Assembly (NCBI RefSeq): GCF_008831545.1
Contig: NZ_CP044523.1
Coordinates: 2,914,001-2,978,000 of the forward strand
Length of the DNA: 64,000 bases
From: Halorussus halophilus
Lineage (GTDB): Archaea > Halobacteriota > Halobacteria > Halobacteriales > Haladaptataceae
Direction of reading: 5' to 3'
Shown here: one piece after another, positions 1 to 64,000 of the stretch
How positions within the stretch are numbered: the first letter of the stretch is position 1
Layout of the letters: each line of letters starts with the position of its first letter
Made by a program: the position numbers and the translations under genes
Notes under the pieces: generated by a model
Seen by the model: only the letters and a program-made list of their open reading frames with translations
What the model was told of the DNA's origin: nothing
Database searches by the model: none

Positions 1-1
1 G

Positions 2-292
2 AAGGGACTGGTCAACCCGAAGAACGCGCCGTACTTCATCGCTAAGGCTGGCGTGCTGATGTTCACGCGGATGTTGGCCAACGATACGCAAGACGACGGC
101 ATCACGGTCAACGCCATCTCGCCCTACGTGGTGGAGAACTCCGACGAGTTCCCCGAGGAACTGCCGCGGGGGCGTCCGGCGAACTTCGAAGACATGGAGC
201 AAGCGATGCTGTTCTTCTTGGAGGAGGGAAGCGACTACATCAGCGGCGAAAACATCGAAGTCGATGGGGGCTGGTTACCGGAGAAAGTGTAG
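2..292 (+). CDS. SDR family oxidoreductase, C-terminal fragment
   Basis: Only the last 96 codons are inside the window; the frame is open from base 2 and the start lies before base 1. Short-chain dehydrogenases are NAD(P)-dependent Rossmann-fold oxidoreductases. The fragment shows the catalytic YxxxK pair (YFIAK, fragment residues 11-15), the following GITVNAISP stretch that lines the cofactor site, and the usual C-terminal SGENIEVDGGW ending. The substrate cannot be read from this part. It ends convergently to the next gene with 27 bases between them. Confidence 0.85.
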   Translation, partial: KGLVNPKNAPYFIAKAGVLMFTRMLANDTQDDGITVNAISPYVVENSDEFPEELPRGRPANFEDMEQAMLFFLEEGSDYISGENIEVDGGWLPEKV

Positions 293-319
293 CAACAGAC
301 CGTCGATACGTCGTTTCGA

Positions 320-703
320 CTACTCCTCGTCGTCGTCCTTCGCTTCTTCGCCGCTCTCCACGTCGATTCGGTACACCTCTTCGTCTTCGACTTCCCCACT
401 GCCTCGCCCGTGCGACCCGTGTTCGCCGAGCAACTTCGAGCGCAGGTCGTCGGTGAACGACTGCACTTGGTCGCGGAACGTCTTCATCTCGTCTTGGAAC
501 TCCTCGACGGTGCGCTCGACGTAGTGAACCTTCGTCGTGGGAATCCGCCGTACGGTGTCCCGACCCTGTTCGTCCTCGCCGGTCTTGACCATCCAGTGGT
601 CCTGGAAGTAGGCGACGTGCTCGTTCTGGACCGTCTTCTCGACGGTGCCCTCGTCCGGGTCTTCGTAGACGATAGTCGCCTCTCCGAGATCTTCTTCGAC
701 CAT
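320..703 (-). CDS. conserved hypothetical haloarchaeal protein
   Basis: A 127-residue acidic protein that I do not recognise by function. The start is placed at the ATG at 703 (MVEEDLGEATIVYED) because the longer open frame upstream is basic, low-complexity and runs into palindromic non-coding sequence. The first half looks like a compact beta-rich domain with YFQDHWMVKTG and RIPTTKVHYVERT. The middle (EEFQDEMKTFRDQVQSFTDD) is a probable amphipathic or coiled-coil helix. The tail is low-complexity and very acidic (KDDDEE end). No membrane segment or signal peptide is visible. Confidence 0.65.
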   Translation of the reverse strand: MVEEDLGEATIVYEDPDEGTVEKTVQNEHVAYFQDHWMVKTGEDEQGRDTVRRIPTTKVHYVERTVEEFQDEMKTFRDQVQSFTDDLRSKLLGEHGSHGRGSGEVEDEEVYRIDVESGEEAKDDDEE

Positions 704-1023
704 ACTCTCTAGATAGGTTTCGGAGAAAGGTATGTGCTGTGGCTCCACCTTTTTTCTCGTCGGGTGCCAGCGCGCGACTCCGCCGCGCTTCGGCACCATT
801 CCTCGGAAAATCTGGACCAAAAAACCGACGCTCGAAATCCGCGCGCGTAGCGCACGGATTTCTTACGTCTCCAACAAGCTGTTGCGAGAGCCACACACCT
901 CCCACCCGATTCGCTCACATTCGTTCGCTCATCCCTCGCGCGGCTTCGGCGCGGCCACTTATCCGCCGCGCCAGCGCGCGCCAAAAGTCAGAAAGTCCAC
1001 TTCACGAAACCACTCCCACCGTT
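704..1023. other. palindrome-rich intergenic region related to the dispersed repeat
   Basis: No gene is supported here. Bases 748-766 (CCTTTTTTCTCGTCGGGTG) are identical to 25729-25747, and both are followed by CAGCGCGC. Bases 889-1002 contain GAGAGCCACAC, CCTCCCACCCGATTCGCTCAC, ATCCCTCGCGCGG and CCAGCGCGCGCC, all blocks of the dispersed element described at 8.5 and 35.5 kb. Open frames across the stretch are basic and repetitive, unlike haloarchaeal proteins. Confidence 0.55.
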
Positions 1024-2115
1024 TCACGACCGCGAAAGCAGTTTCGAGAGATGCTCTTTCGAGAAGAACGAGGTCGGCTTGTCCATGTGGACGCCGATTT
1101 CGCCCGAGAACGCCGACAGCCCCGCTTTCTGCACTGGCTCGGGCAACGAGTAGGCGCGGCGAATCCAGTGGCCGAGTCGAATTTCCGTACTCAAATCGTC
1201 GCGCCACGCCGACTCGTAGTTCTGTAGCGAGTCAGGGTCGTCGGGGTCGATTTCCCGAACTGCGTGGTCGGCGGCGGTCATGCCGTACAGAATCCCGCCA
1301 CCGGTGAAGGGCTTAGTCTGGGCCGCCGCGTCCCCGATTAGGAACCCGCGCCAACTGCTGACGCGCGGTGCTGGCCCGACCGGAATCATCCCGGCACAGA
1401 ACTCGCTGGTCTCGATGTCGTAGTTCTGGGTGAACTCCTCGAACAGTTCCTTTGCGGTCGGCTCGGACCCCGGCGGTGCCGCCAGTCCGTACTCGACTCC
1501 GGCGTCGCTTCGCGGGATTCGCCACGCGAAGAATTTGGGGGCAGTGAGATGCACGTCAACGTAGTCGCCAGGGTCGTCCTCCTCGCTGAAACCCAGTACG
1601 CCTTGCAGTTTCTCACCCGGTTCCGGCAGGCCGAGTTCGGTCCGAACCCGCGAGACGGGCCCGTCACAGCCAGCGACCATCTTCGCTCGGTACGTCTCGG
1701 TGCCGTCAGGCGTATTCGCCGTTACTTCGACGTACTCGCGGTGTTCTTCGACCGACGAGACGCTGTGGTCTTCTCGGAGGTCTGCACCCGCCTCTCTTGC
1801 GGCCGCCGCGAGACGGACGTCTAAACCGACTCTGTCGATGACGTTCGAGACGACCTCTTGCTTATAAAAGGGGTAGTCGTCACTTCGCGGGCCACCGACG
1901 TGGAAGCGCGCGCCGTACACCTCGTTCTGCAACAACTCCTCGCGTGCTCCGTCGGGCGTGAACTCCCAGATGTCGGTACTGACGTGACCCGAGCACGCGA
2001 GGGGTTTGCCGACTTCCCCGCGTTCGAGCGTCAGCACGTCGTAGCCCGCCTCGGCGGCGCGGCGCGAGAACCGCGAGCCTGCGGGTCCCGCACCGACCAC
2101 GACGAAATCGTACAT
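1024..2115 (-). CDS. geranylgeranyl reductase family protein
   Basis: This 363-residue flavoprotein belongs to the geranylgeranyl reductase family, which saturates isoprenoid chains of archaeal membrane lipids or quinones. The N-terminus has the FAD dinucleotide-binding motif (VVGAGPAGS, residues ~6-14) followed by an ERGE-type ribose-binding acid. The family CSGH segment (ACSGHVS) follows near residue 40. A second FAD motif, FLIGDAAAQTKPFTGGGI, lies near residue 245. Length and motif order fit the family. It stands alone between a palindromic region and the convergent-looking HTH gene, so the exact substrate (digeranylgeranylglycerophospholipid or menaquinone side chain) is not settled. Confidence 0.85.
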   Translation of the reverse strand: MYDFVVVGAGPAGSRFSRRAAEAGYDVLTLERGEVGKPLACSGHVSTDIWEFTPDGAREELLQNEVYGARFHVGGPRSDDYPFYKQEVVSNVIDRVGLDVRLAAAAREAGADLREDHSVSSVEEHREYVEVTANTPDGTETYRAKMVAGCDGPVSRVRTELGLPEPGEKLQGVLGFSEEDDPGDYVDVHLTAPKFFAWRIPRSDAGVEYGLAAPPGSEPTAKELFEEFTQNYDIETSEFCAGMIPVGPAPRVSSWRGFLIGDAAAQTKPFTGGGILYGMTAADHAVREIDPDDPDSLQNYESAWRDDLSTEIRLGHWIRRAYSLPEPVQKAGLSAFSGEIGVHMDKPTSFFSKEHLSKLLSRS

Positions 2116-2169
2116 TCGGTCTCCCGTACTATCCTCCCACCCAAGTAATCACCGTTCTGTCCAGAAGTC

Positions 2170-2724
2170 TCAGCTTTCGACGTTCGACGGCCGTTCTTGC
2201 CGAGCGAGTCGCCGCCGTCGCAGGTAGTGGGCCAGTGCCGAGAAGGCGAAGGCGGCCACGATGAGGACGCCCCAGATTTCGTTCGGAATCGCCGAGAACG
2301 GTGGCACGTCGAGAAAGTCCCCGATGACGAGAACTGCGCTCACGACAGCGAGAGCGAGGTAGTACCGTATCCACGGAAACTCGTCCTGTGGACGGAGATA
2401 CCCCTCCAACTGCGCCGCGTTCGCCGATAGCTCGACCACGCCACGATTCTGATTGTAATCGACGATACCCGCGTCCGCCAGCTTTGGCAAGTGTGTCTGA
2501 TACAACGACGTGTACACCGACTTGCGCTCGTTGGCCGACAGTCCTTCTACGGTCGTGTTGTTCTCCCACGCTGCGACCTGCTCTGCGAGTTCGCTCAGCT
2601 CGACCGGACGGTCCTGCTGTTTCAAGTAATGCAACGTATACCGTCGCCGTCGGTTCTTGAGGACGTCGAAGATGAGATCTTCGGACAGTCTCTCTCGTTC
2701 CGGTGTGTTATCAGCCGAACTCAT
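2170..2724 (-). CDS. winged-helix (DUF7344-like) protein with two C-terminal membrane segments
   Basis: About 184 residues from the chosen ATG at 2724 (MSSADNTPERERL); an ATG six codons upstream is also possible. The N-terminal half is a winged-helix domain typical of haloarchaeal regulators, with the signature DLIFDVLKNRRRRYTLHYL, then LSELAEQVAAWEN and VYTSLYQTHLPKLADAGIV. The C-terminal half has two hydrophobic stretches (YYLALAVVSAVLVIGDFL and WGVLIVAAFAFSALAHYL) and a basic end, so it is probably membrane-anchored with the DNA-binding domain in the cytoplasm. The target genes are unknown. It is monocistronic, 54 bases from the geranylgeranyl reductase gene on the same strand. Confidence 0.75.
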   Translation of the reverse strand: MSSADNTPERERLSEDLIFDVLKNRRRRYTLHYLKQQDRPVELSELAEQVAAWENNTTVEGLSANERKSVYTSLYQTHLPKLADAGIVDYNQNRGVVELSANAAQLEGYLRPQDEFPWIRYYLALAVVSAVLVIGDFLDVPPFSAIPNEIWGVLIVAAFAFSALAHYLRRRRLARQERPSNVES

Positions 2725-2932
2725 GCTACCGAAGTCGCGCAATCGCTTGTTGTGCTAATGCCGTCGCCCCCCGCCTTGACACGGTACGCCAATTTCTCCG
2801 GGACCACACTTTGTTATCCAGTACTTAGCCGCCGATGACTATCACGAATTTTATATTTTCCCGGAGTAACGCCCGAGTTCCGGGCATTAACCTACTCATA
2901 CCGCACCAGGATTAGTAGAAATATACCGATTT

Positions 2933-5884
2933 CTAGTCGTCGGTCGCCGGAGCGACTCGTTCGTCCGCTCGCGGTCCCTCTAGCTCGACGGCGGGTAGCA
3001 TGTCTCGGAGATACCTGCCCGTATGGGATTCTTTCGTGCGAGCAACGGCTTCAGGGGTTCCCTGCGCGACGACACGGCCACCGTTCTCGCCGCCTTCCGG
3101 GCCGAGGTCAATGACGGTGTCGGCGTTCTTCACCAAGTCGAGTTCGTGTTCGATGACGACCACGGTGTTGCCCTGGTCTGTCAGTCGCTGGAGTACTTCG
3201 ATGAGTTTCCGCTCGTCTTCCTTGTGGAGGCCGGTCGTCGGTTCGTCGAGCAGATACAGCGTGTCGCCGGTGTCCTTTTTGCCGAGTTCCTCCGCCAACT
3301 TGACTCGCTGGGCTTCCCCGCCCGAAAGCGTCGTGGACGGTTGGCCGAGGTTCATGTAGTCGAGACCCACGTCTTTCAGAAGCTTGAGACGCCGAGCAAT
3401 ACGCTGGTCGTGTTCGAAGAAGTCGTAGGCTTCCTCGACGGACATACCGAGTACGTCGGCGATGGTCGCGCCCTTGTAGGTCACGTCCAGCGTCTCGTCG
3501 TTGTAGCGTGCGCCGTCGCACTCCTCACAGGGGACGTACACGTCCGAGAGGAAGTTCATCTCGATTTTGACGGTGCCCTGCCCGCCACACTCCTCACAGC
3601 GGCCGCCCTTGACGTTGAACGAGAAGCGGCCGCGCTCGTAGCCGCGCTGTTTGGCGAGTTTCGTCTCGGCGAACAGTTCCCGAATGTAGTCGAAGACGCC
3701 GGTGTACGTCGCGGGATTCGACCGCGGGGTGCGCCCGATTGGCGACTGGTCGATGAGTCGCACCTTCTCCACGTTGTCGATGCCCTCGATGTCGTCGTGG
3801 TCGCCGGGGTCCACACTCGTGTTGTCGTTCATCTCGCGGGCGAGTCCCTTGTACAGCACGTCGTGCATCAACGTGGACTTACCAGAGCCGGAGACGCCCG
3901 TAATCGCGGTGAATTCGCCGACCGGAATCGACACGTCGAGGTCTTTGAGGTTGTGTTGGCGTGCCCCCTTCACTGTCAGCGCGGAGTCGCTCGTCCGGCG
4001 GTCGTCGGGAACGGGAATGTCCTTCCTCCCCGACAGATAATCGCCCGTGATGGACTCCTCGCAGGCCTCGATTTCCTCGACGGTCCCCTGTGCGACGACT
4101 TCGCCGCCGCGCTTGCCCGGACCGGGCCCCATGTCGATGACGTTGTCCGCCCGGCGCATCGTGGCTTCGTCGTGTTCCACGACGAGCAGGGTGTTGCCCA
4201 AGTCTCGAAGCCCTTCGAGCGTGTTCAGCAGACGGTCGTTGTCACGCTGGTGGAGGCCGATAGACGGTTCGTCCAGCACGTAGAGCACGCCGACCAAGCC
4301 GGACCCGACCTGCGTGGCAAGTCGAATTCGCTGGCTCTCGCCGCCCGAGAGCGTCGAGGCTTCGCGGTCCAAGGTCAAGTACTCCAGACCGACCTCCTCC
4401 ATGAACCCGAGTCGTGCGCGAATCTCTTTGAGAATCTCCTCGGCGATTTTCGTCTCGCGCTCGTCTAAGTTCTGTTCCAATCCCTCGAAGTGGTCGAGCG
4501 CGTCGCCGATGGAGAGTTCGTTCACTTCGGTAATCGCAGTGCCATCGACGTACACCGAGCGACTCTGGTCGTTCAGTCGCGTGCCCTCACAGACCGGACA
4601 CTCGGTGACGGCCATGTAGTCCTCGATGTGTTCGCGCGTGCTGTCCGAGTCAGTCTCGACGTAGCGTCGTTCGAGGTTCGGGATGACCCCCTCGAAGCGC
4701 TCGTCCTTCTCTCGCACCCCGTTCTTGGTGCGCCACTCGAAGTGGACCTGCTCGTCGGTGCCGTAGATGAAGGCTTGCTGTACGTCCTCCGGGAGGTCTT
4801 CGAACGGCGTCGAGACGCTGATTCCGAAGTGGTCCGCGACGTTGTCTATCTGGCGCTGGTAGTACGTCCGGTTGTAGCTCCACGGTTCGAAGACGTGCTT
4901 CAGCGGCTTGCTCTCGTCTACGACGACGAGGTCTTCGTCTACCTCCTTCGTCTCGCCGATGCCCTCACACTCCGGACACGCGCCGTGTGGGCTGTTGAAC
5001 GAGAACGACCGTGTCTCTATCTCCCGGAAGTCGATACCACAGTGCGTGCAGGCGAGGTCTTCGGAGAACTCGACGACGAGTCGGTCGTCTGCTTCGCCCG
5101 CCAAGTCACCTGTAGAGCGAGCGGCCGCGCCGCCGATTTCGGCCGCCGCCTCCTCCGGTGGATTCGGCAAGATGACCTTCAGCGCGCCGTCAGCCTCTTC
5201 GAGGGCAGTCTCGACGCTGTCGGTGATGCGAGAGCGGGCCTCGTCGCTGACCTTCACGCGGTCTACGATGACGTCCACGTCGTGGTCGTAGTTCTTGTCG
5301 AGGTCTGGCCTATCCATCGTCAGGTCGAACTCCTCGCCATCAACTTCGACGCGACTGTAGCCCTCGCTCACGAGGTCGTCGAAGAGGTCTTCGAAGGCAC
5401 CCTTCTGGTCGCGGACGACCGGCGCGGCGATTTTGGCTCGCGTGCCTTCCGGCAGTTCTAGCACTCGCCGGACCATGTTCTGGGCGCTCTGCTCGCCGAC
5501 TTCCTGTCCGCACTCCGGACAGTGAGGCGTCCCGATGCGCGCGTACAGCAGTCGGAAGTAGTCGTGCAGTTCGGTGACGGTCCCGACCGTCGAGCGAGGA
5601 TTGTTGGCGGCGTTCTTCTGGTCGATGGAGATAGCGGGCGAGAGTCCCTCGACGTTCTCGACCTGTGGCTTGTCCATCTGGCCGAGGAAGTTGCGTGCGT
5701 ACGCCGACAGACTCTCGATGTACCGCCGCTGGCCCTCGGCGTAGACGGTCTCGAAGGCGAGCGAGGACTTCCCCGACCCCGACAGCCCCGTGACCACGTT
5801 GAACTGCTCGCGTGGAATAGAAATATCGAGGTCCTTGAGGTTGTGTTCCTCTGCTCCCCGAACGTCGATGTAGTCCTTGCTCAT
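2933..5884 (-). CDS. uvrA: excinuclease ABC subunit UvrA
   Basis: UvrA is the damage-sensing dimeric ATPase of bacterial-type nucleotide excision repair; it loads UvrB on lesions. The 983-residue length is normal. Two ABC modules are visible. Module one has Walker [10 protein letters not shown] at residues ~33-41, signature LSGGESQR and Walker [13 protein letters not shown]. Module two has [17 protein letters not shown] and [12 protein letters not shown]. Zinc-binding cysteines appear as CPECG, CTHCG with CPECEG, and in module two CEECGG with CEECDG. The start is set at the ATG at 5884 ([19 protein letters not shown]), where homology to UvrA proteins begins; a 28-codon upstream extension is not UvrA-like. 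uvrB and uvrC are in the same window but 49-58 kb away. Confidence 0.97.
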
Positions 5885-6063
5885 TCGAACGCAGGTTGGA
5901 ACTTGGGGGGTGAAACCCTGTCGGTCCGGGTCGAAACCGGAGTGAAAGTGGTTGCTGTCACTCGGCACCTCGCCGACGGAGTTCCATCACGAGACTGGGC
6001 ACACGGTGGACCAACCCGGGAGTACGCTTAAGGACTCACTCGGCTAGTGAACGTACGATTTCG

Positions 6064-6618
6064 ATGGCCGCCGACAAAGAGTCCACGTATCCCGACGACG
6101 CGCCTACGTACCGCCGAATCCGAGATCGCGTTCGGGTGTTCAACAAACGATCGCTCAATCCGGTAACACTGCGGTTTGCCGGTCGGCGCTTCTCTCCGTA
6201 CGGCGTCGTCCGCCACATCGGTCGTCGATCCGGACGGACGTACGATACGCCGGTCGTCGTCGCCACCTCGGGTGACTGGTTCGTCGTTCCACTCCCGTAC
6301 GGAATCGACGTGGACTGGTACCAAAACGTTCGAGCGGCAGACGAATGCACTATACTCTATCAGGGGAGCGCGTATCGAGGCGTATCACCGAGGCTCGTAG
6401 ACCCCGCCGCGGTCCCGGAAGCGTTCCCGGAATGGGTGCATCGACTCGTCCGCCGGGGCGGCGCGGGACAGTACCTCAGAGTGAAGCGCGGTGAAGCGGT
6501 CCCCGAGGTGTATCGGGAAGTGACCGAGGAGCATCCCGTCGAACCGCTAGTCGCTGGCGTTGTAGTCCTGTTTCTGCTCGGGGCCGTCATCCGGCAACTC
6601 GCCAAGGTTTTTAACTGA
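6064..6618 (+). CDS. nitroreductase/deazaflavin-dependent oxidoreductase family protein, membrane-tailed
   Basis: This 184-residue protein resembles the F420-dependent DDN/PNPOx-like split-barrel reductases. It has the LRFAGRRFSPYGVVRHIGRRSGRTYDTPVVV beta-barrel entry (quoted only in part: HIGRRSGRTYDTPV, residues ~56-69), then WFVVPLPYGIDVDWYQNVRAA and the typical LYQGSAYRGVSPRL. These are hallmarks of the deazaflavin-binding family. A single hydrophobic helix near the C-terminus (PLVAGVVVLFLLGAVI) should tether it to the membrane. It is divergent from uvrA and followed 19 bases later by the LURP-one gene. The substrate is unknown; F420 use is inferred from the family. Confidence 0.75.
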   Translation: MAADKESTYPDDAPTYRRIRDRVRVFNKRSLNPVTLRFAGRRFSPYGVVRHIGRRSGRTYDTPVVVATSGDWFVVPLPYGIDVDWYQNVRAADECTILYQGSAYRGVSPRLVDPAAVPEAFPEWVHRLVRRGGAGQYLRVKRGEAVPEVYREVTEEHPVEPLVAGVVVLFLLGAVIRQLAKVFN

Positions 6619-6637
6619 CTGGTAACAATCCACACCT

Positions 6638-7210
6638 ATGTCCTCCCCCGACATCAGCGGTCTCGACCTCACCGACGACGAGTATCAGGTCGTCCAATCG
6701 CTGATTCGAAACAAGTACAAGGCCTACGACAGCGCCGGGAATCTGGTACTGAAGGGCAAACAGAAGATGTTCAAGCTCAAAGAGGAGTTCCCCTTCACCG
6801 ACGGCGACGGTAACGAGGCGTTCACCGTCAAAGCGGGCGGCATCCTCGACGTGGCGGGCAACTACGCACTGATAGACAGTCGGACCGACCAGCCCGTCGT
6901 CACACTGGACGAGAACCTCACGCTGCTCACCGACAAGTGGAAGATTCGAGACCCGGACACCGAAGCGATGCTCGCCGAAATCGAGTCGAAGAGTACGCTG
7001 GTCTCGTTCCTTCGGCACATCCACGCCATCTTCAGCCTCATTCCCCACGAGTACGAGATTACCGACGCGAACGGCGGCCACGTCGGTACCATCGACGGCC
7101 AGTTCTCGTTCAAGGACAAGTACGACGTGGAGATAGACGACGCCAGCGGCGTGCCGAAGGAGGCCGTCGTCGCCTCCGCGATGGTCATCGACGCTATCGA
7201 AGGGAATTAA
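6638..7210 (+). CDS. LURP-one-related (tubby-like fold) protein
   Basis: A 190-residue cytoplasmic protein with the pattern of the LURP-one/scramblase-like superfamily: NKYKAYDSAGNLVLKGKQK, then FTVKAGGILDVAGNYALID, KWKIRDPDTEAMLAEIESK and the second half HEYEITDANGGHVGTIDGQ and FSFKDKYDVEID. Members form a 12-stranded beta barrel around a central helix. In archaea and bacteria their biochemical role is not established. It lies 19 bases after the reductase gene, so co-transcription is likely, and ends one base from the convergent GcvT-like gene. Confidence 0.75.
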   Translation: MSSPDISGLDLTDDEYQVVQSLIRNKYKAYDSAGNLVLKGKQKMFKLKEEFPFTDGDGNEAFTVKAGGILDVAGNYALIDSRTDQPVVTLDENLTLLTDKWKIRDPDTEAMLAEIESKSTLVSFLRHIHAIFSLIPHEYEITDANGGHVGTIDGQFSFKDKYDVEIDDASGVPKEAVVASAMVIDAIEGN

Positions 7211-7211
7211 A

Positions 7212-8333
7212 TCAGTACGTCGGCAGGCGAGCAGACCGGTCGCTCCCCTCCACGAACGGCAACTCGGTGATTTTCGCAGGGACTTCTTCGCCATCGACGC
7301 GAACGGTTAGCTCCGAGTCCGGGTCGCCGCCGGCCTCGTAGTCCACCAGTCCGAACGCGATTGGCTCCTCTCTGCTCGGACTCGCCGTCGCTCTCGTCAC
7401 CTCGCCGACTGCCTCGTCGCCCGCGAAGACTGCCGCGCCTGATTCGGGTACTGCCTCGGGAAGCAGTCCAACCAATCGCTTGCTCGGCCGTCCGCGGTTC
7501 TCGACGCGTGATACGACCTCTTGGCCGACGTAGCAACCCTTCTCGAAGTCCAGCGCGTTCCGCAGGCCCAGTACGTTCGGGACGTTGCCCTGCAACTCGG
7601 TGTCGAACAGCGGCGTTCCAGCTTCCAACGTGAGCGTTTCCCACGTCTGCCTGCCGAACGGCGCGGCGTTCAGCCCGTGATTCAGCAGGGTGTCGAACAC
7701 CCGTTCGGCGTTCGACACCTCGCCGGTCTCGGTCTCGCTCGTTCCCGTGGTACAGACGACCTCGTACCCTTCTTCGCCAGTGAGTCCGTCGGTGCAAATC
7801 ACGGTGACGCCGATTTCTGCCATTCGGCCGCGGTCGAAGGTGAGGTGGCCGTCGGGTGCCCCGGCGTCGTTGAGGACGCTGGCGATTTTTTCGGTGGCTT
7901 GCGGCCCGTGGACGCCGAAGACGGCGAACCCGTCACTCGCGGCCTCGATGTCCACGTCTTGGACGAACACCTTCTCGCGCCAGTCGGCGGCGAGCGATTC
8001 GGCACGCCCCGGCGGGACGAACAGGAGGAGTTGACTCCCGGCGTTGTAGACGTACATGTCGAGTTCGATGCCGCCCTGCGGGTCGAGCAGGAGAGCGTAG
8101 ACGCCCTCGCCGTCGGCTTCTGGCACGGCGTTCGAGACGACGTTGTCCACGTACTCGACACGGTCGTCGCCGCGGACGACGACGACGCCGTAGGGCATCT
8201 CGGTGATGCCGACGACGTTGCGCACCGCGCGGTGAGTCCGCTCCGGTCGCCCGTACTCCGCCGGGATAGAGCGCCCGCCGACCTCGGTCCACGTCGCGCC
8301 GAGGTCCGTCTGCTGGTCCTCGATTACTGTCAT
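7212..8333 (-). CDS. GcvT/YgfZ-like folate-binding aminomethyltransferase family protein
   Basis: This 373-residue protein belongs to the aminomethyltransferase superfamily. The YgfZ signature KGCYVGQE is at residues ~265-272, which in that family marks tetrahydrofolate-binding proteins that assist Fe-S cluster enzymes. The glycine-cleavage T protein shares the fold (LFDTELQGNVPNVLG, GLTGEEGYEV). The start is the ATG at 8333; a box GGTTAAAG (plus-strand reading) at 8357-8364 sits 24-31 bases upstream, consistent with a leaderless mRNA. No gcvH or gcvP gene is nearby, which favours the YgfZ-like role over glycine cleavage. Confidence 0.85.
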   Translation of the reverse strand: MTVIEDQQTDLGATWTEVGGRSIPAEYGRPERTHRAVRNVVGITEMPYGVVVVRGDDRVEYVDNVVSNAVPEADGEGVYALLLDPQGGIELDMYVYNAGSQLLLFVPPGRAESLAADWREKVFVQDVDIEAASDGFAVFGVHGPQATEKIASVLNDAGAPDGHLTFDRGRMAEIGVTVICTDGLTGEEGYEVVCTTGTSETETGEVSNAERVFDTLLNHGLNAAPFGRQTWETLTLEAGTPLFDTELQGNVPNVLGLRNALDFEKGCYVGQEVVSRVENRGRPSKRLVGLLPEAVPESGAAVFAGDEAVGEVTRATASPSREEPIAFGLVDYEAGGDPDSELTVRVDGEEVPAKITELPFVEGSDRSARLPTY

Positions 8334-8356
8334 AGCTGTGTGTGGGGGTCTCGGGC

Positions 8357-8364
8357 GGTTAAAG
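8357..8364 (-). promoter_or_regulatory. TATA-like box of the GcvT/YgfZ gene
   Basis: CTTTAACC on the minus strand, 24-31 bases before the ATG at 8333. The spacing is that of haloarchaeal leaderless promoters. Confidence 0.45.
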
Positions 8365-8490
8365 GGTCGGCTTTGCATGCGTGTTCGAGTGAGTTGTGGA
8401 AGGACCCCGGGTGGAGGACGTGACTTTGTGGTTGGTAATTCAGTGAAGCGTCCTGCTCGCACCGAATCTTGTGCTGTCGCGATCAGGAGA

Positions 8491-8512
8491 GGTGCTTCTG
8501 GAGAGAAGCACC
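8491..8512. repeat. perfect 9-bp hairpin flanked by an 11-bp direct repeat
   Basis: GGTGCTTCT and AGAAGCACC are separated by GGAG. The copies of CCTGCTCGCAC at 8452-8462 and 8512-8522 bracket this hairpin. The right copy directly abuts the left end of the dispersed element that starts at 8523. Confidence 0.6.
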
Positions 8513-8522
8513 CTGCTCGCAC

Positions 8523-8900
8523 GAAACCGAGGAGAGACCGCACCGCGACCGCTTCAGCCACATCCCTCCCCAACCGACTGCGGTCCTCAGGTTCGGACGA
8601 CGCGACTCGTCGCGTCGTCCGCGTTGTGGTCCTCGTCCCTCGCGCGAAGTTAGCGCGACACGCTCTGCGGTCGCGCCAGCGCGCGCCGAGTGGCTTGGCT
8701 AATTTCGCGCATATATCTGAACACACGGCGCGCGAAGTCGCACCGGAAGGTGCGACCGCGCGAGGTCTTCAGGAAGAAGTGACTGAAGGCTCGTCACGAG
8801 CGAAGCGAAGTGACGGTGGACGAACGAAGTGAGTCGGGTGGGGAGGCGTGTGGTGCTCGCGGTGCGGGGCGGTTTCTCATTTGCACCGGCAGTAGCTAGC
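8523..8900. repeat. dispersed palindromic element, copy A
   Basis: The left part (GAAACCGAGGAGAGACCGC, then CCCTCCCCAACCGACTGCGG and CTCAGGTTCGGA) matches the copy at 35458. The right end, read on the minus strand, is GCTAGCTACTGCCGG followed by GAGAAACCGCCCCGCACCGC and CCTCCCCACCCGACTCAC. Internal perfect hairpins are at 8595-8620 (arms GGACGACGCGA and TCGCGTCGTCC) and 8737-8756 (GTCGCACC/GGTGCGAC with GGAA between). The left GCTAGC terminus is missing here. The sequence is non-coding; the longest open frames are basic and repetitive. Together with its flanks it fills the 8334-8982 gap between genes. Confidence 0.75.
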
Positions 8901-8982
8901 TTCAACAGTGAAGTCATGTAGTCTCCGAAATTGTCGGAACCCCATCACACTCAGCAGGAACCGAACCAACACGCACCGAATC

Positions 8983-9279
8983 CTAGAGCGGCAACTTCTC
9001 GATAATCCGGTCCACGAACGAGGGTTCCTCGGGGTCTTCGTCGGGGTCGGGGACCACGCGCTCGTCGGGCGTGATGAGCGTTCGCTGGTCGTTCGTGGTG
9101 GCGTCGATGAGGTGGTCTTCTTTGAGTTCGCCGAGCGCGGTTTCCAATTCGTCGATATCGGCCTCGACGTGTGACCGGAGTTCGAACACCGTCATACCTT
9201 CCTCGCCCCGGTCGACGAGAGCGTCGAGGACGGCGACCTCGACTTCCTTCCGGTTCCGGTACTCCCGCTTTGCTTTCAT
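8983..9279 (-). CDS. small winged-helix protein (haloarchaeal, possibly DUF6432)
   Basis: This 98-residue protein starts at the ATG at 9279 (MKAKREYRNRKEVEVAVLDA). The body is a probable winged helix: VAVLDALVDRGEEGMTVFEL, RSHVEADIDELETALGEL, then KEDHLIDATTNDQRTLITPD, ending in an acidic tail with PSFVDRIIEKLPL. It is divergent from the PUA gene with 90 bases between, and a box at 9301-9315 (GATAAGCGTAAAAAC on the minus strand) is 22-36 bases upstream. The number of the domain family is from memory and unverified. Its target is unknown. Confidence 0.7.
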   Translation of the reverse strand: MKAKREYRNRKEVEVAVLDALVDRGEEGMTVFELRSHVEADIDELETALGELKEDHLIDATTNDQRTLITPDERVVPDPDEDPEEPSFVDRIIEKLPL

Positions 9280-9337
9280 ACGTGGGAGTATGAGGGGCGG
9301 GTTTTTACGCTTATCCCCGCGCGAACCGAAGGCGGGG

Positions 9338-9345
9338 GTATTAAG
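9338..9345 (+). promoter_or_regulatory. TATA-like box of the PUA-domain gene
   Basis: GTATTAAG, 25-32 bases before the ATG at 9370, preceded by a GC-rich stretch. It fits a leaderless haloarchaeal promoter. Confidence 0.5.
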
Positions 9346-9369
9346 CCGCGAAACGACGCACGTGCGGGT

Positions 9370-9849
9370 ATGCAAGTGAAATCGCGCCACCACCTCCGCA
9401 GCGACGAAGTGCGGGAGATAGAGGACGGACTCGCCGAACAACTGGGCGTCGAGATGGACGCCGACACCTACGAACTCGTGGAACTCGAAGACAGCGACTT
9501 CGACCTCGTGCTGGTCGATGGCGAACCGGCAGTGCTGTACGTGGACGACGAACCGTTCCTGACCGTCCACGGCGCGAACGAGTACCCGCCGCAGACGCGC
9601 GTCGTGACTGTGGACGCCGGAGCCGTCTCGTTCGTCAGCGACGGTGCGGACGTGATGCGCCCCGGTATCGTAGAGGCCGACGCGGAAATCGCGTCGGGCG
9701 ACCTCGTCGCAATCGCCGAGGAGTCCCACGGCAAAGTGCTGGCCATCGGGCGCGCGCAGACCGACGGCGACGACATGGTCGGCAACGAGGGCAAAGTCGT
9801 CTCCTCGCTCCACCACGTCGGCGACGAGTTGTACGAGTTCGTGATTTAG
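9370..9849 (+). CDS. PUA domain RNA-binding protein (MCT-1-like)
   Basis: A 159-residue protein. The N-terminal half (VKSRHHLRSDEVREIEDGLA to LVLVDGEPAVLYVDDEPFLT) is the small alpha/beta domain found before archaeal PUA domains. The C-terminal PUA domain runs from about residue 80: VVTVDAGAVSFVSDGADVMR, PGIVEADAEIASGDLVAIAE, and HGKVLAIGRAQ. The 'G-A-D-V-M-R-P-G-I' core is typical. Archaeal relatives resemble eukaryotic MCT-1, a translation-associated factor; a role in ribosome or tRNA binding is inferred, not shown. It is divergent from the small winged-helix gene. Confidence 0.85.
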   Translation: MQVKSRHHLRSDEVREIEDGLAEQLGVEMDADTYELVELEDSDFDLVLVDGEPAVLYVDDEPFLTVHGANEYPPQTRVVTVDAGAVSFVSDGADVMRPGIVEADAEIASGDLVAIAEESHGKVLAIGRAQTDGDDMVGNEGKVVSSLHHVGDELYEFVI

Positions 9850-10214
9850 AGCCACACTGCCACCTTTTCCACTCGGGTGCGCTGAGGGCCGAAGGCGCGC
9901 CGAACGGATACTGCGTTTGCGACACACACCCAAAGAATACTTTTATCATTTCTTCACCATCTTTCTCGTGTATGTCGAACACGGCGTGATGTTCCGACCG
10001 TAGAGTCGCCGACGCAGGCCTCATGCTGGGAGTGGTTCCAGCAGATTCCCGAACGTGGCCAGCGGTGCAACTAGCTTCCATCACGCCGCATGTTCCGACA
10101 CGCAACTCGCAGTTCGAACCGACAGTACAGTTTCGCTGACGCGCAGACGCCTCTCCAAGCACCCCACCGCCGTCGAAGGCAAGACCACTCCGAATCCTCC
10201 CGGAGGCGGTCCCA
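9850..10214. other. intergenic region with an orphan promoter-like box and an imperfect direct repeat
   Basis: ATACTTTTATC at about 9937-9947 precedes an ATG at 9972 by a leaderless distance, but that frame stops after five codons. The sequence CACGGCGTGATGTTCCGAC (9980-9998) recurs as CACGCCGCATGTTCCGAC at 10082-10099. A CTAGCTTCC at 10073 resembles the element termini but the rest does not match. I see no gene. The upstream part of the MFS gene's leader lies here. Confidence 0.4.
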
Positions 10215-11522
10215 GTGAACGACCTTCGCCGGGCGGTCCTCACCTACTACGCCTACCGCTGTATCAGCGCCATCGGCTTCATCGGGCCGTTCCTGAACGT
10301 CTTCCTCGTTACTCGCGGCGTCACCTTCACCGACTTGGCACTCGGCGGGTCGGCGATGGCCGCCGTCACCGTCCTCGGGGAAGTCCCGAGCGGCTACGTC
10401 GGCGACCGACTCGGCAGGCGTCGAAGCCTCCTGCTCAGCCAGACGCTGTTCGCAGTCGGCATCTCCTCGTGGCTGTTCGTCCGCTCGACGGCCGCCGTCG
10501 TGAGCGTCTTCGTCGTCCTCGGTCTCGGAGGCACCTTCCAGTCCGGCAGTACGCAAGCGTGGCTCTACGACGTGCTGGACGAGAACGAGCAAGCCGGGCG
10601 ATACACCGAAATCGAGAGTCGTGGCTCCGCACTGCGCCTCTGGGTCACGGCGACGACGATGGTCGCGGGTGGTCTCCTCTACGTCGTCGAACCGTGGATT
10701 CCGTTCGCCTGTGCGGCCACACTAAGCTGGACCGGCGTCGGCATCGTCGCCTCGCTCCCGGCGAACGCGCAGTATCGCGGGAGAAGTGGCGAGGGTGAGG
10801 AGACAGCAGACGAAAACGAGGAGAAAAGCGACAATCCGCTCACCCCTCGCCGCGCGCTTACGGTCGTCCGGCGATTCCTCGGTCGCCCCGACTTACGCGG
10901 CATCGTCGGTGTCGTCGCCGTCTTTGGAGGCGTCTGCTTCGCCGCGGGTGACTACCTCCAACCCGTGGTCGTCGGCGTACTACCTCGAACGACGCTCACG
11001 GTCGCTGGCGTTCCGCTCCCGGAGTTCGTCGTCCTCGGGTGTCTGTACGCCGCGTTCACCGCGCTGTCGGCGGCCGCGGTTGACCGTGCCGACGCGCTCC
11101 AGGTTGCACTCGGTGCGCGTGGCGCGCTGTTCGCGCTGGTCGGCGTCGGCGGAGTCGCGATGGTCGTTCCCCTCGTCGCAGTGCGAGCGTTGGGTGGTGT
11201 GGCTACCGCGACCGTCGCCGCGACGCTTCTCGCCGTCGTCGGCTTCCAGACCTGCTTGGAAGTCGTCCAGCCGATTCACAGCGCCTATCTGAACGAGCAC
11301 GCCGAGTCCATCGGCCGTGCGACGACCCTCAGCGCCGTCGCGTTCGTCGGTGCCATCGTTCGCGTCCCCATCCTGCTCGTCGGTGGCCGGGTCGCGGATA
11401 CGACGACACCCACGGTGGCGCTGGCGTTCGTCGGCGTCGTCGCCCTCGGAGTCGTAATCGGTATTTCTCTCTCGAATCGGACGAAGTCGGTCGATTCCCG
11501 AACGGCGTCGGCTGACGACTGA
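10215..11522 (+). CDS. MFS transporter
   Basis: A 435-residue integral membrane protein with about 12 hydrophobic segments. The start is GTG at 10215. The loop between helices 2 and 3 has the MFS motif GYVGDRLGRRRSLLLSQ (residues ~56-72). The central cytoplasmic loop is charged (RGRSGEGEETADENEEKSDN). Features like VLGEVPSGYVGD, FQSGSTQAWLYD and YTEIESRGSALRLW resemble the group of small-molecule/drug antiporters, but the substrate is unknown. It is monocistronic and convergent with the broken DUF1028 gene. Confidence 0.85.
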   Translation: MNDLRRAVLTYYAYRCISAIGFIGPFLNVFLVTRGVTFTDLALGGSAMAAVTVLGEVPSGYVGDRLGRRRSLLLSQTLFAVGISSWLFVRSTAAVVSVFVVLGLGGTFQSGSTQAWLYDVLDENEQAGRYTEIESRGSALRLWVTATTMVAGGLLYVVEPWIPFACAATLSWTGVGIVASLPANAQYRGRSGEGEETADENEEKSDNPLTPRRALTVVRRFLGRPDLRGIVGVVAVFGGVCFAAGDYLQPVVVGVLPRTTLTVAGVPLPEFVVLGCLYAAFTALSAAAVDRADALQVALGARGALFALVGVGGVAMVVPLVAVRALGGVATATVAATLLAVVGFQTCLEVVQPIHSAYLNEHAESIGRATTLSAVAFVGAIVRVPILLVGGRVADTTTPTVALAFVGVVALGVVIGISLSNRTKSVDSRTASADD

Positions 11523-11557
11523 GGTCGGATGCTTCACTGCCCCGTCCGTTCCGCCGC

Positions 11558-12319
11558 TCACTCTGCGGCGTCCATGTTGTCGTCCTCGTACGCTTCCTCG
11601 TAGCGTTCGACCGCCATCTCGAAGCCCTCCTTGGCGAGTTCGTACGTCTCGCGCAAGTCTTCGATTGGCGTCTCGGTCGCGTCTACTCTGAGGTCGTCGT
11701 AGTACGGTTCCATCTCGCGGTCCTCCGTGGATTCGACGATGAGTGCCGCGCTCTGGACGTGGAGTTCTTCGCGCTTGTCCCCGCCTTCCGCGTGACCCGC
11801 TGCTAGTGCATCGACGAGGCGCTCGGCGAGCGGTGTAGAAGTATCGTCCCGGACGTCTCGCGTCTCCGCACTCGACGTTTTCGCGCCGCGTGGCGGCGCG
11901 CTCTCTTCGTACTCGTCTGCCACGGCTTCGATTACCGACTCGCCGGTCAGGAGGTTGCCCGCGACGGTGTAGCCCTCGCCCTCGACGTGGCCGTACCAGT
12001 CGTGACACTCCTCGCCGGAGAAGGCGAAGGTGCCCTCCGAATCGACGCCGTGGAGTTGCCGCTGGGCCGCGCCGTCGTCGGCGTTGAGCAGGCTCTGGAG
12101 CGCGCCCTCGACGGCCAGTCCGTCGTCCAGATACTCGACGCCCTTCTCTCCGAGTTAGACGTTGACGAGGCTCTGGGTGGCGACTGCACCGTTCTCGCTG
12201 ACGAACGGACAGAGCGTGCCGACGCCGGGCAGGCGGGTCGTGACGGCCACGCCGAATCTGGTCTGGTCGTCTCCGTCCTCGCTTTCGTACTCTTCTCGCA
12301 CACAGATGCTGAAGGTCAT
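11558..12319 (-). pseudogene. DUF1028 family gene interrupted by an in-frame TAA
   Basis: Reading from the ATG at 12319, the frame gives a normal DUF1028 N-terminus (MTFSICVREEYES, FGVAVTTRLPGVGTLCPFVS, GAVATQSLVNV). A TAA at 12155-12157 follows directly. The same frame then continues without any shift: LGEKGVEYLDDGLAVEGALQ, HGVDSEGTFAFSGEECHDWY, GHVEGEGYTVAGNLLTGES, to the stop at 11558. DUF1028 proteins resemble Ntn-hydrolases of unknown substrate. The expected residue at the stop is Glu, so one GAA to TAA change explains it. A GTG at 11923 could start only a C-terminal remnant of 121 residues. It may be a pseudogene, a sequencing error, or a recoded stop. Confidence 0.8.
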
Positions 12320-12472
12320 GCGAGAGGCGACGAGCGTAGCGCGCAAAAAGGTCGGCTTCGCGGCGACGCGTGCAAGTAGAGCAGACGAGACGACGCGAAG
12401 TCGTCTCGATAGAAGCTTCTCAACGAAATCTTCTCGACGGAAGCTTCTCGTCTGGAAGCCGTCTGACGTAAG

Positions 12473-12480
12473 AACTATAC
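12473..12480 (+). promoter_or_regulatory. TATA-like box of sepF
   Basis: AACTATAC, 24-31 bases before the ATG at 12504. The preceding 100 bases hold several GAAGCTTCTC/ GAGAAGCTTC-type short palindromes. Confidence 0.45.
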
Positions 12481-12503
12481 CGCTCCAACTGGCCCATATC
12501 TCT

Positions 12504-12860
12504 ATGGGCTTCATGAGCAAAATCCTCGGGGAACGGGACTCGCGCAACGCCGAGGACTACGTCGAACTCAATCTCGACGACTTCGATACGGCGACCAGCG
12601 ACGCCGCGATGCAGGTCCACATCGCCGAGATTCAGGGCCAGCAAGACGTCATCGCTATCAAAGACGCCATCTACGACGGCGACCTCGTCGTCGCTGACAT
12701 CACCCGCCTGCGCACCGAGGACACCACCGTAGAGCGCATCACCAACGAACTCCAGCAGGTCGCCCGGGAAGTAGACGGCGACATCGTCCAGAAGGGCGAC
12801 GACCAAATTCTGGTCACCCCGACGGGCATCAACGTCAGTCGAGAGAAGTTGGGCCGGTAA
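12504..12860 (+). CDS. sepF: cell division protein SepF (archaeal)
   Basis: A 118-residue protein. Archaeal SepF is the membrane anchor of the FtsZ ring. The N-terminus MGFMSKILGERDSRN is the short membrane-targeting amphipathic helix. It is followed by EDYVELNLDDFDTATSDA and then the globular domain (HIAEIQGQQDVIAIKDAIYD, GDLVVADITRLRTEDTTVE, ITNELQQVAREVDGDIVQKG, DDQILVTPTGINVSREKLG). Length and order match haloarchaeal SepF. The start at 12504 is supported by the TATA-like box and by the family's usual MG.MSKILG beginning. No ftsZ is in the window. Confidence 0.93.
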   Translation: MGFMSKILGERDSRNAEDYVELNLDDFDTATSDAAMQVHIAEIQGQQDVIAIKDAIYDGDLVVADITRLRTEDTTVERITNELQQVAREVDGDIVQKGDDQILVTPTGINVSREKLGR

Positions 12861-12982
12861 CGTCCTTCGCTCTCTTTTCTCCGTCTTTTGTTCCGAGCTA
12901 GAGAGACGTCGCTGGTTGGAAGAAAAGCGCGGCAGTCGCAAAAACAACAGAACGAAAGAGTCGAGAGTCCCAGAAAGTCGCT

Positions 12983-13378
12983 CTACGAGACGCCGTCGGG
13001 CGTCTCGGCGTCGTCTTCGACAGTGCGCTTCATGGAGTCACGGCGGGCTTTCGCGTCGCGGCCGGTCGCGTCGAGCAGGAACTCGTTTTTCTTGCTGACC
13101 GCGTCGGCGGCGGCGTCTGCGTTACCTTCCGCGATGACGTCCTCGGCGGGGCGCTCCTCGAAGTGGACCGCGAGTTTGTCTTTCTTGCCACTGTACTCTG
13201 CAGTTCCGGCGATAATACGCTCGAAGACGGGGTTGTCGGGGTCTTCGACGACGTAGAGTTCGTGGCCGTTGTGTTCCTCGGTGCCGCTAATCTCGCCGAA
13301 GAAGTCCTCGATTTTGGCCTTCATGTCCGGGATTCGGTCCTCCAAGTGCTCGCCTCGTCGCATCTTGTACTCTTTCAT
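12983..13378 (-). CDS. DUF5611-like conserved archaeal protein
   Basis: A 131-residue cytoplasmic protein that begins MKEYKMRRGEHLEDRIPDMK. It has an alpha/beta composition (KIEDFFGEISGTEEHNGHEL, YVVEDPDNPVFERIIAGTAE, KKDKLAVHFEERPAEDVIA) and a charged C-terminal tail. It resembles a small euryarchaeal family of unknown function, which I remember as DUF5611. No catalytic motif is evident. A GTATAC box at 13405-13410 is 27-32 bases upstream of the ATG. It lies downstream of the zinc-ribbon gene on the same strand, 68 bases away. Confidence 0.75.
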   Translation of the reverse strand: MKEYKMRRGEHLEDRIPDMKAKIEDFFGEISGTEEHNGHELYVVEDPDNPVFERIIAGTAEYSGKKDKLAVHFEERPAEDVIAEGNADAAADAVSKKNEFLLDATGRDAKARRDSMKRTVEDDAETPDGVS

Positions 13379-13404
13379 GGTAACGGTCTGTTGGATGGGG
13401 GGAT

Positions 13405-13410
13405 GTATAC
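13405..13410 (-). promoter_or_regulatory. TATA-like box of the DUF5611-like gene
   Basis: The palindromic GTATAC lies 27-32 bases before the ATG at 13378, the spacing for a leaderless transcript. Confidence 0.4.
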
Positions 13411-13446
13411 CCTTTTCGCGTCTCGATTACTCTTGAATGTACCGCC

Positions 13447-14403
13447 CTATTCCTTTGCGATGTAGCCCCGACGGCACTCCGGGCAGATGTCGCCCGCGCG
13501 CATCGAGGAGTTTGCAACCTCCTTTCGGAAGTTGCACTCCGGACAGACGAACTCCGCATCGACGTCGTCGTCCTCGGACGGACTCGCCGCCGACGGTGCG
13601 CTCGCGCCCGCGGTGAACCCGGAGGAGAGTTCGCGGTGGCCGCCGCTCGAACTGCGCTGGGCACTGTTCTGTGCTTGAAGATTGTCGCCCTCCGCGTTGA
13701 CGAACTCTGCTTCGTCGTCGGAAGACGACTCAGGGGCGGATTCGGGAGTCAAGCCGCCACCAAACTGCACGTCCGCGTCCTCGCCGTCCGACGGTTCGGC
13801 GTCGTAGCCGTCGTCCTCGCGGCCGACCTCCGGCCACGCACCTGCTTGGCTCTCCTCTGAAGAGGAGCGGTTCGCGTCCTTGTCGGGCCACTGACCGGGT
13901 TGTCGGTCATCGTCGGCTTCGTCGTCATCGTCGTCTTCGAGGATGACGCCGTCGTCCTCCTCCGCGGACTGGGGTGCCTCGAACTCGCTGTCCATAGACG
14001 GAGCGGTACTGGAGGGAGTGCCAGTGGCTTGCCCGTCTGCACCCGCACCAGTGTCCGACTGGCCGCCCATGGTCACGTCGGATTGGCCACCGGCGGGACT
14101 GCCGCCGCTGGGAGCGTTGCCGCTCGGATTACCCACATTCGGGCTACCACCGTTTCCGCCACCGGCACTCGGGCTACCGGTGCTTCCGGCACCCCCACTG
14201 GACGCTCCAGTGTCAGCCGACTGCGTTGGGGTCTCTAAGGCGGTGACTTCCTTGTTCTCCGAGACGACGCTGCGCTCGCCACAGCGGTCGCACTCTTTGA
14301 ACTCCCTGACCGTGACTACCACTTCCGTTCCCTCTTCCTCGCGCTCGCGTTCGATTTCTGCGTCCCCGTAGTTGTGACCGAGGAGCGAACACCTGAGACT
14401 CAT
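13447..14403 (-). CDS. haloarchaeal zinc-ribbon protein with long acidic/Gly-Ser linker (DUF7093-like)
   Basis: A 318-residue protein with two small metal-binding ends and a long disordered middle. The N-terminus (MSLRCSLLGHNYGD, then FKECDRCGERSVVSENKEV) holds a C/H plus CxxC site. The C-terminus (FVCPECNFRKEVANSSMRAG, DICPECRRGYIAKE) is a complete four-cysteine zinc ribbon, residues ~286-315. Between them lies a Gly/Ser/Pro tract (residues ~60-125) and a strongly acidic tract with runs of Asp. This layout suggests a protein- or nucleic-acid-interaction adaptor. The function is unknown. The upstream neighbour is the broken HTH gene on the same strand. Confidence 0.75.
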   Translation of the reverse strand: MSLRCSLLGHNYGDAEIEREREEEGTEVVVTVREFKECDRCGERSVVSENKEVTALETPTQSADTGASSGGAGSTGSPSAGGGNGGSPNVGNPSGNAPSGGSPAGGQSDVTMGGQSDTGAGADGQATGTPSSTAPSMDSEFEAPQSAEEDDGVILEDDDDDEADDDRQPGQWPDKDANRSSSEESQAGAWPEVGREDDGYDAEPSDGEDADVQFGGGLTPESAPESSSDDEAEFVNAEGDNLQAQNSAQRSSSGGHRELSSGFTAGASAPSAASPSEDDDVDAEFVCPECNFRKEVANSSMRAGDICPECRRGYIAKE

Positions 14404-14511
14404 TCGTGCGTTCTCTTAGGTTCAAGTATGGTAAGGGTTGTGCTTGATTGTATGACGCTCGGCGCACGGCAGAATGGAGAGGATGATAGAGAAAACAGGA
14501 GGGTAATAGAA

Positions 14512-14742
14512 CTACCCGTCGAGCGCGTGGAGTCGCCGGAGTCGTCGCTTCCCGGAGGGCGTCAGTCGGTACCGGCCAGCACCGACCGGGCGGAGGAGGC
14601 CCTTGCGCTGGAGGTCGAAACACCGCTGGTCCACGACGACTGGCCCGGCGTCGAGGGCGTCTTCGAGCGCGCCGACGTGGGAGGTACGTTCTCAGTCTAT
14701 CGTTTCGAGGATGGTCTTCTCGGTGGTTTGGGTGGAACTCAC
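14512..14742 (-). pseudogene. small winged-helix gene interrupted by an in-frame TGA
   Basis: From a GTG at 14742 the frame reads VSSTQTTEKTILETID, hits TGA at 14692-14694, and then continues in the same frame: ERTSHVGALEDALDAGPVVV, DQRCFDLQRKGLLRPVGAGR, YRLTPSGKRRLRRLHALDG, stop at 14512. The second part is a convincing winged-helix recognition unit with wing (GRYRLTPSGKRRL). A single CGA to TGA change would explain the break. The acidic/basic composition and codon choice after the TGA are those of a real haloarchaeal gene. It is too short to show as an uninterrupted open frame. The start codon is a guess. Confidence 0.55.
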
Positions 14743-14904
14743 GTGTCTGTACACCTCGTTTTTTCGTTGGGACGCGGGGGATAAAACTCGAACTAGGAGC
14801 GATATAGTTCGGTACGAATCTATATTGACTGTGGCCCGATTGACGAACCCCTGTCGGGAGACGTGGTGAAATCACACCCACTCATCGACAGGAACCCATC
14901 GACG

Positions 14905-15411
14905 TCAGTAGGTTTCGGTCAGTCCGTCGCTCTGGAAACTGTTCGTCGTGTAGTCGATTAGCCCCACCATCTCACGAACGGTGATGAAGTTGGTCGTCTC
15001 GTTCGACCCTTCCGGAAGATGGTATCTGACGGTCTCTTCGGTGGACTCTGCGACGATAGCTTTGTGGATGCCCAGATGCTCGTCCAGTAATTCTCGACGG
15101 ATTTTGTTCAGGTCCTCGTTCGTTTCGTCGTACTTGTCTTGGAGAATCGCCTGCCGAATCTCGTTTTGAGCGTCCTTCGACACGTCTCTCGGCCGGTACG
15201 CGACCGGCAATCCGAAGTCGTTTGCGACGAACACTATCAGGTCGCCAGCGACTGCGTCGCTTAGTCGTCGAACGTCGCTACGGACTGCATCGGTGTCGAA
15301 GAACTCGACGTCGTCTCTTCGACCACGGAGTCTGGTTATCTCGGCACGGAGGAGGCCGTACTTCTCGTTCAAATCGTCCGTTTCGGCGTATTCCTCGGCC
15401 CAGTCTGTCAT
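14905..15411 (-). CDS. conserved hypothetical protein
   Basis: A 168-residue protein I do not recognise. It starts MTDWAEEYAETDDLNEKYGL with a likely helical, coiled-coil-like N-terminus (LLRAEITRLRGRRDDVEFF). It continues with VAGDLIVFVANDFGLPVAYR, DEHLGIHKAIVAESTEETV and VREMVGLIDYTTNSF. No signal peptide, membrane helix or metal motif is visible. Its GC content is slightly lower than that of the neighbours. It lies upstream of the broken HTH gene on the same strand. Confidence 0.6.
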   Translation of the reverse strand: MTDWAEEYAETDDLNEKYGLLRAEITRLRGRRDDVEFFDTDAVRSDVRRLSDAVAGDLIVFVANDFGLPVAYRPRDVSKDAQNEIRQAILQDKYDETNEDLNKIRRELLDEHLGIHKAIVAESTEETVRYHLPEGSNETTNFITVREMVGLIDYTTNSFQSDGLTETY

Positions 15412-15752
15412 TGGGCAAACTTCCCCACCGGAATAGAAAAGATTCCGGGTACACTGTCACTCAGTCTCAACCGATTCGTGGTTCGCCTCTTTCGTTTACT
15501 GTCAGCTACTGAGCCGGTGAGTTTTCGGACCTTCGACCGCGAGAAATTGCACGTAGCCTCGCAGAGATGTTGAACTCGACCAGCCGTTCCTGCTCGCTTG
15601 CTCGCAGGTTCATCGCTCGCCTTTTCGAGACGCGAAGCGTCTCGTCCGCGGGCCTGCGACTGGTCTGCTCAAATCCCCGCTCACGAAAGAATTTGCGCTC
15701 GTAGAAGTAGTGAGCGCACGAGGCGCTCACAGTGTAACTCGCGCAAAAATCA
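15412..15752. other. intergenic region downstream of tRNA-Ala with hairpins
   Basis: No gene is supported. A palindrome CGAGACGC-GAA-GCGTCTCG lies near 15626-15644, and TGAGCGC-ACGAG-GCGCTCA near 15710-15728. The 12-mer TCAAATCCCCGC at 15669-15680 is an inverted copy of the tRNA-Ala T-arm segment (15760-15771). These could fold into transcript ends for the tRNA, or be a relic of an integration site. Confidence 0.4.
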
Positions 15753-15824
15753 TGGACTCGCGGGGATTTGAACCCCGGGCCTCTTCCTTGCGAAGGAAGC
15801 GATCTGCCGCTGATCTACGAGCCC
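15753..15824 (-). tRNA. tRNA-Ala (anticodon CGC)
   Basis: A 72-base cloverleaf without intron. The acceptor arms are GGGCTCG (15824-15818) and CGAGTCC (15760-15754), with discriminator A. They include the G3:U70 wobble that is the alanine identity element. The anticodon stem-loop is CTTCC-TTCGCAA-GGAAG, giving anticodon CGC, which reads GCG. The T arm is CGGGG-TTCAAAT-CCCCG. CCA is not encoded. It lies 10 bases downstream of the rhomboid stop codon region's opposite end, on the same strand as the rhomboid gene. Confidence 0.96.
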
Positions 15825-15834
15825 GCAACTGCGA

Positions 15835-16464
15835 TTAACCGTATCGTTCCCACTTATTAGAAGGTTGTGTTTCAGCACGTGTGCGCAAGAGGTGAACACG
15901 GCCCGCGAGTGCGCCGAGGACGAAGCCAGTGAAGTGCGCGACGAGTGCGACGCCCGGTGACGCCGTGAGCAACGTCACGCCCATCGCCAACACGAACAGC
16001 ACGACCAGTTGCCCGCGGGCACCGAGTGGCAGGCGCTCTAACAGCGTGTCCGCGACGACGTTGCTCGCGAGTAGGTAGCCGAACAGGCCGAACACAGCAC
16101 CGCTGGCTCCGAGGACGCCCGGCCGCGTGGTTCCCAAGGTGACGAGGCTGGTGAACACGACCTGCGAGACGCCAGCGGCGATTCCGACCGTGGCGAAGAA
16201 GCCGTGATACCGCCACTTCGTCGTCGTGCGCTCGACCGGAATGCCGACCAGCACGAGGACGAGCGCGTTCGAGAAGAGGTGGCCGACGCTACCGTGGGCA
16301 TAGACACTCAACACGAGCGAGAGCGGGTTGTTCCCGACTGGTGCGTGGAGGACGAACAACTGCGTGGCGAGCCCCTGAGCGACCAGTCCGATGAGCGACT
16401 GGACGGCGAACACGACGCAGAACACCGCCAACGTCTGGACGGTCGGACTCTTGCGGAAGTTCAC
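15835..16464 (-). CDS. rhomboid family intramembrane serine protease
   Basis: A 209-residue membrane protein with about six hydrophobic helices. Rhomboids cleave transmembrane substrates inside the bilayer. The catalytic Ser is in LGASGAVFG (Ser ~121) and the His in VAHFTGFVLG (His ~177). The oxyanion-side motif HGSVGHLFSNALVL (residues ~57-70) is present. Length and helix number fit a minimal archaeal rhomboid. The gene directly precedes tRNA-Ala on the same strand with ten bases between. Substrates are unknown. Confidence 0.88.
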   Translation of the reverse strand: MNFRKSPTVQTLAVFCVVFAVQSLIGLVAQGLATQLFVLHAPVGNNPLSLVLSVYAHGSVGHLFSNALVLVLVGIPVERTTTKWRYHGFFATVGIAAGVSQVVFTSLVTLGTTRPGVLGASGAVFGLFGYLLASNVVADTLLERLPLGARGQLVVLFVLAMGVTLLTASPGVALVAHFTGFVLGALAGRVHLLRTRAETQPSNKWERYG

Positions 16465-16809
16465 AGACTACCTTGGTAGCGAGATGACAAAAGTCTCAGG
16501 GGCGAGCTATGAGTAGTGTTCGGGGTAGCAGTTCCTACGTATTCAGGTGCCAGCATCGCTGACATTACTACCTCGAAAGCCCCCTGCACGCTCGCGGTCC
16601 CTTTCATTCCCACCCTGTTCTTTGGTTAGCCGAGCGTTGCCGGTGGTCTGCGTCACCGAGCGTCGCCCGTGGTTTGCGTCACCGGGCGACACTGCCGGTC
16701 GATGCACCGAGCGTCGTGCTGAGAGTGAAATCCTATCGGAACTCTGCCGAGCCAGCGGCTACGGAAACTGAGAAATGGAGAAGTTCAGTTGAGGTCGCGA
16801 CGTCGAGAT
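16465..16809. other. intergenic region with two tandem 26-base units
   Basis: No gene is supported. The unit CCGAGCGTTGCCGGTGGTCT... (16630-16655) is repeated at 16656-16681 with three differences, and a third start (CCGGGCGACACTGCCGG) follows. The rest is unremarkable. The rps10 transcript ends into this region. Confidence 0.5.
16630..16681. repeat. two tandem 26-bp repeats
   Basis: Two units of 26 bases each begin CCGAGCG and end GTGGTYTGCGTCA. They are downstream of rps10 and of no known function. Confidence 0.65.
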
Positions 16810-17118
16810 TTAGTCTTCGAGGACGATCTCGATGCTCACGTCGTTCGGAACCTGAATTCGCATGAGCTGGCGGAGCGCGCGTTCGTCGGCGTCGATGTCG
16901 ATGAGACGCTTGTGGACGCGCATCTCCCAGTGTTCCCACGTCGCGGTCCCCTCACCGTCGGGGGACTTCCGAGTGGGAATCTCCAGCGTTTTGGTCGGGA
17001 GCGGGATGGGACCCGAGAGCGAGACGCCGGTCTTGCTGGCAATCTCGCGGACATCGTCGCAGATGTCGTCTAAGTCTTCGGGGCTCGTACCCGCCAAGCG
17101 GACGCGTGCTTGCTGCAT
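16810..17118 (-). CDS. rps10: 30S ribosomal protein S10
   Basis: A 102-residue protein that matches archaeal S10 from end to end: [81 protein letters not shown]10 is a 30S head protein that contacts tRNA and, in bacteria, NusB. It follows tef1a by three bases on the same strand, the usual archaeal tef1a-rps10 pair, so it is surely co-transcribed with it. Confidence 0.97.
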
Positions 17119-17121
17119 GCG

Positions 17122-18387
17122 TTATGGCTCGTTGACGCTGAGGACCTGACCCGCTGCGATGGTCTGGCCCATGTCGCGGATTGCGAAGCTGCCCAGTTCC
17201 GGAATCTCCGACGACGGCTCGATGCTGAGCGGCTTTTGCGGTCGGATGGTGACCTTCGCGGCGTCACCCGACTGGATGAAGTCCGGGTCCTCCTCGGCGA
17301 TTTCGCCGGAGGACGGGTCGATCTTCGCGTCGATGGACTCGATGGTACACGCGACCTGCGCCGTGTGGGCGTGGAAGACCGGCGTGTAACCGTCCGTGAT
17401 GACCGAGGGGTGCTGCATCACGACGATCTGGGCCTGGAACGTCTCGGCGACGCTCGGCGGGTCGTCGGCGGGACCACAGACGTCACCGCGACGGATGTCG
17501 TCCTTGCCGATGCCACGAACGTTGAATCCAACGTTGTCACCCGGCTCTGCCTTCGGGACCTCTTCGTGGTGCATCTCGACGGTCTTGACCTCGCCGCCAA
17601 CGTCGCTCGGCTGGAAGCTGACGTTGTCGCCGACGTTCAGGGTACCCGTCTCGACACGTCCGACCGGGACGGTACCGATACCGGAAATCGTGTACACGTC
17701 CTGGATGGGCAGACGGAGGTCGGCCTCCGTCGGCGGCTCCGGTGCCTTGAGGTCGTTCAGGGCTTCGAGGAGCGTCTCCTCGGTGTACCAGTCGGTGTTG
17801 TCGGACGCTTCGGCGATGTTGTCGCCTTCGAAAGCGGAAATCGGGATGAAGCTCGCGTCGTCCGTGTTGAACTGGACCTGCTTGAGGAGGTCCTGAACCT
17901 CGGAGACGACTTGCTTGTAGTCGTCTTCGCTGTAGTCGACGACGTCCATCTTGTTGATGCCGACGATGAGTTCGTCGATACCGAGGGTACGAGCCAGGAA
18001 GACGTGCTCCTGGGTCTGGGGCGCGACACCGTCGTCAGCCGCGACGACGAGGACGGCGTTGTCCGCCTGGGACGCGCCGGTAATCATGTTCTTCACGAAG
18101 TCGCGGTGACCGGGACAGTCCACGATTGTGAAGTGGAACGTGTCCGTGTCGAACTCCTGGTGGGCGATGTCGATGGTGACACCACGCTCTCGCTCTTCGG
18201 CGAGGTTGTCCATGACGTAGGCGAACTCGAAGCCGCCCTTGCCCTTCTCTTCTGCTTCTTCCTTGTTCTGTTCGATTACGTGCTCCGGAATCGACCCCGT
18301 CTCGTAGAGGAGTCGTCCCACGAGCGTACTTTTACCGTGGTCGACGTGGCCGATGATGGCCAAGTTTTGGTGTGGTTTGTCGCTCAT
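17122..18387 (-). CDS. tef1a: translation elongation factor EF-1 alpha
   Basis: A 421-residue GTPase that delivers aminoacyl-tRNA to the ribosome. The G motifs are all visible: GHVDHGKST (residues ~13-21), [24 protein letters not shown], and NKMDVVDY. Domain 2 ([20 protein letters not shown]) and domain 3 ([19 protein letters not shown]) follow. The start is the ATG at 18387 ([14 protein letters not shown]); the frame stays open upstream but the extension is not conserved and overlaps the promoter. It is followed by rps10 and preceded by the hom-ACT genes on the same strand. Confidence 0.98.
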
Positions 18388-18436
18388 TGATATCTCACGC
18401 GCAGACGCGCTCTGTCGGAATCTTTTGGCAGAAGCG

Positions 18437-18444
18437 GTTAAAAC
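18437..18444 (-). promoter_or_regulatory. TATA-like box of tef1a
   Basis: GTTTTAAC on the minus strand, 50-57 bases before the tef1a ATG. This predicts a short 5' leader of about 25 bases rather than a leaderless mRNA. Confidence 0.5.
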
Positions 18445-18493
18445 CATTTCGATACGCTATGCACCCGACCCCGACGCCCTCTGGCGTTTACTG

Positions 18494-18514
18494 CTAGACC
18501 ATCACATGGTCTAG
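18494..18514. terminator. perfect 9-bp palindrome between hom and tef1a
   Basis: Arms CTAGACCAT and ATGGTCTAG are separated by CAC. It lies 55 bases downstream of the hom stop codon and about 50 bases upstream of the tef1a TATA-like box. It may be the hairpin end of the hom transcript or a protein-binding site for tef1a control. The sequence alone cannot decide. Confidence 0.45.
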
Positions 18515-18569
18515 GCGAGTGAGCGACGAATCGAGCGAATCGAGGGCGACGAAAAGTCGGTCTCGATAC

Positions 18570-19514
18570 TCAGTCGCGGAGTCGATTCACGTCCGCGAGG
18601 ACGGCCGTCGCCGTCTCCGGACCACCCGCGCCACGCCCGCTAATGTTCAGTCGTCCAGCGTGTTCGGTCTCCAGTTGCACGATGTTACGTGTCCCCGAGA
18701 CGGCGAGCGTTCCGTTTTCGGGGACGAGTCGCGGGCCGACGCGCACGCCCGCTGGCGTCGCCTCCCCGATGAGTCGTACCGTGCGACCGTCTTCGGCCGC
18801 GAGGTCGAGCGCGGTCCCCGGCAGGTCGGCGATACCCTCGACTTCGGCGTCGTCCAGCGTGTACTCCCGGTCGCCAAGGACGTTCGCCAGAATCACGCAC
18901 TTCAGTGCCGCGTCCGTGCCGTTCACGTCGAAGGCTGGGTCTGCTTCGGCGACGCCCAAGTCTTGGGCTTCCGCGAGGACGTGTTCGTAGTCCAGTCCCT
19001 CCGCAGCCATGCGCGAGAGGATGAAGTTGGCCGTCCCGTTCAGGACGCCGCGCGCGGCAGTGATGGTCTCTGGCCCGTAGTCGTCGATGGTCGAGAGGAC
19101 CGGAATCGCGCCACCGACCGTCGCCTCGAAGCGAACCGCTCCGTCACTCGCGCGTTCCAGTTCGCGGAGGTCCGCGTACCGCTCGGCGACTGGTCCTTTG
19201 TTCGCCAGCACGGCGTGACGGTCTCGTTCGAGTGCCGTTCGGACGTGACTGAATCCGGGTTCGGCGTCGCCGAGTGTCGTCGGCGTCGCTTCGACCAGCG
19301 CGTCGTAGTCGGCGTCGAGCGCGGTCTCGGGGTCCTCCGGGCCGACGCGCCCCTCGTCGTCCTTGTGCGCGAGTGCGTCGGAGACGTCTATGCCGCTATC
19401 GTTCACGACACTGCTTGACGAGTCGGCGAGCGCGACGACCTCGTGGCCGTACTCTCCAGCGAGTTCGGCGACGGAGCGCCCGACTGCCCCTGCACCGAGG
19501 ACGGCTAACTTCAC
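18570..19514 (-). CDS. hom: homoserine dehydrogenase
   Basis: This 314-residue enzyme reduces aspartate semialdehyde to homoserine with NAD(P)H, the branch point to threonine and methionine. The N-terminal Rossmann motif is VLGAGAVGRSVAEL (residues ~5-18). The NKGPVAERYADL segment and the catalytic-domain signature FEATVGGAIPVL, GVLNGTANFIL and EADPAFDVNGTDAALK are typical. The fused C-terminal ACT domain of longer enzymes is absent. The upstream gene, overlapping by four bases, encodes a separate ACT-domain protein and could supply allosteric control in trans. Confidence 0.95.
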   Translation of the reverse strand: MKLAVLGAGAVGRSVAELAGEYGHEVVALADSSSSVVNDSGIDVSDALAHKDDEGRVGPEDPETALDADYDALVEATPTTLGDAEPGFSHVRTALERDRHAVLANKGPVAERYADLRELERASDGAVRFEATVGGAIPVLSTIDDYGPETITAARGVLNGTANFILSRMAAEGLDYEHVLAEAQDLGVAEADPAFDVNGTDAALKCVILANVLGDREYTLDDAEVEGIADLPGTALDLAAEDGRTVRLIGEATPAGVRVGPRLVPENGTLAVSGTRNIVQLETEHAGRLNISGRGAGGPETATAVLADVNRLRD

Positions 19515-20059
19515 GCCGACCCCTCCAGTTCGGCCAGCGGTTCGACCACGTGGAGGTCCTTCTCGGCCGCGACTTCGTTCACGACGGCGAGTACGTCGCT
19601 AGTTCGTCCCATCTCGGCCGCCAGTCGGAGTCGCGCGCTCGCCTCCTCGGTTGCACCGTCGGGGGCCGACAGCGACAGGTCTTCGACCGCCGCGTCGGCA
19701 CCGTCTTCTATCTGAGAGAGCGTCTCCGAGAGGTCCGTCTCGACGAGCGGGCCGACGAGCAGCACGGTCACTTCCTCGCCGTAGCGTTCGGCCCCGGCTT
19801 GAATCACGTTGACCCCCTCGTCTCGGAGTCCGGTGACGATGGCGTCGAACCGGTCGGGCGGACACTCTAAGTCCACCTCGACGGGGATGTGACCCCGCGG
19901 TGTCAGCGAACCGCGCTCGTGGAAGACAGAGAGGAGATTCCCACCGTTGTCCGCGATGGGTTCGAGCGCCCGGAGCAACTCGCCGGGTTCGTCTACCAGT
20001 TCTAAGCGGACGGTGTGTGCCTGCGGTGCCGTCCCGTCCGCGCTCGCATCGTCGCTCAT
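19511..20059 (-). CDS. ACT domain amino-acid-binding protein
   Basis: A 182-residue protein with two alpha/beta repeats. The first is a clear ACT domain (VRLELVDEPGELLRALEPI, NGGNLLSVFHERG, ECPPDRFDAIVTGLRDEGVN). The second half (EVTVLLVGPLVETDLSETL, ASARLRLAAEMGRTSDVLAV) is a further ACT-like or related module. Its stop overlaps the hom start (ATGA, four bases), so translation is probably coupled. In the family, ACT domains bind amino acids for feedback control. Threonine or a related product controlling Hom is a reasonable inference but not shown by the sequence. Confidence 0.85.
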   Translation of the reverse strand: MSDDASADGTAPQAHTVRLELVDEPGELLRALEPIADNGGNLLSVFHERGSLTPRGHIPVEVDLECPPDRFDAIVTGLRDEGVNVIQAGAERYGEEVTVLLVGPLVETDLSETLSQIEDGADAAVEDLSLSAPDGATEEASARLRLAAEMGRTSDVLAVVNEVAAEKDLHVVEPLAELEGSA

Positions 20060-20215
20060 GTGATGTGTCTCTCACGCGTGGGCGGGCAAAAAGGTTCAGT
20101 CGAGTGCAAAACTGGCCGGGCGAAGACGCGGTCGGGATTCAAGAAACGACGACCCCCCGCATAGTAGTTAGATTCCTAATCTTTTTGGAGAAGAGTAAGC
20201 GACAGTTCAGGTGAG

Positions 20216-20515
20216 ATGAGTTACAGTTTCCCGAAAGAGGAGTGGAACTCCGACTGGGCACCGGTGCGTGACGTTCTCGCCATGCTCTTCTCGCTCGCGG
20301 TGATGAGTTCCCCCGGTCTCTTCTGGTTCTACACGCTTATCGAACGACTACAGAACACCAACTCGGAGAACTGGTTCGCACCGACTGTCAACGGCCAGAC
20401 CAGCGTCTTTGCGAGTTACAGCGGCGCGATACTGCTAGGACTCCTCTGGTTCGGCATCGTCTTCGCCATGTTCGGGCGTCCGGCACTGCGAACGCTGGGC
20501 GAACTTCGTAGCTGA
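20216..20515 (+). CDS. small two-helix membrane protein
   Basis: A 99-residue protein with two hydrophobic helices (VLAMLFSLAVMSSPGLFWFY and SGAILLGLLWFGIVFAMFG), separated by a polar extracytoplasmic loop (ERLQNTNSENWFAPTVNGQT). I do not recognise it. The upstream sequence has TTAGATTCCTAATCTTTTT near 20170, which may carry its promoter. It is convergent with the secreted metallopeptidase-like gene, 32 bases away. Confidence 0.6.
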   Translation: MSYSFPKEEWNSDWAPVRDVLAMLFSLAVMSSPGLFWFYTLIERLQNTNSENWFAPTVNGQTSVFASYSGAILLGLLWFGIVFAMFGRPALRTLGELRS

Positions 20516-20547
20516 CGAGGTGGCTCTCGATAGTTCGAAAATCGTTA

Positions 20548-21324
20548 TCAGTGCCGACCGTTCCAGTGGTCTGCGCTGTACTTAAGCGCTTGTTTCTCGC
20601 AGGCGGACAGGGTCATCGTAGCCCCGTCGGTCGATTCGCCGTAGTACGAACAACGGCCAGCACTCCAGTGGTCCGGGTCCGCCAGCGGGGTTCCGAGGTT
20701 CTGGCCGTCCCGGTCGATGACGGTGCCGAGCGAGTGTTCGGAGTTGTGCGGCCCAGTCAGCGACTTGACCGTCTCGCAGTCGAGGCTCGAATAGTAGTTG
20801 TGGAGCACCTCGTGTGCGACGGTGTGCTTGAACGGCAGTTCGTCCTTTTCGTTATGGTACGTTTTCACCCAGCACGAACGGTCCGTCCGCCACGCGTCTC
20901 CCGACCCTGCTTTGCCCGCGGGACCGGGGTCACCACAATTGACTATCAACTGATGGGACCCGTCTCTCGTCCACCCCTGTTTGGTTCGGTAGTCGTTCCA
21001 CTGCGCGAGGAGGTCGCCGTCACAGTCCGCCGTCCAGTCGATGTTCCACTCCGTGATTTGGTAGCCAGAGATGTAGCCGTCGTCGGTGGCCTGACCTAAC
21101 ACGTTCTGCGCGCCGATTCGGGACCAGTATCGATACACCGAGTCGGTGTGGGTCGGCTTGTAAATCTCGACGTTCACCGAATCGTATCGACCCGCATCGC
21201 CGTATCGAAACGTGTTCACCCACTCTCGGTCACCCGTAGCGAGCGTATCGACTAGACTCTGGCCGACTGCGAAGTTGGCCACCGACCCGGACCCGAGCGT
21301 GCCGAGGAACGTTCGACGGTTCAT
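20548..21324 (-). CDS. secreted zinc-metallopeptidase-like protein
   Basis: A 258-residue protein with a Tat-like N-terminus (MNRRTFLGTLGSGSV) and a mature part rich in aromatic residues. HEVLH at residues ~171-175 (HTVAHEVLHNYY) is an HExxH zinc-binding motif. A third ligand may be one of the His in PHNSEHSLGTV. Several cysteines (residues ~101, 130, 151, 183) could form disulfides outside the cell. It resembles secreted HExxH proteases in outline, but I cannot place it in a named family. It is transcribed towards the small two-helix gene. Confidence 0.7.
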   Translation of the reverse strand: MNRRTFLGTLGSGSVANFAVGQSLVDTLATGDREWVNTFRYGDAGRYDSVNVEIYKPTHTDSVYRYWSRIGAQNVLGQATDDGYISGYQITEWNIDWTADCDGDLLAQWNDYRTKQGWTRDGSHQLIVNCGDPGPAGKAGSGDAWRTDRSCWVKTYHNEKDELPFKHTVAHEVLHNYYSSLDCETVKSLTGPHNSEHSLGTVIDRDGQNLGTPLADPDHWSAGRCSYYGESTDGATMTLSACEKQALKYSADHWNGRH

Positions 21325-21757
21325 CAGTACGAGACCCCCGAGAGTATAACGGCATAGAAGTTAATTAAAAATTGCGTGATTGTCATTTAATAGGAAGAGA
21401 TGTAATTTTCAATCCAGCGAGAGGATGGGGGGGCGACGTGGTCGGAGCGGGGTCGATTGACACCTTTCGTATCGTTCCGGGGAGATGTAACGGTCTATCC
21501 CGTAGTTTCGAAGAGTATTTTTCCCGAGTATTTCAGACGAATATGCCGATAGAAGAGCGCCAGAACGGCTGAGGACGGGTAGTCGAGAACGACCCAGAGA
21601 ATCGTCTGTTTCACAGACAGTCCGGATCTCAACGATACACAACGGCCTGAAACGGTTGGGAGTTGCGCGGTAAACAGTACCATCCCAATTCGTGTGGTGT
21701 GGTAACTATTGACTTAGCCAGCTCATAATAATACCCCGCCGAGTCCATGCGTTGAGT
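21325..21757. other. AT-richer intergenic region
   Basis: No gene is supported. TTAATTAAAAATTGCG near 21361-21376 is the most AT-rich stretch and lies 40 bases upstream of the metallopeptidase ATG, so it probably holds its promoter. Weak minus-strand frames (about 60-77 codons) include a short hydrophobic stretch, but their composition is not acidic and they lack a convincing start. Confidence 0.4.
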
Positions 21758-21904
21758 ATGTCCACGACAGACAACGTGTCCGAAACGCGCCGACTGACCG
21801 ACAGCGAACACGTCTGTGTCTTCTGCCAAGGCACGTTCGACGTGACCCAGACGACCGTCTGCCCGATGTGCGACGCAGAAGTAATCGTGCGCGGGGAGCG
21901 ATAA
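21758..21904 (+). CDS. zinc-ribbon microprotein
   Basis: A 48-residue protein: MSTTDNVSETRRLTDSEHVC followed by VFCQGTFDVTQTTVCPMCDA and EVIVRGER. Two CxxC knuckles (CVFC and CPMC, 11 residues between them) form a complete four-cysteine zinc site. Codon usage is that of the surrounding genes. Microproteins of this type are common in haloarchaea and are seldom assigned a role. It is an isolated gene. Confidence 0.7.
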   Translation: MSTTDNVSETRRLTDSEHVCVFCQGTFDVTQTTVCPMCDAEVIVRGER

Positions 21905-22179
21905 GGCGTCCAACTGAACAGCCTCCATCCTATTTTCCTCACCAGAGTACCCGACGCCGAGCGATAGCGACGGACGATTAGTCGATTACTCACAGCGAAT
22001 CGAACGTGCAGCGTGGACCACCCTACAAGCGAAGAGAACCAACTGCAAGCGGAACAGACGATACGACCAGCGAAGAATCAGATAACGGTACCGCCGACCA
22101 CGTTCGAAACCCGGCCAAAACTGCGGTTCCAACCGAAAGAAGACGAGCACACCGAGTGGCGAGTCAGAAACCCGAACAG

Positions 22180-22317
22180 TCAATCGTTCGACGTTGCGGC
22201 TGGGACGCCCGGTGATGGGTCACCGCTCGCGTAGAGCATAGCCCAGATGCCCGCCGTGATAGCAACCCAGAGGAGCGTGACGAGAGTGACCCAGACGAAG
22301 GTTACGAGAGGTATCAT
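22180..22317 (-). CDS. single-helix membrane microprotein
   Basis: A 45-residue frame from the ATG at 22317. It starts MIPLVTFVWVTLVTLLWVAI and continues TAGIWAMLYASGDPSPGVPA to the stop at 22180. One transmembrane helix is followed by a short polar tail. An AATAATAAAG-like stretch (minus strand, near 22355) is about 38 bases upstream. Nothing identifies its function, and it could still be chance, although the hydrophobic run and the promoter-like box argue for a real gene. Confidence 0.45.
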   Translation of the reverse strand: MIPLVTFVWVTLVTLLWVAITAGIWAMLYASGDPSPGVPAATSND

Positions 22318-22553
22318 GGCTCCGGTACGTATCGAAGTATGCTAACAACCTGCTTTATTATTCGCCTCCTAAGTGCCCGACAGGCCGGTCCTGAAGAGAG
22401 TTGGCAGCACCAGAACCTGAGTCGAAAGTGCCAGAAGTAGAGCAAGCCAGTCCGAGTCGGGGAGTGCGAACGCGCTGATCGATTGCGATGGCAGTCGCTC
22501 GAACGGTGGCAGTCGAAAGGAGAACCGCAAAAGCCGCGAGGAGAGAGACCGCC

Positions 22554-24740
22554 TTAGAAGTAGTTGATGGCTTCGGGCAGTTCCGTCTTCATGCCCTTGC
22601 GCTCGCGGATCTCCACGATGGTCTCGGTCTGGAGGTTGTCGGCCATGACGCGGAACCCGGCGTTCTCGGTGTTCCACGAGGCACGACCCTCGGTCGCCGA
22701 GCGGATGTCCGAGGAGAACCCGATCATCTCGTCGACAGGCGCGATGCCCTCGACGACCATCAGGTCGCCCTCTTGGTACATGTCGTCGACGCGGCCACGT
22801 CGGCCCTGAATCTCGCCGGACGCCGCACCCATGTGTTCGTTCGGCACGTCGATGCGGACGTTCTGAATCGGTTCGAGGAGCTTGACGCGGCCAGCGACCA
22901 GCGCGTTGTGGACCGCGTTGCGGACTGCAGGGATGACCTGCGCCGGACCACGGTGGATGGTGTCCTCGTGGAGCTTCGCGTCCTGCAGACGCAGGAGCGT
23001 CCCCTGCACGGGTTCGGCGGCGAGCGGACCGTCGTCGAGTGCCTCTTCGAGACCCTCGATGACGAGTTCCATCGTCTCGTTCAGGTGCTGGATACCCTTC
23101 GTGTCGTCGATGAGGATGTTCGTGCCGTGAATCTCCTCGACGTTCTGGCTGGTGTCTTTGTCCATGCCAGCTTCCTGCAGGGCTTCACGTCGTTCCTGCT
23201 CGGGCATGTCCATCGAGACGTCGCCGAGTTGCAGACTCTCGATGATATCTTGGGAGAGCGGTTGCGCTTCGATGTAGAAGCGGTTGTGACGGTTCGGCGA
23301 GATGCCCTCGATGACGTCGGTCGCCTCCTGAATCGCTTCGCGGAAGACGACGATAGGCTCACCGGTGTTGACCGGGATGCCCTGGTTGCGCTCGATGCGC
23401 TGGGTGATGACTTCGAGGTGCAGTTCGCCCTGCCCGGAGATGAGGTGTTCGCCGGTGTCCTCGTTGATCTCGATCTGGATGGTCGGGTCTTCCTTGGAGA
23501 CCTGTCGGAGCGTCTCGATGAGCTTCGGCAGGTCGTCCATGCTCTTTGCCTCGACGGACTTCGTGATGACAGGCTCCGAGATGTGTTCGATGGACTCGAA
23601 CGGCGTCATCTCGACGCTGGACACCGTGGAACCGGCGATAGCGTCCTTCAGGCCCGTGACTGCGGCGATGTTACCGGCGGGGACGCGCTCGACTTCCTCG
23701 CGCTCGCCACCCATGTAGATACCGACGGACTGGACGCGGTTCGTCCCGACCGTCCCGGAGACGTAGAGGTCTTGACCCTTCTCCAGCGTGCCGGAGAAGA
23801 CACGACCGGCGGCGATTTCGCCAGCGTGCGGGTCGATACCGATGTCGGTGACCATCAGGACGACTTCGCCGTCCTCGTCTACCAGACGCATCTGCTCTGC
23901 GAGTTCGGACTCGTCGTCGCCACGCCAGACGCGCGGGATACGACGGGGCTGGGCCTCGATTGGGTCCGGGAAGTGTTCACAGACCATGTCGAGGATGACG
24001 TTCGAGAGCGGCGTCTGCTCGTGGAGTTCCTGGCGCTTGTCGTTGCGCTCGAGGTCCATGATGTCGCCGAAGTCCATCCCGGTACGCTGCATCGACGGCA
24101 TGGAGACACCCCACTTGTAGAGGGCGGACCCGAAGCCGACGGTGCCCTCTTCGACGGAGACCGTCCAGTCGTCGATGTCGTCCATCTCCTCGGTCATGCC
24201 GCGAATCAACTCGTTCACGTCGTCGATGACGCTGAGCAGGCGGCGCTGCATCTCCTCGGGACCCTCTTGGAGTTCCGAGATGAGGCGGTCCACCTTGTTG
24301 ATGAACAGCGTCGGCTTGACGCCCTCGCGGAGCGCCTGTCGCAGGACGGTTTCGGTCTGGGGCATCGCGCCCTCGACTGCGTCCACGACCACGAGTGCGC
24401 CGTCAACAGCGCGCATCGCTCGGGTCACGTCGCCACCGAAGTCCACGTGGCCCGGCGTGTCGATGAGGTTGATGAGGTGGTCCTCACCCTCGTACTCGTG
24501 GGTCATCGAGACGTTCGCGGCGTCGATGGTGATACCGCGTTCCTGCTCGTCCTCTTCGGTGTCCATCATCAACTGCGTCGCCTCGCCCTGGTCGGCGATC
24601 ATGCCTGCACCAGCGAGGAGATTGTCTGTCAGCGTCGTCTTACCGTGGTCGACGTGTGCGGCGATAGCGATGTTCCGGATCTGGTCCGGATTGTCCATCA
24701 GTCGCTCACACTGTTCGACGATCTTCTTTCGTCTTCCCAT
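22554..24740 (-). CDS. fusA: translation elongation factor aEF-2
   Basis: A 728-residue GTPase that drives ribosomal translocation. G motifs: [10 protein letters not shown] (residues ~27-36), [29 protein letters not shown]. The C-terminal half shows SRGIRS-type domain IV with the loop [18 protein letters not shown], whose His before RGPAQ is the diphthamide site of archaeal and eukaryotic EF-2. Length is normal. In the usual archaeal str operon it follows rps7; here it stands alone, 4.8 kb downstream of rps7. The long open frame on the opposite strand is an artefact of GC-rich codon use. Confidence 0.98.
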
Positions 24741-24960
24741 TGTGGATTTCTACCGTTAGGAGGTTGAAAAGGGTAGTGTTTCACCGCGAACGGAGGTGTG
24801 AACAAATAACGAAGGGATTTCGGTAGCGGTCCGAATTCGACAGGGAGCGCCATCGAGATAGTTTTCACCGTCTGAAAGCTCGTGAGTCAAACGCAGGCAC
24901 CGTCCAACGACTGCAACCAACGCAAGAGTCTTTACGCAAGGAGCCTTGTCAACCATACAC

Positions 24961-25722
24961 ATGGATGTTCGCGTCCACGGTCCCGGCCCCGCGACGCCGT
25001 TCCTCCGCGCACGTGACCTCTTCGAAACCGAACACGACCTCGACCTGCCAGTCCGCGTCCACGTTCGAGACAACCCCGACGAGCGGACGTGGACCGCCCA
25101 CCCCGAGGACCACCACGTCCTCAACATCTCCCGGCAGGCCGCGACCAGTGCGATGGCCCGCGAACTCGCACTCCACGAGTACGCCCACATGGCACGCCAC
25201 GAACAGTCCCATCCCTCCCACACGCAATCGACGGAGGAGGCGCTGTTTCTCGCGCTGGCAGGCAAGTCGGTCGAACGGCGCAGACTCACGCACTGCTACC
25301 AAATCGCCAACCACATGAAGGACATCTACGCCGACGACATCACCCTGCGAGTCGGCCCGACGGACAAACTCGTCGCCTTCCTCGAATCGGAGTTGGCCGC
25401 GGCGGTCGCCGACCGACCGGCCCGACAGCAAGACGGCCTCCGACTGACGAGTACAGCGGACCCAGAAATCACGGTCGTCAACGCCGCCTTCGCGCTCGCG
25501 CTGGTAGAGCGCCACGACCTCGTCGCCGACGACCACCGCTTGTATGATCTCGCGCACGCGGCCGCGAACGACGCGCCGAGCATCGACTTCGCCGGGTTCA
25601 AGCACCGATTCGCCTCGCTGGGGCCCGACCCCGGCGAGAGCGAGTACCGGAAGACGCTGGTCGATGCAACGAGGGAGTACGCGCTCGGAAGTGGAACCGC
25701 CGGCGAACAGGCCGCGGATTAA
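24961..25722 (+). CDS. DUF5781-like protein with HExxH motif
   Basis: A 253-residue protein from the ATG at 24961 (MDVRVHGPGPATPFLRARDL); a TTG five codons upstream is less likely. TTTACGC near 24930 is about 30 bases upstream. ALHEYAHMARHEQSH at residues ~70-84 contains HEYAH, an HExxH zinc motif, so a metallopeptidase-like fold is possible. It resembles an uncharacterised haloarchaeal family that I remember as DUF5781. There is no signal peptide, so it acts in the cytoplasm. It is divergent from fusA. Confidence 0.75.
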   Translation: MDVRVHGPGPATPFLRARDLFETEHDLDLPVRVHVRDNPDERTWTAHPEDHHVLNISRQAATSAMARELALHEYAHMARHEQSHPSHTQSTEEALFLALAGKSVERRRLTHCYQIANHMKDIYADDITLRVGPTDKLVAFLESELAAAVADRPARQQDGLRLTSTADPEITVVNAAFALALVERHDLVADDHRLYDLAHAAANDAPSIDFAGFKHRFASLGPDPGESEYRKTLVDATREYALGSGTAGEQAAD

Positions 25723-25730
25723 CCGCGACC

Positions 25731-25736
25731 TTTTTT
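25731..25736 (+). terminator. T-tract terminator of the DUF5781-like gene
   Basis: Six T residues begin nine bases after the stop codon at 25722. T-runs suffice for archaeal termination. The same 19-base context occurs at 748-766. Confidence 0.5.
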
Positions 25737-25911
25737 CTCGTCGGGTGGCTCAGCGCGCTTCGCGCGCTGGCCACCACTCTCTGCTCACGGCCGCAGGCCG
25801 TCTGCTCGCGGCTTCGCCGCTCGCACGGTCCGCGGAACGTCGTTCCGCGCTATTCGCATGGTTCGAGGGACGGAGTCCCTCGGTACTCCAAAAAACGTCG
25901 ATGAAAAAATG

Positions 25912-25956
25912 GACGCGGAGAAATCTGGCCGCGGCGCGGCCAGATTTCTCTGCGTC
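25912..25956. repeat. 22-bp near-perfect inverted repeat
   Basis: The left arm 25912-25933 (GACGCGGAGAAATCTGGCCG...) and right arm 25935-25956 are complementary at 21 of 22 positions; the remaining pair is a G-T wobble. Only one base separates the arms. Confidence 0.8.
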
Positions 25957-26068
25957 TTCGGTACGGTAGTGCGACTTCCGCACAGCACCGCAAACCGGCG
26001 CGCAGAGCGCGCCAGTGGTTCCAAAGTCGGTCAGCTGCAGTGGGTGCTATGTTAGTTTGTGCAATCGA

Positions 26069-26293
26069 TTACGTAAGTTCTGCGAGTGCCAGCAAGATGC
26101 TCGGCGCGACGAGCAATACGAGGCCGACGACGATGAGAACTGCCGGAAGGACGAGCAGGCCCATCTCGGTGAACAGCCAGAGCCCGACTCCGGCCAGTAG
26201 CACGAGCAACCCGACGATGCGAAGCAACCACGTGAACGCGCCTTCGAGTTCCGAGTCCGCGACGAGTTCCACGGCTTCGAGTGCTTCGTCCAT
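26069..26293 (-). CDS. small two-helix membrane protein
   Basis: A 74-residue protein. After a short acidic start (MDEALEAVELVADSELEGAF) come two hydrophobic segments (LLRIVGLLVLLAGVGLWLF and LLVLPAVLIVVGLVLLVAPS). Similar minimal membrane proteins are common in haloarchaea and have no known role. It is divergent from the cupin gene, with 98 bases between them. Confidence 0.65.
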   Translation of the reverse strand: MDEALEAVELVADSELEGAFTWLLRIVGLLVLLAGVGLWLFTEMGLLVLPAVLIVVGLVLLVAPSILLALAELT

Positions 26294-26391
26294 GATTACG
26301 TCAGGATATCGACGCTACGGGCTTATTTATTCGGCGACTAAGCGGTGGTCGGCGGTAGCTATTCTTCGTTCGCGTTCGTACGTACTCGGGC

Positions 26392-26721
26392 ATGCCCTAC
26401 ACGAAAACCGAGTACGAGAGCGTCGAACCCGTCGGTGGCGGACTGCACTTCCTGCGGGACGCCCTCGACTGCGAGAACCTCGGCGTCACCGTTGCCGAAG
26501 TCGATGCAGGGTGGACCGGCAAGGAACACGACCACGGCAGTGACGGCCAAGAAGAGGTGTACGTCCTGCTCGACGGCGAAGCGACCGTCACGGTAGATGG
26601 CGAAGACGTGGCGATGGAGTCGGGTGACGCGCTCCGAATCGCTCCCGAATCCACTCGCCAGATTCACAACGGCGACACGGAGAGTCGATTCGTCCTCGTC
26701 GGCGCGCCGGACGCGTCGTGA
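26392..26721 (+). CDS. cupin domain protein
   Basis: A 109-residue single-domain cupin. Motif 1 is EHDHGSDGQEEVYVLLDGEA (residues ~44-63), with His-x-His and Glu ligands in place. Motif 2 is SGDALRIAPESTRQIHNGD (residues ~80-98), with its His. Metal binding is therefore likely. Such small cupins range from sugar isomerases to sensors; no neighbour suggests a substrate. The start is the ATG at 26392. Confidence 0.85.
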   Translation: MPYTKTEYESVEPVGGGLHFLRDALDCENLGVTVAEVDAGWTGKEHDHGSDGQEEVYVLLDGEATVTVDGEDVAMESGDALRIAPESTRQIHNGDTESRFVLVGAPDAS

Positions 26722-26828
26722 TAACTAGTAGCGAAGGTTTATGTCGTAGGCGAAACAGGTGAGTCGATAACGAAAGGCAGTCGCGGTCGTGGTCCCGGAG
26801 TTTCGCCAGCCGTGACGCCTCCTCCCCT

Positions 26829-27767
26829 ATGAGCAGAACACGCTACATCGCCTACCGACTCACGTGGACGGTCACAGGCGTCTGGGCCGTCCTCACGGGA
26901 CTCTTCCTGAGTTTCGCGCTGACGCCAGACCCGAACCAGTTCCAACTCGGCATGGACCGCGGAGCGTACCGGGCGCTCAGAAACTACGACCAACCGCTGC
27001 ACGAGCGTTATTTCACCTGGATGGAGAGTTTCCTGACGCTCGACCTCGGAAACACGCTGTACGGGGAACCGATACTGGGACTCCTCGCGGACGCGAGCAC
27101 GGTCACGCTGACCTACCTCGTCCCCTCCATCGCTATCGCCGTCGTCTTCGGCGTCCTCCTCGGTGTCTTCGCGGCGAAGTATCGAGATAGCGTGGCCCTC
27201 CGAGCGCTCCGCGGACTGTCGTACGTCGGCTTTGCGATACCGACCATCGTCGCCGCCGACGTGCTGTTCATCTTCGTCGTGGACTATCTGGAGTGGTACA
27301 ATTTCAGCTACGAGACTGAACTGGCGCTTTTCACGGGGCGAAACCTCGGAGCAATCACGCTCCCCGCGCTCGTGCTGGCGGTGAACATGGTCGCGATACA
27401 ACTCCGCTACGCGCGCTCAGAATCCGTCGAAATCCTCAGAGAAGACTTCATCCGGACGCTTCGGGCGAACGGGGCCGGAACCCGCTCGATAGTGACCCAC
27501 GTCGTCCGAAACGCCGCTTCGTCGCTGTTGTCGCTGTTCTTCTCGGAGATGGTCGGCGTGATGTTCGTCGTAGTCGTCGTCATCGAGGTCATCTTCGGCA
27601 TTCCCGGCTTCGGGTCGTTGCTCTACGACGCGATTCGGAGTCGAGACATCGGTCTCATCCTCGCAACCACCATCTTCCCCATCTGTTTCGTCATGCTCGG
27701 CAACTTAGCACAAGACATCGCGTACACGATTCTGGACCCGCGAATCGAAGGCGGTGAGTCTGGATGA
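26829..27767 (+). CDS. ABC transporter permease, DppB type
   Basis: A 312-residue integral membrane protein of the peptide/nickel (DppB/OppB) permease family, with about six helices. The EAA-type cytoplasmic loop is REDFIRTLRANGAGTRSIVT (residues ~206-225), followed by VIEVIFGIPGFGSLLYDAI, the classical family sequence. It overlaps the DppC-type gene by four bases (ATGA). Unusually, neither a substrate-binding protein nor an ATPase gene is next to it. Confidence 0.88.
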   Translation: MSRTRYIAYRLTWTVTGVWAVLTGLFLSFALTPDPNQFQLGMDRGAYRALRNYDQPLHERYFTWMESFLTLDLGNTLYGEPILGLLADASTVTLTYLVPSIAIAVVFGVLLGVFAAKYRDSVALRALRGLSYVGFAIPTIVAADVLFIFVVDYLEWYNFSYETELALFTGRNLGAITLPALVLAVNMVAIQLRYARSESVEILREDFIRTLRANGAGTRSIVTHVVRNAASSLLSLFFSEMVGVMFVVVVVIEVIFGIPGFGSLLYDAIRSRDIGLILATTIFPICFVMLGNLAQDIAYTILDPRIEGGESG

Positions 27768-28963
27768 ACCAGTTCGTCGAACTGTACGACGACTTAGAAG
27801 AGGTCGATAGCGGACTCTCCCGGTTAGCACGACGCGACTGGGCGTTCGCCGGATACCTCCTCACCCTGCTCGCGCTCTTCTTCGCCGACCGAGAAGGCGT
27901 CTTCAAAGTCGATTCGGTCGTTTTCTCGGTGGACTTCACGGGACTCGACTGGCTGTTTCTGTACTCGCTGGGCGCGCTCGTCTGCTACCTCGTAGTGCCG
28001 CTAGTGACGAACAGAGAGCGAAGTCGCACGTACTGGCGACGACTCCGACAGAATCGCTGGGCGACCGCGAGTTTCTTCGTACTCGTGGCGTTCACCGTCG
28101 TCGGACTCGTCGGACCCGTCGTCTTCAAGCCGAACGAGGCTGCCATCGGAAGCGCGGGCGTCTACGGCGTCCCTATCGGCCAGCCACCTGTCGGGTTCAG
28201 CATCCTCGAAAGCGCCGCGCCCACCTGTGCTGGCGAGGTCACGAACGGCCGCTGTCACGGCACGTGGACGTATCCCTTCGGCACCACGCGCGGCGGGAAG
28301 GACGTCGTCGGGATGACCGTCGCCGGGACACGCATCGCCCTCGAAATGGCCGCCGTCGCAATCGCGCTCATCGTCCCGCTGGCTACCGTCGTGGGGACGA
28401 CGGCCGCGACGTACGGCGGCCGAATCGACGAACTCCTCATGCGCTACGTGGACGTTCAGCAGTCCGTTCCGGCGTTCTTCGTCATCATCCTCACCCAAGA
28501 GGCGCTCAACCACATCACCGAGGGACTCGCCGGGAGTTTCTTCCTCATCGTCCTCGTCTTCGGCCTCCTGAGTTGGGGCGGCGTGGCTCGAATCGTCCGT
28601 TCGGAGGCGCTCCAACTCCAAGAGGAGGGCTACGTTCGCGCCGCTCGGAGTTCGGGCGCGAGCAAGTTCGCCATCGTCAGGAAACACGTCGTGCCGAACA
28701 CGCTCAACGCGGTACTGACGGCAGTCACGCTACAGGTCGGTTGGCTCATCCTGCTGGAAGCGACCCTCGCGTTCCTCGGTATCGGCTCCGACGTGCAGGC
28801 GTCGTGGGGCTACGTCCTGACGACTAGCGCCCGGAGCGCGATGTTCCCGACTTCCTTCTGGTGGGGCGTCTTCTTCCCGACGGCCGCGCTGGCGCTCACC
28901 GTCGTCTCGTTCCAAGTGCTGGGCGACGCGCTCTGCGACGTGACCGACCCGCGGACGGAGTGA
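27764..28963 (+). CDS. ABC transporter permease, DppC type
   Basis: A 399-residue partner of the DppB-type protein. It has a long N-terminal extension with two extra hydrophobic segments (residues ~25-85), then the standard DppC core with VGPVVFKPNE, FGTTRGGKDVVGMTVAGTRI and the EAA loop EEGYVRAARSSGASKFAIVR, then EATLAFLGIGSDVQASWGYV. The overlap of four bases with the upstream gene indicates one transcript. The binding protein and ATPase are elsewhere. Confidence 0.88.
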   Translation: MNQFVELYDDLEEVDSGLSRLARRDWAFAGYLLTLLALFFADREGVFKVDSVVFSVDFTGLDWLFLYSLGALVCYLVVPLVTNRERSRTYWRRLRQNRWATASFFVLVAFTVVGLVGPVVFKPNEAAIGSAGVYGVPIGQPPVGFSILESAAPTCAGEVTNGRCHGTWTYPFGTTRGGKDVVGMTVAGTRIALEMAAVAIALIVPLATVVGTTAATYGGRIDELLMRYVDVQQSVPAFFVIILTQEALNHITEGLAGSFFLIVLVFGLLSWGGVARIVRSEALQLQEEGYVRAARSSGASKFAIVRKHVVPNTLNAVLTAVTLQVGWLILLEATLAFLGIGSDVQASWGYVLTTSARSAMFPTSFWWGVFFPTAALALTVVSFQVLGDALCDVTDPRTE

Positions 28964-29008
28964 GCGCGGGCACGAAACGTTATGTCGTTTCGGTAACCAC
29001 TATTGCAT

Positions 29009-29452
29009 ATGGCAACAGCGACCGCCGAGAGACGACTGCAAAGCCAGATTCGGGACGCTGCCGTCGCGTTCGCGGTCTTCTTCTCGCTCTACGCGTTCGG
29101 AATGGTCGGCTTCCCGCCCGGCTACTTCCTCGTCGCCGGTGCCGATACGGTCGAACACGCGCTTCGGTCGGAAGGCTTCGCGGTGTCGTTCCAAGCCGTC
29201 TTGCTCGCGCTCTGTCTGGGGTTCTCCCTCGTGTCCGTCTTCGTCGCCGAGCGCACGAGCGACCCTAGCGGAGACACAGACGAACGCTGGTGGACGATGG
29301 GCGTCGGTGGCGCGTTCGCCGTCCTCGGGATGCTCACGCTCGGGTTCGCAGTGGCGTTCCTCGTCGGTGGAACGGGCGTCGCTCCGGTCGCTATCGCCGG
29401 AACGGTCGGTCTCGCACTACTCGTCGTCAGTCGGTGGGCACTCGACAGATAG
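29009..29452 (+). CDS. four-helix membrane protein, unknown function
   Basis: A 147-residue protein from the ATG at 29009 (MATATAERRLQSQIRDAAVA). About four hydrophobic segments are visible (AFAVFFSLYAFGMVGFPPGY, FQAVLLALCLGFSLVSVFVA, GGAFAVLGMLTLGFAVAFLV, VAIAGTVGLALLVVSRWAL). A TTG two codons upstream is less likely as start. I do not recognise the family. It begins 45 bases after the DppC-type gene and might belong to the same transcript. Confidence 0.65.
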   Translation: MATATAERRLQSQIRDAAVAFAVFFSLYAFGMVGFPPGYFLVAGADTVEHALRSEGFAVSFQAVLLALCLGFSLVSVFVAERTSDPSGDTDERWWTMGVGGAFAVLGMLTLGFAVAFLVGGTGVAPVAIAGTVGLALLVVSRWALDR

Positions 29453-29518
29453 CGTGACCAACCAGCGCTGTCGATAGCCGTCGCTACGAAGCGAGAAAAC
29501 GAAAGAGGATAGCGGAGT

Positions 29519-30133
29519 TTAGCGGGCCGCGGCCGCGACGCGCTCTTTCTCTTCTTTCTGGTTGACCGCGTAGGTCTGGACGTCGTAGTTCGCTGCGCCG
29601 ACGAGTTGGTCGGCCAGCGCGTCGGACGCACTCGTCGTCGTCTTGAACGACGAACTGTGGACGCCTTCCGCGATGAACTTCAGGGCCTGATCGACGCGGC
29701 GCTGAGGTGCCACGTCAACTGCCTTCGGGACCGAGATGCCACCGTACTTGAGGCGGACGGTCTCCTCTCGCGGTGCGGAGTGTTCGACCGCTTGGACGAG
29801 CACCTGAATCGGGTTCTCCTCGGTGCGCTCGTGGATGTCCTCGAACGCGTCGCGGACGATTTGCATCGTCTGCTGTTTCTTGCCCGTGTTCTCCTCGGTC
29901 TGCATGAGTCGGTTGGCAAGTCGCTCGACGATGGAAATCTCGCTCTTCTGGAACTGCTTGCCAGCGTGGCGACCCATCGTGTGGGCGACCGGCGTCACCG
30001 TGATGTAGCGCTCGGTCGAGGGGTCGTCGTACTCGATGTTGGTAATGTCCCACTCGCCGAACAGTTGGGCTGCCGCGCCCTCTTCGTCCGTGCCCGCAGG
30101 TTTGTCGGGGTCGGGTTGGTCTTCTGCTGCCAT
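29519..30133 (-). CDS. rps7: 30S ribosomal protein S7
   Basis: A 204-residue archaeal S7. Typical segments are LFGEWDITNIEYDDPSTERY, VTPVAHTMGRHAGKQFQKSE, NRLMQTEENTGKKQQTMQIV, VLVQAVEHSAPREETVRLKY and VAPQRRVDQALKFIAEG. S7 nucleates the 30S head. It has a haloarchaeal acidic N-terminal extension (AEDQPDPDKPAGTDEEGAA). It follows rps12 by three bases and is co-transcribed with it. Confidence 0.98.
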   Translation of the reverse strand: MAAEDQPDPDKPAGTDEEGAAAQLFGEWDITNIEYDDPSTERYITVTPVAHTMGRHAGKQFQKSEISIVERLANRLMQTEENTGKKQQTMQIVRDAFEDIHERTEENPIQVLVQAVEHSAPREETVRLKYGGISVPKAVDVAPQRRVDQALKFIAEGVHSSSFKTTTSASDALADQLVGAANYDVQTYAVNQKEEKERVAAAAR

Positions 30134-30136
30134 GGA

Positions 30137-30565
30137 TTATCGCACCGGTTTCTCCGCGTTCCCGCGAACGAGTTCCTTCATCGCGACGCCGTTGACCTTC
30201 TCGACCTTGTAGTTCACGCCGGAGAGGTCACCCATCGCACGACCCTTCGCCCCGCCGATACCGGCGATGGTGACTTCGTCGTGTTCGTCGATGAACGAGA
30301 TAGCGCCGTCACCGGGACAGAACGCGGTGACTTGCTTGCCGTTCTTGATGAGCTGGACTCGGACACACTTCCGAATCGCAGAGTTGGGCTGTTTCGCTTC
30401 GATGCCAACTTTTTCGAGAACGATACCTCGGCCCTGCGGCGCGCCTTCGAGGGGGTCGGACTTCTCCCCGAGACCGCGCTCGCGTCGGGCGTAATCGGAG
30501 TCGGACCACCGACGGTTCTGGCGGTCCTTCTTCAGCTTCCGCGCTGCGTACTTGCCGTTCGCCAT
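30137..30565 (-). CDS. rps12: 30S ribosomal protein S12
   Basis: A 142-residue archaeal S12, part of the decoding centre. It shows [60 protein letters not shown] and [19 protein letters not shown]. The residues that contact the codon-anticodon helix (KQPNSA loop) are intact. A CTTAAG box 28-33 bases upstream marks the promoter. The nusA-like gene that often precedes rps12 in archaea is absent; a RAD55-like gene lies upstream. Confidence 0.98.
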
Positions 30566-30592
30566 TATGAATCCGTCTTTCCTGTGGAGACA

Positions 30593-30598
30593 CTTAAG
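30593..30598 (-). promoter_or_regulatory. TATA-like box of rps12-rps7
   Basis: The palindromic CTTAAG lies 28-33 bases before the rps12 ATG, consistent with a leaderless mRNA. Confidence 0.45.
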
Positions 30599-30858
30599 CC
30601 TCTCTCTTTCGAGACGGCGTTACGGCCGCAAATCGCTCTAGCGGGGTCGATTACGCAATCTGAGCGCGTTTCAGCGTGTCGTATCGAGGCGATTTGCTGG
30701 ACGCTTAGGTCCAGTTGGTCGCCTAGAATCGGTCGTTTGGGGATTTCGGAGTTGCGGGGTCTCGGAGTTCTCACGCTCCCCTCTCGGTACAGGGTAGACG
30801 CTTCGCAACCAGCGTCAGACTCCTCAGTTCGTCCACTCCGAGAGAAATAGCCGTTCGT

Positions 30859-31437
30859 TCAGAAGTCAGCCGAGACGTTGCCGTCGCGGTCCAAATCGAC
30901 CACGGCGTCGAACATGCCGAGGAACTGCTCGACCTGCACCTCGTCGTGGACGCCTTTCGAGAGGTGGAAGAGACCGACTGCGTCGTGTTCGTCCAGCATG
31001 TCCAGCACGTCCTGAATCAAGTCCCGAACGTCGCCCTCGTCTGCGTAGTAGGCCATCTCGGTGATGGAGTCGAGGCTGATACGGCGCTTGCCATCGGTCT
31101 CTTCGAGGAATCGCTCGGTGATTTCGAGGATGCCGTCCAAGTCGTCGGGCGAAGAGACGTAGTGGACGTTGTCGGTGCTTCGTCGCGAGTAACCGCGCTC
31201 GATGCTGAGCGTGTCCAGAATCTCGGCTTTGGTCTCGTCTACGTCGTAGTGGTCGAGTTTCTGTTTTACCTCACGCGCGGTCGTTCGCGTGGAGATGACG
31301 AGGAAGTTGTCCGTGTCGGCTTTCAGGAAGTCGGTGTCGATGCGATCTGTTTCACCGGTACTGGGATGCAGAAGCAGGATGCCCGTGCCACCGGGAATCG
31401 TGTCGGGCGCGTTCTCGATTGCGAGTTGATAATCCAT
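30859..31437 (-). CDS. RAD55/KaiC-like protein with degenerate P-loop
   Basis: A 192-residue protein resembling the haloarchaeal RAD55-type (RecA-fold) proteins: NAPDTIPGGTGILLLHPSTG, NFLVISTRTTAREVKQKLDH, LDGILEITERFLEETDGKR, RISLDSITEMAYYADEGDV and FHLSKGVHDEVQVEQFLGMF. The region where the Walker A should be reads HPSTGETDRID and lacks the Lys, so nucleotide binding or hydrolysis is doubtful. The C-terminal strand pattern fits a RecA core. It is probably a regulatory or scaffolding relative. Confidence 0.7.
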   Translation of the reverse strand: MDYQLAIENAPDTIPGGTGILLLHPSTGETDRIDTDFLKADTDNFLVISTRTTAREVKQKLDHYDVDETKAEILDTLSIERGYSRRSTDNVHYVSSPDDLDGILEITERFLEETDGKRRISLDSITEMAYYADEGDVRDLIQDVLDMLDEHDAVGLFHLSKGVHDEVQVEQFLGMFDAVVDLDRDGNVSADF

Positions 31438-31496
31438 ATCGTCCGGTAATACGGGGGACGGACTTAAGACTGCGGGTCAGGGCGCGCTGGCGGGGG

Positions 31497-32528
31497 TCAA
31501 CGCGGCGGACGATTTTCGACGATTCGACGGATTTCGGTGGCCAGTTCCTGTCCACGGTGACGGTACTCCAGCGTGCCGGGGTCGTACCAGCGCGCGAGCG
31601 CGTTGACCGACCGTCCCATGGCGATCAACCGGTAGAGGTCGCGGGCGGGCACGTCCGAGTCGAACGGGAGCGGGTCGTAGAGTGCTTCGCGGACGGGGTC
31701 CGGGTCGGAGACGTACCTCGACAGGAGATACTCCGTGTTGATGGCGGTGAATTCGAGCGGCCCGATTTTGGCGCGTTCTAAGTCGAACACTCCGGTTACG
31801 CCGTCGATGCCGTCCGGCGGAGTTCCATCACGACTCAGCAGATTCTGCGGAGACAGGTCGGTGATGACCACGGAAGGAGTCGGTTCGGTCGGAAATCGGT
31901 CCCGATTCGCGCGGAGGAACTCGGGAACCGCTGGCACGATTTCTTCGAGCGCGTCGTGGTCCGGTGAGCCGTCGTAGAGCGTTTCTCCGTACTCCACGAG
32001 CATCGTCGCGCAGTCGTCGAAGTTGGCGACGGCCCGTGGTCCCGAGCCATCGTCATCGAACGACTGAATCGGCCCGTATCCGTCGGTCGCTGACTCGGGA
32101 ATCGTTGCGAACTCGCCGACGACGGCACCCAAAATTCGCACCGCGTCGGGGGCCGTCACACTCGCCACATCTCGGAAGTCCGCGGCCAACTCCTCGCCGG
32201 GGAGTCGCTCCATCACGACGAACGGCGGCGTCTCAGCGGGGTTCTCCTCGAAGGCGTAGACTGTTGGAACCGGGAGGTCGGTGTATTCGGCGAGCAACCG
32301 ATACGCCGCGACGCCTGCGCGAAAGTGTGCCCTCGTGGAGTAGGCCGCGAACTTGACGACGAACTCGTCGTGGTCGGGACCGCCGACGAAGAACACGTCG
32401 TTGACGCCGCCATCGACGTGCGTAATCGTCGCGTCGGCCGCCGAGAATCGGTGCTGCTCGGGCACCTCGACCCGAGCGAGTGCCTGCCGGACGACAGACC
32501 GACTGACGGCCGGGGCCTCAGTCGTCAT
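31497..32528 (-). CDS. phosphotransferase family protein (APH-like kinase)
   Basis: A 343-residue protein with the aminoglycoside-phosphotransferase/choline-kinase fold. The N-lobe has VDGGVNDVFFVGG and EFVVKFAAYSTRAHFRAGVA (Lys for ATP). The linker has PPFVVMERLPGEEL. The catalytic loop is VVITDLSPQNLLS (Asp ~222, with Asn) where Brenner-type HxD is replaced by TD. The magnesium site is GVFDLERAKIG. It probably phosphorylates a small molecule; an antibiotic-resistance role should not be assumed. It is monocistronic. Confidence 0.8.
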   Translation of the reverse strand: MTTEAPAVSRSVVRQALARVEVPEQHRFSAADATITHVDGGVNDVFFVGGPDHDEFVVKFAAYSTRAHFRAGVAAYRLLAEYTDLPVPTVYAFEENPAETPPFVVMERLPGEELAADFRDVASVTAPDAVRILGAVVGEFATIPESATDGYGPIQSFDDDGSGPRAVANFDDCATMLVEYGETLYDGSPDHDALEEIVPAVPEFLRANRDRFPTEPTPSVVITDLSPQNLLSRDGTPPDGIDGVTGVFDLERAKIGPLEFTAINTEYLLSRYVSDPDPVREALYDPLPFDSDVPARDLYRLIAMGRSVNALARWYDPGTLEYRHRGQELATEIRRIVENRPPR

Positions 32529-32621
32529 GTGCGCGCTTGCGAGGAGGTGGCCTCCGTGCCGAGACGACGACGTGATGGTTCATATCGGCCGATAAGAGGA
32601 GGGGCCGACTTAAGCCCGTGG

Positions 32622-32649
32622 GTCAACAGTCAGGAGTCAACAGACAGGA
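32622..32649. repeat. two tandem 14-bp repeats
   Basis: GTCAACAGTCAGGA is followed by GTCAACAGACAGGA and a further GTCA, just behind the stop codon of the DUF2391-type gene at 32651. Confidence 0.65.
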
Positions 32650-32650
32650 G

Positions 32651-33088
32651 TCAGAACACGCTGTCAGCGGTGGCCGCGCCGACGACGCTGAAGATTGAAC
32701 CGACGGAGAGTGCTTTGAGCGTCGTCGCCATCGTCTGCCGAGAGACCCCATCGAGATAGGTGTCCGAGAGGAACGTCTCGGGTGCGTCGAAGACGAGGAC
32801 GAGGATAGCGACGGACCCGAACGAGACGAGCATCAGCGAGATGAACCGCGAGGGGATGCCCGCGACCTCCGCCTCGCGGTCGGGGTCGCGTTCGTCGTCG
32901 GCCTTGTAGAGCGCGCCGTAGCCGACGCCGAAGACTATGAGGACCGTCAGCAGTCCCTGCCACGTCTCCATGTTCTCTGCGAGTCGCCACACCTCCTCCG
33001 TGACGACGAACGGCCCGGCGAGCAGGAACCCGCCCACTATCTGTTGGGCGGAGTCGGCCAGCGCGAACCGTTTCTTGTTTCCGACCAT
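32651..33088 (-). CDS. DUF2391-like integral membrane protein
   Basis: A 145-residue protein from the ATG at 33088 (MVGNKKRFALADSAQQIVGG). Four hydrophobic segments are visible: GGFLLAGPFVVTEEVW, GLLTVLIVFGVGYGALY, FISLMLVSFGSVAILVLVF and LKALSVGSIFSVVGAATADS. The pattern fits the uncharacterised DUF2391/TIGR02587 membrane family. A longer frame upstream is antisense-like and was not used. It is divergent from the methyltransferase gene. Confidence 0.7.
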   Translation of the reverse strand: MVGNKKRFALADSAQQIVGGFLLAGPFVVTEEVWRLAENMETWQGLLTVLIVFGVGYGALYKADDERDPDREAEVAGIPSRFISLMLVSFGSVAILVLVFDAPETFLSDTYLDGVSRQTMATTLKALSVGSIFSVVGAATADSVF

Positions 33089-33193
33089 ACGCGAAGTGAC
33101 AGGCCCCGTGCGTAAAAGGTTCCTGCCACGAGGAGCGCCGCGTCGGAGTCTCGTTCCGAACCCATTTTGTCGCTCGCATTCCTCCCTGCCTGC

Positions 33194-33874
33194 ATGAGCG
33201 TCCGCGACGAGTTCGACGAGTGGGCGGCCGACGGCCGCGACAAGGGAATGGAAGACCGCCACTGGCACACGGCGAAGCACGTCCTCGCTCGGATGCCCGT
33301 GGATGCGGGGGATACGGTCCTCGACTTGGGCACCGGGAGCGGGTACGCGCTTCGTGCGCTCCGCGACACGAAGCGCGCCGGTCGAGCGTACGGTCTCGAC
33401 GGTTCGCCGGAGATGGCCCAGAATGCCCGCGGGTACACCGACGACGACAACGTCGGCTTTCTGGTCGGCGACTTCGACCACCTGCCGTTCGCCGACGACA
33501 GCGTGGACCACGTCTTCACGATGGAGGCGTTCTACTACGCCAACGACCCGCAACAGACCTTAGAAGAGATCAAACGAGTTCTGCGACCGGGTGGCACCTT
33601 CTACTGTGCGGTCAACTACTACGAGGAGAACGTCCACTCCCACGAGTGGCAGGAGTTCATCGACGTGGAGATGACTCGCTGGTCGGCCGCAGAGTACCGC
33701 GAAGCGTTCGAAGAAGCAGGTCTCTACGTCGCCGAGCAGGACAACATTCCGGACCGAGACATCGACATCCCCGACGAGAGCGAGTTCCCCACCGACGACT
33801 GGGAGACCCGCGAGGCGATGGTCGAGCGATATCGGGAGTTCGGGACGTTGTTGACCGTCGGCGTCGCGCCTTGA
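33194..33874 (+). CDS. class I SAM-dependent methyltransferase
   Basis: A 226-residue protein from the ATG at 33194 (MSVRDEFDEWAADGRDKGME). Motif I is VLDLGTGSGYALR (residues ~43-55). The motif II acidic end is YGLDGSPEMAQNAR. Motif III reads DFDHLPFADDSVDHVFTMEA, and the post-motif LEEIKRVLRPGGTFYCAV is typical of UbiE-like enzymes. The substrate is unknown. It converges on the zinc-finger microprotein gene, with five bases between. Confidence 0.88.
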   Translation: MSVRDEFDEWAADGRDKGMEDRHWHTAKHVLARMPVDAGDTVLDLGTGSGYALRALRDTKRAGRAYGLDGSPEMAQNARGYTDDDNVGFLVGDFDHLPFADDSVDHVFTMEAFYYANDPQQTLEEIKRVLRPGGTFYCAVNYYEENVHSHEWQEFIDVEMTRWSAAEYREAFEEAGLYVAEQDNIPDRDIDIPDESEFPTDDWETREAMVERYREFGTLLTVGVAP

Positions 33875-33879
33875 TATTC

Positions 33880-34053
33880 TTATCCGCTCCAACCGCCAGC
33901 GAGGTCGCCTGCGACGTTACTCCTCCACGTCTCGAACCCGGTCTCGCACTCTTCGCTCGTTCCGAGGTGGTCCACGAAGCCCGCGCCGGGAGTTTCGAGT
34001 TCGGTGCCACAGAACGGGCAGTGATTCGGGTCGTTCCACGTCGTTGCTGACAT
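33880..34053 (-). CDS. zinc-finger microprotein (C2H-C type)
   Basis: A 57-residue protein from the ATG at 34053: MSATTWNDPNHCPFCGTELE, then TPGAGFVDHLGTSEECETGF. CPFC plus His (VDHL) and Cys (EEC) make a single zinc knuckle. An upstream frame of 14 codons is ignored, because the AT-rich box TATATATTTTT at 34078-34088 lies 25-35 bases before this ATG. The tail ETWRSNVAGDLAGGWSG is often seen in haloarchaeal small zinc proteins. The function is unknown. Confidence 0.75.
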   Translation of the reverse strand: MSATTWNDPNHCPFCGTELETPGAGFVDHLGTSEECETGFETWRSNVAGDLAGGWSG

Positions 34054-34077
34054 GGCTACTGGTGGGCCGAGAAGACG

Positions 34078-34088
34078 TATATATTTTT
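34078..34088 (-). promoter_or_regulatory. TATA-like box of the zinc-finger microprotein gene
   Basis: AAAAATATATA on the minus strand, 25-35 bases before the ATG at 34053. It is one of the strongest AT boxes in the window. Confidence 0.55.
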
Positions 34089-34158
34089 CCGGCATACAAA
34101 TTAGGGTGTTTTAGGTAGCTTGTATGCCCCTTATACACAAATATTGGGGGTCGAGAAA

Positions 34159-34734
34159 TCACTCCATCTCCCGCGCGAACGTGTAGAACTCCTCGTTCGG
34201 GCGCATGTCCGCCAGCGTGGACATGCGGTTGCTCAGGTTGAAGAAGGCGGTGACGCTCCCCACGTCCCAAATTTCCTCGTCGGAGAGTCCAACTTCGCGG
34301 AGTGCGTCGAGATCTGCTTCTGTTACTCTTCCCGGTTGCTCGGTCAACTTCACTGCGAAGTCGAGCATCGCGCGCCGACGCTCCGAGAGGTCGGCGGCGC
34401 GGTGGTTGGTGGCGAGTTGGTCGGCGAGTTTCGGGCGCTCGCTGTAAAACCGACAGAGCGCGCCGTGGGCGACCACGCAGTACAGACAGTCGTTGACGCC
34501 ACTGACCGTGACGACTATCATCTCGACTTCTTCGCGGTCGAGCGGCGTGTCCTCGACCAGTGCGTCGTGGTACTGGAAGAACGGCCGGAAGTGACTCGGT
34601 TTGTAGCCGTACGCGCGGAAGACGTTCGGCGTGAACCCGGCGCGTTCGGTCTCCTCTTCGATTCGTTCTCGGAGGTCGTCTGGTAGGTCCTCGGTCTCCG
34701 GAACCGGAAAGTTCGACATGGGGTCGTCGGCCAT
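34159..34734 (-). CDS. peroxidase-related (AhpD/CMD-like) protein
   Basis: A 191-residue protein of the carboxymuconolactone-decarboxylase/AhpD fold. The redox CxxC is in VNDCLYCVVAHGALC (residues ~79-93), with the His following as in AhpD. The pattern HFRPFFQYHDALVEDTPLDR, REEVEMIVVTVSG, RRRAMLDFAVKLTEQPGRV and EEIWDVGSVTAFFNLSNRM matches the peroxidase-related subgroup. Activity on peroxides is inferred. ATG at 34734 is used; the ATG at 34719 is equally possible. Confidence 0.85.
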   Translation of the reverse strand: MADDPMSNFPVPETEDLPDDLRERIEEETERAGFTPNVFRAYGYKPSHFRPFFQYHDALVEDTPLDREEVEMIVVTVSGVNDCLYCVVAHGALCRFYSERPKLADQLATNHRAADLSERRRAMLDFAVKLTEQPGRVTEADLDALREVGLSDEEIWDVGSVTAFFNLSNRMSTLADMRPNEEFYTFAREME

Positions 34735-34795
34735 ACCAACGACTCGGTAGCAGGCAGGAAGTAGTTTAGCCCGCCCGCGAGTGTTCTCGCGGAGT

Positions 34796-35353
34796 TCAGT
34801 AGTCTTTCTCGCCAGCCAGAATCTCCACGTCGAGCCAGTTCTCCTCGGGCGCGAGCGGGCAGGAGAACGTCTCGCTGAACGCGCAGAACGGCGAGTACGC
34901 GAGGTTGAAGTCCAGCGTCATCTCGTCTATTTCGGCGAGGTCGGCCTCTGGTTCGAACTCCATGTAGCGGCCGTCTTTGTACGTCTGCTGTCCAGTCGTC
35001 TTGTCCCGGAACGGGACGAACAGGCCGTCTTGGCTCTCCTGCTGGTAGCCTGTGAGTTCGTAGGCTTCCTCGTCGATGCTGAATCGGAGCGTGGCGACGC
35101 GCAGGTATCGCTGTGGTCGCCCCGCACTCACGTCCATCTCGACAGGTTCGGGTTGGTCGTGGACCTCGACGTCGGCGGTGACGCGATACTTGGGGTCGGG
35201 GTCGAAGTAGTCGAGGCCGTCGAAGTCCTCGCGCTCTTCTGGTGGGATGGGCGACTGTGGGTGGTCGGCGAACATCTCGTCTTTCTGCTCGCGGTGACTC
35301 TGGAGTTCTTCGCTCCACTGTGTTTGGTCGAAGTCGTCTTCTTCCGTAGTCAT
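34796..35353 (-). CDS. DUF1684 domain protein
   Basis: A 185-residue protein from the ATG at 35353 (MTTEEDDFDQTQWSEELQSH). It carries the DUF1684 features: KDEMFADHPQSPIPPEERED, FDGLDYFDPDPKYRVTADVE, TYKDGRYMEFEPEADLAEID, and near the end FNLAYSPFCAFSETFSCPLA, PEENWLDVEILAGEKDY. The family is of unknown function and usually about this size. It precedes the peroxidase-related gene on the same strand, 61 bases away. Confidence 0.85.
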   Translation of the reverse strand: MTTEEDDFDQTQWSEELQSHREQKDEMFADHPQSPIPPEEREDFDGLDYFDPDPKYRVTADVEVHDQPEPVEMDVSAGRPQRYLRVATLRFSIDEEAYELTGYQQESQDGLFVPFRDKTTGQQTYKDGRYMEFEPEADLAEIDEMTLDFNLAYSPFCAFSETFSCPLAPEENWLDVEILAGEKDY

Positions 35354-35457
35354 AGTCGGGAGTTGTGGTTTGGGCCGGGTAACGGTTTGCATCGCTAGCC
35401 GCGTAGGGGTGTTTTCACGGAAGTTGAAGTTAGCACGCCAGTGAACAACATCGGAGA

Positions 35458-36028
35458 GCTAGCTACTCCCGATACCGAGAAAACCGCACGGCACAGCACC
35501 GCACGAGCCACACCCTCCCCAACCGACTGCGTTTCTCAGGTTCGGAAGACGCGGAGTCGCGCGTCTTCCGCGCTCCGATATCTGCGGGTTACATCCGCAG
35601 ATCAGCAAGACGCGGAGCGTCTCGCAAGCCTCGTCCCTCGCGCGAGGTTTGGTCGCGGGCGCAAGACCGCGACCAGCGCGCGCCGATGACCTACAGACAG
35701 TTTCGCGCATCCTCAGAATCCACCCGAAGCGTGGTGTCGGACTCTGCGTGAGGGGAGTCTTCCTGAACGAAGTGAAGGAAGGCTCGAAAGACCCTCCGGG
35801 TCTTTCGGTGCGAACGCAGGCTCGACGGACGCGGTTTGTCCGTCGGTGCCTCGTGGTCCGACAATTCGTGCGAGGGATGAGTGAGCGAAGTCTTCGTGAG
35901 CGTAGCGAACGAAGGCTCCGAAGACGCGGTTTGTCTTTCGGTGCGAGCGAATCGGGTGGAGAAGCGTGTGGCCCGTTAGGTGCTGTGCGGGGCGGTGCGG
36001 TCTCTCCTTGGTTTCGGGAGTAGCTAGC
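35458..36028. repeat. dispersed palindromic element, copy B, with terminal inverted repeats
   Basis: The left end is GCTAGCTACTCCCGATACC and the right end (36028 read backwards) is GCTAGCTACTCCCGAAACC. Both continue with GAGAAAACCGCAC-like and GCACAGCACC sequences and CTCCCC/CTCCAC blocks, so the inverted ends span about 80 bases. The hairpins at 35544-35569 (GGAAGACGCG/CGCGTCTTCC) and 35651-35674 (GGTCGCGG/CCGCGACC) and GAAAGACC-CTCC-GGGTCTTTC in the right half are perfect. The 571-base element has no coding frame and no evident target duplication. It separates the DUF1684 gene from the helicase gene. Confidence 0.8.
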
Positions 36029-36186
36029 CTCACGTCGTCCTCACTCCACCGGAAATGTCAACCAACTCAATTGTCAGTCTCGGTCACGTCGTCCTCCAAA
36101 TTCGAAACGAAGTATCTCACAAACTCGCGTTCACTTCCACCTCGCATTCCGAAGGTTCAAACCCGAAGGCGAGCAACCTCGTGGCA

Positions 36187-38541
36187 GTGACTTCCGCCGA
36201 TTCGTGGCGCGAGGTGTTCGGCCACGACGACCCCTACGACGAGCAGGTAGACGGCATCGAGACAGCCGTCGAGACCGCCGAAGACGGTGGGTTCACCGTC
36301 CTCGAAGGAGCCTGCGGGACCGGCAAGACGATGCTCGCGCTGACCGCGGGCATCCACCTCGTTCGGGACCCCGACAGCCAATTCGAGCGAGTGTTCGTCC
36401 TGACCAGTGTCAAACAGCAGTTGCGCCAGTTCGAAGAAGACCTCCAGACCATCAACGAAAATTTGCCCGACAACTGGGACCCCGTCACCGCCCAGACGCT
36501 CGTCGGGAAGGCCGACGTGTGTCCGTACAACCGCGAGAATGCGGGCGGCATCGACGACGAGAACGTCTACAGCCGCTGTGAGACCCTACGCGAGGATACC
36601 CGCGCGATAACTGGGGAGGGTGGCTCCACGACGGCTCAGAATCTCGTTTCGCGCGCTCGAAGCCAGCAAACCGGCTTGGCCGATAGCCGCAATCAGGGCC
36701 GGGCGGCTGCCTCCTACCTCGAAACAGCCGACGAACCGACGCCCTACCCACCGGAGATGCCGGAGTACGACGACCTCGAATACTGCCCGTTCTACGCGCA
36801 GTTCCTCGAAGACGTGCCCGAAGACGGCGACCCCATCGAAGCCGTGCCGTTCGACTTCGACAGCATGGGACTCATCGACTCTGAGGAACTGGTTTCCTTG
36901 TCCGTTCAGCACGGCACCTGCCCGCACTCGATGATGGGCGCGCTACTGCCCCACGTCGAGGTCGTCGTCGGAAATTATTATCACGCGTTCGACCCCGTGA
37001 CGACGGCCACCTTCACGGGTGCGTTGCTGGACGACGAGACGTTCGTCGTCTGCGACGAGGCGCACATGCTGGAACCGCGCGTGCGCGACTTGGTGAGCGA
37101 CGCGGTGGCCGACCAGACGCTTCGAGACGCAGAATCGGAACTCAGTCGAGTTATCCAACCGCTCCAATTCGACAAGGAGGGCAAGGAGAGCCACACCACC
37201 GCCGACGCCAATCTGGTGCGCGGCGAACTGCAAGACAGCGACGTGAACCTCTCGGAAATCGAGGAGACTCGCGAGTTCATCCGGGACTTGCGCGAAGAGT
37301 TGGACCGCCGAGTCACGGCCCACCTCGAACGCGAGCATCGCGGCTGGAAGTCGAACCTGACCGACTTGCCGGACGACGAGATTCCACTGCGACCCCCGAC
37401 GCAACCACAGCAGGACGAGATCAGCGAGTGGGCCGAAGACCGAGGCTACCACGATGGGGTCTGGGTGCGCGCCGAGGCAGTCGGCGCGGTGGTGTCTCGA
37501 ATCCTGAACGAGGCCGAAGACGAGGAGAAAGAGCGCGCCTGCCTCCCCGCTGGTCGCGTCCTCGGCGAGTGGTATCGCAACGACCACGAGCACTACTTCC
37601 GGGAAATCGTCTTGGAGCGGACGTGGAACGACATGGAGCCGAACAAGTCGTGGCGACGCGCATACAACGCCCGCCTCGCCATGCAGAACTGCGTGCCGAG
37701 CGACGCCATCGGCGAGCAACTCGGGGAGTTCGGCGGTGGCGTCCTGATGAGCGCGACGCTCGAACCGCTCGACGTGTTCGAGGAGGTGACGGGGCTGAAC
37801 CATCTTCAGGAGAACGACCGCCGACCAGTCGTGGAGCGAACCTACGGCCTGAACTTCCCCGAAGAGAACCGCGAGAGTTTCGCGGTCGATGCCCCCAAAT
37901 TCACCTACGACAACCGTGGCCAGACGGACGAGGAGACCCAGACAAGACAGGTGTACGCCGCCGCGCTCCGCGACGTCGCTCAGTCGTCGCCCGGCAACGT
38001 CCTCGTCGGGATGCCCAACTACGCCGAGGCGAAGTGGGCCGCCGAGACGCTGCGCGAGAACTCCAGTATCGAAAAGCCAGTTCTGCTGGACGAGTCGAGT
38101 GCCGACGACGTGACCGAGGACCTGAAAGACGAGTTCTTCGGCGGCCAGTCGAAAGTGCTGGTGACGAGTCTGCGCGGCACGCTGACCGAGGGCGTGGACT
38201 ACGAGGGCGACAAACTTCACGCGGCAGTCGTCTGTGGCGTCCCCATCATCAACACCGCGAGTCCCCGGACGAAGGCAGTCAGAACTGCCTACGACCGAGC
38301 GTTCGGCGACGGATTCGAGTACGCCCTGACCGTGCCCGCGGTGCGAAAGGCCAGACAGGCGCTCGGCCGGGTGATTCGGGGCTGGGACGAAGTCGGCGTG
38401 CGAGTGTTGGTGGACAAACGCTACGCGCGCGAGTCGTGGAACAGCGTGCGGGACTTTTTCCCCGACCACGAACGCGAGGAGTTCCAACCGGTGAGTCCGG
38501 ACATGCTGTCGCTCGGGTTGGAGCGGTTCTGGCGCGACTGA
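36187..38541 (+). CDS. XPD/Rad3-like ATP-dependent DNA helicase
   Basis: A 784-residue superfamily 2 helicase. Walker A is GACGTGKTML (residues ~41-50) and the DEAH box is VVCDEAHMLE (~288-297). Motifs GGVLMSATLEPL, LVTSLRGTLTEGVDY and RQALGRVIRGWDEVGVRVLV follow. Cysteines at ~112 (DVCPY), 131 (YSRCE), 200 (EYCPF) and 245 (GTCPH) sit where XPD carries its 4Fe-4S cluster, though spacing is wide and includes an insert. Start: GTG at 36187 is preferred (MTSADSWREVFGHDDPYDEQ); GTG 36181 and ATG 36055 are alternatives with a non-conserved extension. It may act in repair or transcription-linked unwinding. Confidence 0.88.
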   Translation: MTSADSWREVFGHDDPYDEQVDGIETAVETAEDGGFTVLEGACGTGKTMLALTAGIHLVRDPDSQFERVFVLTSVKQQLRQFEEDLQTINENLPDNWDPVTAQTLVGKADVCPYNRENAGGIDDENVYSRCETLREDTRAITGEGGSTTAQNLVSRARSQQTGLADSRNQGRAAASYLETADEPTPYPPEMPEYDDLEYCPFYAQFLEDVPEDGDPIEAVPFDFDSMGLIDSEELVSLSVQHGTCPHSMMGALLPHVEVVVGNYYHAFDPVTTATFTGALLDDETFVVCDEAHMLEPRVRDLVSDAVADQTLRDAESELSRVIQPLQFDKEGKESHTTADANLVRGELQDSDVNLSEIEETREFIRDLREELDRRVTAHLEREHRGWKSNLTDLPDDEIPLRPPTQPQQDEISEWAEDRGYHDGVWVRAEAVGAVVSRILNEAEDEEKERACLPAGRVLGEWYRNDHEHYFREIVLERTWNDMEPNKSWRRAYNARLAMQNCVPSDAIGEQLGEFGGGVLMSATLEPLDVFEEVTGLNHLQENDRRPVVERTYGLNFPEENRESFAVDAPKFTYDNRGQTDEETQTRQVYAAALRDVAQSSPGNVLVGMPNYAEAKWAAETLRENSSIEKPVLLDESSADDVTEDLKDEFFGGQSKVLVTSLRGTLTEGVDYEGDKLHAAVVCGVPIINTASPRTKAVRTAYDRAFGDGFEYALTVPAVRKARQALGRVIRGWDEVGVRVLVDKRYARESWNSVRDFFPDHEREEFQPVSPDMLSLGLERFWRD

Positions 38542-38733
38542 TGGTACGCTCGCGCTCTCGTTCCCGATTTCTGTACTCTTACCGACTCCCCTATCAGATT
38601 GTGCGGCGAATAACTGCGGCGAGAGCGTCTGTTATTCAATCAATAGTAAACTGACTAACTGTACTCGGGGGCGGTGTCGCCCTCGGTCAGACAGTCGGCC
38701 GAGCGGCTAAATCGACAGTTAGTGACAACAGAG

Positions 38734-40449
38734 ATGCAACGAACAACGAAACTATCGGTACTGCTAGTAACGACCCTCCTCCTCGTCTCGTCGGCCTCGC
38801 TCGGCGGGGCGGTCCTCGCCGGGTCGTCGATGGCGGCGAACGCCAGTGATGACGCGTGGCAGAGCGACCGCGCCGACAGTGCGCGAACCGGCGCGACGAA
38901 CGCCGCCGGAACGAGCGTGGAGTACGCAGACACCGCGTGGGACACAGAGGGAGAAGGCGAGCCCACCGGCGTGGCCGTCGCAGACGGCACCGCCTACGTC
39001 GGGTACGAAACCGAACACCAAACCGCCGTGAGTAAGGGCGCAGTCGTCGCTCAAAACGCGACGACTGGCGCGGAGGCGTGGAACCGAACTGACCTCTCGG
39101 TCGCGGTCGGTACGCCCGCGGTCTCCGGTGACACGGTGTACGTCTCCACGGAGACGATCACCAGTCCGCCGAGCTACGATGTTGGGAAAGCCGGACTCTT
39201 CGCACTCGACGCCGACACCGGTGAGACGAAGTGGCGCTTCGAGGGAACCACCGACTGGGAGACCGCGCCCGTCCTCACCGACGGAGCGGTGTACGGCATC
39301 TCGAACGGGACGCTCTACGCACTCGACACGGAGACCGGTGAGAAACGCTGGAGCGTGGAGACTTCGGCGGGAGTCAATGGCTACACCGGCTACGGGGGCC
39401 TCGCAGTCACCGACGGAACGGTCTACGTGACCGGAGCAGACGGAACCGTGACGGCCTACTCGACCAGCGACGGGAGCCAACAGTGGAACGTGTCAGTCCC
39501 TGCCGCGTCGGACATGTCTGGTCCTGCAGTCTCGGAGGGGGCACTCTACGTCACCGCACAACCGAACGTCGTCTACCGGTTGTCGGCGGACGACGGGGGC
39601 GTCGAGTGGCGGCGGCCCGTGCGAGCGAAGTTCGAGGACAGCGAACCAAACTGGATTAGCGAACCTGCGGTCACCGACGGAACGGTGTACGTCACCAGCG
39701 ACGACCACTACGAAGACGGCGACGACGAACGCGTCGGCGCGGTTCACGCGCTGGACGTGAAGACGGGCACCGAAGACTGGCAGTTCCGAACTGCCGCGCG
39801 ACTCACGAGCGCGCCAACGGTCGGTGAGGACGCGGTGTACGTGGGCGGCGACTACGCAACCGTGGGCGACTACAGCGCGAGCTACCGCGGCGAGGAACCG
39901 ACCAAGTACGGGATTCACGCCAGTGCCTCCCATACGGTCGTCTACTCGCTCGACAGAGCGGACGGAAGCCAGCGGTGGAGTTACGCCACCAAGAGCGGAA
40001 GGTGGTACGAGGACCCGTTCGTCACGGCACCCGTGAACGGTCGCGTCTACGTCGCCGAGAGTGACGACCGAGCGTTGTCTTCCGGTGGGAAAGTCTACAG
40101 CCTGAACGGGAGCGAGACGAAACCGAGCGACGAGCATCAGGTCGCAGACGACGAACCGCGGACGCGAGACTCCGAACCGACGGCGACGATTCGGACCGCG
40201 CCGAAGAACGCCGAAGAGCGAGAACTTGCGGGCAACTCGACGGTGAAACTACGGGCGAACGCGAGCGACGAGGACGACGAGATAGCCACCTACGAGTGGG
40301 ACCTCGACGGTGACGGCACCTTCGAGACCACTGGCAAGCGTGCGGAAGTGACCGTCCCGGCGTGCGACAGCGTCGAAGTCACACTGCGCGTCACCAGTAG
40401 CGACGGCGACACAGCGACGGAGACGATTACGCTCGACGCCGGAGCGTAA
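38734..40449 (+). CDS. secreted PQQ-like beta-propeller protein with C-terminal PKD-like domain (paralogue 1)
   Basis: A 571-residue exported protein. A Sec-type signal (MQRTTKLSVLLVTTLLLV, no twin arginine) is followed by PQQ-like propeller blades: LFALDADTGETKWRFEGTT, GTLYALDTETGEKRWSVE, GTVTAYSTSDGSQQWNVS, AVHALDVKTGTEDWQFRT, VVYSLDRADGSQRWSY. The end is a PKD-like module with YEWDLDGDGTFETTG. PQQ-cofactor binding cannot be inferred: BamB-like scaffolds have the same repeats. It is paralogous to the gene at 41669 and separated from it by the double-cupredoxin gene. TATA-like GGCTAAAT is about 25 bases upstream. Confidence 0.85.
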   Translation: MQRTTKLSVLLVTTLLLVSSASLGGAVLAGSSMAANASDDAWQSDRADSARTGATNAAGTSVEYADTAWDTEGEGEPTGVAVADGTAYVGYETEHQTAVSKGAVVAQNATTGAEAWNRTDLSVAVGTPAVSGDTVYVSTETITSPPSYDVGKAGLFALDADTGETKWRFEGTTDWETAPVLTDGAVYGISNGTLYALDTETGEKRWSVETSAGVNGYTGYGGLAVTDGTVYVTGADGTVTAYSTSDGSQQWNVSVPAASDMSGPAVSEGALYVTAQPNVVYRLSADDGGVEWRRPVRAKFEDSEPNWISEPAVTDGTVYVTSDDHYEDGDDERVGAVHALDVKTGTEDWQFRTAARLTSAPTVGEDAVYVGGDYATVGDYSASYRGEEPTKYGIHASASHTVVYSLDRADGSQRWSYATKSGRWYEDPFVTAPVNGRVYVAESDDRALSSGGKVYSLNGSETKPSDEHQVADDEPRTRDSEPTATIRTAPKNAEERELAGNSTVKLRANASDEDDEIATYEWDLDGDGTFETTGKRAEVTVPACDSVEVTLRVTSSDGDTATETITLDAGA

Positions 40450-40604
40450 GCGAGCGACTTCGAAGACATCGGAATGCTTCGAGGACCATCGAACGCTTCG
40501 ACGGTCCTCGAATCGACCGGCGTCGCATCCTTTTTCACCGCTACGTCGAACGGCGTAGAGAGTGTCCGTCCAATTTATCCGCTCAGCAGTTGTAACGCGC
40601 CTCG

Positions 40605-41435
40605 ATGGGGGAAAATCAACACGCGCGGCTGTCGCGGCGGGCCGTCCTCGCGGCCGCCGCGACGACCGGGGCACTCGCAGGAATCGGGGGCGTACGGGGA
40701 GGCGGAAAATTCGGAAGGACCCAGACGGCCGGAATCGCGCTGGACGCGCGGGTTTCGGGGTGGGTCGGACAGTCGCCGCAGTCGGTTGCGGGGGCGACAA
40801 ATCCGACGCTCTCGCTCGAACCCGGCGTGACGTACCGCGTGACGTGGACCAACGCCGACGGAATTCCGCACAGTTTCGTCGTCGAAGACGCCGACGAGAA
40901 CTCGCTCGTCGAGACGGACGTACTGTCCGAGCAGGGCGTGACCCAAACCGTCGAGTTCGAAGCGACGCCTGCGATGGCCGAGTACTATTGTGCAGTGCAT
41001 CCCCAGACGATGCGAGGGACGGTGGCCGTCGAGTCAGGTGGTGCGACCGAAACGGCCACGGAGTCCGAAACGACCGTCGAGAGCGGTCGAGTGCCAGTTC
41101 TGGAAGCGGAGACCATCGTTCTCGGCGGACGGGTCGGTTACTGGCTCGGACTCGCGCCGAGCGCCATTCAGGGCCGCCCGAATCCACCGCTTCGACTTCG
41201 AGCGGGCCAAGAGTACGAACTCGTCTGGCTGAACCTAGACGGCGTCGAACACGACTTCCACGTGGTGAACGCGAGCGGCGAGGACCTCGCCGATACCAGC
41301 AGTCGGGACGACGTGGGCGAGACCCACGAAACGTCGTTCGAGGCGACGCCGGCGATGGCAGAGTACCTCTGTGCGTTCCACCCGCAGTCGATGCGGGGCG
41401 CGGTAGAGGTCGTGAGCGAGTCGGAAGTCGAGTGA
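40605..41435 (+). CDS. Tat-exported protein with two cupredoxin domains
   Basis: A 276-residue protein. The Tat signal LSRRAVLAAAATTGALAG (residues ~9-26) is followed by two homologous copper domains. Domain 1 has His ~89 (IPHSFVV) and CAVHPQTM (Cys ~129, His ~132, Met ~136). Domain 2 has His ~216 (VEHDFHVV) and CAFHPQSM (Cys ~256, His ~259, Met ~263). All four type-1 copper ligands are present in each, so it should carry two blue copper centres. A Thr/Glu-rich linker joins them. It is an extracellular electron carrier, placed between two beta-propeller genes on the same strand. TATA-like CAATTTATC is about 28 bases upstream. Confidence 0.88.
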   Translation: MGENQHARLSRRAVLAAAATTGALAGIGGVRGGGKFGRTQTAGIALDARVSGWVGQSPQSVAGATNPTLSLEPGVTYRVTWTNADGIPHSFVVEDADENSLVETDVLSEQGVTQTVEFEATPAMAEYYCAVHPQTMRGTVAVESGGATETATESETTVESGRVPVLEAETIVLGGRVGYWLGLAPSAIQGRPNPPLRLRAGQEYELVWLNLDGVEHDFHVVNASGEDLADTSSRDDVGETHETSFEATPAMAEYLCAFHPQSMRGAVEVVSESEVE

Positions 41436-41668
41436 GCGCAGACGACGTGACGACCTCTCGACCAGCGCGATTAGTCACTGCTTTGTCGAGTGGTTGCCCC
41501 CCGAATAAATCAGCTGTCCGGTCCTTAGCCGCCGAATAGTAAACCGTCTAACCATACTTCGTGCAGTCGTCAGACCGGCCACGCGGTCGGTCGAGACGAA
41601 TCGACTGCCGAACGGTATCGGGAGTTCGAACGATATACAAGACAACTAAATGATAGTTGGAATCGAAA

Positions 41669-43438
41669 ATGGATAGGCGAACGAAGTTACTGAGCGTCTT
41701 CCTCACCGGACTCCTCCTCGTCTCCGGGGCGACACTCGGTGGGGCAGTGATGGGAGCACAACCGACAGCAGCGAACGCCAGCAGCGACGCGTGGGAGAGC
41801 GACCGCGCCGACGACGGTCGCACCGGCGCGACGAACGCCGCCGGGCCGAGCGCGGAGTACGCCGGGACGGCGTGGCACTCCGACGCACTCGACGGCGAAC
41901 CGACCGGCGTCTCGGTCGCGGACGGAACCGCGTACGTCGGTATCGAGATGAAGTATGACGTAGCAATCAGCAAAGGCAAAGTTGCGGCCCGAGACGCGAA
42001 AACTGGCGAACTGAAGTGGTCCCGAAACGAGATTCCGAAGGTCGCTGGAACGCCAGCGGTCGCCGGAGATACGGTCTACGTCGCCACGGAAGCGTACACC
42101 GCGGGCGGCTACGAACAACGGAACGACAGCATCGAACGCGGCTTCTACGCGTTCGACGCCGACACCGGTGAGACGAAGTGGAAGTTCACCGGTGCAGTCG
42201 ATTGGGACCGTGGCATCTCGCCGGTCGTCGTCGGCGACACGGTGTACGCCATCTCGAACGACACGGTGTACGCGCTCGACGCGGAGACGGGCGAGAAACT
42301 CCGAACTATCTCGCCACCGACGGAGGGCGGGACTACCGACGACGGCGTGACGACCTCTCGGTACGTCAAGGGATTCGCCGTCGCTGACGGCACACTCTAC
42401 GTCGAAGTCGGACAGAGCGTGACCGATTACAGCACCGACGAGTACGACCCAGAGTATTCGACGGACGTCGTCGCGTACGACGCGGCGAGCGGCGACAAAG
42501 CGTGGACCACTACGATGAACGGCGCGTCCGAAGGAATGGCGGCCACCGACTCGGGCGTCTACGTGACGCTCCAACCGAATACGGTCGTGAAGTTCTCGAC
42601 TGACGGCAACCAGCGGTGGAAGCAGAAGGTTACTGCGGACTTCCAAGACAGCAAGTCCGACTGGGTGAGCGCCCCGGCAGTAGACAACGGAACGGTCTAC
42701 GTCGCCACAGACGACCACAGCGAAGAGGGCGACGACGAACGCGTCGGCGCGGTCCACGCACTCGACGCGATGAGCGGTGCCGAAGACTGGCAGTTCCAGA
42801 CGTCGGCACTCCTCACGACCGCACCATCGGTCGGCGAGGACTCAGTGTACGTCAGCGGCGACTACCCCAAACAGGACGGCGACTACGTGGAGGACAACCC
42901 GCAAGGGGCAACGCAGACGTACATGTCCCGAACAGTCGTCTACTCGCTCGACCGAATGGATGGGGCCGAACAGTGGAGCTACGCGACCCACGACGGAACG
43001 ACCGAGATGGACCCGTTTGCCACGGCACCCGTGGGCGACCACGTGTACGTCGCGGACGAGGACCAGTACAGCACCGACGGCAACCTCTACGTGCTGAACG
43101 GCAGTGAGACGCAACCACCGGTAGAACATCGCCTCGCTCCGGACGAACCGCGAGACAGAGACTACGGTCCTGCGTTCGAACTCAAGACGACGCCGAAAAA
43201 CGCCGAGGACAAAGCACTCGACGGCAACTCCACGGTGCAACTCCGTGTAAACTCGACGAACGAAGAGACGATAGAGAGCGTCGAGTGGGACCTCGACGGT
43301 GACGGCGACTACGAAGTGACGGGCAAGACCGCCGAAGTGACGATGCCCGCTTGTGGAAGCATCGAGGTGACAGTGCGAGTCACCGACGACGACGGCGACA
43401 CGATAGTTCGGGACTACGAGTTCTCGACGCTCGACTAA
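41669..43438 (+). CDS. secreted PQQ-like beta-propeller protein with C-terminal PKD-like domain (paralogue 2)
   Basis: A 589-residue exported protein, clearly homologous to the one at 38734. It has the same signal style (MDRRTKLLSVFLTGLLLVSG), the same propeller blades (GFYAFDADTGETKWKFTG, VYALDAETGEKLRTI, VVAYDAASGDKAWTT, AVHALDAMSGAEDWQFQT, VVYSLDRMDGAEQWSYAT) and the same C-terminal WDLDGDGDYEVTG. An ATG at 41669 is preferred over a TTG at 41657. The upstream AATAGTAAAC at about 41535 is shared with paralogue 1. It ends three bases from the convergent ABC ATPase gene. Confidence 0.85.
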   Translation: MDRRTKLLSVFLTGLLLVSGATLGGAVMGAQPTAANASSDAWESDRADDGRTGATNAAGPSAEYAGTAWHSDALDGEPTGVSVADGTAYVGIEMKYDVAISKGKVAARDAKTGELKWSRNEIPKVAGTPAVAGDTVYVATEAYTAGGYEQRNDSIERGFYAFDADTGETKWKFTGAVDWDRGISPVVVGDTVYAISNDTVYALDAETGEKLRTISPPTEGGTTDDGVTTSRYVKGFAVADGTLYVEVGQSVTDYSTDEYDPEYSTDVVAYDAASGDKAWTTTMNGASEGMAATDSGVYVTLQPNTVVKFSTDGNQRWKQKVTADFQDSKSDWVSAPAVDNGTVYVATDDHSEEGDDERVGAVHALDAMSGAEDWQFQTSALLTTAPSVGEDSVYVSGDYPKQDGDYVEDNPQGATQTYMSRTVVYSLDRMDGAEQWSYATHDGTTEMDPFATAPVGDHVYVADEDQYSTDGNLYVLNGSETQPPVEHRLAPDEPRDRDYGPAFELKTTPKNAEDKALDGNSTVQLRVNSTNEETIESVEWDLDGDGDYEVTGKTAEVTMPACGSIEVTVRVTDDDGDTIVRDYEFSTLD

Positions 43439-43441
43439 CCG

Positions 43442-44506
43442 TCAGTCGTCTGCCGTCTTCGAAGACTTTTTTCGACCGCCGTACTCGACGACGTGCGCGG
43501 ATTCCGGAGCGAAACCGACAGTCACGCACGACGAATCTGGCCGCTCGGACACGCGCAGAGTCACGTCGCGCCCCGCCCAGTCGAGATGCACGCGAAACGA
43601 CTCGCCGAGGAACTCGACAGTTTCGACGGTAGCGTCGAAGGCGTTGGCGGTTCCGTCGCCGCCGAGTTCCAGTGCTTCCGGGCGGACGCAGAAGACGACC
43701 GATTCGCCCTCGCTGGCATCCACGCCCGCAACGTCGAAGACAGTGTCGCCAACGGCGACACCGTCTGCCCAGACTTCGCCCTCGAAGACGTTGTTGTCGC
43801 CGAGGAACTCCGCGACGAATCTGGTTTCGGGGTGGCGATACACCTCCTCTGGCTTGCCGACCTGCTCGACGTGGCCGTCGTTCATGACGGCCACGCGGTC
43901 GCTGACCGCCAGCGCCTCCTCTTGGTCGTGGGTGACGTAGACAGTCGTAATCCCGAGTTCCGATTGAATCCGCTTGACCTGCGTTCGCAGGCTCTGGCGC
44001 AGTCGCGCGTCGAGCGCGCTCATCGGTTCGTCCAGCAGGAGTACGTCGGGTCCGGGCGCGAGCGCCCGCGCCAGCGCGACGCGCTGTTGCTGGCCACCGG
44101 AGAGTTCGTCGGGAGCGCGCTCGCCGAAGCCAGCGAGGTCCACCAGTTCGAGCAGGTCGGCGACTCGCTGGTCTTTTGACTGCCCGCCGGGCGTCCCACG
44201 GAACCGCAGTCCGTAGGCGACGTTCTCCGCGACGGTCATGTGCGGAAAGAGCGCGTAGTTCTGGAAGACGATTCCCACGTCTCGGTTCTCGGGGGCGGCC
44301 CCGGACATCTCGCGGTCGGCGAAGTACACCTCGCCCGAAGTCAGGGTCTCGAAGCCAGCGATTGCTCGTAGAGTCGTAGTCTTCCCACAGCCAGACGGCC
44401 CGACGAGCGTGAAGAACTCGCCGTCCTCGACTCGCAGACTCACGTCCGAGAGCGCGGTGACGCCGTCGAACGCCTTCGAGACCTCGGACAGTTCGAGGTC
44501 AACCAC
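43442..44506 (-). CDS. ABC transporter ATP-binding protein, thiamine/iron/spermidine type
   Basis: A 354-residue ATPase. Walker A GPSGCGKTT (~residues 37-45), Q-loop IVFQNYALFPHMTV, signature LSGGQQQRVALARAL, Walker B VLLLDEPMSALDARL and switch THDQEEA are intact. A C-terminal TOBE-like domain (VFCVRPEALELGG, ETVEFLGESFRVHLDWAG) follows. It overlaps the permease gene by eight bases, and a substrate-binding protein lies further upstream, so the three form one operon. In the family, the substrate is set by the binding protein. Confidence 0.9.
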   Translation of the reverse strand: MVDLELSEVSKAFDGVTALSDVSLRVEDGEFFTLVGPSGCGKTTTLRAIAGFETLTSGEVYFADREMSGAAPENRDVGIVFQNYALFPHMTVAENVAYGLRFRGTPGGQSKDQRVADLLELVDLAGFGERAPDELSGGQQQRVALARALAPGPDVLLLDEPMSALDARLRQSLRTQVKRIQSELGITTVYVTHDQEEALAVSDRVAVMNDGHVEQVGKPEEVYRHPETRFVAEFLGDNNVFEGEVWADGVAVGDTVFDVAGVDASEGESVVFCVRPEALELGGDGTANAFDATVETVEFLGESFRVHLDWAGRDVTLRVSERPDSSCVTVGFAPESAHVVEYGGRKKSSKTADD

Positions 44507-46355
44507 GCTCGAATCGACCTCCCAGTCGGTCGATGACGACGAAGCTCAGACTCGTCACCGCGAGCAGGACCGTTCCCATCGCAGTAGCGGGGCCCAACGT
44601 CCGGTTGCCGATGTAGCGTTCGACGGCGACTGGCATCGTGTAGCTCGTACTTCCCGTGGCCAAAATCACTGTCGAGTCGAACTCACCGATGCTGATTGCG
44701 AAGGCGAACGCCGCGCCCGCCGCGACGCCCGACGCCACGAGCGGGAGTTCCACGTCGAGCAGTGCCCGAACGCGAGACGCACCGAGCGCCCGCGAGGATT
44801 CGACCATCGAGCGGTCGATGCCCGAGAGCGGCGGCGCGACGTTGCGCACGACGAACGGATACGCGGCGACGGCGTGGGCGGCGACGATAGCGACCGGGCC
44901 GCCGATTTGCAATCGCGTGCCGAACAGTTCGACGCCGAAGACCAGCCCTCGCAACATCCCCAGTCCGACGACGACGCCGCTGACCGCGAGGGGGGCCATC
45001 GCCGCGGCGTCGGCCACCTTGCTCCCCCGGCCGCCGCGCGTGGTGAGTACTGCAATCGTGACGCCCATCGGGAGCGCCACGAGGAGTGCAGCGACGCCGA
45101 AGAGAAGCGAGTTCTGCACGGCGACGCCGGGTTTCGTCTGGAACGAGGCTCCGGTCGCTTGGCGTTCGAGCAGGAACTGGTAGTACTGAAACGTCAAGCC
45201 GTTCGGACCGGTGATACTCTCGACCACCATGCTGGCGAGTGGGCCGACGAAGACGACTGCGACGACGACTGCGTAGACGAGGACGCCCGCGCGTTCGGCG
45301 AGCGCGCTCGGTGTCCACTCACCGGGAACCAGTCGCTTCCTCGGCGGCGGATTCACGGCGCGATTGCTCCCCGCCTGTCGAGCCTCGTAGCGGAGGTACG
45401 CGTAGGTCAGCACCAGCGAGAGGACGGTCTCGATGACTGCGAGAACTGCGGCTTCGGAATAGTCCAAATCCTGCACCAGCGAGTAGACCCAGACCTCTAC
45501 GGTCGCGAGTTCGAACCCGCCGAGCGCGAGGACGATGGGGAACGACATGAATGTGAAGACGAAAGTGAGGAGCGCGCCGGTCAGAACTGCGGGGAGGAGT
45601 TGCGGCGCGAGTACGTCACGGAAGGCCCGAATCGGATTCGCGCCGAGGCTTCGCGCCGTCTCGACCATCCGGGCGTCCACGCCCTCCCACGCCGCCGTCG
45701 TGACGCGTGCCACCAGCGGCGCGTTGTAGAAGGCGTGGGCGACGATTATCGCTTCGAGCGTGAACAGCAGGTTCACTTGGCCGAGACCCAAGAATCCGAG
45801 CAGGTCGTTCAGCGGGCCGTTCGTCCCGAAGAAGGCGACGAAGCCGATGGCGACCATGATGGAGGGGAGGACGAACGGCAGGATAGTCAGCGACCGAATC
45901 GTCCGGCGGCCCCAGAACTCGTAGCGCGAGAGGACGTACGCGCCGGGCAAGCCGAGCGCGACGCTGGCAATCGTGGAGAGAAACGCCTGAAACGCGGTGA
46001 ATCCGAACAGGCCGAGCGGTGTGCTGGCGGCGACGTCGCCCAGTTCAGAGAAGTTTCCACCAAGAAGTGGCGCGAGGACTCCGAAGTAGAACGAGTCGGT
46101 GAGGATTTCGCGGACGGTACCGAGGCTGAACTGGCCGCCGACGCGCACGGCTTCGACGAAGACGGTCAGGACGGGGTAGTAGAAGAGGACCGCCAAGACG
46201 AGCGCAGTTGCGACTCCCAGAATGGCGAGCGCGTGGCGTTCGAACCACTCGAGTCCTCGTTTCGGCGTCGCGGACTCTCGGCGGCCAGCAGTCTGGCCGC
46301 CGTCGGTGCGGTGGTCGGACTTCCGACTTCCGCCATCTCGCTCGTCTCGGCTCAC
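44499..46355 (-). CDS. ABC transporter permease with two fused halves (ThiP/FbpB-like)
   Basis: A 618-residue membrane protein with about 12 helices in two homologous halves. Each half has an EAA loop for contact with the ATPase: ETARSLGANPIRAFRDVLAP and ESSRALGASRVRALLDVELP. This fused two-domain form is typical of ThiP and FbpB permeases. The N-terminus is cytoplasmic and polar (MSRDERDGGSRKSDHRTDG). It lies between the binding-protein and ATPase genes of its operon. An open frame of similar length on the other strand is an artefact. Confidence 0.9.
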   Translation of the reverse strand: MSRDERDGGSRKSDHRTDGGQTAGRRESATPKRGLEWFERHALAILGVATALVLAVLFYYPVLTVFVEAVRVGGQFSLGTVREILTDSFYFGVLAPLLGGNFSELGDVAASTPLGLFGFTAFQAFLSTIASVALGLPGAYVLSRYEFWGRRTIRSLTILPFVLPSIMVAIGFVAFFGTNGPLNDLLGFLGLGQVNLLFTLEAIIVAHAFYNAPLVARVTTAAWEGVDARMVETARSLGANPIRAFRDVLAPQLLPAVLTGALLTFVFTFMSFPIVLALGGFELATVEVWVYSLVQDLDYSEAAVLAVIETVLSLVLTYAYLRYEARQAGSNRAVNPPPRKRLVPGEWTPSALAERAGVLVYAVVVAVVFVGPLASMVVESITGPNGLTFQYYQFLLERQATGASFQTKPGVAVQNSLLFGVAALLVALPMGVTIAVLTTRGGRGSKVADAAAMAPLAVSGVVVGLGMLRGLVFGVELFGTRLQIGGPVAIVAAHAVAAYPFVVRNVAPPLSGIDRSMVESSRALGASRVRALLDVELPLVASGVAAGAAFAFAISIGEFDSTVILATGSTSYTMPVAVERYIGNRTLGPATAMGTVLLAVTSLSFVVIDRLGGRFERG

Positions 46356-46428
46356 GACTCGTCCTCCTCGCTCGCGTTTTCGAGACTCTCGGTCGCGTCG
46401 CTCACTCTGGTCTCGCTCCCGCTCTCGC

Positions 46429-47592
46429 TTACTTGCTCGCTATCTCTCGTGCCCACGAATCGACCCATTCGTCCACGTTCCCCTTGAGTTCGTCGTACGT
46501 GAACGTGACCGGATTCTTCGGCACCTTCGCGTACTTCTCGAACTCCGCGGAGAGCTTCGCCCAGTCGGTCGCGGGGAACTGGACGTTCCGCGTGGCGATT
46601 TTACCCTGTGCTTCCGCCGAGAGCATGAAGTCCATGAACGCCTCGGCGAGTTCGGGGTTGTCGGTGTTCGCGAACTTCGCCATGCCCTCGGGGTTGGCGT
46701 AGCCCTGCTCGTTCAGGAAGCCGACTTGGTGCTTGCTCATGTCCTGATCGTAGCGGTTGGCGTACACTTGGTCGGTGGAGTAGGAGACGACCATCGGCGC
46801 TTCGCCGTTCTCGTAGGCAGTGTAGGCGTCGTCCCACGAGCCGAGGATTTTCACGTCGTTGTTCTTGAGCTGTTTCCAGTAGTCGAGGTACTGGTCTTCC
46901 CCGAGCGTGTGAACCGTCCAGAGCAGGAAGGCGCGGCCAGTGACGGAAGTCTGGGCGTTCTGCACGATGAGTTTGCCCGAGTAAGGGTCTTTCGTGAGGT
47001 CGTCGAACGTCGTCGGAGCCGTCTCGACCTTGTTCTTGTCGTAGACGAGGCTGATGTACCCCGTGTCGTACGGTACCGCGCGGTTCTTCGGGTCGAACTT
47101 GAGACTGTCCTTGACGTGCCCGTAGTTCGAAAGCGAGTCGCCCGTCGAGGCGAACAGTTCCTTGTTCCCAAGTTTGTCGTCGATTCGGATGAGATGGTCC
47201 GTGTTGACCCCGACGTAGAGGTCGGCGTCGATGTCCACACCCTGCGCGCGTCGCTGGATGTAGTAGTTCATCTCGTTCTCGGGCGTCTTCCACTCGACGG
47301 TCACGTCGGGGTGGCGCTTCTCGAAGGTCTTCTTGAGCCACGGTCCCGGCGAGGAACTTGGCGCGTCTACGAACGAACTGTAGGTCGCGACCTGCAGCGT
47401 CCCGCTGAGACTCTGCTCGGTCTGCGTCTCGGTCCCCGAGTCGGTCGTCGTCGCACTACTCGTTTCCGTGTCCGTCCCACCGCTCTCGGTCGTTTCCGTG
47501 GTCGTCGCGTCGTCACCACTGCCGCCGATACAGCCAGCGAGTCCGACGACGGTGCCGGTGACGCCGCTTTTAACGAAGGTTCGTCGTTTCAT
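46429..47592 (-). CDS. substrate-binding lipoprotein, thiamine-type (ThiB-like)
   Basis: A 387-residue exported binding protein. It starts MKRRTFVKSGVTGTVVGLAG with lipobox LAGCIGG, so it is probably a Tat-exported lipoprotein. A Thr/Ser-rich linker follows (residues ~28-60). The mature part shows SGTLQVATYSSFVDAPSSS, VEWKTPENEMNYYIQRRAQG, DADLYVGVNTDHLIRID, DTGYISLVYDKN and PMVVSYSTDQVYANR, which resemble ThiB. A thiamine substrate is likely but an iron-type ligand cannot be excluded. The promoter TAATTAAGT is 25-33 bases upstream. No TPP riboswitch was recognised. Confidence 0.75.
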   Translation of the reverse strand: MKRRTFVKSGVTGTVVGLAGCIGGSGDDATTTETTESGGTDTETSSATTTDSGTETQTEQSLSGTLQVATYSSFVDAPSSSPGPWLKKTFEKRHPDVTVEWKTPENEMNYYIQRRAQGVDIDADLYVGVNTDHLIRIDDKLGNKELFASTGDSLSNYGHVKDSLKFDPKNRAVPYDTGYISLVYDKNKVETAPTTFDDLTKDPYSGKLIVQNAQTSVTGRAFLLWTVHTLGEDQYLDYWKQLKNNDVKILGSWDDAYTAYENGEAPMVVSYSTDQVYANRYDQDMSKHQVGFLNEQGYANPEGMAKFANTDNPELAEAFMDFMLSAEAQGKIATRNVQFPATDWAKLSAEFEKYAKVPKNPVTFTYDELKGNVDEWVDSWAREIASK

Positions 47593-47616
47593 TACTCGGT
47601 GGTTGAATCCAGTGGT

Positions 47617-47625
47617 ACTTAATTA
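47617..47625 (-). promoter_or_regulatory. TATA-like box of the thiamine-type ABC operon
   Basis: TAATTAAGT on the minus strand, 25-33 bases before the ATG at 47592, predicts a leaderless transcript. Confidence 0.5.
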
Positions 47626-47762
47626 GCGTGATGTAGGACGAGACTAGAGATTCGTCGTTCTGGGAGCCGATAGCCGACGTTGAAGGTTTATTTCACTAAT
47701 TAATAAGGGGCAGTCGCTCTCATGCCGGAGGCGTATGGGTCGAGGGTCACTACTGAAACTGT

Positions 47763-48101
47763 GTGACCCGAATCAAGGACGCGACAGAGACGCGCATCGA
47801 AATCGACAGTTCGTCACGAACCGGTCGGTACGACGTACTGGCGAACGCCGGGTGCAAAGCCGCCCTCCGGTACATTCGGCGCGCGGACGGAGCGGTCGGT
47901 CTCGCCGACCTCGCCGAGCGTCTGCTCGTCCGCAAGCACGACCGGCCACCGGGCCCGACCAGCGACCCCAAACAGCGGACGGTCGAGTTGCGCCTGCACG
48001 AGCGAGACCTGCCGCTGTTGGAGCGCTACGGCGCGGTCGATTACGACCGCGACAGCGGTATCGTCCGCGACCGAAACGTCGATGGCCTCCGGCAGAATTA
48101 G
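47763..48101 (+). CDS. winged-helix regulator (DUF7344-like)
   Basis: A 112-residue protein that starts at GTG 47763 (MTRIKDATETRIEIDSSSRT). It has the sequence pattern of haloarchaeal winged-helix proteins: RYDVLANAGCKAALRYIRRA, VGLADLAERLLVRK, ELRLHERDLPLLERYGAVDY and DRDSGIVRDRN. It is divergent from the ABC operon, with about 170 bases between, so regulation of that operon is possible. An AT-rich stretch at 47686-47706 may hold its promoter. Confidence 0.7.
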   Translation: MTRIKDATETRIEIDSSSRTGRYDVLANAGCKAALRYIRRADGAVGLADLAERLLVRKHDRPPGPTSDPKQRTVELRLHERDLPLLERYGAVDYDRDSGIVRDRNVDGLRQN

Positions 48102-48131
48102 CGACCCCCGCGACGCCGGTCTAGCGGTCTG

Positions 48132-48587
48132 TCACTGTTGCTCGTCGATGCGGCGTATCGGCACTTCGAGTAAGTTGAGGGCCGAACTGAAGTACGTCGT
48201 CTCGGTCCCGAACGCGTAGCGACCCGACGACCGGAGGAATCGTCTCGTGAACACGAACAGGTAGACCGGAGCGGTCCCGATGTTCAGCGAGACGACGTAT
48301 CCGTTGTAGTCGTCCGGTTGAGAGATGACGGAAACCGGCCGTCCCGTCGGTTCGGTGAGCATCGCAACCGTGATGCTCGCCGAAAGCGTGCCGACGATTC
48401 GAAATCTCGCGGTCGGATAGAACTCGCGGGCGAACACCAAGGCGGTGCCGCGTCTTCGATTGCCGTCGGTCGTAGTCTGCTGGAGGCCCGCCGTTCGGTC
48501 GTCGTTCGCCGTCTGCTCGTCGGTCACGGCTGTCTCTCGATTCGTCAAAATAGCCGACTGCTCGACTGTGCGTGACTGGTCACTCAT
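48132..48587 (-). CDS. hypothetical protein, paralogue of the Tat protein at 48779, without signal peptide
   Basis: A 151-residue protein. Residues ~50-150 align with the next gene: FYPTARFRIVGTLSASITVA, RPVSVISQPDDYNGYVVSLN, VYLFVFTRRFLRSSGRYAFG and TETTYFSSALNLL. The N-terminal 45 residues are polar and lack any signal sequence. The family is unknown to me; beta-rich structure is likely. Its ATG is preceded directly by three 21-base tandem repeats that each contain GGAG/GGAAG-like bases, the last a plausible ribosome-binding site (GGAAG, eight bases before the ATG). Confidence 0.6.
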   Translation of the reverse strand: MSDQSRTVEQSAILTNRETAVTDEQTANDDRTAGLQQTTTDGNRRRGTALVFAREFYPTARFRIVGTLSASITVAMLTEPTGRPVSVISQPDDYNGYVVSLNIGTAPVYLFVFTRRFLRSSGRYAFGTETTYFSSALNLLEVPIRRIDEQQ

Positions 48588-48650
48588 TCGTTCGTCTTCC
48601 TTGGGTAGTCGTTCGTTTTCGTTGGTCAGTCGTTCGTCTCCTTTGGCTGG
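48588..48650 (-). repeat. three 21-bp tandem repeats abutting a start codon
   Basis: On the minus strand the units are CCAGCCAAAGGAGACGAACG(A), CTGACCAACGAAAACGAACG(A) and CTACCCAAGGAAGACGAACG(A), then ATG. Seven codons per unit keep the frame of the gene, but no start codon is available before the stop at 48654. Confidence 0.8.
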
Positions 48651-48778
48651 TCGTCATCGCCTCTCCCGTCGGTGTCCGCGGTCGTCCCCGCCCGGGTAAC
48701 GTCTCCGAGTCATCTACGTGGAAAAATTAGATACGGTCGAAAGTGCAGTTTCGAATACGACGGAACTGTGAGACGTTC

Positions 48779-49249
48779 TCAGTTCCCTTGGAGACGCGCC
48801 TGCGACGAGAGTAGGCTGAGGCGGGAACTGAAGACCGTCGCATCGACGCCGATGCGGTAGTTCCGACCAGTCTGCAGGTTCTGTCGCGTGAACGCGAACG
48901 TCGTGATACCGGCAGCACGGTCGGTGTCACCGCCCGTAGAGAGTCGGTACGTGATGACGTAGCCATTGTAGTCGTCGGGCTGGCTGATTTCCGGAACGGT
49001 CTGGCCGCCGGGGCGGCGCAGCGCGCGCACCGTGGTCGATTGTTGGAGCGGCGCGATTACGCGGAACCGCACGCCCGGGTAGTACTGGTAGGAGTACACC
49101 AGGACGTTTCGGGACTGCTGGGCCGCCGCACTGTCCGCGCTCGCGGCACCGAGGGCCAGTCCGCCAGCGGCAACTGCTCCCTTCTTCATGAATGACCGTC
49201 TCGATTCCCCCGTCTCTTCTTCGTAGGTTTCTGTTTCGTCTTCTGCCAT
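48779..49249 (-). CDS. Tat-exported hypothetical protein, paralogue of the one at 48132
   Basis: A 156-residue protein from the ATG at 49249 (MAEDETETYEEETGESRRSF). The Tat signal is ESRRSFMKKGAVAAGGLALG followed by AASADSAAAQ, with a cleavage-type site. The mature domain shares YYPGVRFRVIAPLQQSTTVR, PEISQPDDYNGYVITYRLS and VDATVFSSRLSLLSS with its neighbour. It has no cysteine or metal motif. An eight-codon upstream extension is unlikely. The pair may be secreted/cytoplasmic forms of one family. Confidence 0.65.
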   Translation of the reverse strand: MAEDETETYEEETGESRRSFMKKGAVAAGGLALGAASADSAAAQQSRNVLVYSYQYYPGVRFRVIAPLQQSTTVRALRRPGGQTVPEISQPDDYNGYVITYRLSTGGDTDRAAGITTFAFTRQNLQTGRNYRIGVDATVFSSRLSLLSSQARLQGN

Positions 49250-49977
49250 TGTTTTCCCCCCTCTTCGGGGCACTACTTCTGTAAGCCGGAACCCCGCATA
49301 AAGGGCTTCAACTGTTCAACGAGCTAGATTCACCCTATTTGGTCAACGGCGAAATATATCTACGAACCGGTTCGAAAACGCCCTAAATCCGTTCTTTTGG
49401 AGTATTTCAACGATTTTTTCTGTAGATACGGAAGTGTAGTATCGGGCAGTCACCCGTTTGCCGACTGTACGAGACGTTCTACAGACCGTTGCTCAGACGC
49501 AGTTCGGAGTATGGCGGATTACCCCGGCGGAAATGGTTCAGTGGCGCGAAATCGGTACCGAATCGTCAACGAGGAGCGTAGCGCAAACGTCGAGCGTCAA
49601 ACCGACGAATAGCGCGCTCGGCCTCTTCGTAATCGAAGGTTGCACGAGCGAAACGAGCATTTCGGTCCAGTACCGTTCGATGGAACCCGTCGTTTACAAG
49701 TTTTCAGTCTCGTTCGCCTCCCAGTTCGGTGAGAGGAGACACTCCGAGACGAAGCGACCGTCAGACACGAGACGCTCGGAGTCGTCCGTTTGAACCGTCT
49801 CCGACGCCTGTAACCATCCTTAGTCTATCGCCCGCCGTCGTCTATCACTCCTCGTTCGGTAACCGAGATTACGACCTGCGGCGGGTGCTCGCTTCGATAG
49901 ACTGCGCCGGGACGACCGGAGCGGTCGCCGGGTGGCTCAGAGCGAACAGTTTTCTCGCAGTGGTTCGATGGCCCGGT
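49250..49977. other. long intergenic region
   Basis: Bases 49320-49460 are clearly AT-richer than the rest of the window. An open frame of 111 codons at 49458-49793 has no acidic bias and no promoter of its own. I see no credible gene. The promoter for the AI-2E permease at 49978 should lie near 49948 (CAGTTTTCTC). Confidence 0.4.
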
Positions 49978-50970
49978 ATGAGCGGAGCGCGACAACGCGT
50001 GTTGACGGGGTTGTTCGCCGTGCTGGCTATCGTCGCCGCGGCCGTGCTGTTCGACGTTCTCGGCACGGTCTTCTTCGCGATTACCGTTGCGTACGTTCTC
50101 ACGCCTCTGCACAGATGGCTGGTCGAGCGTGGGGTCTCCCGGTGGATGGCCAGTGCGGTCGCCACCGTCGTCGCGTTCGTCGGCGTCCTGCTCGCGTTCC
50201 TCTCCGCAGGGTTCCTCCTCTACCGGCGACAGACGGAACTGCTCGCGCTCTTGGGCGACTTGCCGGAAAGTCTCACGTTCGAACTACTCGGCTTCGTCTA
50301 CGTCCTCGACGCTAGCGTCGTGTTTCAGTTCGTCCGAGCGAACACGCGGGACTTCGCACTGGCGATAGCGCGACTCGCACCGGTTCTCGCGCTGAAGTTC
50401 ACGCTGTTCGCGCTCCTCGTCTTCGCGTTGCTCGTGCGGCGCAAGCAAGCCCACCGGGCGCTGCTCGGGTTGGTTCCTCCGAAGTACCGAGATATCGCGG
50501 CGTCGTTCGAGGACCGCACCCGAGAGACGCTGTTCGCCATCTACGTCTTGCAGGCCGCGACGGCCGCCGGGACGTTCCTCTTGGCGCTACCGGTGTTCTA
50601 CGTCCTCGGCTACGAGTTCTTCGTCACGTTGGCACTGTTCGCTGGCTTCCTCCAGTTTCTCCCAATCGTCGGCCCGTCGTTTCTGCTCGCCGTACTCGCG
50701 GCGTATCGAGTGACCGTGGGCGACGTACCGGGTGCGCTATTGGTCGTGGTCTTCGGCGGCGTACTCGTTGCGTGGCTTCCCGACGCGGTGATTCGGCCGC
50801 GACTGGCGCAGGAAACGGCGCATCTACCGGGTAGCCTCTACTTCGTCGGGTTCACCGGCGGGCTACTGAGTCTCGGCCCGGTCGGGTTCATCGCTGGGCC
50901 GCTCGTCGTCGCGTTGCTGGTGGAAGCGGCAGAACTGCTGAGCGTGGAAGTGAACGGAGAAGGGGCGTAG
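49978..50970 (+). CDS. AI-2E family transporter
   Basis: A 330-residue membrane protein of the AI-2E/PerM family, with about eight helices. Typical segments are FFAITVAYVLTPLHRWLVER, FFVTLALFAGFLQFLPIVGP, and LAQETAHLPGSLYFVGFTGG with GPVGFIAGPLVVALLVEA. The start ATG at 49978 (MSGARQRVLTGLFAVLAIVA) is preferred; the upstream frame is not membrane-like. The family has been linked to autoinducer-2 export and to Na+/H+ exchange in some organisms, so the substrate here is open. It is convergent with the rhodanese gene. Confidence 0.85.
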   Translation: MSGARQRVLTGLFAVLAIVAAAVLFDVLGTVFFAITVAYVLTPLHRWLVERGVSRWMASAVATVVAFVGVLLAFLSAGFLLYRRQTELLALLGDLPESLTFELLGFVYVLDASVVFQFVRANTRDFALAIARLAPVLALKFTLFALLVFALLVRRKQAHRALLGLVPPKYRDIAASFEDRTRETLFAIYVLQAATAAGTFLLALPVFYVLGYEFFVTLALFAGFLQFLPIVGPSFLLAVLAAYRVTVGDVPGALLVVVFGGVLVAWLPDAVIRPRLAQETAHLPGSLYFVGFTGGLLSLGPVGFIAGPLVVALLVEAAELLSVEVNGEGA

Positions 50971-50972
50971 CG

Positions 50973-51758
50973 CTATTCGGAGCCAGTTTCGATAGGCGCG
51001 CCCGCCGCCTCCCACTCCGTCAAACTGCCCTCGTAGAACGCCAAGTCGTCGTAGCCCAGCGACGAGAGGACGACGTAGGTGTGGCTGATTCGCCTGGCGG
51101 TGTTGCAGTAGAGGACGACCTGTTTGTCGGGGGTGACGCCGTGGGCGTCCAGAATCGAGTCGAGTTCCTCGCGGGGTTTCAGTCCCCGCGTCTCGTCGTC
51201 TACCAGTTCGAGCCAGTCGAGATTGACCGCGCTCGGAATGTGGCCCTCGGCGTACTCCTCGGGGTCGCGGGTGTCGAGTACGACCGCGTCCGAGTCGTCG
51301 ATGGCCTGCTCGACGGTGTCTTGGCCGACCAGTGGCGAATGTGCTGGCTCGCTGATTTCGTAGGTAGTCCCGGTTTGTTCGGGAACCTCGCTCGTCGTCT
51401 CGTGTTCGCGCGTCCACGAACTGAAGTCGCCGTCGAGCAGGTGGAGGTCCTCGTGGCCGTACAGTTCGGCGGTGACCAAGAACCGCGCCGCGAAGACGCC
51501 GTGCATGTCGTCGTAGGCGACGACGGTGTCGTCGTCGCTGACTCCTGAATCGCCGAGCAAGTCCGCCCACTTCTCCTCGCCGGGGAGCATGCCTTGGTCA
51601 GTGTTGCTATCACTCCGAAACTCGTCGAACGGCACGTTGACCGCGCCGGGAACGTGGCCAATGCCGTCGTACTCCCAGCCGTCACGCACGTCAACGACCG
51701 TTACCGCTGACAGTCGCTCAGACAGCCACTCGTCGCTCACTACGACGTTCTGGTGCAT
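50973..51758 (-). CDS. sulfurtransferase with two rhodanese domains
   Basis: A 261-residue protein from the ATG at 51758 (MHQNVVVSDEWLSERLSAVT). The N-terminal rhodanese domain (VVDVRDGWEYDGIGHVPGAV) lacks the active cysteine. The C-terminal domain (VVLDTRDPEEYAEGHIPSAV) has an active-site loop VVLYCNTARRISHTYVVLSS with the catalytic Cys. Such proteins move sulfane sulfur to cyanide or thiols. A TATA-like ACATAAACC lies about 30 bases upstream. It is divergent from a second rhodanese at 51993. Confidence 0.85.
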   Translation of the reverse strand: MHQNVVVSDEWLSERLSAVTVVDVRDGWEYDGIGHVPGAVNVPFDEFRSDSNTDQGMLPGEEKWADLLGDSGVSDDDTVVAYDDMHGVFAARFLVTAELYGHEDLHLLDGDFSSWTREHETTSEVPEQTGTTYEISEPAHSPLVGQDTVEQAIDDSDAVVLDTRDPEEYAEGHIPSAVNLDWLELVDDETRGLKPREELDSILDAHGVTPDKQVVLYCNTARRISHTYVVLSSLGYDDLAFYEGSLTEWEAAGAPIETGSE

Positions 51759-51959
51759 CGAGAAGGAGTAGGTGGGCCGGTGGTTTATGTGCGCCGTTCG
51801 GGCCGACTTCTGACCGTTGCTCGCAGGTAGCGGCAATTGTCTCCGCTTCCCGGTGGCGATGACGTATCAGATTGGGGGGACGAGGTGGCTCGCCGGGGGG
51901 ACCCGGCAAACCTTTCCGGAAGTCCCGACACAAGGCGGAACCTACCGGGGGTAACAGGG

Positions 51960-51965
51960 ATATAA
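51960..51965 (+). promoter_or_regulatory. TATA-like box of the second rhodanese gene
   Basis: ATATAA, 28-33 bases before the ATG at 51993. Confidence 0.5.
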
Positions 51966-51992
51966 CCCGAGAACGTCTATTCGAAACTGGTT

Positions 51993-52850
51993 ATGAGCGA
52001 GTACGCAAACGACGTGCTGGTCTCGGCTGACTGGGCCGAAGACCGCCTGAGCGAGTTCGAGAGCGACGACCCCGAGTACCGACTGGTCGAAGTAGACGTA
52101 GACACGGAAGCCTACGAGGAGGCCCACGCACCGGGCGCAGTCGGGTTCAACTGGGAGACCCAACTGCAGGACCAGACCCAGCGCGACATCCTCGAAAAGT
52201 CTGACTTCGAGGACCTGCTCGGAGACCACGGCATCACCGAGGACTCGACCGTGGTGCTGTACGGCGACAACTCCAACTGGTTCGCCGCCTACGCCTACTG
52301 GCAGTTCAAGTACTACGGCCACGACGACGTGCGACTGCTCGACGGTGGCCGCGAGTACTGGCTCGAAAACGACTACCCGACCACCGACGAAGTGCCGGAG
52401 TTCTCCGCACAGAGCTACGAGGCAGGTGGCCCGCGCGAGAGCATCCGCGCCTACCGCGACGACGTGGAGAAGGCCATCGAGCGCGGCGTTCCGCTCGTGG
52501 ACGTTCGCTCGCCCGAGGAGTTCAGCGGCGAAGTGCTCGCCCCGCCGGGACTGCAGGAGACCGCCCAGCGCGGTGGCCACGTTCCCGGCGCGAAGAACAT
52601 CTCGTGGGCCGCTGTGACGAATGCGGACGGCACGTTCAAGACCCGCGACGAACTCGAATCGCTCTACGCCGAGGAAGGCATCGACGGCGACGGCACGACG
52701 GTCGCCTACTGCCGCATCGGCGAACGCTCCTCGGTCGCGTGGTTCGCACTCCACGAACTGCTCGGCTACGAGGACACCGTGAACTACGACGGCTCGTGGA
52801 CGGAGTGGGGCAACCTCGTGGATGCCCCCATCGAGACCGGCAGTAACTAA
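51993..52850 (+). CDS. thiosulfate/3-mercaptopyruvate sulfurtransferase (two rhodanese domains)
   Basis: A 285-residue protein. The N-terminal domain (YRLVEVDVDTEAYEEAHAPG, TVVLYGDNSNWFAAYAYWQF) has no Cys in the loop. The C-terminal domain carries VPLVDVRSPEEFSGEVLAPP and the active-site loop VAYCRIGERSSVAWF, the CRxGxR form typical of thiosulfate sulfurtransferases. Length and architecture fit. It is divergent from the other rhodanese, with which it may have arisen by duplication, though the active loops differ. Confidence 0.88.
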   Translation: MSEYANDVLVSADWAEDRLSEFESDDPEYRLVEVDVDTEAYEEAHAPGAVGFNWETQLQDQTQRDILEKSDFEDLLGDHGITEDSTVVLYGDNSNWFAAYAYWQFKYYGHDDVRLLDGGREYWLENDYPTTDEVPEFSAQSYEAGGPRESIRAYRDDVEKAIERGVPLVDVRSPEEFSGEVLAPPGLQETAQRGGHVPGAKNISWAAVTNADGTFKTRDELESLYAEEGIDGDGTTVAYCRIGERSSVAWFALHELLGYEDTVNYDGSWTEWGNLVDAPIETGSN

Positions 52851-53706
52851 CCGCGAACTCGTTCTTTTGTTTTCTCGCGATTCTGGGCTTTCTCTGTATC
52901 CGAGAGTCAAACGGCGTCTTTCGCTCGGCTACGCAAACCACCAGAAACGGCTGGTGAGACAGGCGATCGGGAACGCTCGGGGACGCAAGCAACCAGCAGC
53001 GCTCGGTGAAACTGGCGACGAAAACGCCCGGTGATACAAACCACACGGGCGGGACTGAAAGGGGTCGGACGCTCGCGCTTGACTTGGTCGTCTGCGCGGG
53101 CACTACTCGCGCTGGGCGGTGCGGAGAAGCGCGAGTATCCCGCGTCAGCGACCGTCTCGTGAGCGAAGCGAACGAGACCTCGGCAGTCGCAGCCCGCGCA
53201 GCAGCGCGAGCAGGACCGTCTGCCGGTGGCGAGCGTCCGAGGGCTTTCGAGGAAGAAACTGCGGGTGTATTGACTGCTATGTAGCAACGACGCACGCAGT
53301 GACGCTAGCTACTCCCGAAACCAATGAGACCGCACAGCACCGCGACGGCCACCGCTCGCGGCTCTGCCGCTCGCCATCCGAGGCCCGCTCTCCGCAACAC
53401 CCGCGCGCCTCGCGTCCCTCCCCAACCGACTGCGTTACTCGGGTCTGGAAGACGCGCAGTCGCGCGCCTTCCGCGCTCCGTTACTCGTCCACCGGAAGAG
53501 CAGACTCTTCCGAGCCTTGGCTCACGTCCGTTCGCCAAGACCTCGCGCGAACTGGTCGCACCACGAGGGTGCGACCGCACGCGCCCTGACCAAAGTTTCA
53601 CCGTATCGAGTTTGCATGGTCTGGTTCTACACACCGACAACCCGCCACTTCCACACCTTTCGCCGCCGTCGTAGGTTACAAACCGCCACCCTGCGTACCT
53701 CAATCT
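52851..53706. other. intergenic region containing repeat copy C
   Basis: No gene is supported. Bases 53156-53182 hold GTCTCGTGAGCGAAGCGAAC-type inverted sequence. Bases 53304 onwards are the dispersed element. Frames in this stretch are basic and repetitive. Confidence 0.5.
53304..53600. repeat. dispersed palindromic element, copy C
   Basis: The left end is GCTAGCTACTCCCGAAACCA with GAGACCGCACAGCACCGCGA after it. CCCTCCCCAACCGACTGCG and GGGTCTGGAAGACGCG follow. Hairpins are at 53447-53472 (GGAAGACGCG/CGCGCCTTCC, one mismatch) and 53554-53576 (GGTCGCACC/GGTGCGACC, perfect). The right end is not clear. Bases directly before it (TGCTATGTAGCAACG...GCAGTGA) also match those before copy D. Confidence 0.75.
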
Positions 53707-54336
53707 ATGAATCCAGAGGAGTTCGTCCAGACCGTCCGCGACGACAACGAGACCGCGCTCTCCCGACTCGGCTCTTCGAAGTCGCTGTACGCCGAGACGG
53801 AGGGCGAGATGGAACCGCAGGTCGTCTTCGCCGCCGCGGCCGACGCCGAGTACGCCGCCGCCGAGACGTTCGAGGCGTGGGCCGATTCGGAGGCGAATGA
53901 GACCGCGAGCGAAGCCTTCGGGGAGACCGCTGCGGAGGAGCGCGACCACTACGAACAGGTTACGGCGAAGTTGGACGAAGACCACGAACCGAGTGAGGTT
54001 CCGGCAGTTCACGAGTACCTGCGCGACGTGGACGACACCGCGGGCCGGGTCGGCGGCTTTTTAGGGAGAACTATCGCCAGCGAGAAATCGAAAGAGCAGA
54101 TGGTCGGCTTCTTCGTCGGGCAGGCCGACCCGCAGACCGCCCAGTTGTTCCGCGACTTGGGCGACGACTTGGACGGACAGTTGGAGCGAATCGAAGCGTT
54201 GCTGGACGAGGTGTGCGAGAGCGACGACGACTGGGACCGCGCGAAAGAGACCGCCAGCGGCGCGATTAATGCGGCTTACGAAGAATACACGGAGACCCTA
54301 GAGGGGATGGGCGTCAATCCGAAACCGGTGTGTTGA
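53707..54336 (+). CDS. rubrerythrin/ferritin-like helical protein
   Basis: A 209-residue acidic, all-helical protein: MNPEEFVQTVRDDNETALSR, LGSSKSLYAETEGEMEPQVV, AAETFEAWADSEANETASEA, ETAAEERDHYEQVTAKL. EERDHYEQ resembles an E-x-x-H di-iron ligand pair, so a ferritin-like fold is plausible. Database names for relatives vary, and a regulatory role has been suggested for some. There is no signal peptide. It is the first gene after the repeat-rich gap. Confidence 0.65.
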   Translation: MNPEEFVQTVRDDNETALSRLGSSKSLYAETEGEMEPQVVFAAAADAEYAAAETFEAWADSEANETASEAFGETAAEERDHYEQVTAKLDEDHEPSEVPAVHEYLRDVDDTAGRVGGFLGRTIASEKSKEQMVGFFVGQADPQTAQLFRDLGDDLDGQLERIEALLDEVCESDDDWDRAKETASGAINAAYEEYTETLEGMGVNPKPVC

Positions 54337-54396
54337 GACGAGCAGTCGATTTTTCGCCGTCAACGTTTAGCCACAGAATCGCGTACATCGTTCGTC

Positions 54397-54549
54397 ATGC
54401 CACGCAAGAAGCACCACCGATGCAATCTCTGCGGGAAGGACTTCGAGGGCGGCGACGAGTTAGAGGACCACGTCGAGCGCAGGCATCCAAAACAGGACGT
54501 TCACTGGTGGGTCGTCGCCGAAGACCCGAGCGATCTGTCGTTCGAGTAG
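54397..54549 (+). CDS. C2H2 zinc-finger microprotein
   Basis: A 50-residue protein: MPRKKHHRCNLCGKDFEGGD, then ELEDHVERRHPKQDVHWWVV and AEDPSDLSFE. CNLC and HVERRH give one classical C2H2 finger (C-x2-C-x12-H-x4-H) with a basic start, as in haloarchaeal C2H2 microproteins. Nucleic-acid or protein binding is the likely role. It is just downstream of the ferritin-like gene, 60 bases away, and could share its transcript. Confidence 0.8.
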   Translation: MPRKKHHRCNLCGKDFEGGDELEDHVERRHPKQDVHWWVVAEDPSDLSFE

Positions 54550-54787
54550 TGGATAGTTGGTGAGCGTGTTGATTTGGAAGAGCGGAATTCGCGGGAGTGT
54601 TAATTTGGAGAGGACGGACTGGTGGTTCCTACAGCGTCGAAGCTAGCTTCTCGGAGTCCCTTCACCGCAGTTCGACACCAGAGTTCAGTTCGACACCCGA
54701 ATGTACCATCTCTAGTACCACACACAACCCATCGTCCCACTCCCAAACGACCCCCTAAAGTAGCTCCAACCCCAACCAAACTCTACA

Positions 54788-56848
54788 ATGAGCGACGCCG
54801 AGGAGGGACCACTCTCCCCCGACAGACCCGAGGCAGAGACCGAGTTCCGGGTCGATGCGCCCTTCGACCCCGCGGGCGACCAACCCGAGGCAATCGAACA
54901 GCTCGCCGAGGGCTACCAGTCGGGGATGGACAAACAGACCCTGCTCGGGGTGACGGGGTCGGGCAAGACCAACACCGTCTCGTGGGTGGTCGAGGAGATT
55001 CAGAAACCGACGCTCGTCATCGCGCACAACAAGACGCTGGCCGCCCAGTTGTACGAGGAGTTCCGGAATCTCTTCCCGGACAACGCCGTCGAGTACTTCG
55101 TCAGCTACTACGACTACTACCAACCGGAGGCCTACGTCGAGCAGACGGACAAGTACATCGAGAAGGACGCCTCCATCAACGAGGAGATAGACCGGCTTCG
55201 CCACTCCGCGACGCGTTCGCTCCTCACGCGCGAGGACGTAATCGTCGTCGCCTCGGTGTCGGCAATCTACGGTCTCGGTGACCCGGCCAACTACGAACAC
55301 ATGAGCCTGCGCTTGGAGACGGGCGACGAAATCGGCCGAGACGAACTGCTGGCCCGCCTCGTTGACTTGAATTACGAGCGCAACGACGTGGACTTCACGC
55401 AGGGCACCTTCCGCGTGCGGGGCGACACCATCGAAATCTTCCCGATGTACGGCCGCTACGCCGTGCGCGTGGAACTTTGGGGCGACGAAATCGACCGCAT
55501 GATGAAGGTGGACCCCTTGGAGGGGAAAGTCGAGAGTCAAGAACCCGCAGTCCTCGTCCACCCGGCAGAACACTACTCCATCCCGGAGCAGACCATGCAG
55601 GACGCCATCGCGGAAATCGAGGACGACTTGGACGACCGCATTCGGTACTTCGAGCGGAACAACGACCTCGTGGCCGCCCAGCGAATCGAGGAGCGCACCA
55701 CGTTCGACTTGGAGATGATGAAAGAGGCGGGCTACTGTTCGGGCATCGAGAACTACTCGGTGTACCTCTCGGACAGGGAGGTCGGCGACGCTCCCTTTAC
55801 CCTACTCGACTACTTCCCGGACGACTTCCTCACCGTCATCGACGAGTCCCACCAGACGGTGCCCCAAATCAAGGGCCAGTTCGCGGGCGACAAATCCCGA
55901 AAGGACAGCCTCGTCGAGAACGGCTTCCGACTGCCGACCGCCTACGACAACCGGCCACTCACCTTCGAGGAGTTCCAAGAGAAGACCGACAAGACGCTGT
56001 ACGTCTCCGCGACGCCCGCCGACTACGAGCAAGAGCAGAGCGAGCAAATCGTCGAGCAAATCGTTCGGCCGACGCATCTCGTGGACCCCAAGATTTCGGT
56101 TGCGGACGCCGAGGGCCAGATAGACGACCTGATGGACCGCATCGACCAGCAGGTCGCGAACGACGAGCGCGTGCTGGTCACGACGCTCACCAAGCGTATG
56201 ACCGAGGACTTGACCGAGTACCTCGAAGAGGCGGGCGTCGCCGTCGAGTACATGCACGACGAGACGGACACGCTCGAACGCCACGAACTGGTCCGAGGGC
56301 TCCGACTCGGGGAGTTCGACGTTCTCGTCGGCATCAACCTTCTGCGGGAAGGATTGGACATCCCGGAAGTCTCGCTCGTCGCAATTTTGGACGCCGACCA
56401 GCAGGGCTTCCTGCGCTCGGAAACCTCGCTCGTCCAGACGATGGGTCGCGCCGCGCGGAACGTCAACGGTGAAGTCGTCCTCTACGCCGACGAGCGCACG
56501 GACGCGATGGACGATGCAATCTCCGAAACACGCCGCCGCCGCGAGATTCAGCGCGAGTTCAACGAGGAACACGGCTACACGCCGACGACCATCGACAAGG
56601 AAGTCTCGGAAGCGAATCTACCGGGGAGCAAAACTGACACCTCCGGCATGAGTACCGGCGACCCCGAGACGGACGACGAGGCAGAGGCGCGGATTGCAGA
56701 ACTGGAAGACCGGATGAACGAGGCCGCGAGCAATCTGGAGTTCGAACTTGCGGCGGACATTCGGGACCGAATGCGGGAGTTGCGCGAGGAGTTCGACGTT
56801 GATGTCGAGGTGGAGGGTGGCGTGCCGGAACCGAAAGGCGAGTTTTAG
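54788..56848 (+). CDS. uvrB: excinuclease ABC subunit UvrB
   Basis: A 686-residue helicase-like subunit that verifies DNA damage and loads UvrC. Walker A is GVTGSGKT (residues ~54-61). The beta-hairpin region [20 protein letters not shown] is typical and needed for lesion gripping. DESH box [11 protein letters not shown], motif [11 protein letters not shown], and the C-terminal UVR domain ([20 protein letters not shown] and [18 protein letters not shown]) follow. It overlaps the convergent neighbour's stop codon by four bases. Confidence 0.98.
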
Positions 56849-57474
56849 CTCGATTGCCAATCGGAGAGGTTAGCTTCTCGGACGATGTTTGTGTGTTCAA
56901 CTCCTAAACAGTCGCCATAGCTCATCTTGACTTGGATTGGTTCTGCTCTTTCTAAAATACGATCTTCTGCGTCTTCTGGTTCAAGAGAGATGAAGCCATC
57001 AGCTTCGACAATCGCATTTTCGACTAAACTTTCATCCGAAATCTCGCGGTCCTCAACTGTGAGTTCGTGGGCTGGTCCATTTCCGATGTTCTTTAGACCT
57101 AACTCTTTGCCGTTCCGAATGGCGAGAAACAACGTGGGGGCGTGTCTTGCTTCTCGGTTACGCTTAGTCTCCCGGATAGCCAAGACGGTGAAAATTGCTG
57201 AAAAACAGGCAGTAGAGACAGCAAGGAAATTCCCTCCGGAATCGTATGAAAAGACCACCAAAGCCGAAGCTGCAATGACGAGTACAACGGCCAAACCATC
57301 GAACTTACCCACGATGTTTTTTGTCAGAAAATTCTTGACGACGCTTATTGACCAAATATGCTCGAACCAGAACTCACGGGACCGAACACTCGGCCCTGTT
57401 GGCGTTTTCTGTTGAGCCAACTCAATGCTCCGCTTCTCCTGCTGTTTGTTCTCATCCATCGAACTCTGGTTCAT
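56845..57474 (-). CDS. hypothetical protein with two membrane helices, low GC
   Basis: A 209-residue protein I do not recognise. It has two hydrophobic segments ([18 protein letters not shown] and [18 protein letters not shown]) and a soluble C-terminal half ([56 protein letters not shown]). Its GC content is clearly below that of its neighbours, and it has more Lys, Ile and Asn. This suggests acquisition by transfer. It overlaps the uvrB 3' end by four bases. Confidence 0.65.
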
Positions 57475-57649
57475 GTCATCGACCTACAGCCAATAACTCA
57501 TGAAGGTTTGCTGCCAGACGGTGATTTTCGGATTTCAAACAGGACCACTTTGACCTCAACCTGAACGAATTTGGGTGAGGAGTGGGTGAAACTCCGGTCG
57601 AAGTTCGGAATATCCTCTTTTACTGATAGCGGTTTGCTCGAAACGAATC

Positions 57650-58966
57650 ATGACCCGCGACGACAACGCGAACGACAACCGAACCCGCCGGAACTTCCTG
57701 ACCGCAACTGCCGTCGTCGGGACGGCCGCGCTCGCTGGTTGTTCTGGCGGCGGCAGTGGCGACGAGACGACGACCGGCATGGACACGACGATGGAGACCA
57801 CCTCCGAGATGATGGACACGACCACGGAGGAGACCACCACCGAGGAGATGTCTAAGCCGCACCCCGACCTCGACGTACTGAACTACGCGCTGACGCTCGA
57901 ACACTTGGAGAACGCCTTCTACCGCGAGGGCCTGAACACGTTCTCCGACGACGAACTCATGGGTGCCGACGCGGTGAGCAAGTTCAACGAGACGGTGCGA
58001 ATGGACGTGCCCGAGTACCTGAAAGTCGCGGACGAACACGAGGCGGCCCACGTGAAGACGCTCAGCGCGACTATCGAGAAACTCGGTGGCACACCCGTCG
58101 AAGAAGCCGAGTACGACTTCGGCTACGAGACGCCCAGCGAGTACCTCACCACCGCGAAGGCGCTCGAAAACACCGGTGTTGCGGCCTACGCCGGAGCGGC
58201 ACCAATGATAAAAGACAACGACATCCTCGGCCCCGCCGCGGGCATCCACAGCGTCGAGGCCCGCCACGCGAGTTTCCTCAACATGGTCAACTCCTCGTCG
58301 CCGTTCCCAAAGGCCGTGGACGAAGCGAAGTCGATGGACGAGGTCATCGAAATCGCCAGCCAGTTCATCACCTCCGACATGGGCGGCAGCGAGACGACAC
58401 AAGAGATGGCAGAAGAGCCGACAGCAGACCGCAAGAAGGACGACGGCACCGGCGACGTGAAGATTCTGAACTACGCGCTGACGCTCGAACACTTGGAGAA
58501 CGCCTTCTACCGCGACGGATTGGAGAACTTCAGCGACGACGAACTGATGAACGCCGACGTGCTGTCGGAGTACGGCGACGAACTTCGGATGACCGTCCCC
58601 GACCGACTCCGCGCAGTCGGCGAGCACGAGGCGGCCCACGTGAAGGCCATCACGAACACAGTGAAGAAACTCGGCGGCACACCCGTCGAGGAAGCCGAGT
58701 ACGACTTCGGCTACGGAACTGCCAGTGAGTTCTTCGGCGTGGCGAAGGCGCTCGAAAACACTGGCGTCGCGGCGTACAAGGGCGCTGCCCCCTCGGTGTC
58801 GAACGACGACGTGTTCTCGGCCGCAATCGGCATCCACAGCGTCGAAGCCCGCCACGCGAGCTTCCTCAACGAACTGAACGTGTCGAACCCGTACCCGAAG
58901 GCCGTTGACGAGCCGAAGACGATGAAGGAGGTCAAGGAGATAGCTGGCCAGTTTATCGTCCAGTGA
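57650..58966 (+). CDS. Tat-lipoprotein with two ferritin-like domains
   Basis: A 438-residue protein. The signal NRTRRNFLTATAVVGTAALA ends at a lipobox LAGCSGG, then a Thr/Met-rich linker. Two homologous helical domains follow (residues ~75-240 and ~265-438), each with LNYALTLEHLENAFYR, EHEAAHVK, ALENTGVAAY and IHSVEARHASFLN. In each, the Glu, Glu-x-x-His, Glu and Glu-x-x-His pattern of a di-iron site is visible. It is probably an extracytoplasmic, membrane-tethered iron or redox protein. The repeats are similar over nearly their full length, pointing to a fairly recent internal duplication. Confidence 0.85.
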   Translation: MTRDDNANDNRTRRNFLTATAVVGTAALAGCSGGGSGDETTTGMDTTMETTSEMMDTTTEETTTEEMSKPHPDLDVLNYALTLEHLENAFYREGLNTFSDDELMGADAVSKFNETVRMDVPEYLKVADEHEAAHVKTLSATIEKLGGTPVEEAEYDFGYETPSEYLTTAKALENTGVAAYAGAAPMIKDNDILGPAAGIHSVEARHASFLNMVNSSSPFPKAVDEAKSMDEVIEIASQFITSDMGGSETTQEMAEEPTADRKKDDGTGDVKILNYALTLEHLENAFYRDGLENFSDDELMNADVLSEYGDELRMTVPDRLRAVGEHEAAHVKAITNTVKKLGGTPVEEAEYDFGYGTASEFFGVAKALENTGVAAYKGAAPSVSNDDVFSAAIGIHSVEARHASFLNELNVSNPYPKAVDEPKTMKEVKEIAGQFIVQ

Positions 58967-59290
58967 GGGACACTCCCGCCGCTGACACCCTCTCGATAGC
59001 CACTCTCGTCGTCCCCTGCGGGGACCATAACGGTCTATAATTTCATTCTATTTCGTTGATAACATTTTTCTGTCGGGGCTCGTTTAGACCGTGGTACTAT
59101 GAATTCGAAGGTAGCGAGCGCACGGTCCGACCCCGGACACCCGATTCAGCCGCCTAGAGGAGGAATTACTTAGATGCGACCGCAAATAGTCTCCGCATCG
59201 ACCGTGGGCCAGCATCGTTCCGCCGTGGGACGCTCGACACCGGCAGTGGAACTCGTTTTCGACAGCTAACATCCGAACTCGAACACAACC
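58967..59290. other. intergenic region
   Basis: No gene is supported. The AT-rich stretch around 59035-59070 (GTCTATAATTTC, GATAACATTTTT) is a candidate promoter but is over 220 bases before the TauE/SafE ATG. A minus-strand frame of 62 codons has no support. Confidence 0.4.
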
Positions 59291-60394
59291 ATGTCACTCC
59301 AAAACGTAGTCGAGACGCCGTCCCTCGGAAAAGTGCAGAAGTCGTTCCTCAAGTACCAGCACTTCTTCGTGTTCGCCGCGCCAGTGCTGTTCGTCACCGC
59401 CGTCTACTTCTTCGCCCCGACCTCGGGAAGCGGTGGGACAGAGTACTGGTTGGAGTACTGGTGGCTGTTCCCCTTCTTCCTGCTCGGGGCGACCATCGTG
59501 AACACGGTCGGAATCAGCGGGTCGGCGCTGTTCGTGCCGTTCCTCATCTTCATCTTCCCGTTGTTCGCGCATCCGCTCGAACCCGAGACGCTGGTGAAGA
59601 TCGGCCTCATCAGCGAGGCGTTCGGGCTGTCGAGTTCGGCGGTCGCGTTCATCCGCTACGGACTCGTAGACCGCCGACTCGCGCTCACGCTCGTCGGCGG
59701 CGCGATTCCGTTCGTCATAGCTGGCGCGCTCCTGTCGTTCGTCATCCCGAAGCCAGTGTTCCACTTGCTGCTCGGTCTCGCGCTCATGACGGCCTCCTAT
59801 CTGTTGTTTCGGGCCGACCTCGGCCACGAGGAATCAGAGAGCGCGTCGAGCGGCGAGGCGATCGCCGACGGCGGCACCGACTCGCGTGACCTCCCCAACG
59901 ACGACGGAAAGCTCGGCCCCGCAGGCGTCGAAACCGACGAAGCTGGTACGGTGACGCGAGTGGACCAAGAGGGCGACGACTACGTCTACAACCGCGGCGG
60001 CTACCTGCGCCGGTTCGCCAACTACAGCGTCGGCGGCACGTTCCAAGGACTCGCTGGCTTCGGCATCGGCGAGTTGGGCATCGTCTCGATGCTCGGCACG
60101 AAAGTCCCGGTCAGAGTCGCCATCGGCACGAACCACATCGTGGTCGCGCTGACCGCGATTCTGGCCTCGCTCGTCCACGTCTTCGGCGGCGGACTGGTCG
60201 GCGGTCACTCCCTGAGCATCGCCTCGACGCCGTGGAACATGGTCATCTTCACCGTTCCCGCGACGGTCACTGGCGGGCAAATTGCGCCCTACGTCTCGAA
60301 CGCGCTGGAGACGAGTACCATCAAGAAGTTCGTCGGTAGCCTGTTCGCCATCATCTCCGTCGCGCTGTTCGTGATGGTCCTCGGGGCGTTCTGA
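59291..60394 (+). CDS. sulfite exporter TauE/SafE family permease
   Basis: A 367-residue membrane protein with about eight helices in two halves. TauE/SafE proteins move sulfite or organosulfur anions. The first half has GATIVNTVGISGSALFVPFL and FGLSSSAVAFIRYGLVDRRL; the second half has FQGLAGFGIGELGIVSMLGT and NHIVVALTAILASLVHVFGG. A long acidic cytoplasmic loop (residues ~178-235) separates them. The rhodanese genes 7 kb away may be functionally linked but are not adjacent. Confidence 0.85.
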   Translation: MSLQNVVETPSLGKVQKSFLKYQHFFVFAAPVLFVTAVYFFAPTSGSGGTEYWLEYWWLFPFFLLGATIVNTVGISGSALFVPFLIFIFPLFAHPLEPETLVKIGLISEAFGLSSSAVAFIRYGLVDRRLALTLVGGAIPFVIAGALLSFVIPKPVFHLLLGLALMTASYLLFRADLGHEESESASSGEAIADGGTDSRDLPNDDGKLGPAGVETDEAGTVTRVDQEGDDYVYNRGGYLRRFANYSVGGTFQGLAGFGIGELGIVSMLGTKVPVRVAIGTNHIVVALTAILASLVHVFGGGLVGGHSLSIASTPWNMVIFTVPATVTGGQIAPYVSNALETSTIKKFVGSLFAIISVALFVMVLGAF

Positions 60395-60405
60395 GAAAAA
60401 CGAGT

Positions 60406-61584
60406 TCAGTCCTGCGAAACTTCCTTCATCTTCTCGCGCTCCTCGCCGCGGTCTTCGAGTTCCACGTCGTCCATCTCCGCGAGGAGTTCGTCCACGTCGT
60501 CCAGACCGAGCAGTTCCTTCGTCTCCTCGTCGAACGCCAGACTGTCGAGGGACTCACTGTCAGTCGCACTCACGTCACTGCCGGTGAGGTGCTTGCCGTA
60601 GCGACCCACCAGCGAGGTGAGTTCCTGCGGGAGAACGAACTTGTTCGAATCGCCGTCACCGACGGCTTGGAGCGTCTCCATGCCTTTCTCGACGACGGCG
60701 CGCTCACCCATCGACTCGGCGGACTTCGCGCGGAGGACCGTCGAGACGGCGTCACCTTGGGCTTCCAGAATCTGGCTCTGTTTCAGGCCCTGCGCGCGGA
60801 TGACGTTCGATTGCTTCTCGCCCTCGGCCGTCTCCACCGCGGCGCGGCGTTCGCCTTGTGCCTCTAGAATCATGGCGCGACGGCGGCGCTCTGCGGAAGT
60901 CTGTTTCTCCATCGCGTTGACGACCGACTGGGAGGGCATCACTTTCTGGACTTCGACGCTCTCGACCCGGACGCCCCACTCGTCGGTCGGCCGGTCCAAC
61001 TCTTCGCGGATGCGGACGTTTATCTCCTCGCGCTTGCTCAGCGTCTCGTCCAGTTCCATGTCGCCCAGCACGGCACGGAGGGTTGTCTGGGCCAGATTCG
61101 AGACGGCTTTCTTGTAGTTCTCGACTTCGAGGAACGCTTTCTCGGCGTCCATCACGCGGATGTAGATGACTGCGTCTGCGATGACCGGCGAGTTGTCGCG
61201 CGTGATGGCTTCCTGCTCGGGCACGTCGAGAGTCTGCGTTCGCGTGTCGTAGACGTGCGTCTCGCTGACCAGCGGGATGACCACGTTGATACCGGGACCG
61301 AGCAGTTTCTTGTACTCGCCGAACACCGTCATCGGGCGTTTCTCGTAGGGACCGACGATTTCGACCGCGCTGTAGATGATTCCGGCGAGTACCAACGCGG
61401 CGACGAGGGCGACGATACCGCCGAAGTTCAGGGAGGGAACGGCGAAGAAGATAGCGAGGACGACGACGGCGATGGCGAGATAGCGACCGATTTCGCGGCT
61501 CTTGCTACTCCCGCCGGACGGTCCGCTACCGTCGCCTCCGCCACCCCCGGTGAGGCGGCCGAGTTCGTAGAAGAGATTGCTCAT
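60406..61584 (-). CDS. SPFH/band 7 (stomatin-like) membrane protein
   Basis: A 392-residue protein from the ATG at 61584 (MSNLFYELGRLTGGGGGDG). Two N-terminal hydrophobic segments (YLAIAVVVLAIFFAVPSL, GIVALVAALVLAGIIYSAVE) are followed by the SPFH domain: GPYEKRPMTVFGEYKKLLGP, GINVVIPLVSETHVYDTRTQ, LRAVLGDMELDETLSKREEI. A long coiled coil (MEKQTSAERRRRAMILEAQG) and an acidic tail follow. It is convergent with the TauE/SafE gene, with 11 bases between. A partner NfeD-like protein is not next to it. Confidence 0.9.
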   Translation of the reverse strand: MSNLFYELGRLTGGGGGDGSGPSGGSSKSREIGRYLAIAVVVLAIFFAVPSLNFGGIVALVAALVLAGIIYSAVEIVGPYEKRPMTVFGEYKKLLGPGINVVIPLVSETHVYDTRTQTLDVPEQEAITRDNSPVIADAVIYIRVMDAEKAFLEVENYKKAVSNLAQTTLRAVLGDMELDETLSKREEINVRIREELDRPTDEWGVRVESVEVQKVMPSQSVVNAMEKQTSAERRRRAMILEAQGERRAAVETAEGEKQSNVIRAQGLKQSQILEAQGDAVSTVLRAKSAESMGERAVVEKGMETLQAVGDGDSNKFVLPQELTSLVGRYGKHLTGSDVSATDSESLDSLAFDEETKELLGLDDVDELLAEMDDVELEDRGEEREKMKEVSQD

Positions 61585-61988
61585 GTCACCTACACTATGG
61601 GGGAGCGGCTTAATTGTGCTGGTCACTTTTCCGGCGTGGCTGAGGTTGGAGGTGCAATAACTGGCGAGTCAACCGCCGAGGTTAGACTTTCGGAGAAAAT
61701 ACGTCGCTTGCTTTGAGTGCTACGTAGCGACGTAGATAGCAGTGAGGCTAGCTACTCCCGAAAACGAGGAGAGAACGCCCCGCATAGCACCGCTCCGCAC
61801 CGCGAGAGCCACACGTTCGCGCTTCGCACCGCTCGCATGGTCCGAGGAACTCGCCGAGTCCCTCGCTACTCACTGTCCGAGGCCCGCTCTCCGCACTGCC
61901 CGCGCCGGAAATGTCACCGAGTAAGCGCGAAAAACACCAATCCACCGTCTCACGTACCCTTATCACGCAAGACGAACAACCATCGAGT
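61585..61988. other. intergenic region containing repeat copy D
   Basis: No gene is supported. The dispersed element occupies 61747 to about 61910. CCTTATCAC at about 61956-61964 is 25-33 bases before the next ATG and is its likely TATA box. Confidence 0.5.
61747..61910. repeat. dispersed palindromic element, copy D (short)
   Basis: The left end is GCTAGCTACTCCCGAAAACG, then AGCACCGCTCCGCACCGCGA and GAGAGCCACAC. The body is shorter than in the other copies and contains the imperfect inverted sequence GAGGAACTCGCCGAGTCCCTC. Upstream bases (GCTACGTAGCGACG...GCAGTGA) match those before copy C. Confidence 0.7.
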
Positions 61989-62321
61989 ATGACGAGTACT
62001 CGCGTCGCGCTGGCCCGTGGGTTCGCCGTTGCAGTCGTCGTAGTCCTCCTGCTGTCCTTACTCGTCCTCCTGCTCGGTGGCGTCAGCCAGCAGTGGCTAC
62101 TCGCGTACTTCCTCGCGCTCGTGTTCGCGGTGACGGGAGCGGCGGGCATCTGGTACGAGCAGTTTCGAGTCGCGGCGGTGGGAACGCTCGGATTCGGCGT
62201 CGGGGCACTGTTGCTGATATCGAGAACTGCGTTCCTCTTCGTTCTCGCGGTCCTGCTGGCCGTTTCGCTCGTCGTCGCGTGGAACGGCCGGGCCCGCGAG
62301 CAGTTGAAGAGTCAGAGCTGA
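61989..62321 (+). CDS. small membrane protein with about four helices
   Basis: A 110-residue protein from the ATG at 61989 ([20 protein letters not shown]). Hydrophobic segments: [58 protein letters not shown] and [19 protein letters not shown] do not recognise the family. The 3' end overlaps uvrC by ten bases convergently. The start agrees with the TATA-like CCTTATCAC upstream. Confidence 0.65.
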
Positions 62322-64000
62322 GTCCCGATGGTCTCCGCCGTCTTCTCGCCGACGCCCTCTACCTCGCGCAACTCCGCCACCGAGGCGTCTCGAATCCCCT
62401 CCACGCTTCCAAATCTGCGAAGCAACTTCCGGCGCGTCTGCGGGCCGATGCCGGGCACACCGTCTAACTCCGTCGAAACGCCGTCCCGGATGGTCTGGTG
62501 GTACTGCACCGCAAAGCGGTGGGCTTCGTCGCGCACTCGCTGTAGCACGTGCAAGTGGTCTGCGTCCTTGGACCAGTCGAATGTGCCGTCTGGCGTCACG
62601 ACTAGTTCCTCGGCCTTCGCAAGCCCGATTGCCGGAATCTCCCACCCGGCATCGTCCAGTGCCTCGCGCGCCGCGTCCAGTTGCCCTTCGCCGCCGTCGA
62701 TGAGCAGTAGGTCTGGGTCGGGCCGGTCGTCGCGGCCCTCGACCGCTCTGTCGGCGCGCCAGCGAAGCAGGTCGTACATGTTCGCGTAGTCGTCGTTCAC
62801 GTCCTCCAGCTTTTTCCGCCGGTAGTCGGCCTTTTCTGGGGTGCCGCCCGCAAAGACGACGTTGCTCCCGACGACGCTCTTGCCTTGGGCGTGGCTCACG
62901 TCGAACCCCTCGATTCGGCGGGGAATCGTCGCCAAGTTCAGCGCGTCCCGGAGTCCCGCGAGCGCATCCGGTTCGCCACCGCCGCGCCGGGCGTTCTTCA
63001 GCGCCAAATCGACGAGCGTCGCCTCACGACCTGCTCCCGGCACGCGAACCGCCACGCCCTCGGTTTCGAGCCAGTCCAGCACCTCCTGTTCGTCCGGTCG
63101 CTCCGAGAGCAGTAGGGCGTCGGGCAACTCGCGCTCGGCGTAGTACTGCGGGACGAACGCTGAGACGACGGCCGCAGAGCGCGTGTCGCCGTCCGAATCG
63201 TTCGGTATCGAGACGGCGTGACGCTCACGTTCGACCAGTTGGCCCGATTCGCTGTGCAGACGCGCCACCGTCGCGTCGTCGCCTTCGAGGACGACGCCGA
63301 GTACGTCTACGGCGCGCTCGTCCTGCTGGCTGGCGACGGCTTCGCCCGCGCCGCCGTGGAATCCTTCGACGGCGTCGAGTTTGTCTCGGAGGTTCGCCGC
63401 GCGCTCGAACTCCTGCGATTGAGCGGCCTCTTCCATCTCTCTTCGCAGGGGGTCTGCCAGCACGCCTGTCTCGCCTTCGAAGAATCTGACGACCGACTCC
63501 ACGTCAGCGAGGTATGCGTCCTCGCCGATTTCGCCGGTGCAGGGCGCGGTACAGAGACCGATGTCGTAGTCGAGACACGGCCGGTCGCGATTGGCGAACT
63601 TGTGGTCCGAACAGCCTCGCACACCGTAGGTCTCACGGAGCGCCTTCACGACGACTTCGACCTGTGTCTTCTTCGTGAACGGGCCGAACACGCGCGGGCC
63701 GTCGCTCCCACGGGCGGCTCTGGCTTGGGGGTCGGGGTCTCGCGTTATCTCGATTCTGGGGAATTCGTGGTCGGTCAGTTGGACGAGCGGGTAGGACTTG
63801 TCGTCTTTCAGCCGAACGTTGTAACGGGGCTGAAACCGCTTGATGAGGTTCGCCTCCAGTAGGAGGGCCTGGGTTTCGGTGTCCGTGACGGAGTAGTCGA
63901 TGGCGTCCGCGCGCCGGACCATCCGACGGATGCGGTCGCTCCGCGGGTCGGCGTACGAGCGAACGCGCTCGCGCAACGAGACGGCCTTGCCGACGTAGAG
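62312..64000 (-). CDS. uvrC: excinuclease ABC subunit UvrC, 5' end outside the window
   Basis: About 562 codons are inside; the start lies beyond base 64000. UvrC makes both incisions around a lesion. The fragment starts with [16 protein letters not shown] from the GIY-YIG nuclease. Next are the cluster cysteines CSDHK and [13 protein letters not shown], a UVR domain ([20 protein letters not shown]), the RNase H-like second nuclease ([36 protein letters not shown]) and a C-terminal helix-hairpin-helix ([35 protein letters not shown]). Its 3' end overlaps the small membrane protein gene by ten bases. Confidence 0.97.

Follow-up and report, generated by a model that had tools for sequence, protein, structure and literature searches.

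Relatives of the two gene families

In haloarchaea the one-electron carriers are copper proteins, which stand in for cytochrome c; halocyanin is the accepted one, and electron flow in these organisms has so far been traced in part (PMC8305020). The double cupredoxin described here resembles halocyanin (TIGR03102; Natronomonas pharaonis halocyanin) in being an exported haloarchaeal type-1 cupredoxin with His/Cys/His/Met ligands; it differs in its two domains, in its ligand loop (C-x2-H-P-x2-M), and in carrying no lipid-anchor cysteine, and it scores 51.5 bits with the Halocyanin model against a cut-off of 93.8. A second group of relatives is formed by the cupredoxin-fused haloarchaeal PQQ-type dehydrogenases (GSDH and PQQ-ADH), whose cupredoxin lineage is that of our domain 1, and two of which are encoded by the window genome itself: L002 (G000:C1:1001774-1002232), with a GSDH-type sugar dehydrogenase behind an N-terminal cupredoxin domain, and L004 (G000:C1:2220886-2221185), with a cupredoxin domain N-terminal to a PQQ alcohol-dehydrogenase-type propeller that has no vicinal Cys pair. 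In these fusions the dehydrogenase-type domain sits on the same chain, whereas the locus in the window has no dehydrogenase.

A third relative is a gene pair of two Haladaptatus genomes (L104 and L105, in G023 and G024). There, a quinoprotein alcohol dehydrogenase gene has immediately behind it the gene of a cupredoxin protein in which two copper sites are complete and a third domain is devoid of ligands; like our locus, the pair has a cupredoxin of several domains just after a propeller. In L105 this propeller retains the CC, G-G-E and W-D-Y-D motifs, and the PQQ alcohol dehydrogenase model matches it at 1.5e-116; neither is true of the window propellers. In L104 the quinoprotein gene is split over two ORF calls, and both loci have an uncharacterised gene of about 318 aa ahead of the pair. 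For the propellers the nearest described proteins are BamB, other PQQ_2 propellers and the "empty quinoproteins" (TIGR04528), all sharing a propeller of W-containing repeats in which no cofactor residues were found. Unlike BamB, ours are secreted archaeal proteins with a PKD-like domain and no lipobox, far under the BamB equivalog cut-off (93.8 bits against 285.2). The open-access literature, outside which most subscription journals lie, returned no description of a propeller/double cupredoxin arrangement.

Organization of the locus

The window is the whole 64,000-nucleotide stretch of DNA that was analysed (G000:C1:2914001-2978000, from a genome of 4.45 Mb). A sequence-only reading had placed in it a cluster of three genes facing the same way, two secreted propellers bracketing an exported protein that carries two copper sites; an ORF check found all three frames open and in the same direction. 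The cluster as an observation is confirmed, and its interpretation is partly supported as a whole. The features are:

36214..38541, + strand: DinG/Rad3-type helicase, left edge of the variable site, outside the system
38734..40449, + strand: propeller 1, 571 aa, with Sec signal peptide, PQQ_2/BamB-like beta-propeller and PKD-like C-terminal domain
40475..40545, + strand: probable terminator in the propeller 1/cupredoxin gap, a hairpin followed by TTTTT (fold -25.7 kcal/mol, z -3.15)
40570..40604, + strand: probable promoter of the cupredoxin gene's own, with a conserved ATTTATC about 31 bases 5' of the ATG
40605..41435, + strand: Tat-exported double cupredoxin, 276 aa, with ligands H89/C129/H132/M136 in domain 1 and H216/C256/H259/M263 in domain 2
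41669..43438, + strand: propeller 2, 589 aa, a paralogue of propeller 1 (52% identical) with a like domain layout
43442..47592, - strand: thiamine-type ABC transporter operon (ATPase, permease, TIGR01254 substrate-binding protein), right edge of the site, outside the system

The locus probably consists of a double cupredoxin of two lineages, of the haloarchaeal electron-carrier sort, and adjoining, duplicated, BamB-like secreted propellers. In the functional reading that we prefer, and to which we give about an even chance of being right, the locus centres on the cupredoxin, a carrier of the halocyanin kind that forms a two-site relay, while the propellers are secreted scaffold or binding modules without a cofactor.

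In comparison with the nearest relative of the window, dN/dS is about 0.13 for propeller 1 and about 0.15 for the cupredoxin; both are therefore under purifying selection, and are genes rather than chance ORFs. A plasmid collection gave no match. The intergenic region separating propeller 1 from the cupredoxin shows about 91% identity to its counterpart in another Halorussus genome (G013), the stem of the hairpin before the T5 run is kept in the nearest relative, and a GAATAGT block is common to the upstream regions of the three Halorussus propellers; taken with the ATTTATC element, these signals suggest that the genes form separate transcription units.

The earlier description of the propellers as exported paralogues holds, since they align end to end and both begin with a Sec-type signal peptide. 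The tree joins propeller 1 to the propeller of G013 and leaves propeller 2 outside both (100/100), so that the duplication predates the split of the window and G013, yet lies inside the Halorussus lineage; propeller 2 was then lost in G013. A tree test rejected a topology that groups propeller 2 by itself with the site propellers of Haladaptatus, as their only orthologue (p 2e-5).

Conservation of the helicase/ABC site

The site between the helicase and the ABC operon was tracked across the family. Seventeen Halorussus genomes have the helicase, and the site contains neither gene kind in 15 of them and both in the other two, the window genome and G013; the ABC operon adjoins the helicase in 14 of the 15 gene-less genomes, G016 being the exception. 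The order in G013 is propeller, double cupredoxin, and then a third, single cupredoxin. In Haladaptatus a single-domain cupredoxin directly follows the helicase in all eight testable genomes (G026 ends at a contig edge at the site), and the propeller is intact in G019 and G025, frameshifted and truncated in G027, and reduced to a PKD fragment in G020; in a third genus (G018) the cupredoxin stands alone. A site propeller thus lies beside a cupredoxin in only five genomes, one of them with a broken gene, and as a fragment in a sixth, and among the genomes examined no site propeller was seen without a cupredoxin.

The proposed check on gene order in other haloarchaea accordingly gave a divided answer: the propeller/cupredoxin pair recurs at the same site in a second genus, but most genomes have no intact propeller, and the window alone showed the bracketed order propeller-cupredoxin-propeller. 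As the cupredoxin persists in most genomes without an intact propeller, we regard it as the site's core gene, with the propeller as a dispensable, often-lost companion.

Recurrence of the pair at one site in two genera makes a direct functional link between propeller and cupredoxin possible. Against such a link one may argue that the gap between helicase and ABC operon is a convergent site that tolerates insertions and takes up genes independently, its occupants being neighbours by chance and shared site ancestry: other Halorussus species carry unrelated genes or nothing there, none of the propeller relatives inspected away from the site has a cupredoxin neighbour, two Haladaptatus genomes have a frameshifted or decayed propeller, and the cupredoxin has promoter-like sequence of its own. 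An all-or-none distribution in Halorussus (both gene kinds in 2 genomes, neither in 15) and the same pair at the same site in Haladaptatus speak against mere coincidence, and we consider the absence of any link rather unlikely, if a serious competitor. Less probable still is a reading in which the chimeric two-site relay docks on the secreted, cofactor-less propellers and is organised by them at the cell surface.

The unrelated genes at the site in other Halorussus species are chemoreceptor-like or encode a methyltransferase. A gene of about 330 aa occurs there in L114, L116, L117, L119, L121 and L124, and the one tested, that of L119, matches chemoreceptors in their signalling part. Shortly beyond the ABC operon, two Halorussus species carry a different, distantly related propeller gene (L117:7589-9466 and L119:1320-3224).

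The double cupredoxin: copper sites, origin and proposed role

Pfam Copper-bind (PF00127) matches two stretches of the protein (6e-11, 43 bits against a cut-off of 21.2). The two complete type-1 ligand sets reported earlier are present and were correctly numbered; both are kept in the close orthologue, and that of domain 2 is invariant in all site-resident relatives. The N-terminus carries the twin-arginine motif SRRAVLAA and scores just under the cut-off of the NCBIfam Tat model (14.6 against 16.7). From its Tat-type N-terminus, Copper-bind match and conserved ligands, the protein thus appears to be what the sequence-only reading took it for, an exported protein of the electron-carrier type with two copper sites; its structure model is of low confidence (pLDDT 54).

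A tree of 25 cupredoxin domains places domain 2 among the site-resident cupredoxins and domain 1 among domains associated with dehydrogenases (split support 100/97), the companions of domain 1 being fused to GSDH-type or PQQ-ADH-type dehydrogenases or adjoining a quinoprotein. Forcing both domains of the two orthologues into one clade was rejected at p-AU 0.022 on about 105 columns, a modest rejection. From the split and this test, the double cupredoxin is probably a fusion of two lineages and not the product of an internal duplication. The relatives of domain 1 support the general idea that cupredoxins take electrons from quinoproteins, as they are fused to PQQ-type dehydrogenases.

The likeliest role of the double cupredoxin is that of a two-site extracytoplasmic electron relay, with predicted copper binding and a predicted direction of electron flow. 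The exported protein would carry single electrons outside the cytoplasm in the manner of halocyanin, and in it the site-native cupredoxin (domain 2) became joined to a domain 1 from the dehydrogenase-fused lineage. An extracytoplasmic dehydrogenase would supply domain 1 with electrons, which domain 2 would hand to the carrier or oxidase served by the site's cupredoxin; given the fusion and the dehydrogenase link of domain 1, a relay from dehydrogenase to downstream carrier is the most economical guess. A natural two-site cupredoxin that unites one lineage associated with dehydrogenases and one resident at the site, in a genome that also encodes PQQ-type fusions, offers a testable entry to haloarchaeal electron flow.

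One could instead see the protein as a cell-surface copper-binding or copper-storage protein, with the propellers as adhesins, for it is free-standing, exported and devoid of a lipobox, and type-1 sites by themselves are no proof of electron transfer; the conservation of complete ligand sets including the axial Met, and a domain family that is found fused to dehydrogenases, make this quite improbable.

The propellers: fold and cofactor residues

The favoured relay assigns no electron transfer to the propellers. Both match Pfam PQQ_2 (1.5e-35 and 1.6e-30 for propellers 1 and 2), a BamB-like repeat common to many non-enzymes, and their signal peptides, as read from the sequence, have no lipobox Cys. 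The PKD-like C-terminal domain of propeller 1 stays slightly below the Pfam cut-offs (25.5 against 27 and 20.7 against 23.5 bits), matches collagenase PKD structures at 1.6e-5, and appears in the AlphaFold2 model (mean pLDDT 77) as a separate beta domain at 483-568. In a Foldseek search with this model the first 29 matches are all BamB, mostly with TM-scores by target of 0.7-0.8 and ahead of any PQQ enzyme; PQQ alcohol dehydrogenases follow as weaker matches.

A motif scan of propellers 1 and 2 found no vicinal Cys pair, no G-G-E motif with the calcium-site Glu and no W-D-Y-D motif with the catalytic Asp within the propellers, while all three were present in the control, the true Haladaptatus quinoprotein of L105. 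The single Cys (C544 in propeller 1, C561 in P0003) and the sole W-D-x-D match are both located in the PKD-like domain, outside the propeller. A DWE in propeller 1 is the one partial counterpart, and it reads DWA in the 80% orthologue and is missing from a Haladaptatus site relative. The quinoprotein model TIGR03075 gives propeller 1 55.8 bits against a cut-off of 480 and leaves propeller 2 unmatched, and profile alignment to true quinoproteins yields several competing registers in which the active site has no consistent mapping. A PqqC search of the window's own genome gave no match, the control genomes being equally silent.

The sequence-only reading had weighed PQQ dehydrogenases against cell-surface scaffolds. 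With the PQQ, Ca2+ and catalytic residues missing and BamB first in the fold ranking, we reject the dehydrogenase reading with fair confidence, and the scaffold alternative is the better of the two. More in keeping with these results is a role as cofactor-less scaffold or binding modules that end in a PKD-like domain; taken alone, the propellers are probably binding modules of an ordinary sort, and would serve outside the cell in that capacity and not as electron donors. That they are nevertheless active quinoproteins, or another redox enzyme, feeding the double cupredoxin is very improbable: their PQQ_2/PQQ repeat matches and weaker likeness to PQQ alcohol dehydrogenases, the related cupredoxins fused to or beside quinoproteins, and the adjacency kept in two genera would favour it, but the motifs are absent, the DWE counterpart is not conserved, BamB outranks every PQQ enzyme, and the cupredoxin persists without an intact propeller and is likely transcribed separately.

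Relatives of the propellers (E up to 1e-60) occur in 19 of 392 haloarchaeal genomes. One locus, L096 in G131 (about 5376-16408), has six tandem paralogues of this family with no cupredoxin nearby, most of the six with visible Tat-type N-termini.
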